From contig CAKKRE010000010.1 of NCBI GenBank assembly GCA_919902505.1, positions 1-64,000 on the forward strand: a stretch of DNA of 64,000 nt, given 5' to 3'. The notes beneath the pieces are model-generated. The model had not been told where the DNA came from, did no database searches, and worked only from the letters and a program-made list of their open reading frames with translations. This stretch comes from Nitrospiraceae bacterium. GTDB taxonomy: Bacteria; Nitrospirota; Nitrospiria; Nitrospirales; Nitrospiraceae. Positions 1-64,000 of the stretch are shown piece after piece. The position numbers and the translations under genes were made by a program. Every line of letters starts with the position of its first letter. The first letter of the stretch is position 1.

Positions 1-1
1 G

Positions 2-751
2 CGCTTATTATGCATAGTATTACCTAGGTGTCAATGGGTTTGTGCAACAGGCTCTAAGTCCCTCGAATTGACAACCAAGGAAACCCTGCTAGCGAAGGTA
101 GTGTTAATCATCGAGGAACGTCTAGAGCAATTGAATCAGTTGCGTGCAGTCAGCGCACCTCTGCGAGTAGCGACAGACGAGCCTAAAGAATCTGCAAAAG
201 TGGGCGACACACCTTCTGTGCAGCCAGATCCCAAGATTGGTGAGCAGGCGACAGAGTTGCAGGCGAAGTTGAGCGAGGCCAACGATGCTCTGGCGAGTCA
301 GAAGACAAAAGAAACGGCCACCCTGAAAGATCTCTCGAAAACCATCGAAGGCCGTCTCAAGGAGCTGGAAGGGGCCAAGAGTAGGGACGATGCTGAAAGG
401 AGTTTTTCCTGCGAGGGAAAGCCATCGGAAACGAAATACTATCTTCTCGGGCCAGAGGGTACGAAAGAACTTGACCCGAATGATCGCCTGTTGCTTGCCC
501 TTTCCATCGACAGCAAGCCGCTGATCAGTGCGCTTCAGCAGCTGTCCGAACCTAAATTCCAAACTGCGGGCAGAGAATTGAAGACCATGGAACATCTACT
601 GGAAGAGCGTGGAAGAATTTTGGACGCACAGAAAACCTTGCTGAGGGCGACGGGCGATCTACAACGTGAAGTCGCGCCTACTGATCGGTCGAAGCTGGAG
701 ACTTTGCTAGACACACTTCGCATGCCGTTCGCAACCACCGGTAGCAAGTAA
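2..751 (+). CDS. Hypothetical coiled-coil protein, left end open
   Basis: The reading frame is open to the left edge of the window, so the true start probably lies outside; the first plausible internal start is a TTG at 68. The product is hydrophilic and rich in Glu, Lys and Leu, with heptad-like stretches around residues 60-110 of the visible part that suggest coiled coil. I do not recognise a family. It ends 15 bases before the lipoprotein gene at 767 on the same strand, so it is probably the first visible member of an envelope-associated operon running to about 5.9 kb. Confidence 0.6.
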   Translation, partial: RLLCIVLPRCQWVCATGSKSLELTTKETLLAKVVLIIEERLEQLNQLRAVSAPLRVATDEPKESAKVGDTPSVQPDPKIGEQATELQAKLSEANDALASQKTKETATLKDLSKTIEGRLKELEGAKSRDDAERSFSCEGKPSETKYYLLGPEGTKELDPNDRLLLALSIDSKPLISALQQLSEPKFQTAGRELKTMEHLLEERGRILDAQKTLLRATGDLQREVAPTDRSKLETLLDTLRMPFATTGSK

Positions 752-766
752 GGGAGCCCCACGACC

Positions 767-2392
767 ATGACCAAGCTTAGCGCAACTCGTATCTCCCTCC
801 TGGCCACAGTACTGCTCGTATCCTGCCTGCCTGGCTGCTATGTCTTCAACGACTCAGCTGCTATGCGTATCGAGGTGGAGGTCTACAAGGGCCCGCTGTC
901 ACTCGAACCAGAAATTCAACTTGGAGAGCTATATGGCTATCTAATCGAGGCTCAGAATGGATTGATCAGAGTGCGGGACGTTTTGGAAACCGTCGGCGAG
1001 ATTGGGGAACTGGGCGACTCTCCTCCCAATAACGGCGCTGACCCGAACAATGAGAATTCTGTCAAAACCTGGTGTGAGAATATTGGTCCAAGAGGTTTGG
1101 CTCAAAAGGATATTGATCCAACAGGATGGTTTAGTCGGATCGATTATTTCCACTGCCGCTTGCTTAAATCGTTGGATGATGATGCTGATAGCCTATCCCG
1201 CAAACTGATTCTCCCTATTTGTGCGCTGCATAGCACTGGTGCTTGCTCTGCATCCATTCACGCTGCAACAGAGATATCCGTTAAGAAGTTTCAGAAACAG
1301 ATTAGCTCGGAGAAGTGGTCAAGTCAGGTTGATTCGATAGCACCGCATTCGGGCGCTGACGTGCTTGCACGCTATAACTTGGCGTTGCGCGCAGCGAGCG
1401 AGACTGCTGCGGCTATGCAAGCTGCAGCCTTTCGATATGCTACTGCCAGCACAGCAGGTCGCCCGACAAAATTCAAAGTTCGCGTCGCCATGGTGCATTT
1501 TATCGCTGCCGCTTCCGAATACGGCAATCAAATTCAAGCTCGAGCCGATGCCTTACTGAAGCAGCTTGGGCCTGAGGGGAGAGATCGACGAGAACTTCCG
1601 CTGAGCGTCCATCTTCGGGGAGCGGAACCTACTGACTTCGTTCATCTATATGAATGGTCTGGTGCGCACACCCCTCAATTTTTGGATTACTTGCTCTTTG
1701 GGTCCACGACCCCCATTGGAGAAAAAATCAAGATCATCGACCGACTCTACGCCGACCATTTTTGGTCGAAGATCAACACGGTCTATGCCAGTGGCCGTGG
1801 CAAGGCTCAGATGGCATTCATCAAGGATGAAACTGGCAACTGGAATCTCAAGAGTTTCGATAATGACCCCACTGAATTGCTGGATGCCTATACCAAGGTT
1901 ACAAAATCAACTCTCGAAGGTGTCGTCGAAATCGCCGGTGAGATTGCCAGCGGCGGCGCCGATGCCGGGTTCAAGAAGGCTGCGGATGAGCTCCTTGCCA
2001 TTGCCCGTCAAACTGACCCTGATAAACCCCTGCAGGCCACACCGTCTGGCGGTGCCTTGTCGTTGAATCATCTCCGTGCCCGTATCGACGGACAACTGAA
2101 CTCCACGCATGTACGAACTGACCTGAACAAAGATAAAGAGCTAATCGATAAAGTCAAAATAGCAAAAGAAGCCAGCGATGAAGTCAAAGCCTCGCTTGAA
2201 AAAGCCAAACAAGATTCGACGTTAAACACACAGATCCTGGCTGAGGAGGAAAAGACTGCCGGGACCGCGCTTGCGAACGCACAGAAGGACCTGGCCGCTC
2301 ACCGAAAAACTGTCATCGAGAAATGGGCTGCACTCATCGATGACCATAGCCAGTTGGTCGATCTGCTCAGTTCGACGGTCACAAAGCAATGA
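767..2392 (+). CDS. Predicted lipoprotein of unknown function
   Basis: 541 residues. The N-terminus has a hydrophobic h-region followed by a lipobox Leu-Pro-Gly-Cys (Cys at about residue 24), so the mature protein should be a lipid-anchored periplasmic or outer-membrane protein. The C-terminal ~100 residues are charged and helical, probably coiled coil. The stop overlaps the next start as ATGA, indicating translational coupling with the membrane protein at 2389. No enzymatic motif was recognised. Together with the coiled-coil protein upstream and the patatin lipoprotein downstream it looks like an envelope module. Confidence 0.75.
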   Translation: MTKLSATRISLLATVLLVSCLPGCYVFNDSAAMRIEVEVYKGPLSLEPEIQLGELYGYLIEAQNGLIRVRDVLETVGEIGELGDSPPNNGADPNNENSVKTWCENIGPRGLAQKDIDPTGWFSRIDYFHCRLLKSLDDDADSLSRKLILPICALHSTGACSASIHAATEISVKKFQKQISSEKWSSQVDSIAPHSGADVLARYNLALRAASETAAAMQAAAFRYATASTAGRPTKFKVRVAMVHFIAAASEYGNQIQARADALLKQLGPEGRDRRELPLSVHLRGAEPTDFVHLYEWSGAHTPQFLDYLLFGSTTPIGEKIKIIDRLYADHFWSKINTVYASGRGKAQMAFIKDETGNWNLKSFDNDPTELLDAYTKVTKSTLEGVVEIAGEIASGGADAGFKKAADELLAIARQTDPDKPLQATPSGGALSLNHLRARIDGQLNSTHVRTDLNKDKELIDKVKIAKEASDEVKASLEKAKQDSTLNTQILAEEEKTAGTALANAQKDLAAHRKTVIEKWAALIDDHSQLVDLLSSTVTKQ

Positions 2393-3522
2393 GTAGCGTC
2401 ACAACGGTCGAAAGGTGGTTGACAATGGTTCTAAGCTGCGGCACCGCACCGTTGCCCTATACGCCAGACGGCCAAGCGGTGGGGCAGATCCTTGGCAAGA
2501 TTGATGTGATGCTCGCGCAGCTCGACCCCACGTCCACCCATACTGTTCGACTGGAGCGGATCAAGCGGTCTATGACCGAGTTGAAAAGTGCCAAGGTTGG
2601 ACAGGCCGTTGCGGAGCTTCCAATGAAGGATGGTGCGCTAGACCGCGTTGGTTGGGATGCGAAACCTGAAGCCGACCGACGAGCGGTCTGGGAGAAGGTC
2701 TCTGCCATCCATGATGAACTGCGTTCCCTAAATGCCGCCTCGCTTGTCAGTGGAAGGCGGTATTTTGCGCTGTTCTCCATACTGTTCCTTCTGGTCGTCT
2801 CAGGCTATCTGTGTGTGCATCGACAGGCAGGCAGTTCTCAGGTAGGGGCGGGCCTTCCGTCTGTAAAAATCGTTGAGACTCTGAATCAGGCACGATTTAT
2901 TGAGCTGAAGCTTGCCGCGTTGAAGGATCGGCAGAATAGGAAACTTTCGGGCGCGCCTGCTGCATCGCTTGAACAGGAACTCGCCGTTGAGTGGAAGGCC
3001 ATTCAAGATCAGTGGGTGTCTGCGAAGCACCTGCTGTATGGTATCGCGCTGCCCTATGAAACCATGCGGTTGATGGGCATGTTCTCGGCAGAGTCTGAAG
3101 CGAAAGACAGCAGCCTCTTTGTCACATACCAAGCTTTCTTAAAACATCTCCACGCAGACCTCGAAAGCCTCAGTACGTCATATTTTTGGACCAGTCATCC
3201 CTGGCGCTGGCTTGAACTCTCGCTGTGGGCGAGCATGGGTTGCTTGGTCGGCCTGCTGTTCTATATCGCCGGTCTTCTTGGGAAGGGAGTGTTTCGGCCT
3301 GAAGAAGGGACGATGTTCATGGCCGAACTACTTATGGCTCCCATAGTCGTCCCAGTGATTTTCTTTCTCTTCACCTTGAGCGGGATCTCGGAGTTCATTC
3401 CCAGCCAATCTTCAATCACGATGAACATTGGGATAGCATTTATTTTTGGCTTCGCCATTCGTCGTACCATCGGCATTCTCGACATCATCAAAAAGCGGTT
3501 CTTTCCTGATCCTACGCCGTGA
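2389..3522 (+). CDS. Multi-pass membrane protein, unknown function
   Basis: 377 residues starting inside the stop of the preceding gene. Visible hydrophobic segments are near residues 124-145, 277-300, 306-330 and 338-360, giving roughly four transmembrane helices; the N-terminal ~120 residues are cytoplasm-like and a loop of ~130 polar residues separates helix 1 from helices 2-4. No known family was recognised. The ATGA overlap with the lipoprotein gene suggests they act together in the inner membrane and periplasm. Confidence 0.7.
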   Translation: MSSVTTVERWLTMVLSCGTAPLPYTPDGQAVGQILGKIDVMLAQLDPTSTHTVRLERIKRSMTELKSAKVGQAVAELPMKDGALDRVGWDAKPEADRRAVWEKVSAIHDELRSLNAASLVSGRRYFALFSILFLLVVSGYLCVHRQAGSSQVGAGLPSVKIVETLNQARFIELKLAALKDRQNRKLSGAPAASLEQELAVEWKAIQDQWVSAKHLLYGIALPYETMRLMGMFSAESEAKDSSLFVTYQAFLKHLHADLESLSTSYFWTSHPWRWLELSLWASMGCLVGLLFYIAGLLGKGVFRPEEGTMFMAELLMAPIVVPVIFFLFTLSGISEFIPSQSSITMNIGIAFIFGFAIRRTIGILDIIKKRFFPDPTP

Positions 3523-3707
3523 GGGTGAGCGGCATCTTCTGATAAGACAAGTTGCCGTGTCGTAGGGTTTGGAAAGGTCGGGATGATGGTACGCCGTAAG
3601 TTCGTGTCACTCTCGACAATCCCCAACCGATAGCTATGTAAATGTGGGAAGACTTTGAGAGCTCTAGCCACCATTGGTAAGCCAAGAACGTGCACTCGGA
3701 GCAGAGG

Positions 3708-5900
3708 ATGAGATTTGCACTGATCTTTCTTGCAATGTTGTTAGCGGGATGTGCATCAACATCACTGCCTGGTGCAATTGATAGCAGATCTTATTTCGCA
3801 CAGGGGGTTGAAGCACGGATCCGCGGCAATAATGGAATTGCCCCTACAGTTGGCTTGGCATTGGCGGGTGGGGGTACCAAGGCCGCTAATTTTTCAATCG
3901 GTGTCCTACAGGGCTTGACGGAAGCGGGAGTGATGAAACGTGTGGATGCGGTCTCGACAGTGTCCGGAGGCGGGTACGCAGCACTCTGGTATTTTGCGCG
4001 CCTGTTGAATCCTGACGAACATCCCAAGAAAAGCAGGGGCATCAGCCGTCAGCAGTTTGTTACCGAATTCTTCACAGATTGTGTGCCTTACAAATACTTT
4101 GATTATGGGTACATCTCAGAGTCGACGAGGCAGGTCGCTTCATCAAAAGTTTGCCCTAACGGGCTTACAAACTTCGTGAAAACAACGAGAGCTCCCGGCC
4201 ATCCGGATCATAGCGGGTTCCTGCAGGATGAAGCTCGCTATCAAAACTACCTTCGTGGTTATCAAGATCTTTTCGGGTGGATAGCGCCATTCCGGTATAG
4301 CGAGACGACTAATGGCAAGCCACAAGTCATTCTCGACTTTATTGGATTGACCCTGTTGACGATAGGAGCGATGGGAGGCAATGTGGTGCCAAACCTCGTG
4401 TTCGACTGGGAGATTCCAATGTCTCCATCTCGATGGCGTTATGAAACAGGAATAGTCCGAACGTTTGGCGCCACACCACCAAATTGCTCACAGCATTCGG
4501 CAACTTGTGACGAAGACATTCGGCCAACTGGTGATGAAGAGTGGGTGAGAACTCAATTCACGTTCGACCTCCTGCGACAAGAGTATGAAAAAGGGGCAGT
4601 ACCCTTGTGGATCATCAATACCACAGCGGGGGAAAATCGTAGCTGGCTTTATTTAAATGGCACTCCGGTACAGAAACGCTTTCAACTTACAGCTTTTGAA
4701 TTTTCTCCCTACGGGTCTGGCTCCGGTCTTTTCGATTACTCGACAAAACAATTGAACAATTTGCGCCCGTGGGAGGCTGCAATCTCGTCCGCAGCATTTC
4801 TCGACTCCCAGCAAAAGGTTCTGCGGAAGTGGCTCGCGCTTGCTAACCCTGCTTTGAAGCTGACTACGCTTGATTGGGGGAGAAGTGTTCCAAACCCGCA
4901 CGTTTCTCTGGCTGAAAACATCTTGCACAAGCTACTCCCCTTTCCCCTGTATCTCCTCCATGGGCGAGCTGGAGACTCTGCAGGTGATTTTGTGAATATC
5001 CGCCTTTCCGATGGGGGCCAGTCGGAGAACCTGGGCGCTTACGCGCTCATCCAGCGAAAGTTGGAAGACATTATCGTCTCAGATCATTCTGCAGATAGAA
5101 GTGGATCAATGGCTGATATTTGCCGACTGAAGTACGGTCTATTGAGAGACCAAGCGCAGGAGCCCTTGTATCTCTATCTTCCTGGCCTAGCAAACCTTGA
5201 CCAGGTCTGCAACCAAGACCTAGAGATGGGGTACGATATTTTCAGATGGGAGCATCCCATTGTGCTGGGCTGTATCACATCCAACCCTCGGGATGTGACC
5301 TGTTCTGGTGAGCAGCAATTTGGGCGCATTCACTTTCAGCGGCTCTATCTCATTAAGCCCGCTCTGCCTAGTTCACAAAGTCACCACGAGTTCGGGAGTG
5401 TGTTGGCTAAGGTCGCAACAGTCTGCCGGTTTGGCAGCAGCACAGAGGCTTGCAAAACTGCAGTCCGAGAAAATTGTCATCACTTCCTGACCGGCAATAG
5501 CTATTCAAGCCAAATTGGCGGGACGACTGGCCCGACTCAGTCCTGGCATTTTGAGAACGATGTGAGTTGTGAGTTGATCGGTTTTATGATGATCAATGCG
5601 TTCAACAAGGGAGGGATCGACGATGATGATCTTTGCCCGTATGTGCCTCAAAACGGTACTGCGGCGATCACGGGAGATTCATCGCCGTTTCTATTCGGAG
5701 CCTATAGAGAACTAGGGCATTACTATGCAAGACAACTCGGGTGGTTTTTTGGCGTTGGCGTCGAGCAACTTCCAGTTGATACGGGGCTTAGACAAGCTCG
5801 GTATCGAGAAGAGATCGCATACCAGATGAAAAATGCCCTGATACCGATGGCGCGTGTCTCTGATGGTAAGGCAGGACCGATAGCGGTCTGCCTCAGGTGA
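3708..5900 (+). CDS. Patatin-like phospholipase lipoprotein
   Basis: About 730 residues. The ATG at 3708 is preferred over a GTG at 3690 because CGGAG lies 7 bases upstream and the protein then begins with a clean lipoprotein signal ending Leu-Ala-Gly-Cys (Cys15). Residues 53-60 form the glycine-rich oxyanion loop (AGGGTKAA), Ser86 in TVSGGG is the likely nucleophile, and a DGG motif near residue 435 supplies the catalytic Asp of the patatin dyad. The first Gly of the usual GxSxG elbow is Thr here. At more than 700 residues it is much longer than a minimal patatin domain, with a large insert between Ser and Asp. Likely acts on membrane lipids from the periplasmic side. Confidence 0.8.
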   Translation: MRFALIFLAMLLAGCASTSLPGAIDSRSYFAQGVEARIRGNNGIAPTVGLALAGGGTKAANFSIGVLQGLTEAGVMKRVDAVSTVSGGGYAALWYFARLLNPDEHPKKSRGISRQQFVTEFFTDCVPYKYFDYGYISESTRQVASSKVCPNGLTNFVKTTRAPGHPDHSGFLQDEARYQNYLRGYQDLFGWIAPFRYSETTNGKPQVILDFIGLTLLTIGAMGGNVVPNLVFDWEIPMSPSRWRYETGIVRTFGATPPNCSQHSATCDEDIRPTGDEEWVRTQFTFDLLRQEYEKGAVPLWIINTTAGENRSWLYLNGTPVQKRFQLTAFEFSPYGSGSGLFDYSTKQLNNLRPWEAAISSAAFLDSQQKVLRKWLALANPALKLTTLDWGRSVPNPHVSLAENILHKLLPFPLYLLHGRAGDSAGDFVNIRLSDGGQSENLGAYALIQRKLEDIIVSDHSADRSGSMADICRLKYGLLRDQAQEPLYLYLPGLANLDQVCNQDLEMGYDIFRWEHPIVLGCITSNPRDVTCSGEQQFGRIHFQRLYLIKPALPSSQSHHEFGSVLAKVATVCRFGSSTEACKTAVRENCHHFLTGNSYSSQIGGTTGPTQSWHFENDVSCELIGFMMINAFNKGGIDDDDLCPYVPQNGTAAITGDSSPFLFGAYRELGHYYARQLGWFFGVGVEQLPVDTGLRQARYREEIAYQMKNALIPMARVSDGKAGPIAVCLR

Positions 5901-6160
5901 GCCGATCGTTAAGCCTGAGGAGGGCGGGTTTGACCATGCTACTGTATGCATCGTGGTCAACGAGACAGGCAAATGGGTCGAAATAGTCGGCAATCTTGAG
6001 CCCGCTTGAATAGTCAGGTTCCTGCCACGCTGCGTGATCGTGTGAGTGCGAGTACGAATTAATGGCCGGCAGTGCTCCGCTCGGGCAGCTGCAGGTAGCG
6101 TGGCGTATCAGTAGGAAGTAGTGATGTAAGAATGTGCCAGTGCTAGGGGAGGAAACCCAG

Positions 6161-6394
6161 ATGGATCGAATAGTATGGCAAACCATCGATCAACAGCAGC
6201 AGGCGACAGGTCCAGCCCCTGGTCTAGTGTCAATGCTGCGCACGGATCGTGCGAGAATTCCTGGCGGCTGGCTGGTTAGAATTCTGGTCCTACACCGCGA
6301 GCAAGCTGCGCCTCCTGGTGGAGCTGTGGAAATTGAAACCGGTGTGGCAAGTGGAGTTACATTCGTCCCTGACCCTACGCATTCCTGGATATAG
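6161..6394 (+). CDS. Small conserved-looking hypothetical protein
   Basis: 77 residues. The ATG at 6161 has a strong ribosome site (AGGGGAGGA at about 6145-6153), better than the GTG at 6134. The central motif PGGWLVR and the C-terminal VPDPTHSW resemble a class of small bacterial proteins that read as a single beta-rich domain ending in FVPDPxHxW; this resemblance is from memory and no function is known. It lies alone between the patatin gene and the DUF1353 gene. Confidence 0.55.
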   Translation: MDRIVWQTIDQQQQATGPAPGLVSMLRTDRARIPGGWLVRILVLHREQAAPPGGAVEIETGVASGVTFVPDPTHSWI

Positions 6395-6578
6395 CGCTAC
6401 GACCATTGTGCCCCAGCGCCCTCTATGGCAAGGAAGGGCTTGCCTGTCTACAGCGTGACTGTTGCAACTTGCGCTTGGTAGGGATGAGTTCATGGCAGAC
6501 TTTTGCCAGTTTGTCTCGGCGGACCTCATGGCCATCGAAGCGCCGTTACTATCATGCAGCTGCGGGGGAAGCCAATAA

Positions 6579-7136
6579 ATGGGCACAAGCATTGAGTTCT
6601 GGGGAGTGTTTAGCCTCCTTTTCCTAAGCGCATATTTGATCGAGCCAAGGCATGTAGGAATTCGATTTTCTCGGACGCCACCGGTTGTCGCTCGGGTCAA
6701 CGCTCCGTCGAAGAACGCCACTGATGACCAACGAGTCATCAGTCTTCCAACTGGAGATACATATCAAATCCCTGCTTGCGTCCGAGGCCATTTCGTGATG
6801 GTGTTTGATTGGCATGTGCCCATCGTGATTGACGGTGTGGAGCACAAACTCATCATTCCGAAACTTGCTACTACGGACTTTGCCAGCATCCCGCGGATTT
6901 TGCATTCACTCATTTCTCCCCTCAATAACACGATTTACGCTGCGATTTTGCATGATTACCTTTACAGGGATCCTGCAGACGAGTTCGCACGCAGTCTACC
7001 ACGCGAAACTGTGGATCGAGTTTTTTACTGGGGCATGCGTGCTCGTGGTGTGTGGCGATTGACGGCTGGACTTATGTATCTAGGCGTGCGCAGCGGGGGA
7101 TGGATCAGCTACAAACGGATGCCGAAGGCAGGGTAG
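6579..7136 (+). CDS. DUF1353 family protein
   Basis: 185 residues, with GGGGGAA 8 bases before the ATG. A short hydrophobic segment at residues 7-20 is followed by a DUF1353-type core: TDFASIPR near residue 94, then AAILHDYLYRD near 120 and a C-terminal WRLTAGLMYLGVRSGGW segment. DUF1353 proteins are small and occur in bacteria, phages and cyanophages; their biochemical role is unknown. The HD pair in LHDYLY is conserved here as in the family. Confidence 0.75.
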   Translation: MGTSIEFWGVFSLLFLSAYLIEPRHVGIRFSRTPPVVARVNAPSKNATDDQRVISLPTGDTYQIPACVRGHFVMVFDWHVPIVIDGVEHKLIIPKLATTDFASIPRILHSLISPLNNTIYAAILHDYLYRDPADEFARSLPRETVDRVFYWGMRARGVWRLTAGLMYLGVRSGGWISYKRMPKAG

Positions 7137-7314
7137 TGCTCTTCTAATGTTGGAGAAATTGCCGACCTACTTCTCGCATCTGGTCTATCCGATTGTGGAT
7201 ATGTCTGCGAATCCTGTCAGATGATTGATGCGAGTGATGTAGGAATGTAGTGCAGGGCATTTCAACGTATTGGCGGGCGTAAATGGTAAGCTTCGACTGA
7301 CCCTGTCCCCCATA

Positions 7315-7343
7315 TTGACTCCCCCCTGAATCCCCGCTAGCCT
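7315..7343 (+). promoter_or_regulatory. Possible sigma-70 promoter for the 7386-9122 pair
   Basis: TTGACT at 7315-7320 and TAGCCT at 7338-7343 are separated by 17 bases, about 40 bases upstream of the start at 7386. The -10 box matches only at half its positions, so support is moderate. Confidence 0.35.
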
Positions 7344-7385
7344 CTGCCCCGCCAGACAATCACCCGGTTACCAGGAGGTTAGGCC

Positions 7386-8132
7386 ATGACGCTGTGTCGA
7401 TCTGCTGCAATGTTGGTCTCGTTGGTCCTTGTGCCTCTGACGGTCACGGCTGCGCCGCCGCCGGAGCCGATGGTGGAGTATTCGGCAGACAGCACGATGC
7501 AAACCGAAGGCGGCATGACGATGAAGTCCCGCGTGTATCACACGCCCACGAAGCAGCGAATGGAGATGGGCGGGGCGGACGGGAGCGTGACCATCATCCG
7601 CAAGGACAGGAAGGTCGTCTGGCAGGTGATGGGCGATATGTATATGGAGATGCCGCTGGATCAGTCCAATGCGCCGGACATGGGCGGGTTCGATATTCAG
7701 GAACAGACCGAGGTCGGCGAAGAGACCATCAACGGTTTGAAGACCACGAAGACGAAAATCATCGCGACCAAGCCGGACGGGGCGAAGTTCGGCGGCTTCT
7801 TCTGGACGACCAAAGAGGGTGTCACGGTGAAAATGGATCTCCTGTCGAAGGACGGGGATAAGAAGATGCGCATGGCCAGTGAACTCACCAACGTGAAAAT
7901 CGAGAAGCAAAATCCCGCGCTCTTCGAGGTGCCTGCCGGGGCGACAAAAAACGATATGGGCGCCATGATGGGGGGCGGCATGCCGAATATGGACGACATG
8001 ATGAAGAACGCCGGACAGGAGCGGGCGAGGGAGAAACGTCCGTCCAGGAGCAGCAGCGAGAGCAAGAGCCAGGACAGCGAGACCCCGGCCGGCGAAGTGA
8101 ACAAGATGCTCAAAGGTCTCTTCGGCCGATAA
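7386..8132 (+). CDS. Exported DUF4412-like protein
   Basis: 248 residues with a Sec signal peptide cleaved after about residue 23 (VTA-AP). The body (residues 30-190) has short beta repeats typical of DUF4412/LolA-like periplasmic proteins, including RVYHTPTKQRMEM and MEMPLDQ. The tail is low complexity: a Met-Gly run (MGAMMGGGMPNMDDMMKN) and a Ser/Lys/Arg-rich linker before MLKGLFGR. AGGAGG lies close before the start. It is followed after 12 bases by another exported protein, so the two probably form an operon. Substrate unknown. Confidence 0.7.
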   Translation: MTLCRSAAMLVSLVLVPLTVTAAPPPEPMVEYSADSTMQTEGGMTMKSRVYHTPTKQRMEMGGADGSVTIIRKDRKVVWQVMGDMYMEMPLDQSNAPDMGGFDIQEQTEVGEETINGLKTTKTKIIATKPDGAKFGGFFWTTKEGVTVKMDLLSKDGDKKMRMASELTNVKIEKQNPALFEVPAGATKNDMGAMMGGGMPNMDDMMKNAGQERAREKRPSRSSSESKSQDSETPAGEVNKMLKGLFGR

Positions 8133-8144
8133 GGGAGGCGCGCA

Positions 8145-9122
8145 ATGCGTACGGTCAGAATCCTGAACTGTGCCCTGCTGTTGGTTGCCGTAACGGTGTC
8201 CCCGGTTCGCGCCGACGATGTCTGCTTGGGGGATGAGGAAGAGACGAGCGCTAAAGCGGCGGTTGCCGCGTTGACGAAGGCCGAGCAGGCCGGCCGCCCG
8301 GCCGAGCTATTCGTGGCCTATCGATTCATCCTTGGCAACGAATGTCTCGATCGTTACGACAAGACCGCCTTGTCTCGCGCCAAGAGCGGTTTGCCAAAGC
8401 TGGGCCGTGAATTGGCCAAGGCTGCTGAGGCGAAGGGCCTCTGGTACTCGGCCGATCCGGTGCGGGGCGATGGGAAGACCTCGGCGTTTCGCTACTTCGA
8501 AGCCATCGGCGACTATGCCGAAGCCAATCGAGTGATGATGAAGGCGGTGCAGGGGAAACCGGACGATCTCGCGCTCTTCACGGCGGCTTGGGGTGTGGAT
8601 GAAAATCGTTGGGTCGTGCCGGATCAGAAAACCGGCGAGCGGCAGCCCTATGCATCGCCCGCGGCCTATCGTCAGGAGTTGCAGAAGATGGCATCCGCTA
8701 TGGCTGATCGGCTGATGAAAGCGGAGGAGCAGGATGCGAAGGGACTCTCGGGCAGCGCGGTTGAGGTGGCCACCTCCGCGATGAAATCTCTCGAAAAACT
8801 GAGAGCCGCCGCCGCGTGGATGAAGTTCTCGCCGGCCGGCGACAAGGCGGCGCGGGAACGGGCCGAGCAGCGGAGAGATACGATCACGGCGCGTTCCGAT
8901 TCGACGCTCACGCAGGCGAATGCCCTGATGTATTACGAGTTCGCCGGGTCGCCGAAGGCGAAAGACAAAGTCGCGCAGGTGAAGAAGAAGATGGAAGAGT
9001 CCAGCCGCGCCTTGGAAAAATCCGGCGAGAAGGTGAAGGGGGCCTTCGCGGAGCAGAGCCAGACGGAGCAGAAGAAGTTCGACAAGAAGAAGGCCGACCT
9101 CGAAAAGGAACTCGGGTTCTAG
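8145..9122 (+). CDS. Exported hypothetical protein, helical
   Basis: 325 residues with a signal peptide (cleavage near VRA-DD, residue 23) and a good GGGAGG site. The mature part is mostly helical and rich in Ala, Lys and Glu, with a very charged Lys/Glu C-terminus (last ~60 residues) that looks coiled. No domain was recognised. The TAG stop lies at the left end of a dispersed inverted-repeat element (9120-9299), so that element marks the 3' boundary of the gene. Confidence 0.65.
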   Translation: MRTVRILNCALLLVAVTVSPVRADDVCLGDEEETSAKAAVAALTKAEQAGRPAELFVAYRFILGNECLDRYDKTALSRAKSGLPKLGRELAKAAEAKGLWYSADPVRGDGKTSAFRYFEAIGDYAEANRVMMKAVQGKPDDLALFTAAWGVDENRWVVPDQKTGERQPYASPAAYRQELQKMASAMADRLMKAEEQDAKGLSGSAVEVATSAMKSLEKLRAAAAWMKFSPAGDKAARERAEQRRDTITARSDSTLTQANALMYYEFAGSPKAKDKVAQVKKKMEESSRALEKSGEKVKGAFAEQSQTEQKKFDKKKADLEKELGF

Positions 9123-9299
9123 CATCGGACTCTTCATGAATATCTGCTCCGGCGTCCGATCCTCTCGCCCGGCGCGGCTTTTCTCGTTCGGCCTCCTCGA
9201 CGGACTGCGCGTACGCCTACGTCGGCCTTACGTGCGAGCAGCCTCGGCGGGCTTCCGTCTCGAACGCCTCGCGACGGCATTCATGAATAGTTCGGGCTA
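9120..9299. repeat. Dispersed ~178-bp inverted-repeat element, copy 1
   Basis: Ends are inverted versions of TAGCCCGGATTATTCATGA; the left end is degenerate, the right end (9279-9299) is clear. By eye it is about 80% or more identical to elements at 33933-34110 (same orientation) and 54591-54768 (opposite orientation). Read on the minus strand it carries a frame beginning near IHECRREAFETEARRG that is shared with the other copies but is stopped by TAG here. It carries no transposase, so it looks like a non-autonomous element. Confidence 0.8.
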
Positions 9300-9319
9300 G
9301 CGCAGCCAGGGAGACCGGG

Positions 9320-9348
9320 TTGACGTACATACAGTCTGTATGTACACT
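9320..9348 (+). promoter_or_regulatory. brnTA promoter with embedded palindromic operator
   Basis: TTGACG at 9320-9325 and TACACT at 9343-9348 are 17 bases apart. Between and overlapping them sits a perfect inverted repeat, GTACATACA (9325-9333) and TGTATGTAC (9337-9345) with a 3-base spacer. BrnA antitoxins are DNA-binding autorepressors, so this is the likely operator. Transcription would start near 9355. Confidence 0.6.
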
Positions 9349-9354
9349 TGCCTT

Positions 9355-9645
9355 GTGACGTTTCAATGGGACGAGGCGAAACGCACCGCGAACATTGCCA
9401 AGCACGGCATTGATTTTCTGGACGTGCCGGAAATCTTCACTAGCCTCATGTTGGTCGGACCGGATCTTCGGAAAGACTACGGCGAATCCAGGAAGATCGG
9501 CTTCGGGTACATTCGCGGACGGCTTATGGCAGTTGTGTTTACAGAGCGTGCCAAGCTCATCCGTATCATCTCTGCACGAAAGGCGAATACCCGTGAAGAA
9601 GCGCGTTATCAAAAAGCGGTCGAGATCGAATTGGGCAAAAATTGA
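9355..9645 (+). CDS. brnT: BrnT-type ribonuclease toxin
   Basis: About 96 residues of the BrnT (DUF497) family: FQWDEAKRTANIAKHGIDF at the N-terminus, a RKIGFGYIRGRLMAVVFTER strand pair, and the C-terminal IRIISARKANTREEARY, the typical BrnT end. An ATG at 9340 could also start the frame, but it lies inside the predicted -10/operator; the GTG at 9355 coincides with the predicted transcription start, which would make a leaderless message. BrnT is an RNase-fold toxin neutralised by BrnA. The antitoxin gene overlaps its 3' end. Confidence 0.85.
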   Translation: MTFQWDEAKRTANIAKHGIDFLDVPEIFTSLMLVGPDLRKDYGESRKIGFGYIRGRLMAVVFTERAKLIRIISARKANTREEARYQKAVEIELGKN

Positions 9646-9859
9646 TAGGTTGCAGGACGGGGAGATTGACACCTCCGATATCCCGGAACAAGGAAGTGCG
9701 TTCTTTAAGCGTGCGGTACTCAGGCTTCCTGAGCCGAAAACTGCGGTTACCATCCGCCTGGATCGCCAGGTTTTAGAGTGGTTCAAGGCAAAGGGGCCTG
9801 GCTATCAGACGCGTATTAACGCGCTGCTGCGGGCCTATATGGAAACGCATCAAGCGTGA
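9593..9859 (+). CDS. brnA: BrnA-type antitoxin
   Basis: 88 residues from a GTG inside the toxin gene, overlapping it by 53 bases in another frame. The C-terminal KTAVTIRLDRQVLEWFKAKG followed by GYQTRINALLRAYM is the characteristic BrnA ribbon-helix-helix-like DNA-binding segment. It should bind BrnT and repress the shared promoter through the palindrome at 9325-9345. The start is set by the family length and by the absence of a better codon downstream. Confidence 0.85.
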   Translation: MKKRVIKKRSRSNWAKIDRLQDGEIDTSDIPEQGSAFFKRAVLRLPEPKTAVTIRLDRQVLEWFKAKGPGYQTRINALLRAYMETHQA

Positions 9860-10107
9860 GGCTTCTTTACTTCTCTGTGGCCCCCCGTGCCATTCAGTCT
9901 CACTCGCCTTCGATCAATCGAGACTCATAGCTGACCACGTTGCCGGTGATCTGGCATAGTCTCACCAGCTATCAAGTCTCTTCTTCTCTCTGATGTTTCC
10001 CAAGGGCTTCTCCTAGTCCATCGATTCGCAGAAAACCGTTATCCTCCATTCTACTGAGTACGTCGTAGGGACATCCTACAGACGACTCGAAAACGGGAGG
10101 GTAGGAC

Positions 10108-10758
10108 ATGTCGAAATGTTTCACATATGTGTGGGTAGTGTTGGCTGTGATTGGAATGACGAGTCTGGTTGGAAGGGCCGACGAAGGCTCTGCAAAGAGT
10201 CACCACCAGGAGCTGCAAGGGGTTGTGGTGGAGAAGGGCGGAACGCTTGCGGTGAAGGTTTCCAACGGCGCAACGTATCAGCTCAATGAGAACCGCGCCG
10301 AGCGTCATGGGCATGTATTGCCGAAAGCCGGCGACGAAGTCACCGTGGTCATTGATGAAAACAACATGGTGCTGGAAGTGCATCCCAAGGGCACGGAAGG
10401 CAAGCATCGGTTTGTCACCGGTGAAGTCGTGTCAATTGGCACAATGCAACATGAGATTACATTAAAGACCGCGAAGGGGGAGCAGAAGTTTCCGCTGGAG
10501 AAGCAGGTACTCTCAGCCTCCATCAAGGATGGCGCGTGGGTACGGGCGAGAGTTGAACGAAGCGGGCCACACCGTCGATGTACGTCCAGAAAAGCCCGGC
10601 GCTCAAGGGGAGGCCGGGCTGCGGACAGCCGTAGCCCGGCTTTTTTGTGGAAACTGCTTAGTGGGTGGCGACACTCTGCTGCTCTTCAAACGTGCCCGTT
10701 CCACAGCCCAATCCTCCATACATCATGCCGAAGAAGCCGCAGTAGGCCCCGGTCTTGA
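10108..10758 (+). CDS. Exported protein with frameshifted C-terminus
   Basis: Signal peptide (residues 1-24, RA-DE) with a good GGGAGGGTAGGA site, then repeated beta-strand units (LQGVVVEKGG..., FVTGEVVSIG...) like small periplasmic OB/DUF-type proteins. Residues up to about 150 read well; after that this frame becomes Arg/Ser-rich and runs through a strong terminator to 10758. In the neighbouring frame the expected ending is seen (NEAGHTVDVRPEKPG, about 10553-10600), so a frameshift near 10535-10560 is likely. The functional gene probably ended just before the terminator at 10613. Confidence 0.55.
   Translation: MSKCFTYVWVVLAVIGMTSLVGRADEGSAKSHHQELQGVVVEKGGTLAVKVSNGATYQLNENRAERHGHVLPKAGDEVTVVIDENNMVLEVHPKGTEGKHRFVTGEVVSIGTMQHEITLKTAKGEQKFPLEKQVLSASIKDGAWVRARVERSGPHRRCTSRKARRSRGGRAADSRSPAFLWKLLSGWRHSAALQTCPFHSPILHTSCRRSRSRPRS
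10613..10646 (+). terminator. Rho-independent terminator
   Basis: GCCGGGCT (10613-10620) pairs with AGCCCGGC (10633-10640) and is followed by six T (10641-10646). A further AAGCCCGGC at 10592-10600 could form a competing hairpin with the first arm. It lies between two convergent genes and should end the plus-strand transcript. Confidence 0.8.
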
Positions 10759-11161
10759 ACGCCCAATCGGCACGTGTGACCTTCTCGATCCGGCCGTCAT
10801 GCATGAGGAACGACACATATTGAGAGCCGACCGGAATCATGGCGGGGAGGGGAACGATGACGACGTAAAGAATGAGGCCAGACCATCGCAAGCCATCGGT
10901 CTTGTAGATCCATTCTTCCCTGCCGCCTTCAAGCGACTCCACCCGGTCTGGCTCGCCCCACTGTGCGCGGAGGTCGGTGGCTGTCTTCAGTGTCCCTTCG
11001 GGTTCGCCGTTGTGCACGTCGACCACGCCTCTCGTTCGATCAATTTTTGGATGGTCGCTGGCTTCAGTACGACTACCCAGCGTCCAGGCCCCGACACCGA
11101 CGCATCCCTGCAGCAGCAAGGCCCCGGCCATCCACAGTACAACCAGTCGATACCTCCGCAT
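10658..11161 (-). CDS. Predicted lipoprotein
   Basis: 167 residues with a lipoprotein signal ending Leu-Leu-Gln-Gly-Cys (Cys at about 20). The middle part, TDLRAQWGEPDRVESLEGGR followed by EEWIYKT, resembles the SmpA/OmlA-type beta motif where Gly-x-Pro is followed by a Trp-x-Tyr strand, although the rest is not BamE. A hydrophobic strand near residues 95-115 and a Gly-rich C-terminal patch (GFFGMMYGGLGCG) follow. Probably envelope associated; function unknown. Confidence 0.7.
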   Translation of the reverse strand: MRRYRLVVLWMAGALLLQGCVGVGAWTLGSRTEASDHPKIDRTRGVVDVHNGEPEGTLKTATDLRAQWGEPDRVESLEGGREEWIYKTDGLRWSGLILYVVIVPLPAMIPVGSQYVSFLMHDGRIEKVTRADWAFKTGAYCGFFGMMYGGLGCGTGTFEEQQSVATH

Positions 11162-11300
11162 ACAGCCCTTTCTTGTCCCAGCGAATGCTGCGTTCTCGTT
11201 CCGGCTGTCGGCCGAAGCCTACTCAGATCTCGCCGGTAAAACAAGGAGACATACGTTTGCACGACAAAGAGCCTCCTCCTGTTCTCCAAGCGGCCTTCTA

Positions 11301-11341
11301 TTGACCATGGGATACGCGCCTGCTATCGTTCTGCTATCAAT
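11301..11341 (+). promoter_or_regulatory. Promoter and direct repeats upstream of the FitA/VapC pair
   Basis: TTGACC at 11301-11306 and TATCGT at 11324-11329 are 17 bases apart. An 11-base direct repeat, CTGCTATCGTT and CTGCTATCAAT (11320-11330, 11331-11341), covers the -10 region and is a candidate operator for the antitoxin. Confidence 0.5.
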
Positions 11342-11363
11342 GCTGTGAATTTGGGAGGTCCCG

Positions 11364-11597
11364 ATGGCACAGGTCCTTGTACGGCAGCTCAATGAGCAGG
11401 TGGTGGAACGGTTAAAGAAGCGAGCGAAGGAGCATGGGCGGTCTTTGCAGTCGGAGGTGAAAACGATTTTGGAGGAAGCGGTTCCCGACTACGAAGGTGC
11501 TTGGTTGCGAATAGAGGGGTTCCGCAGCCGATTAAAAAAGTCCGGTCGGAAGTTCAGTGACAGCGCGGTGCTCATTCGTGAGGATCGTGATCGGTGA
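11364..11597 (+). CDS. FitA/VapB-type antitoxin
   Basis: 77 residues with GGGAGG before the ATG. The N-terminal AQVLVRQLNEQVVERLKKRA followed by KEHGRSLQSEVKTILEEAV is the ribbon-helix-helix (Arc-like) fold of FitA antitoxins, where HGRSLQSE is the diagnostic turn. The C-terminal ~30 residues are the toxin-binding tail. It overlaps the PIN toxin start by GTGA. Expected to repress its own promoter. Confidence 0.85.
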   Translation: MAQVLVRQLNEQVVERLKKRAKEHGRSLQSEVKTILEEAVPDYEGAWLRIEGFRSRLKKSGRKFSDSAVLIREDRDR

Positions 11598-12025
11598 GTC
11601 GATACGTCGTTGATGCCAGCGTGGCAATCAAATGGTTTATTCCTGAAGTCCACTCGGAGGCGGCACTTCGGTTACATCGCCCACAAGTTCGACTGCATGT
11701 GCCGTCATTCGTGACGTTGGAGCTTGGCAACGTCATCGTGAAGAAAATCCGGCGAGGGGAGCTCACGCCGGCTGAAGGCGAAACGATTAGAGGAGAGTTG
11801 AAGCAACTTCCGCTTCAGCAGCATGCGGATGCACGATTATTCCCTGCCGCGTATCAGTTTGCGGTAGACACGCAACGAAGTCTGTACGATTGCCTGTACC
11901 TGGCTTTGGCTGCGGCGATTGACGGCATCCTCGTGACGGCTGATCGAAAATTCTACGCCGCTGTGGCCAAGGGCGTCTATGCTCGAAGGGTGATGTGGGT
12001 GGAAGATCTTCCACCGATAGCATAG
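11594..12025 (+). CDS. vapC: VapC-type PIN-domain toxin
   Basis: 143 residues from a GTG overlapping the antitoxin stop. PIN-domain acidic residues are visible: Asp in YVVDASVAIKW (about residue 7), Glu in LELGNV (about 44), Asp in LYDCLYLALA (about 99) and Asp in TADRKF (about 117). PIN toxins are Mg-dependent ribonucleases cleaving tRNA or rRNA. The pair is a complete type II toxin-antitoxin locus. Confidence 0.88.
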   Translation: MSRYVVDASVAIKWFIPEVHSEAALRLHRPQVRLHVPSFVTLELGNVIVKKIRRGELTPAEGETIRGELKQLPLQQHADARLFPAAYQFAVDTQRSLYDCLYLALAAAIDGILVTADRKFYAAVAKGVYARRVMWVEDLPPIA

Positions 12026-12210
12026 CCTCCTGGGATGCGCTCAGGCGCTGTATCCAATTTTGACTCACACCGTTCTCCTGGAGGTTGGTTTGCCGGACGC
12101 TGACTTCCCTCGCTTTTGAGTCCTCGGGGCGACGATTGCCATTCCCCTCCCAAGGTAGGATATCGGGCGCAGGGCCGGCCTGAGTACCATCCGCCCACAG
12201 GGAGGATGTG

Positions 12211-12591
12211 ATGGCACCTCGTCGGTACGTTCGAACCTACTATCGGTTTCCGCTCAATTATCCGGTCATCTTCGGTGGGGCGCCGTTTGTCGGCGAGGGT
12301 GTGCTGACCAACCTGTCGCTGAAGGGCTGTTCGGTCATATGCGACAGAGAAGTCCTCTGCGGCAGTGATGTGCGCGTGAGTGTGCTTCTCGACCATCAGC
12401 CGCCGGCGCTCCCCATCGACCTCGGCACGATCAAATGGGTGAAGGGTCATCAGTTTGGCGTGGAGTTTGTCCGTCTTCCCCTTGACGCCCAACAGCGTCT
12501 CAATCGCACGCTCCGGACGGAACTCATCGAATGGTTGAAGAATCGGCAGGGCAGCAGCGACGTGACACAAACGATCGATTTGGATCACTAA
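12211..12591 (+). CDS. PilZ-domain protein
   Basis: 126 residues; ATG at 12211 is preferred over GTG at 12208 because AGGGAGG at 12199-12205 gives normal spacing. The domain fits PilZ: N-terminal Arg-rich switch (RRYVRTYYR), TNLSLKGCSV matching the (D/N)xSxxG motif, and a final GVEFVRL strand. PilZ proteins bind cyclic di-GMP and adjust motility or exopolysaccharide. It is a stand-alone single domain, with no partner domain to show its target. Confidence 0.8.
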   Translation: MAPRRYVRTYYRFPLNYPVIFGGAPFVGEGVLTNLSLKGCSVICDREVLCGSDVRVSVLLDHQPPALPIDLGTIKWVKGHQFGVEFVRLPLDAQQRLNRTLRTELIEWLKNRQGSSDVTQTIDLDH

Positions 12592-12679
12592 CCCGCCGAT
12601 TGCACCCTGCCCCTGTCCTGTTGTACCGCGGACCCGGTGGCTCTCCCCTCCGGACTAGGTTTCTCCCTTCCAACTCCGG

Positions 12680-12685
12680 TATAAT
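12680..12685 (+). promoter_or_regulatory. recA: Possible -10 box upstream of recA
   Basis: A perfect TATAAT stands 139 bases before the recA ATG. The matching -35 region (about 12657-12662) is poor, and I see no clear LexA box. Confidence 0.3.
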
Positions 12686-12823
12686 CCGCAATTCATTCCG
12701 TTCTAAGAGACTGGCCCCGGTCCAGTTCACGCTCGGTCAACTCATGGTCGGCTGGTGCGTTGTCTCCCACGGCGTTCGATACAAGCAACGCTTCACGAGT
12801 TACGCTTCTATAAGGAGTCTGGA

Positions 12824-13936
12824 ATGACTGAAAAAGACGAGAAAAAGCGCGCGTTGGACCTGGCCTTGGCCCAGATCGAGAAACAATACGGCAAGGGTGC
12901 GGTCATGAAGCTTGGGTCCGATGAGCGCCCCGCGGATGTCCCGGCGATCTCCAGCGGCTCGTTAGGGCTGGACATCGCGTTAGGCGTGGGAGGATTTCCG
13001 CGCGGTCGTGTCATGGAGATCTTCGGCCCGGAGTCTTCCGGCAAAACGACGTTGACTTTGCATGCCATTGCCGAAGCTCAAAAGGCGGGCGGTGTGGCGG
13101 CGTTCATCGATGCGGAACATGCGCTGGATCTGACCTACGCCAAAAAGCTCGGCGTCCAGACCGACGATCTCCTCGTCTCACAGCCCGATACGGGCGAGCA
13201 GGCGCTCGAAATTGCGGAAACCCTGGTGCGCAGCGGTGCGATCGATGTCATTGTGGTCGATTCCGTCGCGGCTTTGGTGCCGCGAGCGGAAATCGAAGGT
13301 GAGATGGGCGATGCCCATATGGGCCTGCAGGCGCGACTGATGTCGCAGGCGCTGCGTAAATTGACGGCGGCGATCTCCAAGTCGCAGACCACCCTGATTT
13401 TCATCAACCAGATCCGTATGAAGATCGGCGTGATGTTCGGCAATCCTGAAACCACGACCGGCGGCAACGCGCTGAAGTTTTATTCCTCGGTGCGCCTCGA
13501 CATCCGCCGCATTGAATCGATTAAAGATGGTCAGGATGTGACCGGCAGCCGCGTGCGGGTCAAGGTCGTGAAGAACAAGATGGCGCCGCCGTTTAAGCAG
13601 GCGGAGTTCGACATCATGTTTGCCGAAGGCATTTCGAAATCCGGTGAGATGGTCGATATCGGCGTCGAAAAGCGTGTGGTCGAGAAGGCCGGCGCCTGGT
13701 ACTCCTACAAAGGTGAACGATTGGGACAGGGGCGTGAGGCTGTCCGCGATTTTCTCAAGGCCAATCCTGCCATCGCCAAGGAGATCGAAGGTAAGGTGCG
13801 CGATCTGGCCGGGTTGCCTTCCCGTGGCACGGAGAAGAAGGTCGAGGCGAAAGAAGCCAAGGACGAGAAACCCGAACGGAAGGTCGAGGGGCGCCAGGAC
13901 GACAAGCGCGGTCACAGCGCCAGAGTCACGACCTAG
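12824..13936 (+). CDS. recA: RecA recombinase
   Basis: 370 residues from the ATG at 12824 (AAGGAG 7-12 bases upstream); an in-frame ATG at 12755 is too far upstream and lacks RecA sequence. Walker [10 protein letters not shown] near residue 70, the [15 protein letters not shown] Walker B region, L2-loop [22 protein letters not shown] and a C-terminal domain ending in a Lys/Glu-rich tail are all present. RecA promotes strand exchange and activates LexA. recX follows with no gap, the usual pairing with its inhibitor. Confidence 0.97.
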
Positions 13937-14430
13937 GTGGAGACAGTGCGGACAGCGCGCAGCACAGAGCGGCGTACGAAACCGACGCCGGATTATCTCA
14001 CGCTGGCGATCAGGTATCTCGCGCGGACCGATCGAACCGTGGCCCAGGTTGAGCGGTATGTTCTGGAAAAAGGTGCGAGCCGGGCGCAGGGGCGCCTGGT
14101 CGTTCGTGAACTGGAGCGCCGGGGTTATCTGAACGATCAGGCTTATGCGATCCGATGGGCGGAAACGAGACTGTCTCGACATCCGATGGGCCGTGAACGG
14201 CTCAAGGCGGAACTGCTCAGCCGTGGCTTTGATGATAGTGTTACCGAACGGGCGTTGCGGCAGGCCTACCGTTCGATTTCCGAACAGGAGTTAGCCTGCC
14301 AGGCGCTCGAAGGACGTGCGAGCCGGACGCGTCCGGCGCAATGGGTGCGGTTTCTGCGGCAACGCGGGTTCGATGACGACACGATTCAGCAAGTCACTCA
14401 GGTAGATTTGGAGACGGGGTTGGACGAGTT

Positions 14431-14434
<4 letters not shown>
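13937..14434 (+). CDS. recX: RecX family regulator of RecA
   Basis: 165 residues starting immediately after the recA stop; another GTG at 13946 has a better GGAG spacing, so the start is uncertain by three codons. RecX three-helix repeats are visible: AIRYLARTDRTVAQVERYVL, then RRGYLNDQAYAIRWAETRL and later LRQRGFDDDTIQQV. RecX caps RecA filaments. The end overlaps alaS (ATGA), making a recA-recX-alaS run. Confidence 0.9.
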
Positions 14435-17061
<2,627 letters not shown>

Positions 17062-17065
17062 ACTG

Positions 17066-17677
17066 ATGAAAGGCCAACGGATTCTTGCCATCGATCACGG
17101 ATCCAAGCGGATCGGGTTTGCCCTGAGTGATGAACTCGGGTGGACGGCCCAGCCGCTGGAAACGTTTTACCGGCGAAATCCCGATGCCGACATCCGGCAT
17201 ATTCAGGACCTGGTTCGTGAGCACGAAGTCGGGCAGGTGCTGGTCGGCATGCCGTTTCGATTGGATGGCGAGATCGGTCCCGCAGCCAAGGTCGTCGCGG
17301 AGTTCATCCAATTACTGGAGCCGGCGCTGTCGGTCCCGGTGATCACCTGGGATGAACGGATGACGACCTGCGCGGCGGAAGACCTGCTGATTGCGGCTGA
17401 TGTCGGCCGCCGGAAGCGGAAGGGGATCGTCGACCGTATTGCCGCGGCGATTCTCTTGCAGAGTTATCTGGCGAGTTTGGAACAGCCGGCGACCGGCCAG
17501 ACGAACGATCTGAACGCACCCGTGGAGACCGATCCCTGGGCCTTTGACGAACCCCGAGTCGATGATGCAGAAGAAAGCGATCATGGGTCTGGCCCTGGCG
17601 GCAGTGATGTTCGCGGCTCTCGCGGGGTATCTGGCGCTGCGCTGGGCTCAAAGTCCCGTCGCGAGCGGGCCTCCTAA
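17066..17677 (+). CDS. ruvX: RuvX/YqgF Holliday-junction resolvase-like protein
   Basis: About 203 residues from the ATG at 17066. The RNase H-like core is clear: LAIDHGSKRIGFALSDELG with the catalytic Asp, VGMPFRLDGEIG, and WDERMTTCAAEDLL. The core ends near residue 150; the last ~50 residues are polar and low complexity and overlap the start of mltG by about 116 bases, much more than usual. This tail may be an extension made by loss of the original stop. YqgF proteins process 16S rRNA precursor ends. Confidence 0.88.
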   Translation: MKGQRILAIDHGSKRIGFALSDELGWTAQPLETFYRRNPDADIRHIQDLVREHEVGQVLVGMPFRLDGEIGPAAKVVAEFIQLLEPALSVPVITWDERMTTCAAEDLLIAADVGRRKRKGIVDRIAAAILLQSYLASLEQPATGQTNDLNAPVETDPWAFDEPRVDDAEESDHGSGPGGSDVRGSRGVSGAALGSKSRRERAS

Positions 17678-18614
17678 GCCTCCCTCCCACATTGTCCTCA
17701 TCCCTGAAGGCAGCACCTTTCAGCAGGTGGCCAATATTCTCAAAAACGACCAGCTGATCCGCAGCCGATCAGCCTTTCTCCTGCTAGGCAAGACGCGGGA
17801 CATCGATCGAAAGATCCGTCCCGGTGAGTATGAGTTGGATGCCGGCATGTCGCCGCAGGACATGCTGACGAAGCTGCTGGCCGGTCGGGTGGTGCTGCAT
17901 CCCGTCACGATCCCGGAAGGGTACAGCCTGGCGCAGATTGCCGAGGTGCTGGCGGCGCAGCAGGTGACGGATACGAAAGAGTTCACAAAGCTGGTGCGCG
18001 ATCGCACGTTTATTTCGACCCTCGGCATCGAGGCCGATTCCCTGGAAGGGTATCTCTTTCCCGAAACCTATTCCTTCGCTCGAGGCACGAAGGCGAGGGA
18101 GGTCGTCAAGACGATGGTCGATGGCCTCCATCGCGTGTGGGGCGTCGAGCTGCAGGAACAAGCGGCCCGCATGAAAATGTCCCTGCATCAGGTGTTGACC
18201 CTCGCCTCTGTCATCGAAAAGGAAACCGGAGCGAAAGACGAGCGGGAACTGATCGCGGCGGTGTTTCATAACCGGTTGCGGAAAAAGATCCCGCTGCAAA
18301 GCGACCCGACGGTGATCTACGGGCTACCGGCGTTCGACGGCAACATTCACAAACGCGATCTCTCCGTCATGAGCCCCTACAATACGTATCGTGTGCAGGG
18401 CCTCCCGCCGGGCCCGATCGCCAGCCCCGGGGCCCATTCGCTGCGCGCAGCGCTGTTTCCCGCTCAGGCGTCGTACCTCTACTTTGTGTCGCGTAACGAC
18501 GGGACCCATCAGTTCTCCTCCACTCTGGCCGAGCACAATCAAGCCGTGGAGAAGTACCAGAAGCAGCCGTTCCGCAAGCGTGCCAGGGGGAGTCTCGTCG
18601 CCCACGGCGCCTGA
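17562..18614 (+). CDS. mltG: MltG endolytic murein transglycosylase
   Basis: About 350 residues. A single transmembrane helix (GLALAAVMFAALAGYLAL) is followed by a LysM-like region (IPEGSTFQQVANIL) and the YceG core. LEGYLFPETYSF and LASVIEKETG carry the family signature, the Glu of EKETG being the catalytic acid. MltG cuts nascent glycan strands in the inner membrane. The exact start is uncertain because several in-frame starts lie inside the 3' end of ruvX. Confidence 0.93.
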   Translation: MMQKKAIMGLALAAVMFAALAGYLALRWAQSPVASGPPKPPSHIVLIPEGSTFQQVANILKNDQLIRSRSAFLLLGKTRDIDRKIRPGEYELDAGMSPQDMLTKLLAGRVVLHPVTIPEGYSLAQIAEVLAAQQVTDTKEFTKLVRDRTFISTLGIEADSLEGYLFPETYSFARGTKAREVVKTMVDGLHRVWGVELQEQAARMKMSLHQVLTLASVIEKETGAKDERELIAAVFHNRLRKKIPLQSDPTVIYGLPAFDGNIHKRDLSVMSPYNTYRVQGLPPGPIASPGAHSLRAALFPAQASYLYFVSRNDGTHQFSSTLAEHNQAVEKYQKQPFRKRARGSLVAHGA

Positions 18615-18688
18615 TGGTTGCCAAAGCCAGTCACTACACGCCGTGTATCATCTCCTCATTGATTCTATCGTTTGAAAGGGACATTCGT

Positions 18689-19375
18689 ATGAGTGTGATG
18701 TCGTGGAATGAGTCGTTGCCGCGTTACCTGGATCACACCGTGCTGCGCCCGGAGGCCACCAAGGCCGATGTGTTGCGTCTGTGCGCGGAAGCCAAGGAGC
18801 AGGGGTTCGTCGTAATTTTCGTTCCGCCCTGTTATGTAGATGAGGCGGTCGCCGCCGTGGCAGGGACGGAGGTTCTGGTCGGAATTCCGATCGGGTTTCC
18901 CCTCGGTGGGCATTCGACTCACGCGAAGGTGACGGAGGCCATGGAGGCGGTGGCGCATGGCGCGCGGGTGCTCGATATGGTCATCAATATCAGCCGGTTG
19001 AAATCCGGCGACTACGATCTTGTACGGCAGGATATGGCCGCCGTCGTTCAAGCGACGCCGGGCGTGAATCATAAAGTGATTCTGGAAACCTGCCTGCTGA
19101 CGCGAGAAGAAAAGATCACTGCCTGCCGCCTGGCTGTCGAGGCCGGGATGGACTATGTGAAGACCTCAACCGGATTCAATCAAGCCGGGGCGACGGTGGA
19201 AGACGTCCGGCTGATGAAAGAGGCCGTGGCCGGTCGGGCGAAGGTGAAAGCGTCTGGCGGCATCAGAGATTGGAAGGCTACGCGTGAGTTGCTGGAGGCG
19301 GGTGCCGACCGGATCGGCACCAGCGCGAGTCTGAAGATTTTAGATGAGTGGCGTGCGCAACGAGTTGCCCCTTAG
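18689..19375 (+). CDS. deoC: Deoxyribose-phosphate aldolase
   Basis: 228 residues from ATG 18689 with GAAAGGG upstream. DeoC TIM-barrel motifs: YLDHTVLRPEATKADVLRLC, CYVDEAVAAV, the Schiff-base Lys in VKTSTGF (about residue 154) and KASGGI (about 185). Cleaves 2-deoxyribose 5-phosphate to glyceraldehyde 3-phosphate and acetaldehyde. Phosphopentomutase (deoB), which feeds it, is 20 kb downstream on the same strand with the accessory island in between. Confidence 0.95.
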   Translation: MSVMSWNESLPRYLDHTVLRPEATKADVLRLCAEAKEQGFVVIFVPPCYVDEAVAAVAGTEVLVGIPIGFPLGGHSTHAKVTEAMEAVAHGARVLDMVINISRLKSGDYDLVRQDMAAVVQATPGVNHKVILETCLLTREEKITACRLAVEAGMDYVKTSTGFNQAGATVEDVRLMKEAVAGRAKVKASGGIRDWKATRELLEAGADRIGTSASLKILDEWRAQRVAP

Positions 19376-19707
19376 ATTAGGTAAGTGAAAGAAAACCGAG
19401 CGGTCGTAGCCGTGTTTCTCTGCAGCAAAGTGGCCATACCTCTTCGCACTGATCGACCATCTGGGTTCACCCTGTATGGATTTATGAGTGACGTTCTTCT
19501 TTTCTGTGTTCAGTCTCACCGGAAATACTTCGTGCTGACAACCAACATTTGGGTCTGCCCCATCCAGATATTGGGATTGTTGTCGGCTGCAAAATTACGG
19601 TGGTCCCGCTTACTATCGCTGCAGTTGCCGCATCGTTGATACCGTTAAAATAGGGCTCCATACTTCATCTGCATCACACCATCAGGAATCTAGCCTAGGC
19701 GCGCCGT
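19376..19707. other. Intergenic stretch without a recognised gene
   Basis: About 330 bases after deoC. An open frame exists at 19385-19639 but it has no ribosome site and its translation looks random. No hairpin with a T-run was seen at the deoC end. Confidence 0.4.
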
Positions 19708-19870
19708 ATGCGGCGTCGTGGTTGGGCGCCTGAACGCATCGCGGGATGCTGGCAGTTGCTCGGAAAAGGCTGCATCAGCCAACGAGGCGGTCAGTCCGTG
19801 GATCTACGCGCGGGCTACGGGCTGTGCCATATCCGTTGCTGCAAAATCTATCGCAACATAGCGGATCATT
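19708..19870 (+). pseudogene. Decayed IS30-type transposase fragment
   Basis: The plus-strand translation begins RRRGWAPERIAGCWQLLGKG and, after a +1 frame change near 19775, continues NEAVSPWIYARATG. This matches the layout of IS30-family transposases (GWSPEQIAGRL... SHEAVYRWIYAR) from memory. The fragment has lost both ends and the DDE domain. Confidence 0.5.
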
Positions 19871-20009
19871 CAGCAAAAATTCCCTCACTGATTCTGAACA
19901 CCAGTAGCAGCTATTTAAATAACGATCTCAAGACGTTAGCAGATATCAACATAAGCGTAACTCCCTGAGCCCCGTCTTTATTAGAAAATCATTCGCTCGA
20001 AATGTTGAG

Positions 20010-20025
20010 TGGCATGCTAAATGCG
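20010..20025 (+). promoter_or_regulatory. Possible sigma-54 promoter upstream of the regulator
   Basis: TGGCATG at 20010-20016, four bases, then ATGCG; the GG and GC doublets are 12 bases apart as required for sigma-54 (consensus TGGCACG-N4-TTGCA). If real, the regulator at 20275 would be expressed from its own class of promoter. Confidence 0.45.
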
Positions 20026-20066
20026 TGTAGATGTTTGTCCTTGCGTGGACCCGTAAGTAGGAGTAC

Positions 20067-20282
20067 ATGTCTGGTGAATTCAGAAAAGTGCTCGGCTCTT
20101 TCACTTTGGTTTACGCGACCGCAACAAGCCTGGCTCTGACTCTCTCGATACCACTGTGTGCCAGGGATCGAGGATTGAGGAGGGCATCAGTGGGTCATGC
20201 TTCTCTAAGTCTCTTCTCCTTCATCCCTCAAGCGTGTGGCCGCCGTGATGGGTCATTTTCCAGCAGAGGCCTGTATGCGTGA
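20067..20282 (+). CDS. Possible small membrane protein
   Basis: 71 residues, ATG with AGGAG just upstream and one hydrophobic stretch (SFTLVYATATSLALTLSIPL). It overlaps the start of the regulator gene by 8 bases. The C-terminal half looks random, so this may be chance or a short leader ORF. Confidence 0.25.
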   Translation: MSGEFRKVLGSFTLVYATATSLALTLSIPLCARDRGLRRASVGHASLSLFSFIPQACGRRDGSFSSRGLYA

Positions 20283-21930
20283 GAGCAACACGCAAGTTGG
20301 AAGGGTGTTGCGTTCACCGCGCGAGCAAGTCAATACCCCGAGTCAAGTCGCGCGCGCTGTTCGGAACGCGACAAATTTCAACCTCAGTAAGAACCTCCTT
20401 CAACAAAATCCTTGTAATCGTGACGCGGACGCCGGGGTAGCCGATTCACAGTGGCAGGTGGTGGTATGGGATTCCCAAACTGCTCGGTTGAGACTCATTG
20501 ACCGTGTGGTTTCAGCTTGTGGTGCTCACACGTATCGGGTCGAGGAGTATGGCGATATTGCAAAAGCGCCATGTTTCTCGTGTTGCGCTGCAGTGGTTGC
20601 GTTAGGACCCTACCAGACAGACGAGACTCTTGCCTCCAAAGTTATTGGCCGTATGAAACAGGCCGGATTGACGGTCATCGCCCACGAGCAAGGCGCTCAC
20701 GCTTGGTCCGTGGGCCTGCGTTGCCGACTCTTATTGGACGGCGCATCGTGCGTGCTAGACAGCGGAGAATCTGGATTTTCGCAAGAGCTGCGGCGAATCA
20801 TGACGGAAGTCATTGCACACAAAACGCGCGCATCGGCTGAAAAAGAGCGCATCCATGAGATCATGACGACCTTCGGTATTGTGGGAGCAAGCGACGCGAT
20901 AGAGGCAGCATTTCGACAGGCGTTGAGGGTCAGCTCTTTCAGTGATCTGGCTGTGTTGATCACGGGGGAGTCGGGGACAGGGAAAGAACTGATGGCGCGC
21001 GCCATTCACCAACTTGACCCGAAACGCAGCGCTGGTCCTTTCGTAGCGATCAACTGTGGCGCGATCAGTTCCGGTCTTGCTGAAAGCGAGCTATTCGGTC
21101 ACAGCAGGGGAGCGTTTACGGGGGCAGAGAGGGATCGAAAGGGCCTCATTCGCGCGGCGGACGGGGGCGTGCTCTTCCTGGATGAGATTGGAGAGCTTGG
21201 AAGTGACATCCAGGCAAAGCTACTCCGGGTGCTTCAAGATCGCCGCGTCATGAGCGTCGGCACGGACCACGACGTGGGTGTGGATGTCCGAGTGATCGCA
21301 GCCACCAATCGCAATTTGGAACGGATGATGGAACAGGGCCGGTTCAGAGAAGACCTGTTCCATCGACTGAACATGCTCTCCGTCCAACTCCCGCCGCTAC
21401 GGGAGAGGGCGACCGATCTCAAGCCATTGATCGATAACATTCTTGGGAAATATCGATCGGCTGTAGCATCGGAACCTTCTGCAGTTGACTGCGACTTCAT
21501 TGAGGCGCTGGCTCAATTGGAACTTCCTGGTAACGTGAGACAACTCGAGAACATTGTCCGGCGCGCCGTACTCAATAAAATAGACGACATGCCTTTAGGC
21601 CTGAGCGATCTTCCTCCGGAGATTTGGCGGCAACTCTGCGCGAAGAAACAGGAGCACAACGGACAAGCCGGCATACAGTGCCGCGCAAATCCGACGGTCA
21701 CTCCACATGCACCGTTATCGTCCGGAGAGTTTATCGCGACCCTCTTCACAAGGATGGATTCGAAGGAATGGAACCTCTCGCATGCCGTCGAGCATTGTGA
21801 GCGATTGCTGGTAGAAGCGGCATTGCAACGTGCGCAGGGGAATCACTCCCAAGCCGCACGAGTCTTAGGAGTGACTCCCCGCACGTTGTACAACAAACTG
21901 AAAAAACCCCATCGCGATAGTGATCCTTGA
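20275..21930 (+). CDS. Sigma-54-dependent enhancer-binding regulator
   Basis: About 551 residues from ATG 20275 (AGAGG upstream). Residues ~60-180 form a receiver-like domain (WQVVVWDSQTARLRLIDRVV...) that lacks the usual phosphoacceptor Asp pattern, so it is probably not a normal two-component receiver. The AAA+ core has Walker A GESGTGKE (~230), GAFTGA (~279) for sigma-54 contact, Walker B GGVLFLDEIGEL and the FREDLFHRL region. A Fis-type HTH (SQAARVLGVTPRTLYNKLKK) closes it. The gene is directly upstream of palindromic sites and a sigma-54 promoter, so it very likely switches on the 22-38 kb cluster. The activating signal is not apparent. Confidence 0.9.
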   Translation: MRESNTQVGRVLRSPREQVNTPSQVARAVRNATNFNLSKNLLQQNPCNRDADAGVADSQWQVVVWDSQTARLRLIDRVVSACGAHTYRVEEYGDIAKAPCFSCCAAVVALGPYQTDETLASKVIGRMKQAGLTVIAHEQGAHAWSVGLRCRLLLDGASCVLDSGESGFSQELRRIMTEVIAHKTRASAEKERIHEIMTTFGIVGASDAIEAAFRQALRVSSFSDLAVLITGESGTGKELMARAIHQLDPKRSAGPFVAINCGAISSGLAESELFGHSRGAFTGAERDRKGLIRAADGGVLFLDEIGELGSDIQAKLLRVLQDRRVMSVGTDHDVGVDVRVIAATNRNLERMMEQGRFREDLFHRLNMLSVQLPPLRERATDLKPLIDNILGKYRSAVASEPSAVDCDFIEALAQLELPGNVRQLENIVRRAVLNKIDDMPLGLSDLPPEIWRQLCAKKQEHNGQAGIQCRANPTVTPHAPLSSGEFIATLFTRMDSKEWNLSHAVEHCERLLVEAALQRAQGNHSQAARVLGVTPRTLYNKLKKPHRDSDP

Positions 21931-21940
21931 ATTCCGCATG

Positions 21941-21986
21941 ATCCGGAAACACTATTCCGGATCGGAGCCGATCCTTTCCGGAAAGG
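21941..21986. promoter_or_regulatory. Inverted repeats, candidate enhancer sites
   Basis: ATCCGGAA (21941-21948) and TTCCGGAT (21955-21962) form a perfect inverted repeat with a 6-base spacer; CCTTTCCGGAAAGG (21973-21986) is a 14-base palindrome with the same TTCCGGA core. They lie 105-150 bases upstream of the sigma-54 promoter, the usual distance for activator binding. The first could instead be an intrinsic hairpin, but no T-run follows. Confidence 0.6.
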
Positions 21987-22089
21987 TCTTTCTTCTCCTC
22001 CTTCCCTCCCGGCGCCTATTCAAGCGGTAAATCACCGCAAGCTGTCGGTTTTCCATATCAGTGATCACCGAACTGGAGTGTTACGGGCG

Positions 22090-22105
22090 TGGCACGTTCG
22101 CTGCA
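22090..22105 (+). promoter_or_regulatory. Sigma-54 promoter of the accessory cluster
   Basis: TGGCACG at 22090-22096, four bases, then CTGCA at 22101-22105. This differs from TGGCACG-N4-TTGCA at one base, and the GG-GC distance is exact. Transcription should start near 22116, just before the first gene of the cluster. Confidence 0.85.
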
Positions 22106-22125
22106 CGATGCCTTGATCATTGAGG

Positions 22126-22380
22126 ATGAAGATTGTGACCACCGAACAATTCGCTTTTTTATTGAATCGGTTCGTGCGCTTTAAAGTGAGCGATGTCACC
22201 ATCCCCGGTCCACAAGAGGTCGTCAATGAACTCTATGGACGCGACATGGTGCAAGGGAAGGTCGTCGACATCACTGTGAGCGGGACGATGGAGCAAGCAT
22301 TCATCATCGTACAAGTGGAAGGAATGAATGCGCCCCTCATCCTACCGGCGGAAAAGGTGATTGGGATCACGGATCGGTGA
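22126..22380 (+). CDS. Small protein, first gene of sigma-54 cluster
   Basis: About 84 residues. Start candidates are ATG 22126 and GTG 22135; TGAGG at 22121-22125 is better spaced for the GTG (MTTEQFAFLLNRFVRF...). The sequence reads as a compact beta domain: FVRFKVSDVTI, GKVVDITVSG, AFIIVQVEG, APLILPAEKVIGI. It is reminiscent of a small barrel binding domain, but no family was recognised. It ends one base before another possible start, so it is tightly linked to the next gene. Confidence 0.65.
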   Translation: MKIVTTEQFAFLLNRFVRFKVSDVTIPGPQEVVNELYGRDMVQGKVVDITVSGTMEQAFIIVQVEGMNAPLILPAEKVIGITDR

Positions 22381-22416
22381 GTGACGTGGTGCATCAACTA
22401 TCGGCGGATCTCTCAC

Positions 22417-23532
22417 ATGAATCAAACAAGGAATGACACAAAAACGAGTGAAACGTGCCGGTGCAAGACCACAGAGGGTTTTGCTGAGGCCGGGAATCTC
22501 AGGTTGAATGGTGCGCACGTCTCGACCACGCAGAGGCACAGGTCGGCGCCGTTCACACAGCCGAAGATCTTTCTCGGTCATATTCCTAAAGGGTGGCGTG
22601 GAACGCAAAAGACGATTGAGCATGTACAGGCGCTGATTCGAGCCGGAGCGAAAGATTTTTATGTTCGTCAGAAGGCCATCGACATTCTGCTGGAGAAGCA
22701 AGTCAAGCCCAAGGACTACCTGGCCGAGATCAAAGCCCTCTTCGAATGGGTCCAGCAGCATGTCCGTTATACCAAGGATACCGTCCAGGTGGAGGTGCTC
22801 CATTCGGCGCGGCGTATGCTGGAGCTGCGGGCCGGCGATTGCGACGACATGGCCATTCTCCTGGGAGCAATGTTGGAGGCAATCGGTCACCCAGTGCGGC
22901 TGGTGCTCAGCGGGCCAAACCCACTCCGGCAGGACCTCTTCAGCCATATTTATTTGGAGGTGTTTCACAAAGGCCGCTGGATTCCGTTGGACGCCACGAT
23001 GCCTTACCCAATGGGCTGGGCGCCAAGCACAATGGTGAAAAAGATCATTGCTATCACAAGGAGGTCGAACATGATGGCCGAGGATATGGAACTGCAAGGC
23101 ATCGACGGAGTCGGGGCCGTACCGGACTGGCTAAGAGGACTGCTCCGGACGGTACGCACCGAGGCCGTACAGCCCAAAGACACGAGGATAAAGTCCCTAT
23201 GGGACCTACTAAGGCAACGGCAATTGCTGCGCCGAAGCCCATGGCTCACGACGGTATTGCGCCGTATCTGGAACCGTGGGCTGTCCGCTCGACCTCACCC
23301 GCGCACAGCGCGTCGGATAAAACAGAGGTTGCGTCGTTGGGGCATCTTGCCTCCGATTTCAGCGATTGCGGCGGCACATCGCCCGGCAGGCATGCGTCCT
23401 GTAACGCGAGCGCCGGTTCAGACGGTTCGACCTGTAACGCTCAAACCAGTCGCATCGCTACGGCCTGCGACTATGCAACCGGTGCGGCCTGTACAGATGA
23501 AGCCGGCAGGAACGAAAGCGGTAAGGAAATGA
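22417..23532 (+). CDS. Transglutaminase-like cysteine enzyme
   Basis: About 371 residues (ATG 22417; a GTG at 22381 is an alternative). The transglutaminase-like catalytic triad is visible: Cys142 in AGDCDDMAI, His177 in FSHIYLEVF, Asp192 in WIPLDATMP. Such folds act as proteases, amidases or cross-linkers. The C-terminal ~100 residues are Arg/Pro-rich with repeated RPV/KPV units, and the middle has MELQGIDGVG, a tag like those in the following proteins. There is no signal peptide. It overlaps the next gene by ATGA. It may process or cross-link the other cluster proteins; that is inference. Confidence 0.75.
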   Translation: MNQTRNDTKTSETCRCKTTEGFAEAGNLRLNGAHVSTTQRHRSAPFTQPKIFLGHIPKGWRGTQKTIEHVQALIRAGAKDFYVRQKAIDILLEKQVKPKDYLAEIKALFEWVQQHVRYTKDTVQVEVLHSARRMLELRAGDCDDMAILLGAMLEAIGHPVRLVLSGPNPLRQDLFSHIYLEVFHKGRWIPLDATMPYPMGWAPSTMVKKIIAITRRSNMMAEDMELQGIDGVGAVPDWLRGLLRTVRTEAVQPKDTRIKSLWDLLRQRQLLRRSPWLTTVLRRIWNRGLSARPHPRTARRIKQRLRRWGILPPISAIAAAHRPAGMRPVTRAPVQTVRPVTLKPVASLRPATMQPVRPVQMKPAGTKAVRK

Positions 23533-23894
23533 GCTGTCGATGCGAGAAATGTTCCGGTGAGGGTGGCGGTCATACATCGCTCGTGGGGCAACCCTTCGAC
23601 GCCATGCCAATGGAAAACATGCAGCAGGGGATGAGCCTCTACCATGCCTTCAATGGGTTTGAACCGTCTCAGGTCGTGAAAGTTCATCATCCCAGGGTAA
23701 TCCCGCCGGTGGTGGTGGAACTGGGCGAACTGGTGGGTCTGATGTATCGCTCCGACAAAGGACAACCGGGGCAACCGCGCACCTACATTCACCGGATGGA
23801 ACATCCGCCGCGACTGGTCAGCAACATCGAAGGGACACAACTCTATATCGTGGGAGGCAGTTACCAGGTTACTCCAAGAGGGATCGAGGGCTAG
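23529..23894 (+). CDS. Small Cys-rich N-terminus protein, sigma-54 cluster
   Basis: 121 residues, translationally coupled to the transglutaminase-like gene (ATGA overlap, AAGGA upstream). The N-terminus MSCRCEKCSGEGGG could bind a metal or be cross-linked. The remainder is predicted beta-rich and ends in VSNIEGTQLYIVGGSYQVTP. No family was recognised. Its coupling to the upstream gene suggests they work as a pair. Confidence 0.65.
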   Translation: MSCRCEKCSGEGGGHTSLVGQPFDAMPMENMQQGMSLYHAFNGFEPSQVVKVHHPRVIPPVVVELGELVGLMYRSDKGQPGQPRTYIHRMEHPPRLVSNIEGTQLYIVGGSYQVTPRGIEG

Positions 23895-23959
23895 AGGACC
23901 GAACTCATGTTGGTTAATTTGCATATAGCTGATTCGCCTACACAAGCAGAGGGAATGAC

Positions 23960-24247
23960 ATGAAAAATGATCAACAGCTCGGGTTGGATGAGTTGATGAT
24001 CGTGAACCCCGGTTCATCAGGTGCGGAAGTCATGTTCTTGGGCGAAGACGGAACCTTGTATCAGGTGCAAGGACTGGGTGAGGAAGCGGTGCCTCATGGG
24101 CCAGGACAGTTTGTCCTGGGTGAAGACGGCACGTTGTATCAGACGCAGGGCTTGAGTTCGAACGGCGTGGGTGAAGCGGAGGCTCAGGAGCTTGGCCGCT
24201 ACTTCCTCGGAGAGGACGGGACGCTTTATGAAGTCGTGACTAAATGA
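23960..24247 (+). CDS. Small protein with three FLGEDGTLYQVQG repeats
   Basis: 95 residues carrying three copies of the motif (F/V)LGEDGTLY(Q/E) at about residues 26-38, 51-64 and 81-92, each ending near (V/T)QGL except the last. Between them are short acidic, Gly-rich linkers. The same LYQ(Y)VQG motif recurs in the protein at 24997. No enzyme motif and no signal peptide. It looks like a repeat-built structural or tag protein. Confidence 0.65.
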   Translation: MKNDQQLGLDELMIVNPGSSGAEVMFLGEDGTLYQVQGLGEEAVPHGPGQFVLGEDGTLYQTQGLSSNGVGEAEAQELGRYFLGEDGTLYEVVTK

Positions 24248-24315
24248 AGCAATGGTGGGAGCGTTGGTGAATTGTTTGTAGCACGGTAACTGCAAATTCA
24301 AAAGAGGAGGTTGTC

Positions 24316-24969
24316 ATGGCAAAAGTGCAAGGTATGAAAGAAAAACTTCATTCCCCTCTCTTCGATGCGTTCTTCGTAAAGGACGAAGAAAAGGCCGTAG
24401 GAGTCAAGAAAACGTTCATAGACTTTATGACAGATCCACGGGTGATTCGCTTCTTTGTGGACGTCCAGAATAAAACTAAGTTGGAAACCAACTTACAAGC
24501 AGCCGGGGTACTACCCAGCCTCAACACCTTCGAGGCACGGGCGCTGCGAGTGGTGGTCTCTAGTCTCCACCGTTTTGACCCTACAAGGGGGACTAAATCT
24601 GAAATTAAAGCCGAGCGTAACGAAGCCGAGATTTTAGCTGATCTTATCTACAACTCAGTAACCTCTCTGATTGTGGGCGAAAAAATCATGATCGAGATGC
24701 CCACCTTTTGGTTTCCATCCGGTGCGGGCGTAAGTCCGGGCTTTCTGACCGTTTCCAACCACGGTGAACCTGATCCGACCGCGACATTCCGTTTCGCCGA
24801 GCCTGTCTATATCGAGCCACAGCAGGCCTTCCGTGTAGAAATGGCGTTCCCGCAAGGGGTCCCAGGACAACAAGTAACGCCTCCAGATCCGAATAAGTTA
24901 GCGGGCGTGACGGGCCCGTTGCGTATTTGGGTCGTGCTGGATGGCTATCTGACCCGCGATGTCCAGTAA
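24316..24969 (+). CDS. Putative structural protein, sigma-54 cluster
   Basis: 217 residues with a strong AGGAGG site. The N-terminus is helical and charged (KVQGMKEKLHSPLFDAFF); from about residue 110 it is beta-rich: VGEKIMIEMPTFWFPSG, PTATFRFAEPVYIEPQQAFRV and a C-terminal PLRIWVVLDGYLTRDVQ. The last segment parallels LFIVLHGYKILGYG at the end of the 26122 protein. This pattern suggests a beta-sandwich structural protein like virion or shell subunits; no family match can be claimed. Confidence 0.6.
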   Translation: MAKVQGMKEKLHSPLFDAFFVKDEEKAVGVKKTFIDFMTDPRVIRFFVDVQNKTKLETNLQAAGVLPSLNTFEARALRVVVSSLHRFDPTRGTKSEIKAERNEAEILADLIYNSVTSLIVGEKIMIEMPTFWFPSGAGVSPGFLTVSNHGEPDPTATFRFAEPVYIEPQQAFRVEMAFPQGVPGQQVTPPDPNKLAGVTGPLRIWVVLDGYLTRDVQ

Positions 24970-24996
24970 CCGGTGGAAACCAGAAGGAGGAACACT

Positions 24997-26016
24997 ATGC
25001 AGTACCTAAGTGAAGATCAAGTTACTCAAATGATGGGCATCGGCTATCTCGGCGAAATGCGCCAAGGTCCGGACGGAAACCTCTATCAATATGTGCAGGG
25101 GGTGGATGGTCTGGGCAATCCCATCGGCGGCTTCTGGAGCAAATTCAAGCGTGGACTAAGGAAAGTTCATAGCTTGGCTCAACGAGGAGCGTCGTTTATC
25201 CCCGGCCCCTATGGAGCAGCAATAAGAGCTGGTCTCAAAATAGCGACCCCAATTCTGCAAAAAGCCGGCGTCGCTGGAAATGAGGGAATCGGTGCGCTCT
25301 ATGAGGCGCCCGACGGCAGCCTCTACCAGGTCCAGGGAATGGATGCGGATGAAGAACTTCGGGGCATTGGCGACGAGGCGATGACCCAGATGATGGGTGT
25401 CGGGTATCTCGGCGAAGTGCGTCAGGGCCCCGATGGGAATCTCTATCAATATGTACAAGGCGTGGATGGTCTGGGCAATCCCATCGGCGGCTTCTGGAGC
25501 AAACTCAAGCGTGGACTAAGGAAAGTTCATAGCTTGGCTCAACGAGGAGCGTCGTTTATCCCCGGCCCTTATGGAGCAGCGATAAGAGCTGGTCTCAAAA
25601 TAGCAACCCCAATTCTGCAAAAGGCCGGAGTCGCGGGTTACGAAGGGCTCGGCGCGCTCTACCAGGCGCCCGATGGCACGATGTACCAGCAGGTCCATGG
25701 ATTGAATGAAGGCGAAGAATTGCGAGGTCTGGCAGAGGACGAGGAATTGCGAGGTCTGGACGAAGATGAGGAGTTGCGTGGTCTCGATGAGGACGAAGAA
25801 CTCCGCGGCCTGGATGCGGAGGAGGAGCTACAGGGTTTTGCCGAGGATGATGAACTGCGTGGCGTTGGGGAAGACCAGGATATGCAAGGCATCGATGGCT
25901 ATGTGCGGCAGGACGGCATGAGCGGACTGGAAGCCTACGTGCCGCAGGAGCCACCGCAGACACGTTGGTACGTGGCACCAACCCAGGCGCCAGAGGTATG
26001 GAAATCATTATGGTAA
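24997..26016 (+). CDS. Duplicated amphipathic protein with acidic tail repeats
   Basis: 339 residues; the AGGAGG site fixes ATG 24997. Two 120-residue halves are near-identical. Each has GYLGE-RQGPDGNLYQYVQGVDGLGN, then GGFWSKLKRGLRKVHSLAQRG and a hydrophobic helix around SFIPGPYGAAIRAGLKIATP, and ends in an LYQ-type tag. After residue ~240 come seven 9-residue units of EELRGLDED type. A cationic amphipathic block followed by a hydrophobic one, neutralised by an acidic tail, is what a membrane-active or assembly protein might look like. No known family; no signal peptide. Confidence 0.65.
   Translation: MQYLSEDQVTQMMGIGYLGEMRQGPDGNLYQYVQGVDGLGNPIGGFWSKFKRGLRKVHSLAQRGASFIPGPYGAAIRAGLKIATPILQKAGVAGNEGIGALYEAPDGSLYQVQGMDADEELRGIGDEAMTQMMGVGYLGEVRQGPDGNLYQYVQGVDGLGNPIGGFWSKLKRGLRKVHSLAQRGASFIPGPYGAAIRAGLKIATPILQKAGVAGYEGLGALYQAPDGTMYQQVHGLNEGEELRGLAEDEELRGLDEDEELRGLDEDEELRGLDAEEELQGFAEDDELRGVGEDQDMQGIDGYVRQDGMSGLEAYVPQEPPQTRWYVAPTQAPEVWKSLW
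25021..25740 (+). repeat. 360-bp tandem duplication inside the 24997 gene
   Basis: Bases 25021-25380 and 25381-25740 are near-identical over most of their length, strongest from about 25100 to 25270 and 25460 to 25630. The 360-base period keeps the frame (120 residues). Identity at synonymous positions points to a recent duplication or gene conversion. Confidence 0.85.
25714..25902 (+). repeat. 27-bp coding repeats, acidic EELRGLDED
   Basis: Seven units of 27 bases encode variants of EELRGLDED: A, D and G substitutions accumulate toward the 3' end (EELQGFAED, DELRGVGED, QDMQGIDGY). The codons vary while the peptide is kept in the middle copies, which suggests selection on the peptide. Confidence 0.85.
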
Positions 26017-26121
26017 GCCGGTGACAAGATTTCCCATCACGTATCTCGGGTACGCGCTCCGCCGGTCTATCCTAAAACGAGATGCCTGGGATGGGGGGCG
26101 AGGGAGTAGGAGGTAATAACC

Positions 26122-26790
26122 ATGCGATTAGGACTGAGTCAAGATCAGCAACAGGTCCCCGCGCGTTCAGCACCGGACGTTATGCCGCCGCCGACCGCTG
26201 CGCCCACGACCAAAGAGATTCCCTACGACTATGTGGCCAAGTTCAAACTTCAAGGGAAACCCGGCAATCGTGTGCAGGATGTGATCAACATCAGCATCGA
26301 AGGCGCCTTTGTGGCTGTGGCCATTGGCTATAGTTTCATCCCGGCCAAGTTGCCGGTTCTGCCACCACCAGGTTCGATACTCTTGACATCGCCCCCGCCT
26401 ACTGGTGAAGGCGTGGGCTGGCTGTTGGCCAATGCCATTCTGCCTGTCGTGGAAGATCCACGCATGCTCGCGCAATGCTTGCTCGTGCGACTCTGCGGGA
26501 TCGATTTCAAATACAGCATCATCGATAGCGGGAGCGGCCGCGAGTTGCAGAATCAGCCGATCCACAACATCGCCGGGCTGGGTGAGGCAACCGGTGATCG
26601 GCCTTTCCGTCCCCTGGCGAAACCCATGCTGTTCATGCCCCGCTCGACTATCCGTGTCGAAGTTGAAGAAATCTCGGAAGGGCCGATTTATGGTTACGAG
26701 GACTCAGTGACCAAACAGCGTGTTGGCGCAGAACTGTTCATCGTGCTGCACGGCTATAAAATTCTTGGCTATGGGACGGCGCTATCATGA
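26122..26790 (+). CDS. Putative beta-sandwich structural protein
   Basis: 222 residues with AGGAGG upstream. A Pro/Thr-rich N-terminus (to ~30) is followed by beta strands: DYVAKFKLQGKPGNRVQDV, GAFVAVAIGYSFIP, the FKYSIIDSGSGRELQNQP turn, and FRPLAKPMLFMPRSTIRVEV. It ends with AELFIVLHGYKILGYG, like the 24316 protein. Capsid-like single-domain beta-sandwich subunits share this look, but the assignment is structural intuition only. It overlaps the next gene by ATGA. Confidence 0.6.
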   Translation: MRLGLSQDQQQVPARSAPDVMPPPTAAPTTKEIPYDYVAKFKLQGKPGNRVQDVINISIEGAFVAVAIGYSFIPAKLPVLPPPGSILLTSPPPTGEGVGWLLANAILPVVEDPRMLAQCLLVRLCGIDFKYSIIDSGSGRELQNQPIHNIAGLGEATGDRPFRPLAKPMLFMPRSTIRVEVEEISEGPIYGYEDSVTKQRVGAELFIVLHGYKILGYGTALS

Positions 26791-27299
26791 CCATGAACCA
26801 GGCGTGCGATGTCCATCGAGACACCGGTTATTCCAACGTCTGCCAGATTTGTAGCGTTCCGCTGGATGCCGGGTATTTCGATGTCGCCGGCATCAAAGCG
26901 GCACCGGGGAATGTGGGTGAAGAAGTCGAGGTCGCGCGCTACGAGCTGAACCCTCAGTATTGCGGCACGATGTTGTATTTCACGCAATACGCGGAAGAAC
27001 TTAACACAAAGAGACAAGTGCTCTCGAACACGCCCGGTTACGAATGGTTGATCCTCTGCAACAACCAGCCGCGGGCGCCCTACCTGCCCACAGACCTGAT
27101 CTTGAACCCTTGGGGCTACAACGCCCTTCCAATCTACCTGAGATTGGAAGAGGGCTGCACGTTGAGGTTCGTGGTCAGAAAGGTGACCCCTCCGGTAGGT
27201 GGGGGAGAGGTGAGGTTGAACTTATCTCAAGTAGGAGGCAGGCTGCTGGGCCGCACCTGGTACAACACCATCTATGGAGGAACGCCGAATCAGCGTTAA
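26787..27299 (+). CDS. Putative beta-rich structural protein, coupled
   Basis: 170 residues, coupled to the 26122 gene by ATGA. Strand-rich: YELNPQYCGTMLYFTQYAEE, GYEWLILCNNQPRAPYLP, LPIYLRLEEGCTLRFVVRK and a conserved-looking end GGRLLGRTWYN. Cys17 and Cys20 in NVCQIC may form a pair. With the previous gene it could form a two-subunit shell, the way some tailless viruses use two single jelly-roll proteins; this is a hypothesis. Confidence 0.55.
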   Translation: MTMNQACDVHRDTGYSNVCQICSVPLDAGYFDVAGIKAAPGNVGEEVEVARYELNPQYCGTMLYFTQYAEELNTKRQVLSNTPGYEWLILCNNQPRAPYLPTDLILNPWGYNALPIYLRLEEGCTLRFVVRKVTPPVGGGEVRLNLSQVGGRLLGRTWYNTIYGGTPNQR

Positions 27300-27435
27300 A
27301 GCTGAACGGGGACAACCGCCAGAGCTTCCGGTGCAACTATTCGGGCCGTGGACGCGGGGCGAAGGGCCGCACAAAACGATTCCGGTTCGGTTGTTAATCG
27401 CACATCGCGATCAGATCCACGTCGCCAGTAGGTAG
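27274..27435 (+). CDS. Small protein with VQLFGPWTRGEG motif
   Basis: 53 residues starting inside the end of the 26787 gene and ending 7 bases before the next gene. Residues 20-31 are VQLFGPWTRGEG, identical to the start region of the protein at 28728. After it comes a basic stretch (KTIPVRLLIAHRD). The shared motif argues it is translated rather than chance. Function unknown. Confidence 0.5.
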   Translation: MEERRISVKAERGQPPELPVQLFGPWTRGEGPHKTIPVRLLIAHRDQIHVASR

Positions 27436-27442
27436 AGAGACC

Positions 27443-28666
27443 ATGTACATCTATAATCGCCAATATGCCACGACGAAAAGTGTCCCGCCAGAGAGGCGCA
27501 GCAGTAGCTTTACCGTTATCAATGGGCTATCGGCGCCACCGACCTTACATCCTCGCTGTAACAGTCTCCTGCTGAAGGTTCCGGGCGCCTATGAACAACT
27601 CGAAGAAGCGGTCATGAAGTGGATTGCGACTTGTGTCCAATCCAGGACCAAAGTTCGCGGAGTTCCTGTTCATCGGGAACGCAAGCTGGTCATCGGCAAT
27701 CCATCTTTGCTGGACATCTGGAATAAGGTTCTACGTTTTCGCGTGGGGCAGGAAGTGACGATTAAGGCCGAGTATGGCTGGCGGAAGGGCGGGGTCGAGT
27801 CCATTCGCTTCACAACAACCGCGTTGCCGCCGCCTCCCCCGAAGCCCAGTCCCCCACCGCCGCCCGTGACGCGGAGTGTCGGCCAATGGCGGGAATTAGC
27901 CGATCAGAAATTCATCCACTACCAGCGGCAGATACCAGGTCGTCTGACGGATGAGGACGCAAAGGAGCTCAATCGTCGGATTACAGCTTCTTACGCGAAG
28001 ATGTACCTCAGTCGTCCTTCCGTCTTCAAATGGGCTGGCATGGCAGCCTTCGCTTCGGCCGAAGTCGGGAGAGGGATGCAACAGGCTTGGCAACTCGGCT
28101 TCGGGGACTGGGGAATGAGTGCGGGGGGAACTCTGTTGGTCTGGGTCGGTGGATTGGTCAAAACAGGAGAGTCGGTTGGGCCGATGCTTGGCAAGAAACT
28201 CTTCTGGGCGCTCTCGGGCGGAAATCGTTTTGTCTGGTGGGACATCTTCTGGCAGCACCTGGCCTACCAGGAACAAGGAATTGCGGCCCTTGTGGCCGCA
28301 CACAAAGCCGGTGAGTTACCTCAGGCCAATCTACTGGCCTGGCAGCGAATTGATGCCGGCCATCAGAAAGGCGACGTGGCTCAGATTTGGCAAGGAAACA
28401 GCGAACTCTTGAGGTACGAACAGGAATTCGTGCTTCAGGCTCAGGTATACGACCGGAGCCGGGACATCTGGCCCGTGATTTCGGACGATGTCCCCTCTCC
28501 AATCCCCGGGCACGGCGTCAAATTCACCAGCTATGTTTCAGGCGGTGATATCGGCGACTTCAAGCATCGCTGGAAATGGATCGAGGAAAGCATGCTGCCA
28601 GCATGGAAGTCGCTCGAAACAAACGAGCCAGCAAAGGTTCGGTCGCTGCTACTCGCTCTAACGTGA
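27443..28666 (+). CDS. Cluster protein with MYIY start and Pro hinge
   Basis: 407 residues starting MYIYNRQYATT. Residues ~1-125 form one domain; a Pro-rich hinge (PPPPPKPSPPPPPVTRS, ~130-150) leads to a helical C-terminal domain. That domain has NRFVWWDIFWQHLAYQEQGIAA, WQRIDAG and IWQGNSELLRYEQEFVLQ. The C-terminal part resembles uncharacterised proteins I remember vaguely (QGN...LLRYEQ), but I cannot name the family. No signal peptide, so a secreted role would need another route. Confidence 0.6.
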   Translation: MYIYNRQYATTKSVPPERRSSSFTVINGLSAPPTLHPRCNSLLLKVPGAYEQLEEAVMKWIATCVQSRTKVRGVPVHRERKLVIGNPSLLDIWNKVLRFRVGQEVTIKAEYGWRKGGVESIRFTTTALPPPPPKPSPPPPPVTRSVGQWRELADQKFIHYQRQIPGRLTDEDAKELNRRITASYAKMYLSRPSVFKWAGMAAFASAEVGRGMQQAWQLGFGDWGMSAGGTLLVWVGGLVKTGESVGPMLGKKLFWALSGGNRFVWWDIFWQHLAYQEQGIAALVAAHKAGELPQANLLAWQRIDAGHQKGDVAQIWQGNSELLRYEQEFVLQAQVYDRSRDIWPVISDDVPSPIPGHGVKFTSYVSGGDIGDFKHRWKWIEESMLPAWKSLETNEPAKVRSLLLALT

Positions 28667-28727
28667 AATTCCGGAGGCGGCCCAATCTCATCCACCAAGG
28701 GTGCAAGTCCATAGCGGCTGGGCACAA

Positions 28728-29036
28728 ATGTCGAATAATACCGTGCAATTGTTCGGGCCTTGGACGCGCGGAGAGGGTCATGAGGACGATGCAGATCAAG
28801 ACACCGAATCCCTGCCAGCGGCAGCCCCTGGCGGACCAGCAGTGGGTGCTCCAGGCTCATCAGGATCATGGAACCTAGGAAAGCGCTTTGTCAAAGAGAA
28901 GTCGCTTCTGGAGCTATCCAAACGAGTCACCGATAGTCCATGGTATGTCGAAGAAGTAATCAACGCGCTTGGCCAACTTTCTCTGGGTTATTGCGAACGT
29001 GTTTCAACACAAAAACCCGAAAGGAGCTTGAGATGA
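28728..29036 (+). CDS. Small protein, VQLFGPWTRGEG start motif
   Basis: 102 residues from ATG 28728 (MSNNTVQLFGPWTRGEG...). The motif matches residues 20-31 of the 53-residue protein at 27274. A Pro/Ala/Gly linker (~35-55) leads to a helical end (KEKSLLELSKRVTDSPWYVEEV). The shared motif may be a docking or export signal. No ribosome site is clear, so translation may depend on coupling. Confidence 0.5.
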   Translation: MSNNTVQLFGPWTRGEGHEDDADQDTESLPAAAPGGPAVGAPGSSGSWNLGKRFVKEKSLLELSKRVTDSPWYVEEVINALGQLSLGYCERVSTQKPERSLR

Positions 29037-29294
29037 AGGAGAAAGGTAGGATCAAACGACCTTAAGCAACCGCTCAAGGAAGCGAGGCGAAAAGTGGGTG
29101 CTGGACTACTGACCCCTTAGCTTCTGATGTCCAATGGGACTGGAACCGGGGCTGGGATAGCGCATCGTGAATTTTCAGCGGAGCTCCGACCGGAAGAAAT
29201 GGGGGCAAAATGAATGTTGGACCGACCGGCTGACGAAAGAGCCCCTGTGGGGATCTAATTGATTGCTGTGAATCGAAGCGGAAGGGGGGCCAGC

Positions 29295-30023
29295 ATGTAC
29301 CTGAGAACAGCAGAAGGATTAGGGCAAGCCCCAATGCGATACGGCCCTTTTGCCGGAACACTGGGTGATAACACGCTCCCGGATGGAATTCGGGAGTTTC
29401 TGAATGAACTGCGCAACCACAAAGACTTAAAAAGACTGCTGTTGACCGTTACCTTTCACCCCAAGCCACTGCAAACCTGGCTAACATTTGGTCCAAGGAA
29501 ACAAGCAATTCTAGATTTGCTTTTAGTCAACAACATGCTTGAAGCACCTGTTGTTTTCTTTGATCACCTGAGGCGCATCAGCACCGACCTCCAGAAGAAA
29601 GATGCCGGCTTTAGGCAACAGATCGACGCCGAGTTGCAGCTTCGGAACGCGATGATCAAGGCTGCCGGAAAAGTCGGAATAGACCGTGACAAGATGAAAC
29701 CCTTCTTGCTCGAACCCTTGTTTACGCCAGAGGTAGAAGACTATTTCCTGCCTCCATTGGCCTTGAGTTTCGCGAATAAGATGTTGCCGCCGAGGCTGGT
29801 CCAACGGATCAAGAACAGCGCAATACCTGAGGCGCACCTTGTCGGGTTGGGAAGATTTCTCCGTAGGTACGGCGAGGTATTGCAAAGTAAGGATGCTGTG
29901 TTCAAACGAGTCGTAGAGCAGGAACGCCACAAGAGGCAACAAGTACAGCAGGAACAAAAAGAAAAGGCAAAACAAGCGGAAGAGGAACGAAAGCGAAAAG
30001 AGCAAAGGCGAAGACGAAAATAG
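29295..30023 (+). CDS. Cluster protein, paralogue A1 (MYLRTAEGLGQ)
   Basis: 242 residues; GGAAGGGGGG precedes ATG 29295. Its paralogue at 30919 shares LLLTVxxHPKP, the FLLEPLFTPEV/FLYDPLLLPMF block, MLPxxLxQxIxNS, EAHLxxLGxxLRR and SKDAVFKR-like residues. The C-terminus is a long Lys/Glu/Gln coil (RHKRQQVQQEQKEKAKQAEE...). Likely helical; no enzyme motif. Tandem paralogues separated by two small genes suggest local duplication. Confidence 0.65.
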   Translation: MYLRTAEGLGQAPMRYGPFAGTLGDNTLPDGIREFLNELRNHKDLKRLLLTVTFHPKPLQTWLTFGPRKQAILDLLLVNNMLEAPVVFFDHLRRISTDLQKKDAGFRQQIDAELQLRNAMIKAAGKVGIDRDKMKPFLLEPLFTPEVEDYFLPPLALSFANKMLPPRLVQRIKNSAIPEAHLVGLGRFLRRYGEVLQSKDAVFKRVVEQERHKRQQVQQEQKEKAKQAEEERKRKEQRRRRK

Positions 30024-30088
30024 CATAACGGGAGCTTGTCAGAGTGGAAGGGCCGGGAAGCGATTGCTCAAGCGAAGGAGTATCCGCC

Positions 30089-30427
30089 ATGTACATGCCC
30101 ACAAGTCTAGGACAACCCCAAGCTCAAACGGATTGCTCCGGGTGGGAAAGCGACCCGCAGAGTTTTGTCAGAGTGATTGCCAAACACCATATCCGCACCG
30201 AGCTAGGGCGGGCTCTGAGTCCTACGCGTGGGCCCTATAAAGTGACCGAGAAGACGTGGGGGGTGAGATTTCCCGACGACATCGTCGTGTATGTGCTCCT
30301 CGCCAAGGTGCCGGATTTTGTCGTCGCTGCCCGCTGGTACCCGAAGCCGGCGGGGCAATCACGTTTCTACACCTACTCCTGTATGAGCGACGGCCAGGTG
30401 GTTTTCACTGAGCGTGCGAAGCCGTAG
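30089..30427 (+). CDS. Small cluster protein (MYMPTSLGQ)
   Basis: 112 residues from ATG 30089, which has AAGGAG 8 bases upstream; a GTG/ATG at 30044 is less well supported. Beta-rich, with GVRFPDDIVVYVLLAKVPDFVVAARW and a final YSCMSDGQVVFTERA. It begins with the shared MYMxTxLGQ pattern. No family recognised. Confidence 0.6.
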   Translation: MYMPTSLGQPQAQTDCSGWESDPQSFVRVIAKHHIRTELGRALSPTRGPYKVTEKTWGVRFPDDIVVYVLLAKVPDFVVAARWYPKPAGQSRFYTYSCMSDGQVVFTERAKP

Positions 30428-30460
30428 ATAGGCCCAGAATCTTAGGCGGAGGACAAGGTC

Positions 30461-30835
30461 ATGTATCTTCAAACTGATTTGGGAGACGGAGTGTTCAAAC
30501 CCAGATCGAGATATAAGCAACCTCGGCTGTATCTCGTCAGTGTGCACTGGACTTTTGAAGTTCCATTCAGGAAAGACTTTGAGGCCTTTCGTCAGGAACT
30601 CAGCAAGACGATCAGGAAACTTGTGACGGCTGAGGCCGATAAGAAAGAAATCGACAGCCTCCTGCTCGAAGCTAAGCATGTGGTAACAGCGCTCAAGGAC
30701 GTGCATGGTCAGCTGCTGAAACGAAAGTCCCCCAGACTCAAAGAATCCGATCCCGTTGGGATTAATGCTACGATTTACTTCAAGAAAAATGATTACACGG
30801 ATGTCAGTGGGATTTCTGTGTATGACCGTAATTAA
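30461..30835 (+). CDS. Small cluster protein (MYLQTDLGDG)
   Basis: 124 residues; ribosome site GGCGGAGGA. The start MYLQTDLGDG again follows the cluster pattern. The body is alpha/beta with a central helix (AEADKKEIDSLLLEAKHVVTALKD) and a final beta segment (NATIYFKKNDYTD). Unknown function. Confidence 0.6.
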   Translation: MYLQTDLGDGVFKPRSRYKQPRLYLVSVHWTFEVPFRKDFEAFRQELSKTIRKLVTAEADKKEIDSLLLEAKHVVTALKDVHGQLLKRKSPRLKESDPVGINATIYFKKNDYTDVSGISVYDRN

Positions 30836-30918
30836 ACGTTGACCCGGCAATTAAGCGGGTGGGAACAGCAGTAGAACGAAGTTTTCTGTTGCTTAGTCGT
30901 CCAGCTCCAGGAGTCGTT

Positions 30919-31617
30919 GTGTACATCAATACAGGTGCAGAATTTGGACAGATTTCCACACCGCACAGTTTTGTTGCCGGCATGCTCGGTGAAGATGTCA
31001 ATTCAAAAAAAATAATCAATGACATTCTCAATCAAGTCCGCTTGCAGTCTCAAAGTTTCAAGAAACTCCTCTTGACTGTCGCCTTGCACCCAAAGCCCGA
31101 TGCCAGCGTTATTTGGGAGAAGCAGACGTTTCCATTTGGTAAAGAGACTCGATATCTCGTCGATGAGATCCTGATGTCGGAGCTATCAACGGCGTTCATC
31201 TTATCCGTGCTGAAGCGGTACAGCGTTGCCAGCTTCAGCCGGGAAATCAAAGATGGGGAGCATTTGCAAATTAGGATGGTGAACGCCACTCAGAATTTGT
31301 CGAAAACGTTGCTCCAGCCATTTTTATACGACCCATTATTACTACCGATGTTTGGCGGGCAACTGCCCTACAAGGAACTTTCCAGGTTAGCCCGACATTT
31401 CGCGCAACATATGTTGCCGGGGGATCTTGCCCAACAGATCATGAATAGCGATGCCTCCGAGGCGCACCTTGCCTATCTCGGGAGTTATCTTCGCAGGCAC
31501 GCCGAGGCGCTGGAAAAGAAGGATCCCCACTTCAAAAGGCTAGCAGCGATAGCACGCAAGTGGCAGCGAGAACTGGAACAAAGGAGAAAACAGCGGGGAA
31601 CAAAGAAAACCCCATGA
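30919..31617 (+). CDS. Cluster protein, paralogue A2
   Basis: About 232 residues. The GTG at 30919 has AGGAG 5 bases upstream and gives a start (MYINTGAEFGQ) matching the cluster pattern; a longer form from GTG 30859 exists but lacks a site. Paralogous to the 29295 protein as described there, and it also ends in a Lys/Arg/Glu-rich coil. A short upstream motif (GCTGACGAAAG) recurs before the next gene and before 29295. Confidence 0.65.
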   Translation: MYINTGAEFGQISTPHSFVAGMLGEDVNSKKIINDILNQVRLQSQSFKKLLLTVALHPKPDASVIWEKQTFPFGKETRYLVDEILMSELSTAFILSVLKRYSVASFSREIKDGEHLQIRMVNATQNLSKTLLQPFLYDPLLLPMFGGQLPYKELSRLARHFAQHMLPGDLAQQIMNSDASEAHLAYLGSYLRRHAEALEKKDPHFKRLAAIARKWQRELEQRRKQRGTKKTP

Positions 31618-31703
31618 TTCGGGTCAGAGTCAATTATGAACAGGAAAATGCGGAAATGGATTCCGATTAATGCTGGGCCGATTAGCTGACGAAAGTGAGC
31701 CGT

Positions 31704-33326
31704 ATGTATATTTATGATCGGAGATTGTTACGTTCTCCCGCTCAATCCAAGCAACAGCCCATCACCCCACTGCCTGTCCATGGCAACGCCTATTACCCAG
31801 ACCAAGTTGTGGGCGAATTCTTTGGACGCGGATGGACCGACCACGGGTACGCTTGGGTACATGAAGGGTTGGGGCAATCGATTACTGATGAACTGTCCAA
31901 GAAGCTCAAGCACCTTTCATTTTTGTCCCACTTTGTAGAAAGGAATGGCAAGGATGTATGGCTTAAGCCGAGTGTGATGGATCCCGGGATCTATGACGGA
32001 CCGAAAAGGTACAGGCTTCCCATCGGTGGCACGCTCCAAGGCTTCCTAGAGGGAGTTCTGATACGTAACAAGCAGTTCGATCACATTAAAGTCGCCCTGG
32101 TGGATCTGACGAAGGATATCTGCAAACCGGAATTTGCCGGATTCAATCACGAAGCGCCGGTCTCCGCCGCAAGCGTTCCTAAGATCGCAGCCATGCTGGC
32201 AGCCTATCAACTTCGTCACGATCTCCGGGCCCTGTTGAAAAAGCAGCATAAGGGGGCCAGAGATACCAAGGAGCTCTTTAAACTTGTGCGTCAGGACTGG
32301 GCCGATACCCAGCATGACCATGGAGGCAGGTCGGCGGTTTTCACGAGTGGCGTCTCGCTTCGTGGAAAGCTTGTCCTCGTGAATGGCAGTAAGGTCTCTA
32401 TCAGTGAGCCGAAGGCTCCGCGATTAGAGGACGTTTTCGCCGATGTAAAAGGGGTCCCAATTAAAATCAAGTTCAAGAGTACGGGGGAAAACAAGGCACG
32501 ACTGGAGATCATCATCGATGAATTCAACCGTACAAAGGAAAAAAAAGAGCTAAAGCTGGCAGAAAATGAACTGGCGAAAGCAAAAGACGAGTTAACGCGC
32601 AAGGCAGCACAACGAAAACTTGCGGAGGCTAAAACCAAACTTGCCGTGGCAATACGGACGAAGCGTCCAGAGGCAAGGCGAAAACTCGACGCGCTGGGCT
32701 TCTTGGAGCGAATGCGGGTGATGATCGGCGGTCTGACGCCCGCCTCAAATCATGCGACTTCCACGATCGTGCGCGACGTGGGCTTTCTTTACATCGCGTC
32801 GACACTGCTCCAGTCCGGACTGTACGACACCAATCGGAAGGGGGGACTCTGGCTCGGTGGTGACTATGGCAACATTGGCTGGCGGGTAGGCCTTAGCGGT
32901 GAAAAAGATTTCGCGACAGCAACCGCCGGATCTCTCGCGGCATTCCTGTCGCTTCTCGTACAGGACAAATTGGTGAGCCCATCGGCCGGTTCCGGCATGC
33001 GTCGGCTGATGCAAATAGAGCCCCTTAACCCGACGCATCCCACCACCCAAAGCATATTTGAGGTAGGTCTTTCGGCACACCGGCTGAAGAAGGTGCTCGC
33101 AAAAATCGGTTTCATTAAAAACGGTTTCAGCCACGAGTGTGCGTACATCGAGCGCGATGTCGTTTGCGGGAAGGACAAGAAATGGACACTGCCCCACCGT
33201 TATATCGCGGTGTGCCTCGGGGCAAAAAGTAAGCGTGAGCTGAAGCAGTTAATCGATGAACTCGACACATGCATTCTCGCCAACAACCGGACAACGCCTT
33301 GTGTCGAAGCATCGAGGCGTGCGTGA
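31704..33326 (+). CDS. Beta-lactamase/transpeptidase-fold protein
   Basis: 540 residues from ATG 31704 (MYIYDRRLLRS). Class A beta-lactamase/PBP-like motifs: Ser157-Val-Pro-Lys160 (SxxK), Ser348-Asn-His (SxN-like) and Lys467-Ile-Gly (KxG). Between the first two motifs lies an insertion of roughly 130 residues with a charged coiled coil (AENELAKAKDELTRKAAQRK). No signal peptide is seen although its likely substrate is periplasmic peptidoglycan. It may be a binding or processing domain rather than a resistance enzyme. The neighbouring M23 peptidase also points to peptidoglycan. Confidence 0.6.
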   Translation: MYIYDRRLLRSPAQSKQQPITPLPVHGNAYYPDQVVGEFFGRGWTDHGYAWVHEGLGQSITDELSKKLKHLSFLSHFVERNGKDVWLKPSVMDPGIYDGPKRYRLPIGGTLQGFLEGVLIRNKQFDHIKVALVDLTKDICKPEFAGFNHEAPVSAASVPKIAAMLAAYQLRHDLRALLKKQHKGARDTKELFKLVRQDWADTQHDHGGRSAVFTSGVSLRGKLVLVNGSKVSISEPKAPRLEDVFADVKGVPIKIKFKSTGENKARLEIIIDEFNRTKEKKELKLAENELAKAKDELTRKAAQRKLAEAKTKLAVAIRTKRPEARRKLDALGFLERMRVMIGGLTPASNHATSTIVRDVGFLYIASTLLQSGLYDTNRKGGLWLGGDYGNIGWRVGLSGEKDFATATAGSLAAFLSLLVQDKLVSPSAGSGMRRLMQIEPLNPTHPTTQSIFEVGLSAHRLKKVLAKIGFIKNGFSHECAYIERDVVCGKDKKWTLPHRYIAVCLGAKSKRELKQLIDELDTCILANNRTTPCVEASRRA

Positions 33327-33404
33327 AAAACTGAAAGCCTGCCACTCCGAGGTAAACAAGTCGTTTCCGCCAAGAACGATACGCCCACTTCCAGGAGGAA
33401 TACG

Positions 33405-33935
33405 ATGCCAACTATTTCTATCACCTCAAATGACGGCAAGCTCAACTCCGCATCTGCGGTTCTGGAAGTGAGTGCCACAAACCAGGAGTATAACCAACCA
33501 GTGTTGCGTATCAAACAAGCCGGTACCAGCGGAGGCGCGGCTTCGATCCGGATCGATGATCCGAATCCGGACATCGAGTTCGTCGAGACTGGCCTCACGG
33601 GTCCCGATCCCGGCGCCGGGAAGTTCGAGATTGCCGTTCAGGCGGACCAACTCCAGATCAATGGCCGCAACGCCGATGTTGGCCCTAACAAGGGCTTCGA
33701 CACCATTGTCGTATTTACCCGACCGGCGGCAGGTGGCAATATCGGAATCGGATTCCCTGAGGCCAAAGACTACAAAAAGTTTGGAGGAGGACAGGGTGTC
33801 ATCGTGATCGCGAATGCCTCTGTTGCCCCTTCCCCATCGAAGAAGATTGCCGACGTTGGGATTTTGTATGTCCAGGACGGGGCGCTGATGTATATGAGCT
33901 CGAATGGAAACGTGAAGGAGATCGCGCCTGCCTAG
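33405..33935 (+). CDS. Spike-like beta protein, copy 1
   Basis: 176 residues with AGGAGG upstream. Repeated short beta strands (MPTISITSNDGKLNSASAVLEV, PVLRIKQAGTSGGAASIRID, DPNPDIEFVETG, GGNIGIGFPEA...) end in YMSSNGNVKEIAPA. This is typical of trimeric spike or tail-fibre tip proteins. It is paralogous to the 36231 protein, with only scattered differences. The stop codon is the first three bases of an inverted-repeat element. Likely surface exposed; no signal peptide. Confidence 0.65.
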   Translation: MPTISITSNDGKLNSASAVLEVSATNQEYNQPVLRIKQAGTSGGAASIRIDDPNPDIEFVETGLTGPDPGAGKFEIAVQADQLQINGRNADVGPNKGFDTIVVFTRPAAGGNIGIGFPEAKDYKKFGGGQGVIVIANASVAPSPSKKIADVGILYVQDGALMYMSSNGNVKEIAPA

Positions 33936-34110
33936 CCCGGATTACTCATGAATACCTACTGCGGCGACCGATCCTCTCGCTCGGCGGAGCTTTTCTCGTT
34001 CGGTCTCCTCGATGGACCGCAAGTACGCCTGTGTCGCCCTCACTTGCGAGAGGCCCCGGCGGGCTTCGGTCTCAGCCGCCTCGCGACGGCATTCATGAAT
34101 AATCCGGGCT
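33933..34110. repeat. Dispersed 178-bp inverted-repeat element, copy 2
   Basis: Left end TAGCCCGGATTACTCATGA; right end (34091-34110) is its inverse with one difference. On the minus strand it carries a frame with IIHECRREAAETEARRG and SIEETEREKLRRARGS. The matching segment is absent after the paralogous spike gene at 36231, so the element was inserted into copy 1 after the duplication, or lost from copy 2. Confidence 0.85.
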
Positions 34111-34141
34111 TGCCCCGTAGCCTTCAGAAAGGAAAACGACA

Positions 34142-34540
34142 ATGAGCCGCAAAACAAAAGACGCTCGCCAAAAAGTATCGTCTCGTGCTCGACGATCTCC
34201 TCCCTTCATCTGGCCCCTGGGCAAAAGTCCAAAAACACCAGACGAGATGAATACGTCCTATGGTCCGCGTATCGACGCGGATCGCTGGGACTTCCAGGAC
34301 GGCATCGATCTGCCCGCTCCCGTCGGTACGCCGGTCCATGCGATGGCAAACGGCACGGTAGATCGCGCCGGGCCGGTGTCCGTCACAATTCCCCACAATA
34401 GATGTGCGATGAAGACATTTTGTCGAAGCTTGATTGGGCGACGCAGACTGAGAAGCGCTGGAGTTGGTACGACAGGAATCGCTTGCAGAGTTCGGGTATG
34501 CATCAACACGACAGAAGCCATGTGGAACTTGGCTGTTTGA
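34142..34540 (+). pseudogene. Truncated M23 peptidase copy
   Basis: The first ~77 codons are close to those of the M23 gene at 36795 (RKTKDARQK, MNTSYGPRIDADRWDF), ending near VDRAGP at ~34375. After this the frame reads unrelated sequence. The zinc ligand His of FHDGID is Gln here. The catalytic half is missing, so this is a broken copy, probably the left half of a segmental duplication. Confidence 0.7.
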
Positions 34541-34563
34541 AGTAGCTCACGGAGGTCAGTGTT

Positions 34564-35305
34564 GTGGCGCGATCTAAGGTCTTTATTGCTTCTTCGTCGG
34601 AAGGGCTGAACGTCGCAGAAAAAGTTCAGTCTTTGTTGAAACAACCAGCTGACGTGAGGTTGTGGGACCGTGTGGTTGACTTGACTGCCACTTACATTGA
34701 GTCCCTTGAGAAGGAAATGGCTCAGGCACAGAGGGTGCGCGTTGATTGCCGAGCGTGTCATCAAGCTAGGGACTAGAGACAAGCCTGACCCCGACAAAGT
34801 TGCCGAAAGCGATGCCATACGCACCTTCTGCAAAAGGGTGACGGGTGCATGGTGGCAGCGAATTCCAGTGAAAGATGTAAGTGCAGTCAGTTTCTTTCAG
34901 ATCAAGCGCGACACGGTCTTCAATTCTCTTTCTCTGTCAGGCAGCTCATATGACAAGACCGGAGCTCTGGTGGGTTACTGGGAAAGCATCATGGCACGCA
35001 TCTATGCGGAGAAAAACAAGGTCCTCTACTCTTGGAAGGGCTGGCATACTCAAGATGGCATGACACACATCTCTTTCCATGGTTTCGGCGAGATGGATTT
35101 CGAGGGAGAAGCTGATGCCAAATCCTTGACCCGTGGTCGTGGGAGGTTTTGGAAAGTCGATGAGGCGAATCCGGCCAAGACTATCAACACGCCGATGCAA
35201 CTCCGTCGAATTACTGACAAAACTGCAGTCTCCACGATGACATCAGGGACGGAAAAGAAGGTACGGGTGCTCATTCTTCATACACTCGCACTCGCAGAAA
35301 GGTGA
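34564..35305 (+). pseudogene. Broken TIR-like nucleotide-sensing gene
   Basis: A GTG start with GGAGG upstream gives VFIASSSEGLNVAEKVQSLL and YIESLEKEMAQA, the start of a PF10137-type TIR-like domain (CAP12-like). The frame then fails at 34776. In the +1 frame from about 34735 the protein resumes with ALIAERVIKLGTRDKPDPDK and continues to 35305 with a C-terminal domain (WWQRIPVKDVSAVSFFQI, YSWKGWH, FHGFGEMDF). The middle of the TIR domain is missing, so an internal deletion plus frameshift is likely. Intact relatives are anti-phage-type effectors. Low-level certainty on family. Confidence 0.5.
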
Positions 35306-35395
35306 GGCGGAGTTTCGAGAGATCGCTCGTCACGATTCAATAACTGGTACATCCCGTTCCAACAGATCTACGACATCGCCACATGAGGTCTTTGC

Positions 35396-36151
35396 ATGAC
35401 AGTGTTTGTGTCCTACGCCCGTGAACAGCAATCCATCGCTGAGGAAATTAGTCTAGCTTTGTCCGGCCGTGGTCATGATGTCTTTTTGGATCGCTCCACC
35501 CTCGAGCCTGGGCGGGAATATGGGGCGACAATTCAGAAGAACGTCGAAACGTGTGATCTTTTTGTTTTTCTCATTTCCCCGGAGGCTTTAGGAGACGGAA
35601 GCTACGCGCGTACAGAGCTAGGCTTCGCGAAGAAGAGGTGGAAGAACCCCTCTGGGAAAATTCTCCCGGTGATGGTCAGACCGACACTGGATTCGAGGAT
35701 CGACGCATACTTGCGTGCCGTAACGATTCTCTACCCTCAAGGAAATGTAGCGGCAGAAGTCGCTGCCAGAGCAACCGCATTGCTAGAGCATACGGACGAG
35801 CCATTGAATGTTCCGCCTAGCCCAGAGCTTCAGAGGGAACGTATCGCAAGTTACAAAGAATTGTGGAGACTCACCAAGCTGCTACCTAAATGGCCACGGT
35901 CCAAAGATGTCACGTACGAAGACTTCGGCAAGCTCAGCCAGCTTCTCCGCGATTGGTATTTTAACGAGGGCGGGGGCATATTCCTGTCGCGAACTGCACA
36001 TACCGCTTATGCGGCATTGCAGGACTCTCTGACGGCGATCCTTGTCGAACAGCCTTCTGGAGGTATTTCTGAGGAGCATTACGAAGCGGTGCGGGTCTTA
36101 TGCAGTACGCTTCGGAGCGGATTAGCTCACGATGTGGGTTCACGGCAGTAA
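35396..36151 (+). CDS. TIR-domain protein
   Basis: 251 residues, TGAGG before the ATG. TIR motifs: VFVSYAREQQSIAEEI at the N-terminus, FLDRSTLEPG, and SYARTELGFAKKRW with Glu74 at the position of the catalytic NADase glutamate. Residues ~135-245 form a C-terminal helical domain (YKELWRLTKLLP, LSQLLRDWYFNEGGGIFLSRT) often seen after TIR in bacterial proteins I recall. TIR enzymes degrade NAD or make cyclic signals in defence. It lies between two copies of the spike/M23 segment, so it may be a later passenger. Confidence 0.8.
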   Translation: MTVFVSYAREQQSIAEEISLALSGRGHDVFLDRSTLEPGREYGATIQKNVETCDLFVFLISPEALGDGSYARTELGFAKKRWKNPSGKILPVMVRPTLDSRIDAYLRAVTILYPQGNVAAEVAARATALLEHTDEPLNVPPSPELQRERIASYKELWRLTKLLPKWPRSKDVTYEDFGKLSQLLRDWYFNEGGGIFLSRTAHTAYAALQDSLTAILVEQPSGGISEEHYEAVRVLCSTLRSGLAHDVGSRQ

Positions 36152-36230
36152 GTATCGGTCTTGAAAAAGGTAGGAAGAGAAATGGGATCGGAGTTAATTG
36201 TTTCGCAACACACCAACTTACAGGAGAAAC

Positions 36231-36764
36231 ATGCTGCCTACTATTTCTATCACATCACACGACGGCAAGCTTGACGCTCCCTCTGCGGTCCTGGATGTGA
36301 GTGCCACAAACCCGGAATACAATCAGCCTGTGCTGCGTATTAAACAAGCCGGTACCAGCGGGGGCGCGGCCTCAATCAGGATCGATGACCCGAATCCGGA
36401 CATCGAGTTTGTCGAAACGGGCCTCACGAGCCCTGATCCAGGCGCCGGGAAGTTCGAGATTGCCGTTCAGGCGGACAGGTTTCAGATCAATGGTCGCAAC
36501 GCCGATGTTGGCCCTAACAAGGGCTTCGAAAACATTGTCGTATTTACCCGACTGGCGGCAGGTGGCAACATCGGAATCGGATTTCCAGAGGCCAAAGACT
36601 ACAAAAAGTTTGGAGGAGGACAGGGTGTCATCGTGATCGCGAATGCCTCTGTTGCCCCTTCCCCATCGAAGAAGATTGCCGGCGCTAGAATTTTGTATTT
36701 TGAGGACGGCGCGCTCAAGTATATGGGCTCGAATGGAACGGTGACGGAGATCGCGCCGGCGTAG
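36231..36764 (+). CDS. Spike-like beta protein, copy 2
   Basis: 177 residues with AGGAG before ATG 36231. It matches the 33405 protein closely over its length, differing at scattered sites (DQLQING versus DRFQING, LYVQDG versus LYFEDG). Followed after 30 bases by the intact M23 peptidase gene, as in the first copy. No signal peptide. Confidence 0.65.
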   Translation: MLPTISITSHDGKLDAPSAVLDVSATNPEYNQPVLRIKQAGTSGGAASIRIDDPNPDIEFVETGLTSPDPGAGKFEIAVQADRFQINGRNADVGPNKGFENIVVFTRLAAGGNIGIGFPEAKDYKKFGGGQGVIVIANASVAPSPSKKIAGARILYFEDGALKYMGSNGTVTEIAPA

Positions 36765-36794
36765 CTTGTAGCCGTCCTCAGAAAGGAAGGGACG

Positions 36795-38363
36795 ATGAGC
36801 CGCAAAACAAAAGACGCTCGCCAAAAAGCATCTTCTAGCGCCCGAAGAACCGGCTTCTTCATCTGGCCCCTCGGCAAGAGCCCCACCACGCCGGACGAGA
36901 TGAATACGTCCTACGGTCCGCGTATCGACGCGGACCGCTGGGACTTCCACGACGGCATCGATTTGCCCGCTCCCGTCGGTACACTGGTCCATGCCATGGC
37001 GGCCGGCTCGGTGCATCGCGCTGGACCGGCGGATGAAGGTTTTGGCTCAACGCATGTCATTCTCAAAGTCTGCGATCCATCTGACGGCCAGGATGATCTG
37101 TTCCTTGTCTATCTCCATCTCGACAGCATCGCAGATGGTGTGATCCCAGGCGCACAGGTGCATCAGGGTGACGTAATCGGCGCGGTGGGTCAGGAAGACG
37201 CGACCTACCCCCATCTGCATTTCGAGTTCAGGAAAGGCGGGCCCCAACAACATCGCAGCGTCCACCCTCTGCACTATCTGCCCTACCTCAATACGGCGAA
37301 CTTCAGGCAGCCTCGTTTGGATCGCTGCAATTTTTACCGCGACGACGGCGAGAAACGGGTGGTGAGGCTTCGCTTTGCCGTCCGGAACCGCCGGGAAGGC
37401 GATGTACAGGCTGTTCATGTGGAGTTGACGGGCGACGGTGTCGCAACCCGGGAACTTCACGTCGACTTCGATGACCGAGAGACCATCAATAGCGATAAAG
37501 GAGACGAGCACGCATTCAAGAACGGAATCGCCGTTGAGGGCTACCAGAAGTCCAATCTCAAGGGCGAAGGGTTGAACAATCTGCACTACGGCGTGCTGGT
37601 CGAGGATATTACTTCCGAATACGATTCTGTGAAACTTCAAATTCTAGACGTGAAGAACGAGAAGCCGAAAAGTGCTGAGTTCCCTCTGCCCACACTCGAA
37701 GACGGCAAGAACCCCATCAACAGTCGCGAGGGTTTTGAAGACCAGACATTTCCGCCGCCAGCTTGGGAATTGCATCTCTTGCCGGGCAATGTCTGCCGGC
37801 CGGATCCAGCCGCCGCTCTCACAGGCACACGGGGCCTACTCTGTCAGGACCTCCAGAGTGTGCAAGGGACCGCGATCCGCGCGGGGCTGCGCTTTGCCTT
37901 GCCCGTCAGCCGCTCGCCTGTCCGCCCTATGTCCTGGCGCTTGAAGGCGGATATCAAGCCTGTGGAACTGGAAATGGAAGAAGGGCTGGTGATTCATCCT
38001 TTGGCTTTCTTGATAGGCGACGATTTGGTGGCCGCCGCCTGTCTGCAGAAGGTCAGGAACGATGAATTCGTTACGGGTGTTCTCATTCGAACCGCGGACG
38101 GAATGTTTAGGGAAAGAATTGACATAGTCGAGGGAAAAATTGTTCGAAATGTCCCGGCCAGGTGGGAGCTTGATCTGATCAGGTTAGGCACCCGGCAAAC
38201 GATTGCCGTAGTACGAATCAATAAAAACGTGATTGCCCGGATCAACGGCGACACCACGAGCGTCGAGCCCGATACAGGGTGCGTCGGGATCCTGCATAAG
38301 CACAGTGGGTTACAGATAACCCTGCACCTCGATCAATTGCTCCTGACGGAAGCGCCGCGGTAG
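36795..38363 (+). CDS. M23 (LytM-type) metallopeptidase with long C-terminus
   Basis: 522 residues. Zinc ligands of the LytM/lysostaphin family are visible: His52 and Asp56 in FHDGID, then His108 in YLHLD and His140-x-His142 in PHLHFEF. These enzymes cut peptidoglycan cross-bridges. The C-terminal ~350 residues are beta-rich domains (CNFYRDDGEK..., GTAIRAGLRFALP...) of no known family. No signal peptide is present, so it is probably delivered in or on a particle or released by lysis. A partial copy lies at 34142. Confidence 0.8.
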   Translation: MSRKTKDARQKASSSARRTGFFIWPLGKSPTTPDEMNTSYGPRIDADRWDFHDGIDLPAPVGTLVHAMAAGSVHRAGPADEGFGSTHVILKVCDPSDGQDDLFLVYLHLDSIADGVIPGAQVHQGDVIGAVGQEDATYPHLHFEFRKGGPQQHRSVHPLHYLPYLNTANFRQPRLDRCNFYRDDGEKRVVRLRFAVRNRREGDVQAVHVELTGDGVATRELHVDFDDRETINSDKGDEHAFKNGIAVEGYQKSNLKGEGLNNLHYGVLVEDITSEYDSVKLQILDVKNEKPKSAEFPLPTLEDGKNPINSREGFEDQTFPPPAWELHLLPGNVCRPDPAAALTGTRGLLCQDLQSVQGTAIRAGLRFALPVSRSPVRPMSWRLKADIKPVELEMEEGLVIHPLAFLIGDDLVAAACLQKVRNDEFVTGVLIRTADGMFRERIDIVEGKIVRNVPARWELDLIRLGTRQTIAVVRINKNVIARINGDTTSVEPDTGCVGILHKHSGLQITLHLDQLLLTEAPR

Positions 38364-38561
38364 ACGTGGCTGTAGGCTGACGCAGGTTAGCCAGACGATG
38401 CATTTGACAGCCCGCGCCTATTTCTGGGAAAGGACCCAAAAGTTCACTGGAGCATGCTGGTGTGCACAGAGGGAACTTGGACGGTGATGCAGCAGGCGAG
38501 TTGCAGATTCGCAGACTCCTTGTATCTCTTTGAAGCAAGGAACTATTCTTTGGACTGTCTC

Positions 38562-38756
38562 TAGCCCGCATTCTTCATGACGGTTCGTCGCGAAAGTGCG
38601 GAGTCGCGAAGCGAGACGGGCGCGCGGAGCCGGGAGGGAGGAAGGCATCCGTGAACAGGATGTCGACCGACCGAGCGGCGAGCCCGCCCGCCGACAGGCT
38701 GGTCGCAGCTGCGAATCCGCGATTGCAGCAGCAGCGCTCATGAATAATGCGGGCTA
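38562..38756. repeat. 195-bp element with TAGCCCGCATT inverted ends
   Basis: The left end TAGCCCGCATTCTTCATGA and the right end TCATGAATAATGCGGGCTA are inverted near-copies (one mismatch). The interior differs from the 178-bp elements at 9120, 33933 and 54591, but the ends belong to the same general type. No gene is present, and the ~200 bases before it (38364-38561) also show none. Confidence 0.6.
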
Positions 38757-39057
38757 AGGCCTGTCGTCAAATCAAGCAAATGACTGAGGCTGCAAGGTGC
38801 AGGGCAGCCAAGAAGTTCCGGGCAGTTTTGTCAGAGCGGGTGGTGATGCAGCGGAACGGCTTGAGTTGGGCACAGAAGTGCTCGATCAGATTCCGCGCCT
38901 GATGCAAGACACGGTCATACGTTCGCAGCGTGTGACGATGGCACCGCGGCGGAATGACGGCTTGTGTGCCGCGCGCTGTCAACGGTTCGATCACACGCGC
39001 ATCCGCATCGTATCCCTTGTCAGCAATCAAGATGGGCGCGTGTCGCTGCGGGAGCAA
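38757..39057 (-). pseudogene. Truncated IS5-type transposase
   Basis: About 96 codons of the C-terminal transposase domain: ILIADKGYDADARV with the catalytic Asp, a later R-x-x-x-E-x-H pattern (ARNLIEHFCAQLK) and a final SDKTARNFLAALHLAA. The N-terminal half is missing. The presumed IS end is next to the 195-bp element, suggesting that a mobile sequence was rearranged here. Confidence 0.75.
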
Positions 39058-39065
39058 CCCATCCG

Positions 39066-39650
39066 CGCCCTCTCAATGCTTCAGTCCAAATTGCAGCAGG
39101 GGATAAAGCGGGGGCCCTCCTCACCTTGCAGGGAGCAAGAGACGCGGTAGGTGAGTAGGGGAGGTCGCGCATCTGCATTGAGCCTCGCTGAAAAGCTCTC
39201 GGTGGACGGTTCAAAAACGTTCTCTTCGCTATTGTTCTCGCTGAAGCTGAGAGTGGCAATGAAAAGGCGGCTCTCGAATCATCGGGAAAGATGGCAGCTG
39301 ATCCGATTGTGAAAGAGTCGCTGTTATCGGGAATTGCACAGGCCTTGTTTCAGACTGGTCACCGGGATCAGGCGAGGAAGGTGGTACCTTCCTTGACGGA
39401 CGATTGGTTGAAAGATCAGGTGCATTCTGATTTTGCGAGACAGTTTGCTGGAACCGGACGGTTTGCGGAGGACCTAAAAGAGGTGTCCGTAATAAAAACT
39501 GAATCCATCCGTGTCGAGGCTTTGGAGTCGATCGCGGAGAGCCGGGCCGATTCTATTAATGATCAAGATGTGATGAAGTGGATATCCCAGATTCAAGGGG
39601 TGCTCGCAAAGGCTTGGGCATTATTAGGTCTCACCCCTGAGGTATATTAA
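39066..39650 (+). pseudogene. Decayed alpha-helical repeat protein gene
   Basis: In one frame NASVQIAAGDKAGALLTLQGARDAVGE (39084-39158) stops; in another from 39291 reading continues with MAADPIVKESLLSGIAQALFQ to the stop at 39650. Both look like alternating helices of a TPR/HEAT-like repeat. Several stops in between show that it is no longer a single gene. The intact part ends ILAKAWALLGL-like with little conservation apparent. Confidence 0.45.
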
Positions 39651-39737
39651 AACACTACCGGCGGGCGAGTCCCACGCTGACCTTCCAACATAACAATTGA
39701 ATTGCCCTGAATTCTTTCCGGGTGTGACTCGTTCTGA

Positions 39738-39743
39738 TATAGT
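39738..39743 (+). promoter_or_regulatory. deoB: -10 box at deoB, leaderless start
   Basis: TATAGT at 39738-39743 lies 6 bases before the first ATG of deoB at 39750, so transcription would start at or next to the ATG. There is no ribosome site before the ATG. The -35 region is weak (TTTCCG). Confidence 0.4.
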
Positions 39744-39749
39744 GCGCCT

Positions 39750-40904
39750 ATGATGACTCGAATCGTATTGCTGGTTCTGGATGGTTTCGGTATCGGGGCC
39801 TTGCCCGATGCCGAATCGTATGGCGACGCCGGCTGCAACACCCTGCAGCGGCTGGCTGCTATTTCCAAGGGGCTCGCCCTGCCGAACTTTGAACAACTCG
39901 GGCTTGGGCATCTGGGACAGTTTCAAGGCATTCGCCCGATGGTGCAGCCGGAAGGCTGTTACGGGACTCTCGGGTTTTCGACCAAGGGAAAAAACTCTCT
40001 CTCCGGGCATTGGGAAATCGCCGGATACGTGATCGAAGAAGGCGAGCGCCCCTGTGAAACCTTCACGACCGAACTGGCGAATGCGCTCGAGGCCGCGCTG
40101 GGACAGAAGACCCTTGGCAATTGCCGAGCGGTCACGCAGGAGCCGATTGCCGAATTCGGCGGGGAACATCAGAAATCAGGGATGCCCATCGCCTGGATCG
40201 ATACGGCGGGGACTATTTTTCTGGCGGCGCATGAGCAGGTGGTGCCGCCTGAAGAGCTGTATCGCCTGGCGCGTGAAGCCCGAAAGTTGCTCAAGAGCAT
40301 GGTGCCGATTGTGCGCGTGGTCGCCTGCCCTTTCGTCGGGCAGTCAGGCAAGTTTACTGCGACGGAGCGGCGGCGGGATTTTTCCGTGGAACCGCCGGGG
40401 CTGACGTTACTGGATCACTTGAGCCGGGCCAGCCAGCTCGTCATTGGAGTGGGAAAGGTCGGTGACCTGTTCAGCGGGCGCGGGGTGACGAGATCGGTGC
40501 CGCTGTTCCAGGCGGAAGCCGTCATGGATGAAGTGGTCGGCATGTTCAGTAAGGTGCCGCGCGGCTTGATCTACGCGAGTCTCCCGGTCATCAATCCTGA
40601 TCTTCAGACCACGGTGTCCACATTACAGCAGATCGATCGCCGGCTTCGGGATTTGCAGGAATCCCTCAAGGTCGGAGACGTGTTGATCATTACCGGTGAT
40701 CACGGGTTCGATTGTGCGAGGCCCAATCCCGGCCATTCGCGCGAGTATGTGCCTTGTCTTGTGACCGGTCCGCGGCTCGCGCGTGGAGTGAACCTTGGAA
40801 CCAGGACAACCGCAGCGGACCTCGGCCAAACCATCGGCGAGGCATTGGGCGCCACCAGACTGCCCTGGGGCGATAGTTTTCTGGATGCGTTGCAGTCTCG
40901 TTAG
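39750..40904 (+). CDS. deoB: Phosphopentomutase
   Basis: 384 residues (two ATGs in a row, either may be used). Family motifs: LLVLDGFGIGALPDA with the metal Asp, SGHWEIAG near residue 89, and near residue 313 ITGDHGFDCARPNPGHSREYVP, carrying the second metal site. Converts ribose or deoxyribose 1-phosphate to the 5-phosphate. Works before DeoC, whose gene is at 18689. Confidence 0.95.
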   Translation: MMTRIVLLVLDGFGIGALPDAESYGDAGCNTLQRLAAISKGLALPNFEQLGLGHLGQFQGIRPMVQPEGCYGTLGFSTKGKNSLSGHWEIAGYVIEEGERPCETFTTELANALEAALGQKTLGNCRAVTQEPIAEFGGEHQKSGMPIAWIDTAGTIFLAAHEQVVPPEELYRLAREARKLLKSMVPIVRVVACPFVGQSGKFTATERRRDFSVEPPGLTLLDHLSRASQLVIGVGKVGDLFSGRGVTRSVPLFQAEAVMDEVVGMFSKVPRGLIYASLPVINPDLQTTVSTLQQIDRRLRDLQESLKVGDVLIITGDHGFDCARPNPGHSREYVPCLVTGPRLARGVNLGTRTTAADLGQTIGEALGATRLPWGDSFLDALQSR

Positions 40905-40949
40905 CGCGTGCGTGTTCATCAGTAGCGGCGGCGAGTGAAAGGATCACCT

Positions 40950-41411
40950 GTGTCGATTGACGCGACGTTGAAATCTCTCGGGATCGAGTTGCCGGCGCCT
41001 CCGAAACCGGTTGCGAGTTACGTGCCTGCAGTGCTTGCGGGCGATCTGCTCTATCTCAGCGGTATGTTGCCGTTTCGAGACGGCCAGGTCGTCTTCACCG
41101 GGAAACTCGGCCAGGAGGTTACGGTCGAGCGCGGGGCCGAGGCGGCGAGGCTGGCGCTGTTGAATGCCTTGGCGGTGATCCGACATGAACTCGGTTCATT
41201 GGATCGTGTGAAGCGGATTGTGCGTGTCGTGGGTCACGTCGCGTCAGCTTCGGGGTTCGTGCAGCAGCCTGCAGTGATCAATGGGGCGTCCGATCTACTG
41301 GTGCAGGTGTTCGGTGAGGCAGGACGCCACGCTCGGGTGGCGCTGGGTGCGGCGGAGTTGCCGTTGCACGCTGCGATTGAACTTGAATTGCTGGTCCAGG
41401 TCCGGCCCTAA
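40950..41411 (+). CDS. RidA/YjgF family protein
   Basis: 153 residues from GTG 40950 with AAAGGA upstream; a longer frame from 40935 is less likely. RidA-like trimeric fold: YVPAVLAGDLLYLSGMLPF, then RVVGHVASASGFVQQP and a C-terminal ARVALGAAELPLHAAIELE. The GAAELP segment and Glu in AIELE replace the Arg/Glu pair of classical RidA in part, so deaminase activity is uncertain. Probably the last gene of the deoB unit. Confidence 0.8.
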   Translation: MSIDATLKSLGIELPAPPKPVASYVPAVLAGDLLYLSGMLPFRDGQVVFTGKLGQEVTVERGAEAARLALLNALAVIRHELGSLDRVKRIVRVVGHVASASGFVQQPAVINGASDLLVQVFGEAGRHARVALGAAELPLHAAIELELLVQVRP

Positions 41412-41655
41412 AAGACCTTCCTCGACCTGCTCCCTTCCTGTCGCGGCTGCTTGCCTTGACATCAAAAAAATCCGCTTGTTATAGTCCGTGAGCCCCTTCG
41501 CTTATTGCCGTACCCCCCATCCGGCCTCGCTGCCTCAGTTGCGTGGGGTTCCCGTGCCACGTGCGGGGCGTTCGTCTGATGTGCCATCATTAACAGCCTC
41601 GTCCAGGTCTGTTGGTCAGGCCCACGCCGAGGCTGTTCGTAGGGAGTGCCATCCC

Positions 41656-43332
41656 ATGAAATACATCGCTCGTGTCATGCTCGGCGTCGCCCTGTGCGCG
41701 GGCCCGATCGTTTCCGGAGAAGTCCGGGCAGAGGCGCCGGCCCTTCATCCCAATGCCGCCGTGCCGGGAGCGACCCTCTCGATCACCGGGAAGGGGTTCG
41801 GCCCCTATAAATCGACCAAGTTTAATCAGGTGACGTTCCAGGGTGTGCCGGCGTTGGTCCAACGCTGGGACTCCGATCTCATCGAGGTGCGCGTGCCCTC
41901 GCAGGCGGCCAATGGACCGGTCGATGTCGTCATCGGCAAGAAACATCTGAAGGCCGGGTCCTTTACCCGCTTAGAGCCCGCCATTCACTCCTTGTCGCCG
42001 GCCGAGGCCGAACCGGGAGCGATTCTGGAGATCACGGGCGAACATTTCGGCAATACCGCCGGGCCGCGCGATCCGAACACTATTTTTGGTGTCAACAGCG
42101 TGGCCGTTGGCGACGTGACCGTTCGTGTGCGTAAGTGGCGTGACGACAAGATCGAGGTTGAATTGCCGGCCAACGTGCAGACTGGTGACGTGGTGGTCCG
42201 CATGGCCTCGTCCGACCCGCTTCCTGACGGCTCCTGCTGCGCGCCGGTTAAGCAGGTCGTGAGTAACGCCCTGCCGGTGCGGGTGTTGGCCTCCGTGCGT
42301 GTGGATCCGGTGAGTGGTCCGGTGGGGACGAAGGTCGTGTTGTTCGGCAAGGGGTTCGGCGTGACGAGAAACCCTGAGGATGGGGTGTCGTTCGGCGGTC
42401 ACCTGGCGACGGTGTCGCAGTGGACCGACACGGCCATCGTGGTGCATGTGCCGCTTGATGCGCAAACCGGACCTGTTGTCATGAAGCGCAGCGGGCAGGC
42501 ACGCACGGTCGGGACCTACACCGTGCAGACGCCGCAGGCGACCGGTCTGATTCCGACTCAGGCTCCGATCGGGACGTTGCTGAAGATTACCGGCGACAAT
42601 TTCGGCTTCTACTCCGAGGCCGGGGCGACGCCCTATAACTACCTCGACTTTTCACTCAGCGAAAATACCGTCGAGATCGGCGGAGTGCAGGCCATTGTCT
42701 ACCGCTGGGGCAACGACCGGATCGACGTCTGGGTGCCCTATAGCGCCAAGAGCGGCCCGGTGGTCGTGAAGCGCGCCGCCAATTCACCGAAGCCAGACGG
42801 GACCTGTTGTGCCGACAAGAAGGTGCTTGAAACCGAGGTCGGCATGTTCACGCTGATCACTCCGACAATCGATTCTTACAGTCCGATCACCGGGGGATTG
42901 GATGAGGTGGTGACGATCAAGGGGAGCGGGTTCGGTAAATTCCTCAAGACGACCGAGCCGAGCAAAGTCATTACGGACAGTGTGTATGCCAGGGTTTCCC
43001 CGGAGCTGGGGGAAAACGTATCACGCACCGAAGTGTTGTTCAACGGAGTCGGGGCGATCGTGCAGTCCTGGACGGACATGGAAATCAAAGTCAAGATTCC
43101 TCATCGACATTCCTATGGCGTGGGCAAGCTCGGCGAGTTTAATCCGGATCTGACGTCCGGACCGCTTGTGGTCCGTCGTGGATCGTGGGATCTCCTGCCG
43201 GACGGCTCCTGTTGCACCCCGAAGAAGTGGCTCACGCTCGAGGCCGGCACGTTTACGATCCAGCCTACCGGACTGCCGGATGCGAGTTACTGGCGGAATC
43301 CCAGTTCAGAGAATACTCACCATCAACAATGA
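41656..43332 (+). CDS. Exported protein with IPT/TIG repeats
   Basis: 558 residues from ATG 41656 with a signal peptide (ends ...VRA-EA). About five IPT/TIG-like Ig folds begin with PGATLSITGKGFG, PGAILEITGEHFG, VGTKVVLFGKGFG, IGTLLKITGDNFG, DEVVTIKGSGFG. Three repeats carry a DGxCC motif (PDGSCCAPVKQ, PDGTCCADKK, PDGSCCTPKK) that is not usual in TIG domains. Surface-exposed binding or matrix role is likely. The stop overlaps the next start (ATGA). Confidence 0.75.
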   Translation: MKYIARVMLGVALCAGPIVSGEVRAEAPALHPNAAVPGATLSITGKGFGPYKSTKFNQVTFQGVPALVQRWDSDLIEVRVPSQAANGPVDVVIGKKHLKAGSFTRLEPAIHSLSPAEAEPGAILEITGEHFGNTAGPRDPNTIFGVNSVAVGDVTVRVRKWRDDKIEVELPANVQTGDVVVRMASSDPLPDGSCCAPVKQVVSNALPVRVLASVRVDPVSGPVGTKVVLFGKGFGVTRNPEDGVSFGGHLATVSQWTDTAIVVHVPLDAQTGPVVMKRSGQARTVGTYTVQTPQATGLIPTQAPIGTLLKITGDNFGFYSEAGATPYNYLDFSLSENTVEIGGVQAIVYRWGNDRIDVWVPYSAKSGPVVVKRAANSPKPDGTCCADKKVLETEVGMFTLITPTIDSYSPITGGLDEVVTIKGSGFGKFLKTTEPSKVITDSVYARVSPELGENVSRTEVLFNGVGAIVQSWTDMEIKVKIPHRHSYGVGKLGEFNPDLTSGPLVVRRGSWDLLPDGSCCTPKKWLTLEAGTFTIQPTGLPDASYWRNPSSENTHHQQ

Positions 43333-44312
43333 GGCGTCGTACCTTGCACATTCTGGCAGTTGCATCGTGGTTGCTCATCGCCCTTCTGTGCGCAGGCACG
43401 GCCGGGGCGGCTTCCCCGGAGATCCGGGCTACCGTGGCGATGCAGAAGAGCGGATCTGAAGCCACGTTGCTGGGCATGTTCTTTCACGATCCTCAACTTG
43501 GCTGGGCCGTGGGGTCCGGCGGGACGATTCTCAAGACGACCGACGGCGGCCGTAAATGGAAGAAGCTCTCCAGCGGCACCACGTCGCTGCTGACGGCCGT
43601 GTATTTCCAGGATGCTCGTCGAGGATGGGTCGTGGGCGCTAATGGCACCGTGCGGACCAGCCGGGATGGTGGAGAAACCTGGAGCGTCGTGTTTGTGTCC
43701 ACGCAGGCCCCGCTCTACGGGATTGCGTTCGTGACGCCTCAGAAGGGCTGGTTGGTCGGCGGCAATGGTACGATTCTGCAGACGACCGACGGCGGAGAGA
43801 ATTGGACGGATCAAGCCAGCGGCACGAGCGCCGCGCTGCATTCCATTGTCTTGACGAACCCGCAACACGGGGCGATCGTTGGTGCGCTGGGCACGATTCT
43901 CACGACATCCGACGGCGGCGCGACCTGGACGTCGCAGGTCAGCCAGAGTTCGGCCACGTTTTTCGATGTAGCTTTTGCGGATGAAGCGAACGGCTGGGCG
44001 GTCGGCAACGCTGGCGCGCTGTTTCAAACGACCGACGGGGGCACGCACTGGATCGATCGGACCTTACCTTGCGGCCGGACCTGTAACAAGCTGACCGATC
44101 TGATTCGGGTCCGTTTTACCGATGCGCAGCAGGGCTGGATCGTGGGGGAGCATGGCCAGATTTTGCGAACCACCGATGCGGGTTTTAACTGGGTGGAAGA
44201 AGCCAGTCCGGTGAAACGCTCGCTCATGGCCTTGAGTTTTCCTCACACCACCGCCGGGTGGGCGGCAGGCGAGGGGGGAACTATCATTTCGATCAGCCCG
44301 GGACGCCGGTAG
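43329..44312 (+). CDS. Exported YCF48-like beta-propeller protein
   Basis: 327 residues, signal peptide, coupled to the TIG gene by ATGA. Seven or so repeats of WxVGxxGTILxTxDGGxxW (e.g. GWAVGSGGTILKTTDGG, GWVVGANGTVRTSRDGG) form a BNR/YCF48-type propeller. YCF48 assists photosystem assembly in phototrophs; in this non-phototrophic context the role is unknown. It probably partners the TIG protein. Confidence 0.75.
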   Translation: MRRRTLHILAVASWLLIALLCAGTAGAASPEIRATVAMQKSGSEATLLGMFFHDPQLGWAVGSGGTILKTTDGGRKWKKLSSGTTSLLTAVYFQDARRGWVVGANGTVRTSRDGGETWSVVFVSTQAPLYGIAFVTPQKGWLVGGNGTILQTTDGGENWTDQASGTSAALHSIVLTNPQHGAIVGALGTILTTSDGGATWTSQVSQSSATFFDVAFADEANGWAVGNAGALFQTTDGGTHWIDRTLPCGRTCNKLTDLIRVRFTDAQQGWIVGEHGQILRTTDAGFNWVEEASPVKRSLMALSFPHTTAGWAAGEGGTIISISPGRR

Positions 44313-44336
44313 CGTTCTCATCTGAGAAGCGCGAGC

Positions 44337-45074
44337 CTACCCCAGTCGGCCCAATCGACTCTGCACAATACTCAGCGCAGTGACCGCAGCGGTGTCCGCA
44401 CGGAGGATGCACTCGCCGAGACTCACGGCCTGGCAGTTCTGTGACAAGGCCAGAGCGATTTCTTCTTCAGCCCATCCCCCTTCGGGTCCAATGATCACGG
44501 TGAGCTGTTCCGAGGGGAGACTCGGCAGAGGTATCCTGGCCAATGCGGCAGCCTCGTGGCGTTCTGCCAGGAGAAGCGAGCGGGTCGCTTTGTGAGTGGA
44601 AAAGTACCGGCGTGACTCCAGCGGTTCCAACACTTCCGGGGGCTGCCACTGCTCCGATTGTTGCGCCGCTTCAGTGGCGATGCGCTGCCAGCGGGCCACT
44701 TGGGCGGCGATCCTGTCCGGCTGCGGTCGTACCACCCCATGGCGCGAAATGAGGGGAAGAATCGTCCGTACACCCAACTCGCTCGCCTTCTGCACCACCC
44801 AATCCATATGGTCGCCTTTGAGCAGGGCTTGTGCGAGCAGCAGGGGGGGGCCGGTCTCGACGGGTCCCTGCCGTTGTTCGAGAATCTCTGCCGTGACCAC
44901 TTGTTGGGCTACTTGCAGCACCCGCACATGATATCGTCGCCGTCGTTCGTCGGTGAGCCGCAGATTCTCGCCCGGTTTGACGCGCAGGCTGGCTCGCAGG
45001 TGATGACAGAGATCGCCCGTCAGGGTGATCCGGGATTCACGAATATCTGATGAGGAAATGAAGAATGCCGGCAT
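44337..45074 (-). CDS. rsmE: 16S rRNA m3U1498 methyltransferase
   Basis: 245 residues. SPOUT methyltransferase motifs: IIGPEGGWAEEEIALA and LGECILRADTAAVTAL with the knot near the C-terminus; an OB/PUA-like N-terminus (HLRASLRVKPGE). Methylates U1498 in 16S rRNA. It follows dnaJ on the minus strand with a 35-base gap. Confidence 0.93.
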   Translation of the reverse strand: MPAFFISSSDIRESRITLTGDLCHHLRASLRVKPGENLRLTDERRRRYHVRVLQVAQQVVTAEILEQRQGPVETGPPLLLAQALLKGDHMDWVVQKASELGVRTILPLISRHGVVRPQPDRIAAQVARWQRIATEAAQQSEQWQPPEVLEPLESRRYFSTHKATRSLLLAERHEAAALARIPLPSLPSEQLTVIIGPEGGWAEEEIALALSQNCQAVSLGECILRADTAAVTALSIVQSRLGRLG

Positions 45075-45109
45075 GGTGGTCGGCGGATCAGGCGGGGACG
45101 GTGATCGGT

Positions 45110-46222
45110 CTATTCGAAGAACGTTTTCATCTTGTCGAGAAAGCCTTCGCCCTCGGTGTCTTTCGTGTAGCCGCTTTCCTTGGCAAATTCTTCAAGCAGC
45201 TCTTTTTGCCTTGAATTGAGCTTGGTCGGAATATCGACTTTCACGTGGAAGAGCTGATCGCCGGTATGGCCGCCCTTGAGGTTCGGAAAGCCGAGGCCTT
45301 TGAGGCGGAGGATTTTGTCCGGCTGTGTACCGGCAGAGATCTTCATGAAGGTGTTGCCTTTGAGCGTCGGTACTTCCACACGCCCTCCCAGGATCGCGGT
45401 GACGAGATTGACGGGGAGGTCGGACACAATATCCTGGCCTTCGCGGCGAAAGTGAGGATGGGGCTTTACCGTGATGGCAACATACAGGTCACCCTGAGGG
45501 CCGCCCTGGACGCCGTGTTCACCCTCGTTCGCGAGACGCAGGCGCATGCCGGTTTCGATCCCGCCTGGAATTTGCACGGAGAGCATGCGTTCCTTGCGGA
45601 TACGCTGCCGCCCGCTGCAGGCCTGGCAGGGTTCGGTGATGATCTGCCCGACCCCTTCGCATTGACCGCAGGGCCGGCTGACGCTGAAAAATCCCTGTTG
45701 GAACCGGAGTTGGCCCTGTCCTTTGCAGGCCGGGCACATCTTAATGGCTGTGGCTGAGCGCGCGCCGGTGCCTTTGCAATCGGCACAGGTTTCCCAGCGG
45801 GGGATTTTGAGTTTCGCTTCCTTTCCGAAGACCGACTCTTCAAACGTCACCTCGAGGTTGTATTGCAGGTCGTTGCCGCGCTCGGCGCGGGCTCGTCCGC
45901 GAGGCTGGCCGAAGAAGTCCTCGAAAATATCGTTGAAGATGTCGCCGAATCCGCCCTGTCCGCCGAAATCGAATCCCTCCGCTCCCTGCGGTCCACCGGC
46001 ATGGCCGAAGGCATCGTATCGCCGCCGTTTTTCCTGGTCGCTGATGACCTCGTAGGCTTCGTTCAGCTCTTTGAATTTTTCTTCCGCGGATTTTTTCTGT
46101 TCCGGCGATGTGTGGAGATCAGGGTGGTGTTGGCGGGCAAGTTTCCGGAATGCCTTCTTGATCTCGTCGTCGGACGCGGTTCGCTCAATGCCGAGAGTTT
46201 CGTAGTAGTCGCGCTTAGCCAC
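45110..46222 (-). CDS. dnaJ: Chaperone DnaJ
   Basis: 370 residues. J domain with HPD (RQHHPDLH), a Gly/Phe region, four zinc-binding repeats (CADCKGTGA, CPACKGQGQ, CGQCEGVGQ, CQACSGRQR) and C-terminal substrate-binding domains. Stimulates DnaK ATPase. Follows dnaK, completing grpE-dnaK-dnaJ. Confidence 0.96.
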   Translation of the reverse strand: MAKRDYYETLGIERTASDDEIKKAFRKLARQHHPDLHTSPEQKKSAEEKFKELNEAYEVISDQEKRRRYDAFGHAGGPQGAEGFDFGGQGGFGDIFNDIFEDFFGQPRGRARAERGNDLQYNLEVTFEESVFGKEAKLKIPRWETCADCKGTGARSATAIKMCPACKGQGQLRFQQGFFSVSRPCGQCEGVGQIITEPCQACSGRQRIRKERMLSVQIPGGIETGMRLRLANEGEHGVQGGPQGDLYVAITVKPHPHFRREGQDIVSDLPVNLVTAILGGRVEVPTLKGNTFMKISAGTQPDKILRLKGLGFPNLKGGHTGDQLFHVKVDIPTKLNSRQKELLEEFAKESGYTKDTEGEGFLDKMKTFFE

Positions 46223-46263
46223 GGAAGATTCTTACCCGGTTAAATGTGCAATCGGTGAGGGTC

Positions 46264-48183
46264 TTACTTTTTGTCTTTGTCGACTTCTTCGAACTCCGCG
46301 TCCACGACCTTTTCGTCGGTCTTGGCCTGCGCGCCGCCGTCTCCGGATGAAGCAGTTGCATCAGCCTCGGCGCCGGCAGAGGCTTTCTTGTACATCTCCT
46401 CCGCCAGCTTATGGGATGCCGTGGTCAGCGTTTGCGTGGCCGTTTCGATGGCGGCGGGATCGTCGCCTTCCATCGCCTTACGGAGTCCGGCGATGGCTTC
46501 GGTGATCTTGGTCTTATCGTCTTCGCCGATCTTATCGCCATGCTCGCTCAGGTTCTTTTCGGTGCTGTACATCAACGAGTCGGCCTGGTTACGCGCTTCA
46601 GCCACCCGACGACGTTTCTTGTCATCCTCGGTGTGGGACTGGGCGTCCTTGACGAGCTTATCGACTTCGTCCTTGCTGAGCCCGCTTGAGGCCGTAATCT
46701 TGATGGACTGTTCCTTCTGCGTGGCCAGGTCTTTGGCCGCCACATGCACGATACCGTTGGCATCGATGTCGAAGGAGACTTCGACCTGCGGCATGCCGCG
46801 CGGAGCGGGGGGAATGCCGACGAGATCGAATTGTCCCAACAACTTGTTGTCGTTCGCCATCTCGCGTTCGCCCTGGAACACGCGAATGGTGACGGCTGTC
46901 TGGTTGTCGGCAGCGGTCGAGAACACCTGGCTCTTCTTCGTGGGAATCGTGGTGTTTCGTTCGATCAACTTCGTGAAGACGCCGCCGAGGGTCTCAATGC
47001 CGAGCGACAAGGGCGTGACATCCAGCAACAGCACGTCCTTGACTTCGCCCTTGAGCACGCCGCCCTGAACACCGGCTCCGATGGCAACGACTTCGTCCGG
47101 GTTTACGCCGCGATGCGGTTCTTTGCCGAAGAATTCCTTCACGACCTGGATGACTTTCGGCATGCGGGTCATGCCGCCGACGAGCACGACTTCCTGGATG
47201 TCTTTCGCGCTCACACCGGCATCCGCCAACGCCTTCCGGCAGGGCTCGATGGTCCGTTGGATGAGGTCGCCGACGAGTTGCTCCAGCTTCGCGCGGGTCA
47301 ACTTCGTGACCATGTGCTTTGGACCGCTGGCGTCCGCCGTAATGAACGGCAGGTTGATCTCGCTTTCCTGAGACGAGGAGAGTTCGATCTTGGCCCGCTC
47401 CGCCGCTTCCTTGAGGCGTTGCAACGCCATCCGGTCTTTGCGCAGGTCGATACCTTGATCTTTCTTAAACTCCTCGACGAGCCAGTCCATCACACGTTCA
47501 TCGAAGTCGTCGCCACCGAGATAGGTGTCGCCGTTCGTGGACTTGACCTCGAACACGCCGTCGCCGATTTCCAGGACGGACACGTCGAACGTCCCGCCGC
47601 CGAGATCGTAGACGGCAATGCGCTCGTCTTTTTTCTTGTCGAGACCGTAGGCCAGTGAGGCCGCCGTGGGTTCGTTGATGATGCGCAGGACGTTCAATCC
47701 GGCGATCTGCCCCGCATCCTTGGTGGCCTGGCGCTGGCTGTCGTCGAAATAGGCCGGGACTGTGACGACCGCTTCTGTGACCTTCTCGCCCAGGTAATCT
47801 TCCGCGGTCTGCCGCATCTTTTGCAGAATCATGGCGGAGACTTCCGGCGGGCTATAACGCTTCCCGCGCAACTCGACGTGCGCGTCGCCGTTGTCCGCCT
47901 CCACCACCTTGTACGGGAGGCGCTTCATGGCTTCCTGCACTTCTTTGCTGCGGAACTTGCGTCCCATGAGGCGCTTGACGGAGAAGATGGTGTTTTCAGG
48001 ATTGGTGATGGCTTGCCGCTTGGCGATTTGTCCGACCAGGCGCTCGTTCTTATCCGTGATGCCCACTACCGACGGAGTTGTGCGACTTCCTTCCGCATTG
48101 GCGATGACGACCGGGTCTCCACCGCTCATGATGGCGACGCAGGAGTTCGTCGTGCCGAGGTCGATTCCGATAACTTTGCCCAT
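46264..48183 (-). CDS. dnaK: Chaperone DnaK (Hsp70)
   Basis: 639 residues from the ATG at 48183 ([14 protein letters not shown]), not the upstream in-frame start. Nucleotide-binding motifs: [37 protein letters not shown]; the C-terminal tail ends in an EEVD-like VDKDKK. Folds and refolds proteins with GrpE and DnaJ. Confidence 0.97.
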
Positions 48184-48273
48184 GGGTTGGCTCCTTCGCA
48201 AAAAAATATCAATACGTGAACGATCGTGTCAGCTGTGCTGGTGAAACCCGTTCTTCACACCTATGATTCGGCC

Positions 48274-48828
48274 CTAGTTTGCGACACCGGTCGACACGGT
48301 GACCATGGCGGCGCGGAGGATGCGGTCTTGGAGGAGATATCCTTTTTGGTACTCTTCCACGACATGATTTTCAGGGATCGTGTCTGAGGGAACCTGGGCG
48401 ACTGCCTGTTGCGTGGCCGGGTCAAAGGCCTGGCCGACGCTCTCCACCGCTGTGACACCGAATTTCGTCAGTGCTCCCACGAGTTGCTTGAGCGTCAATT
48501 CCACGCCCGCCGTCAGGGCATCGACGGACCCGCTTCCCTTCGACGACTTAATGGCGCGCTCAAGATTGTCCACGACCGGCAGCAGTTCCTTAAGAATCTG
48601 TTCGTTACCGAACTTGATTTGATCTCGCTGGTCGCGCTGAGCCAGTCGTTTGTAATTGTCGAACTCGGCGGCGAGCCGCAGATACTTTTCGTTGAGGGCT
48701 TTGCATTCGTCTGACTTGGCATCCAGCACCTGCTGGAGTTCATTGACACCCTCCATGGTGCCTGAAGATGCCTCGCTGGAACCGTCTAAGTTGTCGATAC
48801 TGTGAATATTCTTGTCGTCTTCAGACAT
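48274..48828 (-). CDS. grpE: Nucleotide exchange factor GrpE
   Basis: 184 residues. N-terminal coiled coil (LNEKYLRLAAEFDNYKRLA) and beta domain with VGQAFDPATQQAVAQV and the C-terminal YQKGYLLQDRILRAAMV signature. Releases ADP from DnaK. Confidence 0.95.
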   Translation of the reverse strand: MSEDDKNIHSIDNLDGSSEASSGTMEGVNELQQVLDAKSDECKALNEKYLRLAAEFDNYKRLAQRDQRDQIKFGNEQILKELLPVVDNLERAIKSSKGSGSVDALTAGVELTLKQLVGALTKFGVTAVESVGQAFDPATQQAVAQVPSDTIPENHVVEEYQKGYLLQDRILRAAMVTVSTGVAN

Positions 48829-48851
48829 TGATTACACCTTTGCTGGGGAGT

Positions 48852-48879
48852 GAGATAGCCACCGGAGAACGGAAGTCAA
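48852..48879 (-). promoter_or_regulatory. Possible promoter of grpE-dnaK-dnaJ
   Basis: On the minus strand TTGACT (48874-48879) and TATCTC (48852-48857) are 16 bases apart, 24 bases before the grpE ATG. No CIRCE inverted repeat was seen. Confidence 0.4.
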
Positions 48880-48961
48880 CGGGGAATAGAAAGAAATCAT
48901 CGTTTTTTCAGCTCTCTAAGGGTTTGAGGCGTGGGTAACGTCAGTCTGCGGTAAGCCGGGC

Positions 48962-49732
48962 CTAGGTCAGGCGGTTTCGATGGTACAGGAGTTCCAAGCC
49001 TTCAAGCGTCAGGAAGGGGCGGACTTCTTGGATCGTTTCGGTTTCCTGCGCGAGGACGGTCGCGAGTCCTCCGGTCGCGATGATGGTCGATGTCCGTCCG
49101 AGTTCTCGCTCCATGCGTCGGACGATCCCGTCCACCAGCCCAACATAGCCGAACAGGAGACCGCTTTGAATGCCGCCGATGGTATCGGTGCCGATGACGG
49201 TTTTGGGTCGTATGATTTCCACCTTCGGCAGCTTGGCGGTACGGGAAAACAGAGCGTCGGCTGAAATGCCGAGACCCGGTGCGATGACACCGCCGAGATA
49301 CTCGGCGGATTTGGTCACGGCGCAGAAGGTGGTGGCGGTGCCGAAATCGACGATAATGAGATCGGACCGGTACCGCGCGTAGGCCGCGGCGGCGTTGACG
49401 ATGCGGTCACTGCCGATTTCCTTCGGGTTGGCATACCGCAAGGTGAGCCCGGAATCGGTATCGGGCCCGACGATCACCGGTGTTCGGTGAAAGTAGGTCT
49501 GCACCAGGGAGTCGAAGGTGCCGGTCAGCGCGGGCACGACGCTCGAGAGAATACAGCCCGTAATCTGCTCCGGGGTGAAGCCGGCGTTGTTGAGCAGATT
49601 GAGTAACAGCATGCCGTATTCATTGTCGGTTCGCCGTGATTCGGTAGCCAGGCGCCAATGCCCACGCAGGGTGGAATCTTCGAACAGGCCCCACACCACG
49701 TTGGTATTCCCGATGTCGATGGTCAACAGCAT
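48962..49732 (-). CDS. coaX: Type III pantothenate kinase
   Basis: 256 residues. CoaX motifs: LLTIDIGNTNVVWGLFED, then DRIVNAAAAY, DFGTATTFCAV and VIAPGLGISADALF. Phosphorylates pantothenate to start coenzyme A synthesis. Last gene of the minus-strand set valS-nadC-birA-coaX. Confidence 0.93.
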   Translation of the reverse strand: MLLTIDIGNTNVVWGLFEDSTLRGHWRLATESRRTDNEYGMLLLNLLNNAGFTPEQITGCILSSVVPALTGTFDSLVQTYFHRTPVIVGPDTDSGLTLRYANPKEIGSDRIVNAAAAYARYRSDLIIVDFGTATTFCAVTKSAEYLGGVIAPGLGISADALFSRTAKLPKVEIIRPKTVIGTDTIGGIQSGLLFGYVGLVDGIVRRMERELGRTSTIIATGGLATVLAQETETIQEVRPFLTLEGLELLYHRNRLT

Positions 49733-49767
49733 CGTGTCTCCACTCTACCCCAACAGGTTGTCCGATT

Positions 49768-50640
49768 TCACCCCCGCACGTGGATGACTTCCGCACTTCG
49801 GACTTCCAGCAGTCGGTGAGGCAGAGTGGGGGAGGGATCGGAGGTCACACGGAGACAGAGGCATCCATCAGGGCCGATCGACTCGGCGATCCCCTGTACG
49901 ATCCCGTTTTCTTCCAGGGCCACACGGACGGTCTTGCCGAGTGTGGAGCAGCGCCGTGTGAATTCATCGATCATGCCGGACGGTCCGTCGTGGAATAAAC
50001 GATCCATGCGTTGTTCGAGGCGGAGCAAGAGATCTGCGAGGATCATGACGCGATCGAGCCGATGGCCGGCCTCGGCAGCCACGCTCGTTGCGCCGGCTCT
50101 GAGTTCCTCCGGGAAATTATCGGGCCCGGCATTGATGTTCAGCCCGATGCCGATGACGATCGCCGGGGTTCGGTCAGCGGTCGTAGTTTGCTCGCACAGA
50201 ATGCCGCCGATTTTCTTGTCGCCGATCAACAGATCGTTCGGCCACTTCACGGAGACCGCAAGTCCCGTGCAGTTGGAGAGGCAATCGGACACCGCAAGAG
50301 CGGAAAACAACGGAATCCAGGAGAGCCAGGGGCCTATGCGTGTGGCGCCCGGCTCAGGCACCACAATCACGGACATGTAGATGTTGCCCTGGGCCGGAGA
50401 GTGCCAGGCGCGTCCGCGGCGCCCCCGACCGGCCGTTTGGCAGTCCGCGAGGATCACCGTTCCGTGCGCAGCCGCTGGTCCGGTCAGTTGTTGAAGGTAT
50501 GCCAACGCGTCGGCATTGGTTGAAGCCGTGGAGGGGACATACCGCAGTGTCTTTCCGAAGGCGTGGGTGTGCAGGTTGGCTTGAAGGCGATCAATGTCCA
50601 GCCGATCGGCTGGAGGCGGATCGTTAGTTGGTCCGCCCAC
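49768..50640 (-). CDS. birA: Biotin-protein ligase (BirA-type, no HTH)
   Basis: 290 residues. GRGRRGRAWHSPAQGNIYMS is the biotin/ATP loop and KWPNDLLIGDKKIGGILCE the second conserved site; a C-terminal SH3-like part (SDPSPTLPHRLL) follows. The DNA-binding N-terminus of repressor-type BirA is absent, so it is a ligase only. The start is a GTG that overlaps the nadC end; the first 25 residues may not be translated. Confidence 0.9.
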   Translation of the reverse strand: MGGPTNDPPPADRLDIDRLQANLHTHAFGKTLRYVPSTASTNADALAYLQQLTGPAAAHGTVILADCQTAGRGRRGRAWHSPAQGNIYMSVIVVPEPGATRIGPWLSWIPLFSALAVSDCLSNCTGLAVSVKWPNDLLIGDKKIGGILCEQTTTADRTPAIVIGIGLNINAGPDNFPEELRAGATSVAAEAGHRLDRVMILADLLLRLEQRMDRLFHDGPSGMIDEFTRRCSTLGKTVRVALEENGIVQGIAESIGPDGCLCLRVTSDPSPTLPHRLLEVRSAEVIHVRG

Positions 50641-51520
50641 GGCCCCCTCGATAGCCGGTGAGGTCCATGCTGAGGTCGGCTGCCGGTGCGGAGTGAGTCA
50701 GGGCACCGACGGAAATGAAGTCCACACCGGTTCTGGCCATGTCGGCGACGGTCTGCAGGGTAATGCCGCCTGAGACTTCGATCAGGGCGCGTTTTTTGAT
50801 GAGGGCCACGGCTTTTTTTACGAGGGCCGGGGACATATTGTCGAGCAGAATGATGTCGGCTCTACCCGCCAGCGCTTCTTTCACTTCCTGCAAGCTCTTG
50901 GCTTCCACCTCGATCCGAAGACCATGCGGCGCTCCGGTGCGTGCTAACCGGCAGGCTCCGGCCACATCGATGCCGGTCGAGCGCAAGACAGCGAGATGGT
51001 TGTCTTTGATCAGGACGCCGTCGCCAAGAGAGAAGCGATGGTTTCTCCCGCCTCCCAGGTGAACCGCCCATTTTTCGAGCGCTCGCAGGCCCGGTGTGGT
51101 CTTCCTGGTGTCGAGAATGGTGGTCGAAGACTGTCGGATTGCGGTACAAAACCGCGCGGTCAAGGTGGCGATGCCGGAGAGTCGCTGGAGGAAATTCACG
51201 GCGACGCGTTCCGCCATCAGCAACGATCGCACATCGCCTCGTACGACGATGACCTCCTTGTCCGGCTTGACGGTGGTTCCGTCCTTGATGGTCCTGACGA
51301 TACGTAATCCAGGGTCCACAGCGAGGAAGACTTCGCGCGCGACGGCCACGCCTGCAACGGTTATGGGTTGATGGGCGACGATGGCGGCCCGGGCCTGAAT
51401 GGCACGGGGAAACAGGGCACTCGTGGTGACGTCGCCGTGGTCCAGGTCTTCGTCGAGAGCCAGCTGAACCGCTTTGCGGATGATCTGCGGATTAGGAACG
51501 TTGATTTTGTTTCTGCTCAC
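50624..51520 (-). CDS. nadC: Nicotinate-nucleotide pyrophosphorylase
   Basis: About 298 residues from a GTG at 51520; a longer form from 51547 overlaps valS. Motifs: ALDEDLDHGDVTTSALF, RLSGIATLTARF, DTRKTTPGLRALEKWAV, LIKDNHL and the C-terminal EVSGGITLQTV. Makes NaMN from quinolinate and PRPP. Confidence 0.94.
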   Translation of the reverse strand: MSRNKINVPNPQIIRKAVQLALDEDLDHGDVTTSALFPRAIQARAAIVAHQPITVAGVAVAREVFLAVDPGLRIVRTIKDGTTVKPDKEVIVVRGDVRSLLMAERVAVNFLQRLSGIATLTARFCTAIRQSSTTILDTRKTTPGLRALEKWAVHLGGGRNHRFSLGDGVLIKDNHLAVLRSTGIDVAGACRLARTGAPHGLRIEVEAKSLQEVKEALAGRADIILLDNMSPALVKKAVALIKKRALIEVSGGITLQTVADMARTGVDFISVGALTHSAPAADLSMDLTGYRGGRGRTN

Positions 51521-54242
51521 TGCTGATCTGTTGTAACGCTTGTTCAAACAACTGAATCATACGGGATTCACGTGCCAGTCGATCGTGGTGATCGGTCAGG
51601 ACATCCGGCGGTGCCTTGGCGACGAAATCGGGATTCCCCAGTTTCTGCTGCGTGCGTGCCACTTCTTTTTGAAGCAGCGCGATCTGCTTGAGGACGTTAT
51701 CTTTGGCCTTCTGAAGATCTGCACCCTCCATCGACGTGCCGACTTCGGCTGAGCCGCTCGTGAGGGTCAGCAGGTGAGGAGCCGTGACTTCCGAGGTGCT
51801 TCCGACAAACAGATTCTCGACGTTTTCCATGTACTCGATCAGCTGTCTATACTTGTGGAAGGTCGCAGAGGCTTGATCCGTTTTCCCGTGCACTTTGAAA
51901 TGGAGGCGTTTGCCGGCGGGATAATTCAGAATTGCGCGCTCCTGATTCATCAGGCCACGGCATTCTTCCAGCATTGAAAATTCCTGTTCGACTTCCTCTG
52001 AGCCCCAGTCGGCCCGGACAGTCGGGTAGGGTTTGCGGACAATGCTGGCACCTTCGTGCGGCAGGGTCTGCCAGATTTCTTCCGAAATAAACGGCATGAA
52101 GGGATGCAGCAGCCGCATCATGGTCTCGAACGTCTCGGCGAGGGTCTGACGTGTGGTCTTGGCCTGTTCGGACGCCTGATCCTTGAGCGCCGGCTTGATC
52201 ATCTCAATGTATTTGTCGCAGTACTCATGCCAGATGAATTGATAGAGGGCGCTCGATGCGCGGTCGAATCGATACTGCTCCAACTCCTGCGTAACGGTAC
52301 CGATGGTGGTGTTCAGGCGACTCAGAATCCAACGGTCGGGGAACGACCGCTGCGCAGCCGTCACCTCGACCCGTTCGCCGTCCAGATGCATCAGGAGGAA
52401 CCGGGCGGCGTTCCAGATTTTGTTCGTAAAGTTCCGGTAACCTTCAATCCGCTCTTCCGCCAGTTTGACGTCGCGTCCCGGCGACGCCATGGCGGCCATG
52501 GTAAAACGCAGGGCGTCGGTTCCGAACTGCTCCATCACATGCAGGGGATCGATGACGTTGCCCTTGGACTTACTCATCTTCTGGCCTTCGGCATCGCGGA
52601 CCAGGGCGTGGATATAGACGTCGCGGAAGGGGACCTCGCCCATGAACTTCAGGCCCATCATGATCATGCGCGCGACCCAGAAAAACAGAATGTCGAGGCC
52701 GGTGACCAGGGTCGAGGTGGGGTAGAAGGTCTTCAAATCCGGCGTCTGCTTCGGCCAGCCCAGGGTAGAAAAGGGCCAGAGGGCGGAAGAGAACCAGGTG
52801 TCGAGCACGTCGGGGTCCTGCACCAACGCATCTGAGTGGCCCTTGGGACAGGTTGCCGGTGTGGTCTTCGCCACGATGACGGGTGCGTCGGAAGGAATGA
52901 GCGGCGCCCCGTCCGAGGAGCGGCGCAGAAACGGGCTTCCATAACAGGTCTCGCAATACCAGGCAGGAATCTGATGGCCCCACCAGATTTGCCGGGAGAC
53001 GCACCAGTCCTTAATGTCTCGCATCCAGCCGAGATAGTTGTTCTTCCAAGCCTCGGGAATGATCCTGACCCGACCATCTTCGACCGCTTGAATCGCCGGT
53101 TCAGCGAGTGGCTTGATTTTGACGAACCATTGGTCCGACAAGAGAGGTTCAACAACAGTCTTGCAGCGGTAGCATTTGCCGAGCGCCATCTTATGGGGCT
53201 CGGATTTTTCAAGCAGGCCGTGATCTGTCAGTAGCTGTTCGATCTTCGGCCGGGCCTTGGCGACAGGAAGGCCTTCGACGATGTGCGCCACCTCGGAATC
53301 TGCCAGTGCACCTTCCAGCCGAAGGTTGGCGTGGATGTCCAGAATCTTGATGCGCTTGAGTTCGTGCCGCTCTCCCGCCTCGAAGTCATTGAAGTCATGA
53401 GCGGGTGTGATCTTGACGGCGCCGGTGCCGAATTCACGATCAACCAGAATCGAGTCTCCCACGATTGGAATGGCGCGGGTCGTGAGGGGAAGCCGGACTT
53501 GTTGGCCGATGAGGTGCCGATACCGTTCGTCTTCCGGGTGCACCGCCACCGCAGTATCGCCGAACATAGTTTCAGGCCGCGTGGTTGCTACCAACAGCAC
53601 CTGCGTGGGATCGTCAACCAGGGCGTAACGAATGGTGTACAGTTTTCCGGTAATCTCTTCATGTTCGACTTCGATGTCGGACAAGGCCGTGAGGCAGCGC
53701 GGGCACCAATTGATCAACCGTTCGCCGCGATAGAGCAACCCGTCTGCATGCAGCCGAACGAAGACTTCGCGAACGGCTTCCGACAGCCCCTCGTCCATGG
53801 TGAAGCGTTCACGCTCCCAATCGCAGGAGGCGCCGAGCCGCTTGAGCTGAGAGATAATCGTGCCGCCGGACTTTTCTTTCCATTGCCACACGCGCTTGAG
53901 GAACTCTTCCCGTCCGAGTGCCTCCCGGGTGGTGCCTTCGGCCTGGAGTTGCCGTTCCACCACGTTCTGGGTCGCGATCCCTGCGTGGTCCGTGCCCGGC
54001 ATCCAGAGCACATTGCGGCCTTGCATGCGGCGCCAACGGATCAGAATGTCCTGCAGGGTATTGTTCAGCGCATGGCCGACGTGGAGCGATCCCGTGACGT
54101 TCGGGGGAGGGATCACCATCGAGTACGGCTGCCCGGGATGGGTCGAGTCGGCGTGAAACAAACCGGCGTCGATCCAGCGCTGGTACCAGCGGTCTTCGAC
54201 GTCGTGAGGGCTGTAAGTCTTGTCGAGTTGCGGTGTGGACAT
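51492..54242 (-). CDS. valS: Valyl-tRNA synthetase
   Basis: 916 residues. Class I motifs PPPNVTGSLHVGHALNN (HIGH) and GQKMSKSKGNVIDP (KMSKS) are present, plus the CP1 editing domain, anticodon-binding domain and C-terminal coiled arm (LQKAKDNVLKQIALLQKEV). Charges tRNA-Val and edits Thr. Confidence 0.97.
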   Translation of the reverse strand: MSTPQLDKTYSPHDVEDRWYQRWIDAGLFHADSTHPGQPYSMVIPPPNVTGSLHVGHALNNTLQDILIRWRRMQGRNVLWMPGTDHAGIATQNVVERQLQAEGTTREALGREEFLKRVWQWKEKSGGTIISQLKRLGASCDWERERFTMDEGLSEAVREVFVRLHADGLLYRGERLINWCPRCLTALSDIEVEHEEITGKLYTIRYALVDDPTQVLLVATTRPETMFGDTAVAVHPEDERYRHLIGQQVRLPLTTRAIPIVGDSILVDREFGTGAVKITPAHDFNDFEAGERHELKRIKILDIHANLRLEGALADSEVAHIVEGLPVAKARPKIEQLLTDHGLLEKSEPHKMALGKCYRCKTVVEPLLSDQWFVKIKPLAEPAIQAVEDGRVRIIPEAWKNNYLGWMRDIKDWCVSRQIWWGHQIPAWYCETCYGSPFLRRSSDGAPLIPSDAPVIVAKTTPATCPKGHSDALVQDPDVLDTWFSSALWPFSTLGWPKQTPDLKTFYPTSTLVTGLDILFFWVARMIMMGLKFMGEVPFRDVYIHALVRDAEGQKMSKSKGNVIDPLHVMEQFGTDALRFTMAAMASPGRDVKLAEERIEGYRNFTNKIWNAARFLLMHLDGERVEVTAAQRSFPDRWILSRLNTTIGTVTQELEQYRFDRASSALYQFIWHEYCDKYIEMIKPALKDQASEQAKTTRQTLAETFETMMRLLHPFMPFISEEIWQTLPHEGASIVRKPYPTVRADWGSEEVEQEFSMLEECRGLMNQERAILNYPAGKRLHFKVHGKTDQASATFHKYRQLIEYMENVENLFVGSTSEVTAPHLLTLTSGSAEVGTSMEGADLQKAKDNVLKQIALLQKEVARTQQKLGNPDFVAKAPPDVLTDHHDRLARESRMIQLFEQALQQISSEQKQNQRS

Positions 54243-54250
54243 GGTGTTAA

Positions 54251-54475
54251 CAGGATGCTGAAAAAGCCCGCCAGCGTTGTTTTCGACAGCCGTGAAGCGT
54301 ATCTCGTCAGGGTCAGAGCGTATGGCTCGTGGCGCATAGCTGAGAGTAGAGACGCCAACTCTCGATTTCTGGCCATACGCTATAAGCTCTATGCCATAGG
54401 CTCTTTTCTGCGGACGAGAGACGAACGACGTTTCACGAACGACGGACTATGAGGACGGCCATTTTGAGCATCCTG
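54251..54475. repeat. 225-bp repeat with CAGGATGCT inverted ends
   Basis: CAGGATGCT (54251-54259) and AGCATCCTG (54467-54475) are perfectly inverted and are followed and preceded by A-rich and T-rich stretches (GAAAAAGCCCGCC, GGCCATTTTG). An inner inverted repeat AGCGTATGGC/GCCATACGCT (54317-54326, 54372-54381) sits inside. Similar sequences are, from memory, frequent in Nitrospira genomes. It fills the valS upstream region. Confidence 0.6.
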
Positions 54476-54590
54476 CGGGAATGTTCTGCGTGGTTCCAAC
54501 TGTTTTAATGCGCCGGGGGCGCAACGCGGGCGCATCTTAACATGCGCCGTGTGGGCTCACAAGGTAATGGACGCGTGTCTGTGATCGTTC

Positions 54591-54768
54591 TAGCCTGGAT
54601 TATTCATGAATGTCGTCGCGAGGCGTTCGAGACCGAAGCCCGCCGGGGCTTCTCGCAAGTAAGGCCGACGCAGGCGTACTGGCAGTCCGTCGAGGAGGCC
54701 GAACGAGAACAGCCACGCCGGGCGAGAGGATCGGACGACGGAGCAGGCATTCATGAATAGTCCGGGCT
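54591..54768. repeat. Dispersed 178-bp inverted-repeat element, copy 3
   Basis: Ends TAGCCTGGATTATTCATGA and (54749-54768) ATTCATGAATAGTCCGGGCT. In plus orientation it contains an open frame (from 54542 to 54760) with IIHECRREAFETEARRG and YWQSVEEAEREQPRRARGS. It is opposite in orientation to copies 1 and 2. Confidence 0.85.
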
Positions 54769-54870
54769 GGAAGGTTGTAGCGGACTCAAGCCCTGTGATA
54801 TACATCCGGCGGTTCAGCTGGTCGTTCGAGATCGCCGGCTTGAGAGCCCATCACCGTTGAAGGAGAGATT

Positions 54871-54990
54871 ATGCCGAGGGGACGAGAGAAGGATCGCAAG
54901 ACTCGCAAGAAGCATCGGAAGAACGTGGCGCGTGTGAAGGGGCTGGTCAAGGCCCGCCGTGCGGCGGCCAAGAAGGTCAAGCGAGGGTAG
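54871..54990 (+). CDS. 39-residue very basic protein
   Basis: 39 residues, ATG 54871 with AAGGAGAG upstream: MPRGREKDRKTRKKHRKNVA, then RVKGLVKARRAAAKKVKRG. More than half the residues are Lys or Arg. The clear ribosome site and non-random composition support translation. It resembles small ribosome- or nucleic-acid-associated proteins, but no family is claimed. Confidence 0.65.
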   Translation: MPRGREKDRKTRKKHRKNVARVKGLVKARRAAAKKVKRG

Positions 54991-55002
54991 GCGAACGGGA
55001 CG

Positions 55003-56166
55003 TTACTCGGGCGAGCTCAGTCGTTTGATCTCCGCCCGGATCTGAGTTTCTGCCACGTCTGGAACGATCCGCTGCACCGCCTGCTGGATCGGATCTTTTG
55101 CCATTTCGTGCACAATCTTATCGGCCGCCTGTCGCGCGCAGTTCGCGGCCACCTGCTCGACTTCCTTTTTCACCAACTGGTCGATCATTTCAAGGTGTGC
55201 GGTCAGGGCCTCCGGCAGGTGTTTCTTCACGCCGGTGTCCGTGAGGTCACCCAAGCGTTTCTCTGTGGACTGCTCCACCAGGGCAGGGGCCAGCTCGGTC
55301 ACGGTCTGTCGAACGGTCGCTTCGACGCTGGCAATCTGGGTCTGAGCCTGTCGTCTCAATTCTTCCTGAACCAGTTCTCGCATCACGGTCTGTAACCGTT
55401 CCGGCGCGAGTGCCTCCGCGAGTTGTTTCGCCACTTCCGTTTGAACGGCCTTCTCTACGGCAAGACTCACCTGTCCGGCGACTTCCTTCGTCATGGCGGC
55501 CGGGAGCAGTTCGCCGATCCTCCGGTCGGCCTGGACTGTGACTGAATGCAATAAGTGATCGAACAGCCCCTTCATCAAGGCCTCACCGGTCGGTCCGTTC
55601 GAGGCGGGCGCAGTTGCGGTCGGGGCGGCAGCGTGGCTCAGTGATGGGGACATGGGGCTGTGCTCCTTCTCCATCGCGTGGTGGGGGGCGTCGTCAATGG
55701 ACGCATCGTTCGGCGAGTCGTCTTCATCGTCCGTTCCCGTGGAGACAGGGGGCCACGTCCGTGTTTTGGCTGGTTTCCCGCCGCGCGGATCTCCCGCCGC
55801 GCCATTCAAGATGCCCTTGATCGTGTCGAGCAGTTGTTCCCGTTGAAGTGGTTTCTTTAGAAAGGCCCGGACCCCGAGCGAACGCAATTTGCTTTCGTCC
55901 AGACGATCGGAGCCGTCTACCATGGAGACGATCAGCGTTTCGGCTAGATTGTCCTGGCGGCCGATCTCTTTGCAGAATCCCGAGAAGGTGATCTTGTCGA
56001 GATGATAGTCCGCGATGACCAGCGCCGGACTGAGTTTCCGGGCAGCGTCGAGGGCCGAGGGGCCGTCTGGAAATCCCATCACCTTGTGGCCTTCCGGCGC
56101 AGAAATCTGTTCCACCATGCGGTGCACGGCAGGGCTGCTGTCGATCACAAAGATGGTCGATCCCAT
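55003..56166 (-). CDS. Receiver-domain protein with long helical C-terminus
   Basis: About 387 residues from ATG 56166 (GGAGAGG upstream). Receiver domain: STIFVIDSSPAVHRMVEQI, phosphoacceptor Asp in VIADYHLDKIT (~54), Lys in AFLKKPLQ (~107). After ~140 a low-complexity linker is followed by a long helix-rich region (AEALAPERLQTVMREL, EKRLGDLTDTGVKKHL). No DNA-binding domain, so it probably signals by protein contact. Confidence 0.75.
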   Translation of the reverse strand: MGSTIFVIDSSPAVHRMVEQISAPEGHKVMGFPDGPSALDAARKLSPALVIADYHLDKITFSGFCKEIGRQDNLAETLIVSMVDGSDRLDESKLRSLGVRAFLKKPLQREQLLDTIKGILNGAAGDPRGGKPAKTRTWPPVSTGTDDEDDSPNDASIDDAPHHAMEKEHSPMSPSLSHAAAPTATAPASNGPTGEALMKGLFDHLLHSVTVQADRRIGELLPAAMTKEVAGQVSLAVEKAVQTEVAKQLAEALAPERLQTVMRELVQEELRRQAQTQIASVEATVRQTVTELAPALVEQSTEKRLGDLTDTGVKKHLPEALTAHLEMIDQLVKKEVEQVAANCARQAADKIVHEMAKDPIQQAVQRIVPDVAETQIRAEIKRLSSPE

Positions 56167-56387
56167 CCCACTCACCTCTCCATACCTACTCAGCCGAAGC
56201 TAACAAAGGCTCCTTGAACTGTCAAAGAAAACGCCGAAAGCGGCGGTCTGATGAGGCCTTCGCCCACGCGCCGCGAGAGACGAACTGAATGCTGGCGGAG
56301 CCGGTGACCATCCTGTAGAATCCGGCCGTCTTCCCGGCTGGCCTATCGGCCTTCGTGGATGGCGAGTATGAGGAGTCACACGACACA

Positions 56388-57113
56388 ATGACCCGGAGCC
56401 GAATTCAAGTCGTCTTTTTCGATGCGGCCGATACCCTGTTCCATATTCACGGGTCAGTGGCCGAGATTTACCTGCAGCATGCGGAGAAACATGGGTTCAG
56501 GAAAACTCCAGAGTCGTTAACCGCCATCAAATCCGCCTTTGCCCGTTCGTTCCGCGATGCGCCGCCGCCCGTGTTTGCCGCGACCGAGCCTGCCGCGATC
56601 AAGCAGTCAGAACGGTTGTGGTGGTTCGACATCGTGCACAACGTGTTTTACCGCGTCGGTATGTTCGAGGCCTTCGACGAGTTTTTCGAAGACGTGTTTG
56701 CGCGCTTCGAGCAGCCGGAGTCTTGGCGGCTCTTCCCCGAGACGGTTGATGTGCTCAAGACTCTGAAGGGACAGGGATTCGAGTTGGGCATCATTTCCAA
56801 CTTCGACTCGCGGTTGTTTTCCGTGCTCCGTGGCTTGGGGATTGCCGACCTGTTCGATACGGTGACGATTTCCAGTTTGGCCCATGCCGCTAAACCCTCC
56901 GCGCGTATCTTTCGGCAGGCGTTGGAGAAACATGCGGTCGATCCGGACGAGGCGCTTCATGTCGGCGATAGCGAACGAGACGATGTGAAGGGGGCGCAGG
57001 GCGTCGGACTGACCGGGGTGTTGCTCGCGAGAGGGGAGGGGGCGCGTCCTGCTGGCGGGACGACCATCGGTAACCTCAACGAGTTGCTGCCGCTGCTGTC
57101 ACGCCTGGAATAA
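56388..57113 (+). CDS. HAD-superfamily hydrolase
   Basis: About 241 residues from ATG 56388 (MTRSRIQVVFFDAADTLF; GAGGAG upstream). HAD motifs I (DAADTLF), II (ISNFDS), III (KPSARIF) and IV (HVGDSERDDVKGA) are all present, of the HDHD3-like branch; motif I has Ala-Asp instead of the usual D-x-D first loop variant (DAAD). Likely a small-molecule phosphatase. Convergent with the sirtuin gene, overlapping its end slightly. Confidence 0.85.
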   Translation: MTRSRIQVVFFDAADTLFHIHGSVAEIYLQHAEKHGFRKTPESLTAIKSAFARSFRDAPPPVFAATEPAAIKQSERLWWFDIVHNVFYRVGMFEAFDEFFEDVFARFEQPESWRLFPETVDVLKTLKGQGFELGIISNFDSRLFSVLRGLGIADLFDTVTISSLAHAAKPSARIFRQALEKHAVDPDEALHVGDSERDDVKGAQGVGLTGVLLARGEGARPAGGTTIGNLNELLPLLSRLE

Positions 57114-57839
57114 CAAGGGAACGATGTCCTTGGCGCGCCCCTGGAGCGCCGCATCGACCATGCCTGATTGCGCGGTGGCATCGAGATTGATTTCCACGAC
57201 AAACGCACCCGCCTGTTTCGCAATTGAACCAAAACCAGCCGCCGGATACACCAGGTCGGACGTGCCGATAATCAGGCACAGGTCGCTGGAGTGCAGGGCG
57301 GCCTCGCTGGCTTCGAGATCCTGCTCGACGAGTGATTCTCCAAACCAGACGATATGCGGGCGGAGGAGCCCGCTGCAGTTGCTGCAGAGGGGCAGGGTTG
57401 CAATCGGCACATCGCGATTTTCAGTCACGCGCCGGCATTGCGTGCAGCGCACCATCCAGATATTGCCGTGAATCTCGGAGAGTTTGCGCGAGCCCGCGTC
57501 GCGGTGCAGTCCGTCCACATTCTGCGTGATGAGCCAGAACCGGTCGAACCGTTGCTCCATCTGAGCCACAGTTTCATGGGCGGCGTTGGGCCGTTTGGTC
57601 GCGATGAGTTCACGCCGCCAGTTGTACCATTCCCACACGAGGCGGGGATCCCGCGCGAAGGCTTCGGGCGTGGCCAGATCCTCCGCGCGAAAATTGCGCC
57701 AGAGTCCGTCGGCCCCGCGAAAGGTCGGCACGCCGCTGTCGGCGGAAATCCCGGCCCCGGTGAGCACGGTCACCGATCGTGCCGAGGCCAGCTTGTGTCG
57801 AATCAGACCGAGAGTTGATCCGGTTCCCATGGGTGTCAA
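57099..57839 (-). CDS. cobB: Sir2-type NAD-dependent protein deacylase
   Basis: About 246 residues. NAD-binding VLTGAGISADSGVPTFRG, ITQNVDGLHRDAGSR with catalytic His, the zinc Cys pairs CTQC and CSNC, and RPHIVWFGE. Removes acyl groups from lysines using NAD. Overlaps the HAD gene 3' end by about 15 bases. Confidence 0.92.
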   Translation of the reverse strand: MTPMGTGSTLGLIRHKLASARSVTVLTGAGISADSGVPTFRGADGLWRNFRAEDLATPEAFARDPRLVWEWYNWRRELIATKRPNAAHETVAQMEQRFDRFWLITQNVDGLHRDAGSRKLSEIHGNIWMVRCTQCRRVTENRDVPIATLPLCSNCSGLLRPHIVWFGESLVEQDLEASEAALHSSDLCLIIGTSDLVYPAAGFGSIAKQAGAFVVEINLDATAQSGMVDAALQGRAKDIVPLLFQA

Positions 57840-57920
57840 CGCGAGAAGGCCATCACTGTTTCATGTGCGCGGCTGCATGCTATAGTACCGTCCTTTCGAA
57901 CGCAACGAGTGAGGAGTCTC

Positions 57921-59288
57921 ATGAAGCAGATCATGGTGGTCGGGGCCGGTTCCGTCGGCGGTTTCTTCGGGGCCCATCTCGCAAAACATAATCCGAACGT
58001 CTCGTTTCTTCTGCGACCGCGGACCCTGGAGGCGGTGAAACGCCACGGCTTGATGATCAAGAGCGCCAAGGGCAATTTTACCGTTCATCCGCCGGCTGCT
58101 TCCGATCCCGGGCAATTGGCGCAACCGGATCTCATCATTCTTGCCGTGAAGGCCTACGATCTCGACGAAGTCATGACGCAGCTGGAGCCGGTACTGACCG
58201 AGCGCACGGTGATTCTCACGCTTCAGAACGGCATCGATACGGAAGATCGCATCATTGCGCGGGTGCATCGCGATTGTGTGGTCGGCGGCGTGGCATTCAT
58301 CTATTCGAAGATCGTCGAGCCCGGTGTCATCGAGCACTACAAGCGGGGCGGTGTGGCCATCGGCGAACTCATGGGCCACAAGAGCGAACGGGTATTGCAG
58401 ATCGCGGAGATCTTCAAGCAGGCGGGCATTTCCTGCCAGCTCAGCGACGATATCCGGAAGAGCAAATGGGAAAAGATGTGCTGGAATTGCGTCTTCAATC
58501 CTCTCACGGTGTTGATCGACGACAAGGTAGCGAAGGCGTTGGACCATCCTGAGATGGCCGGGGTGATTCGGCAGATCGTGGGCGAAGTGATGGCGGTCTC
58601 CGCGGCGGTGAAGGTACCGTTGGCGCCGGATATGGCCGAGAAGGTGGTGAAGTGGACGCAGGAACTTCGGGACATTCATACCTCGATGTACGATGACTGG
58701 AAGGCCAAACGTCCGACCGAAATCGACTATCTGAACGGCTACATTGTTCGTATGGGGCGGGAGTTAGGGATTCCTACACCGGTGAACGAAGCACTGACAG
58801 CGATGGTCAAAGCCATCACGGAGCGTGAACCGTCGGGTCCTGGAGTCGTCCGGATCGACGGTGCGGTCGTCCAACCGGTCTCCCTCACACGCGCGGCGCT
58901 GGCTCAGTTACCGCAAGAACAACATGTCGAAGATATCAGTCCACTGATGCCGTCGATGCGGGGCCGGGCGATTCGCGTCAAAGGCCTGCTGGACATTCCA
59001 GCCCTCGCGGTCGATGCCGACCATGTCACGTTCCATTCCGTCGATGGGAAGTATGCGGCGACACTCACCCTTCAACAGGCGCAGGATTTCGGATTGTTAT
59101 TGTATGAACTCGACGGCCAGCCGCTGCCGGACGGCAAGGGTGGTCCCTACCGATTGGTCACGCCGGGTTTGGGTGATCTCTGCGCCAATGTGAAGGCGGT
59201 GGGACGGATCGAGGTGCGAGCCGGATCGGGGAAGGATACGCGGCCGTCAGTGAGGCCTCCGGAATGTACGCCTGAGGGGCAAAGCTAA
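57921..59288 (+). CDS. Ketopantoate reductase fused to sulfite-oxidase-like domain
   Basis: About 455 residues from ATG 57921 (GAGGAG upstream). Residues 1-300 are a PanE-type 2-dehydropantoate reductase: MVVGAGSVGGFFGAHLAKH, the LQNGIDTED region, KWEKMCWNCVFNPLTVL with the catalytic Lys, and ELGIPTPVNEALTAMV. From ~310 a second domain resembles the molybdopterin-oxidoreductase (sulfite-oxidase) fold: DGAVVQPVSLTRAALAQLP, DADHVTFHSVDGKYAATL, GGPYRLVTPG. The Cys that ligates Mo is not evident, so the extra domain may be structural. An unusual fusion. Confidence 0.75.
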   Translation: MKQIMVVGAGSVGGFFGAHLAKHNPNVSFLLRPRTLEAVKRHGLMIKSAKGNFTVHPPAASDPGQLAQPDLIILAVKAYDLDEVMTQLEPVLTERTVILTLQNGIDTEDRIIARVHRDCVVGGVAFIYSKIVEPGVIEHYKRGGVAIGELMGHKSERVLQIAEIFKQAGISCQLSDDIRKSKWEKMCWNCVFNPLTVLIDDKVAKALDHPEMAGVIRQIVGEVMAVSAAVKVPLAPDMAEKVVKWTQELRDIHTSMYDDWKAKRPTEIDYLNGYIVRMGRELGIPTPVNEALTAMVKAITEREPSGPGVVRIDGAVVQPVSLTRAALAQLPQEQHVEDISPLMPSMRGRAIRVKGLLDIPALAVDADHVTFHSVDGKYAATLTLQQAQDFGLLLYELDGQPLPDGKGGPYRLVTPGLGDLCANVKAVGRIEVRAGSGKDTRPSVRPPECTPEGQS

Positions 59289-59293
59289 GCGGT

Positions 59294-60631
59294 TCACGTC
59301 GTCGAGGAACGCAGCACCCGAATCGCTTTCCACCGCTCCGACCGATAGCGCCACAGCATGAGCGCCATGCGCAGCGTCCAGTCCGCGATCATGGCCAGCC
59401 AGACGTAAAACACTCCCAGCGTCAGCCAGTAGCCTGCCACAAAAGCGATGGGGATCCGCACGCCCCACATGCCGATCATCGTGGCGATCATGATGAATCG
59501 CGTATCGCCCGCGCCGCGTAACGAACCGGCCAGCACCATGGTCAGGGCCAACGGCACTTGCAGCAATGCCACGATCTTGAGAAATACGGTACCCAAATCG
59601 ATGACCGCTTCGTCGCTGGTGAAGGCGCGCAGCAAGACATAGGGAAAAAAGAAAAACACGATGCCCATGGCGGACATGATGAACGTCGCCAGCCGGTTCG
59701 CTTCCCAGTTTTCGAGTTTGGCCCGGGTGTATTTGCCGGCGCCGATACTTTGTCCGACCATCGTGGCGGCGGCGATGGCAAAGCCGTAGCCCGGCAGGAA
59801 CGAGAGCGATTCGATCGAGAGTCCGACCTGGTGCGCCGCATAGGAGACCGTCCCGTAGATCAAGACGATCTTGGTGTAGAGCAGTATCCCGGCCTGTTGC
59901 ACGATCCGTTCACCGGAGACCGGAGCACCCACTTGCCAGATGGTGCGGAGCAGGTCCAGCCTGAGCCGCTTCGACGGTTTGAGGATCGTCCGGCAGCGCA
60001 AAAACAGATAGAGCGACCCGGTTGCCTCCGCAATCCCAACGGCGACGGCAGCGCCCTTCACGCCGAACGCCGGCAATCCCCATTGGCCATAGATCAGCGG
60101 ATAGGCGATGGCGATGTGGAGCACATTGACCATGATCATGGCGTACATCGGTGTCTTGGTGTCCCCGGTCCCCTGGAGAATCGATGAGAGAACCGCGAGG
60201 AGTACGGTGAAGGGGATGACCAGAAAGATCAGGTTTGAATAGGGGAGTGCGAGGGCGATGACCTCGGGCTGCGCACCGAGCAGGTGCATGATGAGTCCGT
60301 TCGCCGAGAGGCCGAGCAGGGCCAGGGCTAGGGACACCAGCACCGACAGGCCCAGGAAATGCCGGGAGGCCTGGCCTGCTTCTTCATACCGGCGGGCGCC
60401 CCACTGTTGAGCGATGATGACGTTGGTCCCGACCGAGAGACCCGACACGAGTGTCGTTGCGATAAACGCAAGCAGTTGGCCCAATCCCACAGCGGCGATG
60501 GGTATCGCCCCCAACCCTCCCACGAGGAAGACCGCGACGATAGCCTCGGTCCGCTGCAGCAGGCTGCTGACCGTCACCGGGAGCGCGAGGGTCATGACCG
60601 ATCGTCTGATTTGTGCGACGCCGTTTGCCAT
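59294..60631 (-). CDS. MATE-family efflux transporter
   Basis: 445 residues with twelve hydrophobic segments. MATE features include GLGQLLAFIATTLVSGLSVG at the N-terminus, LQGTGDTKTPMYAMI, and LRGAGDTRFIMIATMIG in the second half. Exports cationic drugs or metabolites using an ion gradient. Convergent with the preceding gene, 5 bases apart. Confidence 0.88.
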   Translation of the reverse strand: MANGVAQIRRSVMTLALPVTVSSLLQRTEAIVAVFLVGGLGAIPIAAVGLGQLLAFIATTLVSGLSVGTNVIIAQQWGARRYEEAGQASRHFLGLSVLVSLALALLGLSANGLIMHLLGAQPEVIALALPYSNLIFLVIPFTVLLAVLSSILQGTGDTKTPMYAMIMVNVLHIAIAYPLIYGQWGLPAFGVKGAAVAVGIAEATGSLYLFLRCRTILKPSKRLRLDLLRTIWQVGAPVSGERIVQQAGILLYTKIVLIYGTVSYAAHQVGLSIESLSFLPGYGFAIAAATMVGQSIGAGKYTRAKLENWEANRLATFIMSAMGIVFFFFPYVLLRAFTSDEAVIDLGTVFLKIVALLQVPLALTMVLAGSLRGAGDTRFIMIATMIGMWGVRIPIAFVAGYWLTLGVFYVWLAMIADWTLRMALMLWRYRSERWKAIRVLRSSTT

Positions 60632-60726
60632 GGGGCGTCATCCTACCAGAACTCGGTTGTGGACAAGGATGTCCTTCTTCCGGGACTGGACAATGGGAGT
60701 ACGGCTTCGGTAGCCTGGAGTCATCC

Positions 60727-62232
60727 ATGTTGATCACGCCCGAGCCTGCCGCTCGTTCTTCCTATCGGCTGTCAAAATCACGCTATCTGTCGGGCCTGCA
60801 GTGCCACAAGCGGCTGTACTTGGAAATTCATGCGCCGGCGTTGGCCACGAAACCGGATGCGGCCACACAAGCCATTCTCGACATGGGCAGGGACCTCGGG
60901 GAACTCGCCCGTCGGCGATTTCCCGGCGGTCGCCTCGTGACGGCCGGGTACCGCCAATCTCAGGAGGCCCTGACGCAGACGGCGGAGCTTCTCCAGGATT
61001 CGACGGTGTCGGCTATCTTCGAAGGCGCATTTCAGTTCGACCAGGTCTTGATCCGTGTCGATGTGCTGGAGCGTGTCGGCGTGAACGCATCGGGGCAACC
61101 CGCCTGGCGGCTGGTGGAAGTGAAATCCTCCACCAAGTTGAAGTCGACCCATGTGGAGGATTTGACGATCCAGAGTTACGTTCTCGAAGGGGCCGGTCTG
61201 GTGCTTGAGGACATCTGCCTCATGCATGTGAACACCCAGTATGTGTTCGACGGGGTGGAACTCGACCTCGGCCAATTATTCAGCATCCGTTCCCTGAATG
61301 AAACAATACGCCCGCGCTTGCCGGACGTGTCCTCACGCCTGGCCTCGATGCACACCGCGTTGAGCGAGATGTCGGCGCCCCCCATTGCCCCGGATGAACA
61401 TTGTCACAGCCCCTACGAATGTCCCTTCTGGGCGCATTGCACGCAGGAGAAGCCGCCTCGCTGGATTTATCATCTGCCCGGGAGCAGCAAGACGGTCATT
61501 CAGCTGCGCGAGTTGGGCGTGGAGACCATCGACGACATTCCCGATCACGTGACGTTGACGCCGGTGCAGCGACGGGTGAGGGACAATCGGGAATGGATCG
61601 GAGAAGGCTTGCGGTCGGCGCTGGAGAAGATCGTGTATCCCGTGCATCATCTGGATTTCGAGACGTTCATGCCGGCCGTGCCGAAATTCGTGGGGACCAG
61701 GCCCTATCAGGTGATTCCCACTCAATGGTCCAATCACATCGAATATCCCGATGGACGGCTCGACCATGCCGAGTACCTCTGCCGCGACGGGCGCGATCCG
61801 CGTGAGGAACTGGCCGTCACGTTGCTGGATTCATTGGGGGCAGCGGGCAGTATCTGTGTGTATTCGAGTTATGAACGTTCGGTGCTGGAGCGGCTGGCGG
61901 AGGATTTCCCCTCACTGCGAAAAGATTTGAAGCGGGTGATGGCGAGGCTGTGGGATCTGCACATTGTCATCCGGGATCATTACTACCATCCGGCCTTCGA
62001 GGGCAGCTATTCGATCAAGGCGGTGCTGCCGGCTGTGGTGCCGTCGTTGAGTTATGCCGATTTGGCTATCGGAGACGGGGGTGTGGCAGCCTGTGAATAT
62101 GCCCGCATGATCTTTACGGTCAGTGACTGGATCGAAAAAGCCCAGATCGAAGAGGCGCTTCTGCGATACTGCGAACGCGACACTCTGGCCATGGTCGAAT
62201 TGCGGAAGGAGTTAAAGAAACGCGCCGGTTAG
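60727..62232 (+). CDS. DUF2779 (TM0106-type) RecB-like nuclease
   Basis: About 501 residues from ATG 60727 (GGAG upstream). N-terminal RecB-like/Cas4-like region: SKSRYLSGLQCHKRLYLE, WRLVEVKSSTKLK with a nuclease-like E-x-K, and YECPFWAHC. C-terminal DUF2779 exonuclease-like part: HHLDFETFMPAVP, SYSIKAVLPAVVP and RYCERDTLAMVEL. Suggested DNA or RNA nuclease; target not known. Confidence 0.8.
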   Translation: MLITPEPAARSSYRLSKSRYLSGLQCHKRLYLEIHAPALATKPDAATQAILDMGRDLGELARRRFPGGRLVTAGYRQSQEALTQTAELLQDSTVSAIFEGAFQFDQVLIRVDVLERVGVNASGQPAWRLVEVKSSTKLKSTHVEDLTIQSYVLEGAGLVLEDICLMHVNTQYVFDGVELDLGQLFSIRSLNETIRPRLPDVSSRLASMHTALSEMSAPPIAPDEHCHSPYECPFWAHCTQEKPPRWIYHLPGSSKTVIQLRELGVETIDDIPDHVTLTPVQRRVRDNREWIGEGLRSALEKIVYPVHHLDFETFMPAVPKFVGTRPYQVIPTQWSNHIEYPDGRLDHAEYLCRDGRDPREELAVTLLDSLGAAGSICVYSSYERSVLERLAEDFPSLRKDLKRVMARLWDLHIVIRDHYYHPAFEGSYSIKAVLPAVVPSLSYADLAIGDGGVAACEYARMIFTVSDWIEKAQIEEALLRYCERDTLAMVELRKELKKRAG

Positions 62233-62363
62233 CGCCGGCCTCGAGTACGCAGCCATTTCACCATCTGCATGCACGTCGTTCCGATCGATTCATCCGCCAT
62301 CAACGCGATTCCCCCCAAGGCCAACAGCGTCATCACCACAGCAGCTTCAGATTGTTCAAACAT
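62229..62363 (-). CDS. 44-residue membrane protein
   Basis: 44 residues from ATG 62363 with GGAGGG upstream: MFEQSEAAVVMTLLALGGIA, then LMADESIGTTCMQMVKWLRTRGRR. One hydrophobic helix and a basic tail. The stop overlaps the end of the DUF2779 gene by 4 bases. Confidence 0.45.
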   Translation of the reverse strand: MFEQSEAAVVMTLLALGGIALMADESIGTTCMQMVKWLRTRGRR

Positions 62364-62550
62364 GCGGCCCTCCTGTGTGAACCGGAGAGTAGCCTGGAAC
62401 TGTGGTGACGAACAGACCACTGGAGGAGGGGGGGCCTGGCCTCGGTAGGTGCGGAGGTATGAATGGTAGGAATGAACTGGAGGGGGTAGACTCTCTTCAG
62501 AACCCCCGTTCGAATCCCACCGGCAGACTGTTGAGGTGTTGCGGGAGATA

Positions 62551-62638
<88 letters not shown>

Positions 62639-62696
62639 GCTAGGCCAAAAGGACTCGCAGTTTCACATAGTTGGGTGATCATTCGCAAGGCGTTTC

Positions 62697-63761
62697 CTAC
62701 ACGGCCGAAAGAGCCGTGTTGTGAATAGCGTTGTGAAATTCGGGGACGATCTTCTCGATTGCTTCCCGTTTGTGGTTTGGGCTGAGATGGCTGTATCGCA
62801 TGACCATGGAGAGGTCAGACCAGCCTCCCAGGTCCTGGATCGTCCGAAGATCGACCCCAGCCATCGCGAGACGGCTGGCGAAACTATGCCGCAAGGTGTG
62901 CAGCGTCACCCCTGCCAATTTGGCCAGCTTGCAAGCCGCGGCAAAGGGCTTATCCATACTCTTGTAGGGGCGGCCGTTGGCTTGAGTGAAGACGTATTCG
63001 CTCTTGCTCCGTTCCCGAAGTCGCTCCAGCACTTCTCGAGCTCGACTATTCAGAGGAACACTCCGGCTCGTTCCATTTTTCGCATACGCGGCCTGAACCG
63101 TCACAAAGCCTCGCTGAAGGTCCACGTCGGACCAGCAGAGCGGCAACGCCTCCGACCGGATCCGCAGCCCGGTATTGATTCCCACGATGACGACGGATCG
63201 AAGGCACCCTTCGGTATGTTCAAGGAGCCGGCCCTCTTCGCTAGATTCAAGGAACCGCAATCGTCGTTTAGGCTCTTTGATCTTCTTTACGGCGCCGGCA
63301 GGGTTCTCCCCTTCGAACAGTCCCCATTCCTTGCAACGATTCAGAAGATTGTGGAGAACAGCCAGTTCACGATTGACCCGCACCCGCGCGCCTACGTCGA
63401 CCCGGCCACGTTTGTAGCGCTCCACGTCAAGCGTCAGAATCTGCCCCAATCGCTTGCCAGCAAAATGCCCTTTGAGGTGGTCAATACATTGCCGATAGTC
63501 CTTGCTGGTGCGCGGCTTCTTGTTCGTCCTGGCCCAGGACAGGAACTCTTCTGCGGCCCTCTCAAAGAGAATGTCTTTCCGCTTCTGTCCAATCCCTGCT
63601 TCGCCCTTCAGAATCGCGGCGCGTTTCACCCCAGCGATTTCGGCGGCCACGTGACGCTTGATGTTCCGACCGATCCGCAGGGTATGCCGTTGTCCATCGT
63701 GGCGGAAGTCCAGATACCAGACCGTGCCTCGCTGATAAACCCCTTCACCTCGTCGTGCCAT
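62697..63761 (-). CDS. Tyrosine recombinase (integrase)
   Basis: About 354 residues from ATG 63761 (GGAGGGGCACCC upstream). Catalytic residues: Arg in NTGLRIRSEAL, His-x-x-Arg in HTLRHSFASRL, His/Trp region GGWSD and the nucleophile Tyr in VMRYSHLS. N-terminal SAM-like DNA-binding domain (DILFERAAEEFLSWART). It lies 58 bases from the 5' end of tRNA-Ser, likely a mobile-element integrase. A hairpin ACACGGC/GCCGTGT (62699-62719) sits in its 3' end. Confidence 0.9.
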   Translation of the reverse strand: MARRGEGVYQRGTVWYLDFRHDGQRHTLRIGRNIKRHVAAEIAGVKRAAILKGEAGIGQKRKDILFERAAEEFLSWARTNKKPRTSKDYRQCIDHLKGHFAGKRLGQILTLDVERYKRGRVDVGARVRVNRELAVLHNLLNRCKEWGLFEGENPAGAVKKIKEPKRRLRFLESSEEGRLLEHTEGCLRSVVIVGINTGLRIRSEALPLCWSDVDLQRGFVTVQAAYAKNGTSRSVPLNSRAREVLERLRERSKSEYVFTQANGRPYKSMDKPFAAACKLAKLAGVTLHTLRHSFASRLAMAGVDLRTIQDLGGWSDLSMVMRYSHLSPNHKREAIEKIVPEFHNAIHNTALSAV

Positions 63762-64000
63762 GGGTGCCCCTCCTCTGTGTGGTGGCGATCTGTGCCCGTC
63801 CCTCGCGATCTTGCGCCCTGTTTCGTGCCATGGGTTTTCCTCCCGCTTTTTTGTGTTCTCGTTTATAGATCCTGGCCTGACACTTGTTGCTGCAAAACCA
63901 ACGATGGCTGCGACCCGCCACAAAGATCGACCCACACTCACCTCGGCATTGTCGAACAAGGTGGCCCATATCTCCGAGGAGTTGCGCCGCGTTGTAGCGA
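63745..64000 (-). CDS. Partial zinc-ribbon (CGNR-like) gene
   Basis: The frame runs to the right edge, reading ...YNAAQLLGDMGHLVRQCRGE then CGSIFVAGRSHRWFCSNKCQ. The two Cys pairs (CRGEC, CSNKC) suggest a zinc ribbon, and the layout is like the end of CGNR/ABATE proteins. The C-terminus overlaps the integrase start by 17 bases. Probably part of the same element. Confidence 0.5.
   Translation of the reverse strand, partial: RYNAAQLLGDMGHLVRQCRGECGSIFVAGRSHRWFCSNKCQARIYKREHKKAGGKPMARNRAQDREGRAQIATTQRRGTHGTTR

Follow-up and report, generated by a model that had tools for sequence, protein, structure and literature searches.

A probable sigma-54 switch at the head of an inserted gene island in a Nitrospiraceae genome

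Gene content of the deoC-deoB island

The window analyzed here, i.e., the whole stretch of 64,000 nucleotides, comprises bases 1–64000 of contig 10 of a Nitrospiraceae genome (4.24 Mb, 100% complete). It contains an island flanked by the housekeeping genes alaS, deoC, deoB, and dnaK, named from their translations. The end of deoC (19375) and the start of deoB (39750) leave a gap of 20.4 kb, and 25 further genomes of the genus have the two genes at most ~110 bases apart. Since the two genes are nearly adjacent in those genomes, we regard the sigma-54 unit described below as the head of an inserted 20-kb island. In another genome of the genus (G012, contig 189), deoC and deoB are separated by a different stretch of 2.9 kb; insertion at this site may thus be recurrent. 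The island encodes a transglutaminase-like protein, core proteins that fall into no known family, variable cargo carrying an M-Y tag, and a peptidase of the M23 type, and related loci bear the label Nitrospira sp. The following features were distinguished:

20236–21930, + strand: gene of a sigma-54 activator (bacterial enhancer-binding protein, bEBP), starting at GTG 20236 or ATG 20248 (Pfam, orthologues)
20446–20874, + strand: receiver-like N-terminal domain of the activator (pseudo-receiver), without the phosphoacceptor Asp and the conserved Lys (Pfam, profiles, AF2)
21109–21126, + strand: sigma-54-contacting GAFTGA loop within the AAA+ domain (sequence; invariant in five orthologues)
21790–21906, + strand: Fis-type helix-turn-helix (HTH), putatively DNA-binding (Pfam HTH_8, 6.6e-13)
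21940–21963, no strand: upstream site 1, GATCCGGAA-N6-TTCCGGATC, with the conserved core GGAA-N6-TTCC (repeat search, alignment)
21973–21986, no strand: upstream site 2, perfect palindrome CCTTTCCGGAAAGG (repeat search, genome count, alignment)
22090–22105, + strand: sigma-54 (-24/-12) promoter TGGCACG-TTCG-CTGCA (pattern search, conservation, shuffles, consensus scoring)
22135–22380, + strand: first operon gene, 81 aa, GTG start with a GAGG Shine-Dalgarno-like sequence upstream, no assigned family (alignment)
22381–23532, + strand: transglutaminase-like protein (Pfam Transglut_core, 2.6e-13; conserved in Nitrospira and Methylococcales)
23529–23894, + strand: 121-aa core protein, no assigned family (same-order homologues in loci L030, L033, and L036)
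23960–27299, + strand: five core genes, starting at 23960, 24316, 24973, 26122, and 26787 (conserved in two phyla)
27443–33326, + strand: variable cargo genes at 27443, 29295, 30089, 30461, 30919, and 31704, products starting with M-Y-[ILVMF] (translations)
33405–38363, + strand: 3' module with two copies of the p33405 family, truncated and full M23 peptidase genes, and a TIR-domain gene

The product of the first gene is 74–77% identical in the relatives compared below, where a 1-nt indel breaks the frame just upstream, which makes GTG 22135 the most likely start. The five core genes between 23960 and 27299 found no family in Pfam, PHROG, or NCBIfam, three core proteins run as profiles found no PDB relative, and AF2 modeled core protein p24316 at a pLDDT of 35, too low for use. 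We also observed that LYQ-V-QGL and GPDGNLYQ motifs are repeated in 23960–24247 and 24973–26016, and that the 24973 product has two basic, amphipathic-looking stretches (GFWSKLKRGLRKVHSLAQRG...).

Proteins of the variable segment nearly all start with M-Y-[ILVMF], in the window as in seven further loci (L026, 11370–16504; L028, 12313–16293; L030, 10630–14155; L036, L037, L046, and L047), in contrast to the core proteins, which do not. This start is often trailed by a GLGQ-like stretch and precedes unrelated enzyme domains; the domains detected in the cargo, some of them below the Pfam cut-off, are Amidase_2, M35-like, OmpA, Beta-lactamase2, DUF2515, C39-like, and peptidoglycan-binding ones. 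M-Y-[ILVMF] has the appearance of a common N-terminal tag for sorting or packaging. Sigma-54 control of functions related to the cell exterior is an established theme (PMC3162934), with which cargo presumed to act on the cell wall would agree. In the 3' module, p33405 and the M23 peptidase gene are duplicated with one M23 copy truncated, in the window (33405–38363) as well as in L028 (16325–19590), and the TIR-domain protein (35396–36151) gave weak matches to TIR models of defense systems.

A phage origin of the operon was considered and rejected: the operon yielded zero PHROG matches, two core proteins had no relatives in IMG/VR, and one had none in a phage collection. For the transglutaminase, two remote relatives were found among viral contigs. 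Our literature search, mainly of freely readable papers, did not find the gene cluster described.

The predicted sigma-54 promoter and its upstream palindromes

As for the promoter, TGGCACGTTCGCTGCA at 22090–22105 fits GG-N10-GC within a TGGCAC/TTGC context and matches 11 of the 13 specified positions; it departs from the consensus in the -12 element, which reads CTGC instead of TTGC, and in the G that precedes TGG. The pattern TGGCACGNNNNYTGCW (TGGCACG-N4-CTGCA) was found once in the window against 0.04 occurrences expected, and shuffling the 300 bases ahead of the first gene yields an equally high score in 0.2% of cases. Among the GG-N10-GC sites on both strands of the window, only one other, on the opposite strand at 41028, scores 11/13. 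The predicted transcription start lies at ~22116. The same genome encodes sigma-54 (PF04552 match of 191.8 bits, cut-off 22.8). A second sigma-54 site at 20010, suggested in the original prediction as a possible promoter of the activator gene itself, had to be abandoned: its 9/13 matches correspond to chance level, the same score is reached by ~50 GG-N10-GC sites on the two strands of the window, and the site is absent upstream of the activator orthologues.

Both palindromes are located 104–150 bases upstream of the promoter. Site 1 is a 9-bp inverted repeat with arms at 21940–21948 and 21955–21963, separated by a 6-nt gap (ACACTA). Direct reading and the repeat search agree on the positions, and all elements were found where they had originally been placed. 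The heptamer TTCCGGA occurs 12 times in the window, no more than the 12.5 expected; thus, the bare word is weak evidence, and it is the arrangement that counts. Within the window, a 14-nt perfect palindrome at most 60 bases from a separate 9-bp inverted repeat occurs only here. The inner 12-mer of site 2, CTTTCCGGAAAG, has a single occurrence in the whole 4.24-Mb genome, and TTTCCGGAAA followed by a -24/-12-like site at matching distance was likewise found once in the genome by pattern search. The idea of a wider regulon was rejected, as the genome holds no other CTTTCCGGAAAG and no second combination of palindrome and promoter.

An activator with a pseudo-receiver

The activator gene product matches the Pfam families Sigma54_activat (1e-64), AAA_lid_14, and HTH_8, and both its Walker A (GESGTGKE) and Walker B (FLDEIGEL) motifs are intact. 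In NCBIfam, no equivalog reaches its cut-off for this protein. It is one of many such proteins, as the genome encodes two dozen or so sigma-54 activators besides that of the window (27 matches).

The statement that the N-terminus of the activator is not a normal receiver proved correct, in that a receiver-like fold is accompanied by no receiver sequence match. Pfam recognizes no receiver in the N-terminal 160 residues, and comparing their profile with those of four genuine receivers encoded in this genome gave no match either. AF2 modeling gave a beta-alpha, receiver-like fold with a mean pLDDT of 71, obtained in one of five models (pLDDT of the others, 44–52) from an input of five close sequences. 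The best VIA-align matches of this model include the receivers of NtrC1, DctD, and NtrX (Z about 10.4–11.2), and the Foldseek list includes the FleQ domain of FlrA (among the top matches) and the CikA pseudo-receiver. Strand 3 ends in VVALG and strand 5 in VLDS, from which it follows that the phosphoacceptor Asp and the conserved Lys are missing; at the positions given by the model, both are absent in all five orthologues. The protein therefore does not possess the receiver with Asp and Lys of an NtrC-family response regulator, and a receiver-like domain devoid of phosphorylation residues suggests that aspartate phosphorylation is not what switches the activator. Five cysteines (C60, C95, C116, C117, and C163) are invariant. 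Redox-controlled pseudo-receivers exist (PMC12632262); a redox role for these cysteines is speculation on our part.

Conservation across genera

Conservation across genera is the strongest evidence for the putative switch elements. A search with the activator N-terminus against 175 genomes of the family returned four good orthologues (G100, G131, G133, and G136), all from another genus and 67–68% identical to the activator of the window. When the end of the activator gene, the intergenic region, and the first gene were aligned for the window and these four relatives, GGAA-N6-TTCC, the palindrome, and the promoter were present in 5/5 genomes. The spacing between the two upstream sites shows no insertion or deletion in the five genomes. 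Invariant columns make up 13/14 of the palindrome, 15/24 of site 1, and 13/18 of the promoter, against 25/86 of the spacer, in which the relatives are only 41–44% identical to the window. The distance from the start of the palindrome to the promoter is kept at 114–117 bases, whereas that from the activator stop codon to the palindromes varies. The same palindrome and the same promoter recur in L033, another Nitrospira locus, whose contig does not reach back far enough to include the activator. Taken together, these are dyad-symmetric sites at a distance typical of bEBPs (about 80–200 bases upstream) that are conserved along with the activator.

The alignment also bears on the possibility that the palindromes serve the activator gene as a rho-independent terminator, leaving the promoter as the sole regulatory element. 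The palindromes begin 10 bases past the activator stop codon, the RNA hairpin of site 1 is stable in the window, and a T-rich stretch follows site 2. Yet, a terminator scan finds none at the palindromes, and the relatives lose the outer pairs of site 1, their folds being no better than those of shuffled sequences (z of -0.07, 1.43, and 0.36). Moreover, what is kept is the sequence itself, even CCGG, the loop that site 2 would form, and the distance that varies is the one to the activator stop, not the one to the promoter. We consider a terminator quite unlikely for these reasons.

A methanotroph version of the cluster

A scan for core protein p24316 across the species genomes of GTDB revealed the cluster in Methylomonas methanica NCIMB 11130 and in two MAGs, one of Methylococcaceae and one of Methylotetracoccus (64–72% identity), and a search of the Methylomonas family added two further genomes. 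The cluster is sparse, being present in 4/201 genomes in the Methylomonas family search, in 2/369 genomes sampled from the Methylomonas class (a broken core in one of them), and in 2/296 sampled genomes of the phylum of the window. A core conserved between Nitrospira and gammaproteobacterial methanotrophs (p24316, 64–88% identity) and sparse in both points to horizontal transfer across phyla.

In four of the five methanotroph loci, a -24/-12 site scoring 11/13 is positioned 79–83 bases before the transglutaminase gene; in the Methylotetracoccus locus (L038), no clear promoter was found, though upstream repeats are present. Upstream of this site, one to three TCATAA-N3-TTATGA-type repeats take the place of TTCCGGAA, and the four loci that could be read that far (L036, L037, L046, and L047) encode a PAS-type sigma-54 activator at their 3' end. 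It follows that sigma-54 control probably recurs in the second phylum, with another activator and other sites. A degenerate stand-alone receiver protein is encoded beside the PAS-type activator in L036 (16518–16871) and L037 (16393–16767); no sequence relation was found between it and the pseudo-receiver of the window.

These loci weigh on two further explanations. The promoter match might be fortuitous and the operon driven by another type of promoter, as could be argued from the equal-scoring site at 41028, i.e., two such sites in 64 kb on both strands, and from L038, which has no clear site. However, the match occupies the right position before the operon, is conserved across genera, and recurs in the second phylum, and no good sigma-70 site was found before the operon, which makes coincidence highly improbable. 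Alternatively, the promoter may depend on sigma-54 with the palindromes being bound by a different regulator, either another activator or a repressor. The number of sigma-54 activators in the genome speaks for such an arrangement, and proximity is no proof of binding. Against it, the palindrome and this particular activator gene co-occur in 5/5 genomes readable for both, and the methanotroph type, which has neither, possesses another activator together with another upstream motif. A different regulator is thus improbable, if somewhat less so than a terminator; proximity and co-conservation suggest that the palindromes are bound by this activator and not by another one of the genome.

Proposed mechanism and relation to known systems

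We consider it very probable, judging from the DNA alone, that the locus holds a dedicated sigma-54 switch, in which the encoded activator, the paired palindromes, and the promoter drive the operon. The claim of the original prediction that the three form one unit is supported by the conservation across genera and backed by the sigma-54-contact motifs of the activator, the sigma-54 gene, and the sigma-54-type promoters of the second phylum. According to the proposed mechanism, the activator (20236–21930) would bind the palindromes at 21940–21986 through its Fis-type HTH and oligomerize, and the bound protein would loop across the ~105-base spacer. The GAFTGA loop of the AAA+ domain, together with ATP hydrolysis, would then open the sigma-54 RNA polymerase complex at 22090–22105, and transcription would proceed from ~22116 through the operon, headed by the 81-aa gene and the transglutaminase-like gene. 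Activity would be set by some signal other than phosphorylation (a ligand, a partner protein, or redox state) or by the level of the activator itself.

Similar to regulators of the NtrC/NtrC1/DctD type, the activator combines a receiver-like fold, an AAA+ domain with GAFTGA, and a Fis HTH, and is associated with paired inverted repeats lying ahead of a -24/-12 promoter. In contrast to them, it lacks the phosphoacceptor Asp, the conserved Lys, and a detectable receiver sequence, and there is no sign of a partner kinase. It shares with FleQ/FlrA a degenerate receiver on a sigma-54 AAA+ activator, yet it has no Pfam FleQ match and is tied to a local island operon, not to flagella. Pseudo-receivers have been reviewed (PMC12632262), and this activator adds a further case to the question of switching without phosphorylation discussed there. 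The methanotroph PAS-type activator likewise accompanies this operon and a sigma-54-type promoter, but differs from that of the window in its PAS N-terminus, the position of its gene at the 3' end, the TCATAA-N3-TTATGA motif, and, in at least L036 and L037, the separate degenerate receiver protein. A parallel in organization is offered by Desulfovibrio vulgaris, which has many sporadically distributed sigma-54 regulons (PMC4641369). In its local regulons, as in the window, one activator adjoins one sigma-54 operon and inverted-repeat sites lie about 100 bases or more upstream; the motifs and the target genes are other ones (PMC4641369).

The switch is of a textbook kind; the system apparently placed under it is undescribed. 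We tentatively suggest that it could be a horizontally moving delivery or extracellular-assembly system of Nitrospira and methanotrophs, with a conserved core and interchangeable M-Y-[ILVMF]-tagged cargo, in which sigma-54 control was kept and the activator and motif were exchanged, a possibility to which we give slightly less than an even chance. The switch offers a handle on a cross-phylum gene cluster without known function, and sigma-54 promoters kept beside differing activators and enhancer motifs represent a natural experiment in regulatory rewiring. The methanotroph version is carried by a named strain, Methylomonas methanica NCIMB 11130, which makes the prediction testable.

What the first reader, a model, noticed from the sequence alone, without database searches (positions are those of the whole stretch)
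27443..31740. Shared MY-hydrophobic start in six cluster proteins
Starts at 27443 (MYIYNRQYATT), 29295 (MYLRTAEGLGQ), 30089 (MYMPTSLGQ), 30461 (MYLQTDLGDG), 30919 (MYINTGAEFGQ) and 31704 (MYIYDRRLLRS) all give MY(I/L/M)xx. The proteins are otherwise mostly unrelated, so the common start could be an export or docking signal. It also decides several start codons, including the GTG at 30919.
Basis: partly seen in the sequence, partly recalled or inferred. Interest (0 to 1): 0.7.

Follow-up and report, generated by a model that had tools for sequence, protein, structure and literature searches.

The report
Tagged enzymes in virus-derived operon
Six neighbouring genes whose proteins are mostly unrelated enzymes all begin with the same short "address label"; the label recurs on every intact gene in the same position in related gene clusters of distantly related bacteria, next to structural genes related to those of a tailless virus, so it probably sorts the enzymes into or onto a virus-derived particle or structure.

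Summary
All six starts are in frame, mostly behind good ribosome-binding sites, and the GTG at 30919 is confirmed by an ATG orthologue. In eight loci (four Nitrospira-type including the window, four Methylococcales) every intact ORF of 100 aa or more in the same position carries an N-terminal tag, consensus MY[ILV]xTxxGLGQxP: 34 proteins in 17 families with unrelated bodies. None of 119 flanking ORFs starts MY[ILVMF]. A ninth, divergent locus, fetched by a structural gene alone, carries MYLYAREGLGQIP where predicted. Upstream lies a conserved module: a transglutaminase-like protein, a repeat/helix scaffold and beta-sandwich (jelly-roll-like) proteins. Three of its families match proteins of a 12.5-kb integrase-bearing circular element (E 6e-19, 2e-9, 4e-4). 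The cluster has no recognised integrase, replication protein or packaging ATPase, but has a sigma54-type promoter and its own sigma54 activator, so it looks domesticated. Recognisable cargo acts on cell envelopes or proteins, without Sec signals. The scaffold repeat LYQYVQGVDGLGNP resembles the tag. Best reading: the tag docks or loads enzymes onto a virus-derived particle or extracellular assembly. Particle formation, export and target are inferred, not shown.

The parts
20236..21930 (+). sigma54-dependent activator (EBP) at the cluster edge; start codon uncertain
   Evidence: Pfam Sigma54_activat 1e-64; an EBP of this type also borders the cluster in G277, L012, L014 (upstream) and in L015, L022-L024 (downstream)
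22090..22105 (+). sigma54 -24/-12 type promoter TGGCACGTTCGCTGCA at the head of the operon
   Evidence: the only match of two consensus regexes on either strand of the 64-kb window; same element at the same place in L009, L012, L014, and 77-80 bp before the first gene in L015, L022, L024; not found in L023
22444..23532 (+). transglutaminase-like protein
   Evidence: Pfam Transglut_core 3e-13; C, H and D of the triad invariant; hhalign E 6e-19 to the TGase of the G925 element
23960..24247 (+). small repeat protein (FLGEDGTLYQVQGLGE repeats)
   Evidence: conserved in G277, L012, L023, L024; short N-terminal motif ELMIVNP resembles QLMLVNP in the G925 element's 174-aa protein
24316..24969 (+). 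core structural protein, probable capsid-type
   Evidence: 77-88% identity across loci; best G925-element match is the 202-aa protein, hhalign E 4e-4, best reversed control 0.035; AF2 model too poor to use
24997..26016 (+). scaffold: duplicated YLGEVRQGPDGNLYQYVQGVDGLGNP repeat, basic/amphipathic helices, acidic DEDEELRGL repeats
   Evidence: alignment A11; tag-like segments 18 observed vs 0.2 in shuffles, 0 in 40,479 background residues
26122..26790 (+). core structural protein with a jelly-roll-like beta-sandwich
   Evidence: homologue of the 136-aa protein of the G925 element (E 1.7e-9); AF2 model pTM 0.56, VIA Z 8.8 to satellite panicum mosaic virus and 8.3 to SPV1
26787..27299 (+). conserved core protein, function unknown
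   Evidence: present in all complete loci
27443..28666 (+). tagged protein MYIYNRQYATT..., DUF2515 domain
   Evidence: Pfam PF10720 1.8e-20; tag
28701..29036 (+). remnant of a further family-1 cargo gene, N-terminus lost
   Evidence: 52% identity to part of the G277 36106 protein; untagged in the unbiased ORF listing
29295..30023 (+). tagged protein MYLRTAEGLGQ, family 1
   Evidence: three relatives in G277, all tagged
30089..30427 (+). tagged protein MYMPTSLGQ
   Evidence: G277 orthologue MYMSVGLGQ, 74% identity beyond residue 25
30461..30835 (+). tagged protein MYLQTDLGDG
   Evidence: G277 relatives MYLETGLGQ
30919..31617 (+). tagged protein MYINTGAEFGQ, GTG start, family 1
   Evidence: G277 orthologue with ATG, 81% identity beyond residue 25
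31704..33326 (+). tagged protein MYIYDRRLLRS, beta-lactamase/transpeptidase-like serine hydrolase
   Evidence: Beta-lactamase2 1.4e-4, just below the gathering score; tagged relatives in L012, L014, L015
33405..33935 (+). conserved distal protein, first copy (resembles phage fibre C-termini, from memory)
   Evidence: 88% identity to 36198-36764 and to G277
34142..34376 (+). 5' fragment of a second M23 gene copy
   Evidence: 85% identity to the first 78 aa of the G277 M23 protein
36198..36764 (+). second copy of the 33405-type protein
36795..38363 (+). M23 peptidase, distal conserved cluster member in Nitrospira loci, untagged
   Evidence: Pfam Peptidase_M23 2.5e-19; syntenic in G277, L012, L014

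Best explanation
The shared start is a short N-terminal docking (cargo-loading) peptide, MY[ILV]xTxxGLGQxP with variants. It marks interchangeable enzymes as cargo of a structure encoded just upstream in the same sigma54-controlled operon. That structure is assembled from proteins related to the structural module of a tailless, jelly-roll-type viral element: transglutaminase-like protein, scaffold with LYQYVQGVDGLGNP repeats, the 24316 protein and the 26122 beta-sandwich protein. The tag mimics the scaffold repeat and so probably docks where one repeat packs against its neighbours. The loaded enzymes (amidase, beta-lactamase-like, C39 and M35-like peptidases, peptidoglycan-binding proteins) are then carried out of the cell without Sec signals, most likely to attack the envelope of other cells. 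Shown: the tag, its confinement to the cluster, the common gene order, homology to the viral-type element, the promoter-like element, absence of Sec-like N-termini. Inferred: operon transcription, particle assembly, docking of tag to scaffold, release, target.
For: Tag on 34 proteins of 17 families whose bodies do not match each other by BLASTP. Between-family similarity is +0.40 BLOSUM/residue for residues 2-11 and falls to about -1.0 beyond residue 14. Enumerating all ORFs of 100 aa or more in cargo intervals leaves only two gene remnants and one frame-overlap ORF untagged. Pattern MY-phi-xxxx-GLG: 8 hits in eight genomes, control 0; the two outside the cluster are an internal Met codon and an 18-aa ORF. 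A ninth locus found by a structural gene alone has MYLYAREGLGQIPETLQP just past the 26122 homologue. Structural homology to the G925 element: TGase E 6e-19, 136-aa 1.7e-9, 202-aa 4e-4, reversed controls no better than 0.035; that element has an integrase, a Rep-like protein related to those of tailless vibriophages and an endolysin and a 12,532-bp redundant, circular-type unit. Jelly-roll-like model. Scaffold repeat matches a tag regex 18 times vs 0.2 in shuffles and 0 in background. No Sec-like hydrophobic segment in any tagged protein. sigma54-type promoter in seven of eight loci, paired palindromes upstream in three Methylococcales loci, cognate activators. Cargo domains.
Against: No particle has been seen and no docking shown. 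The 24316 model failed, and its match to the 202-aa protein is moderate (probability 32-35%). Only one related viral-type element was found and none in IMG/VR or the phage collection, so descent from a virus rests on one element whose virion is unproven. Fold matches are at the level where a common beta-sandwich can appear. The tag-to-repeat likeness was noticed before it was tested, and the repeats are themselves homologous. The MYIY subtype lacks an early GLGQ. The distal M23 and 33405-type proteins are untagged. No immunity genes were looked for systematically.
Confidence: 0.55

Rival explanations
1. The tag is a recognition signal for an unidentified secretion or surface-display route and does not dock onto the neighbouring structural proteins; the structural module is merely linked.
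For: Envelope-active enzymes without Sec signals need some exit route; the tag is short and N-terminal, as in many export signals.
Against: No secretion ATPase or channel was seen in the cluster; tag genes directly follow the structural module in nine loci in two phylum-level lineages; the tag resembles the cluster's own scaffold repeat.
Confidence: 0.2
2. The operon is a live or satellite virus and the tagged proteins are ordinary virion enzymes; the tag is a virion-incorporation signal of a functioning virus.
For: Homology of the structural module to an integrase- and Rep-bearing element; viruses carry lysis enzymes in virions.
Against: No integrase, Rep or packaging ATPase recognised in the cluster in the loci read; own sigma54 activator and promoter-type element; many varied enzymes per locus; no match in viral or phage collections.
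Confidence: 0.12
3. The common start is a by-product of cassette duplication and recombination, or favours translation initiation, and has no sorting role.
For: Paralogy and gene remnants show turnover; some tags share near-identical DNA, for example 29295 and G277 39418.
Against: The same residues are written with different codons (Tyr TAC/TAT; Leu CTG/CTT/CTA/TTA; Gly GGA/GGG/GGT/GGC) across unrelated families and phyla; conservation stops within about 12 residues; variants keep Y and GLG with inserted residues (MTVYIFASEGLGQSP, MSYLYFRQERGLGF).
Confidence: 0.1

Closest known systems
Extracellular contractile injection systems (Photorhabdus virulence cassettes and relatives)
   Same: Virus-derived structural operon followed by diverse effector genes; N-terminal peptides load payloads (PMC11495950).
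   Different: No sheath, tube, baseplate or AAA loader was recognised here; core proteins are beta-sandwich/capsid-like, not tail-like; the tag is about 12 residues and of another sequence.
Encapsulin nanocompartments
   Same: Virus-related shell plus short peptide tags on cargo enzymes (general knowledge).
   Different: Encapsulin shells have the HK97 fold and mostly C-terminal cargo peptides; no HK97-like family was hit, and the cargo here is envelope-active rather than metabolic.
Tailless prophages/viruses of Tectiliviricetes (Vinavirales, NO16-like)
   Same: The G925 element shares a Rep-like protein with them; beta-sandwich capsid-type proteins; endolysin.
   Different: No double jelly-roll capsid protein or FtsK-like ATPase recognised in the G925 element or the cluster; no structural protein matched them by tblastn.
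Polymorphic toxin / T6SS effector repertoires (amidases, peptidases, lipases)
   Same: Same kinds of envelope-attacking activities, modular turnover, paralogues and remnants.
   Different: No T6SS or Rhs/CdiA carrier; the shared element is a 12-residue N-terminus on separate proteins.

Membership tests
Extracellular contractile injection system | phage-tail-like sheath, tube and baseplate genes in the operon | tested here: not met
   Pfam/PHROGs/NCBIfam scans of cluster proteins give no such family
Extracellular contractile injection system | N-terminal loading signals on payload proteins | tested here: inconclusive
   a shared N-terminal tag exists; loading not shown
Encapsulin | HK97-fold shell protein with cargo-loading peptide | tested here: inconclusive
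   no encapsulin or HK97 family hit and the 26122 model is a beta-sandwich, but the fold of 24316 is unresolved
[quoted passage not shown]
   neither recognised in window cluster or G925 element, but divergent proteins could be missed
Structural module of the G925-type element | homologous TGase, 202-aa and 136-aa proteins in one module | tested here: met
   hhalign E 6e-19, 4e-4, 1.7e-9 against reversed controls no better than 0.035; the 202-aa match is the weakest of the three
Active provirus | integrase, replication protein, packaging function within the element | tested here: not met
   none recognised in the cluster interval; the G925 element by contrast has integrase and a Rep-like protein
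Sec-secreted enzymes | N-terminal hydrophobic signal sequence | tested here: not met
   maximum 12-residue hydropathy in residues 1-45 is 1.36 over all tagged proteins

The most novel reading that the evidence does not exclude
A domesticated tailless (jelly-roll type) virus has become a sigma54-switched, modular enzyme-delivery particle. The cargo tag is a molecular mimic of the scaffold's own repeat, and the transglutaminase-like protein may process or cross-link tag and scaffold through the recurrent Gln residues (LYQ, GLGQ).
Probability: 0.35. Interest if true: 0.93.

Novelty: categorically new. Interest (0 to 1): 0.78.

Why it matters
Known virus-derived protein-delivery devices in bacteria are mostly built from phage tails (tailocins, T6SS, contractile injection systems) or HK97 shells (encapsulins, gene transfer agents). 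A cargo device built from a tailless, jelly-roll-type module, with a 12-residue tag shared by unrelated enzymes, would be a new line of viral domestication, would predict the cargo of uncharacterised operons from sequence, and would offer a small, portable loading tag. It is directly testable in cultivable methanotrophs.

Tried and rejected
Searches of same-genus genomes for 27443, 29295 and 26122 found no second cluster; the 26122 hit in G010 (E 9e-4) covers 79 residues and holds stop codons, so it was discarded. Phage, plasmid and IMG/VR searches with 24316, 26122, the element's 202-aa and 136-aa proteins and its TGase gave nothing. Plasmid searches with two cargo proteins gave nothing. The AF2 model of 24316 is unusable. 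Foldseek hits for 26122 are weak and mixed (viral capsids, GOLD domains, PHM), so the fold is called jelly-roll-like only. Charybdis elements were read and judged different: about 4.6 kb, marine, archaeal, no transglutaminase. PADLOC gave hits for the TIR protein only, none for the six core and cargo proteins scanned. Homology of 24997 and 23960 to element proteins is only suggestive, over 9-14 residues. Paper searches found no description of this operon, but they are term-based and limited to open papers.
Full report
OBSERVATION. All six starts are in frame at the stated coordinates. Four have good ribosome-binding sites; those at 27443 and 31704 are weaker. The GTG at 30919 is right: the orthologue in another genus of the same family begins ATG TAT ATA AAT. 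Two of the six (29295, 30919) are paralogues, 33% identical; the others share nothing beyond the start. Of 119 flanking ORFs with an ATG start and at least 120 aa, two have Tyr second and none reads MY[ILVMF]. Five independent families all having Tyr second has a chance of about 1e-9.

SETTING. The window lies in a 4.24-Mb genome whose relatives include Nitrospira MAGs. Same-genus genomes tested lack the cluster. One genome of another genus in the family (G277; the same contig as L013, Nitrospira sp. S1bin.12) carries it. A scan of species representatives, which used only two peptide patterns, gave two more Nitrospira MAGs and Methylomonas methanica (L012, L014, L015). Three more genomes came from 251 of that order. 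The gene order is constant: transglutaminase-like protein, small LYQ-repeat protein (recognised in most loci), 24316 family, 24997 scaffold, 26122 family, 26787 family, then variable genes. In Nitrospira-type loci a 33405-type protein and an M23 peptidase follow. A sigma54 activator lies upstream in Nitrospira-type loci and downstream in Methylococcales. Core proteins are 70-77% identical between the window and Methylomonas although the hosts belong to different phyla, which suggests horizontal transfer.

THE TAG. Every ORF of 100 aa or more on the coding strand between the 26787 family and the next conserved gene was listed, without regard to its start. All carry the tag except two gene remnants (window 28701-29036; G277 38386-39240, whose MYLPTTLGQ start lies in another frame) and one ORF overlapping a cargo gene. 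Thirty of 34 read literally MY[ILVMF]; four read MFVF, MTVY, MSMY or MSYLY. Residues 2-11 score +0.40 BLOSUM per residue between families whose bodies are unrelated, against about -1.0 from residue 14 on. The favoured pattern is M-Y-[ILV]-x-T-x-x-G-L-G-Q-x-P, with shorter and longer spacers. The MYIY subtype (27443, 31704, L014_14037, L022_8488) has its GL[GAS]-like element later or not at all. The same residues are coded differently in different families, so selection acts on the peptide. In eight whole genomes the pattern MY-phi-xxxx-GLG occurs eight times with no control hit; six are cluster genes, and the other two are an internal Met codon and an 18-aa ORF.

A PREDICTION. A further, divergent gammaproteobacterial locus (G1254) was found by the 24316 family alone and fetched before its cargo region had been read. 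Past its 26122 homologue stands MYLYAREGLGQIPETLQP behind GAAGGAGG.

The tag may be much more conserved than the body (29295 vs G277 39418: 10/11 vs 36%), equal to it, or less (L022_8488 vs L023_9296: 3/11 vs 71%). It is a short linear motif, not a domain.

THE CARGO. Recognisable bodies are DUF2515 (27443), beta-lactamase/transpeptidase-like hydrolases (31704 and relatives), N-acetylmuramoyl-L-alanine amidase, M35-like metallopeptidase (just below the gathering score), OmpA-like domains below the gathering score, C39-like peptidase and a peptidoglycan-binding protein with an HEALH motif. The L014_13104 body looks like an alpha/beta hydrolase by eye only. Several act on, or bind, cell envelopes or proteins, yet none has a Sec-like N-terminus. 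Family-1 members (29295, 30919) remain without assignment.

THE STRUCTURAL MODULE. A remote hit of the 26122 family led to G925:C85, a 12,532-bp terminally redundant unit (1467/1468 identical) with an integrase, a protein related to Rep-like proteins of tailless vibriophages, an endolysin, and a run of small proteins. Profile comparison of each cluster family with every protein of this element, with reversed sequences as control, gave one clear partner each for TGase (E 6e-19), 26122 (1.7e-9) and 24316 (4e-4; best reversed 0.035), and only short suggestive matches for 24997 and the LYQ protein. The AlphaFold model of 26122 (pTM 0.56) is a beta-sandwich whose best aligned chains include satellite panicum mosaic virus capsid (Z 8.8) and SPV1 (Z 8.3), but also GOLD domains. 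It is therefore jelly-roll-like, not proven to be a capsid protein. That the cluster descends from a virus, rather than the reverse, is inferred from this single element.

REGULATION. The window holds a single match to two sigma54 -24/-12 regexes on either strand, 22090-22105, at the head of the operon; the counterpart is found at the same place in six other loci, not in L023. L015, L022 and L023 have two CATAAxxxTTATG palindromes 71-72 bp apart upstream of the first gene, L024 one related copy there. With the activator gene at the edge this looks like a host-controlled operon. No integrase, Rep or packaging ATPase was recognised in the cluster.

HOW IT PROBABLY WORKS. The scaffold 24997 repeats DGNLYQYVQGVDGLGNP. 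A regex covering tag and repeat finds 18 places in seven scaffold proteins, 0.2 on average in shuffles, and none in 40,479 background residues. The regex was written after seeing both, and the repeats are homologous, so this counts as two or three independent events. I infer that cargo N-termini imitate the repeat and dock in its place, as N-terminal peptides load payloads in Photorhabdus virulence cassettes (PMC11495950). Assembly, docking, release and target are not shown.

NOVELTY. No core protein other than the transglutaminase matched Pfam, PHROGs or NCBIfam models, and cargo matched only common enzyme or binding domains. Literature searches found no description, within the limits of a term search of open papers. 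It lacks the recognisable tail genes of contractile injection systems, and no HK97-type shell was found. If confirmed it is a separate kind of virus-derived cargo system.

Noticed in passing
window 33405-36764: A duplicated module: two 88%-identical 33405-type proteins, and a 5' fragment of an M23 gene (34142-34376) beside the intact one (36795-38363); the intervening DNA holds a TIR-domain protein (35396-36151). L014 has a similar duplication (15262-16922).
   Followed up: partly
window 35396-36151: TIR-domain protein within the cluster, weakly similar to ThsB- and SAVED-TIR-type defence models; not seen in the other loci read.
   Followed up: no
L027 (G925:C85) 4652-13612: A 12.5-kb circular-type element with integrase, Rep-like protein, transglutaminase-like protein, beta-sandwich proteins and endolysin but no recognised major capsid protein or packaging ATPase; not found in viral collections and possibly an undescribed virus group.
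   Followed up: partly
L015 6208-6292, L022 (reverse complement) 2162-2246, L023 2942-3025: Paired CATAAxxxTTATG palindromes 71-72 bp apart, upstream of the first cluster gene, occurring nowhere else in these 20-kb loci: likely activator sites.
   Followed up: partly
G277:C17 38386-39240: A cargo-position ORF whose MYLPTTLGQ start (38403) lies in a different frame from the long ORF; probably a degenerate cargo gene.
   Followed up: no
window 62697-63959: Integrase-like ORF (MARRGEGVYQRGTVWYLDF...) at the window edge, far from the cluster.
   Followed up: no
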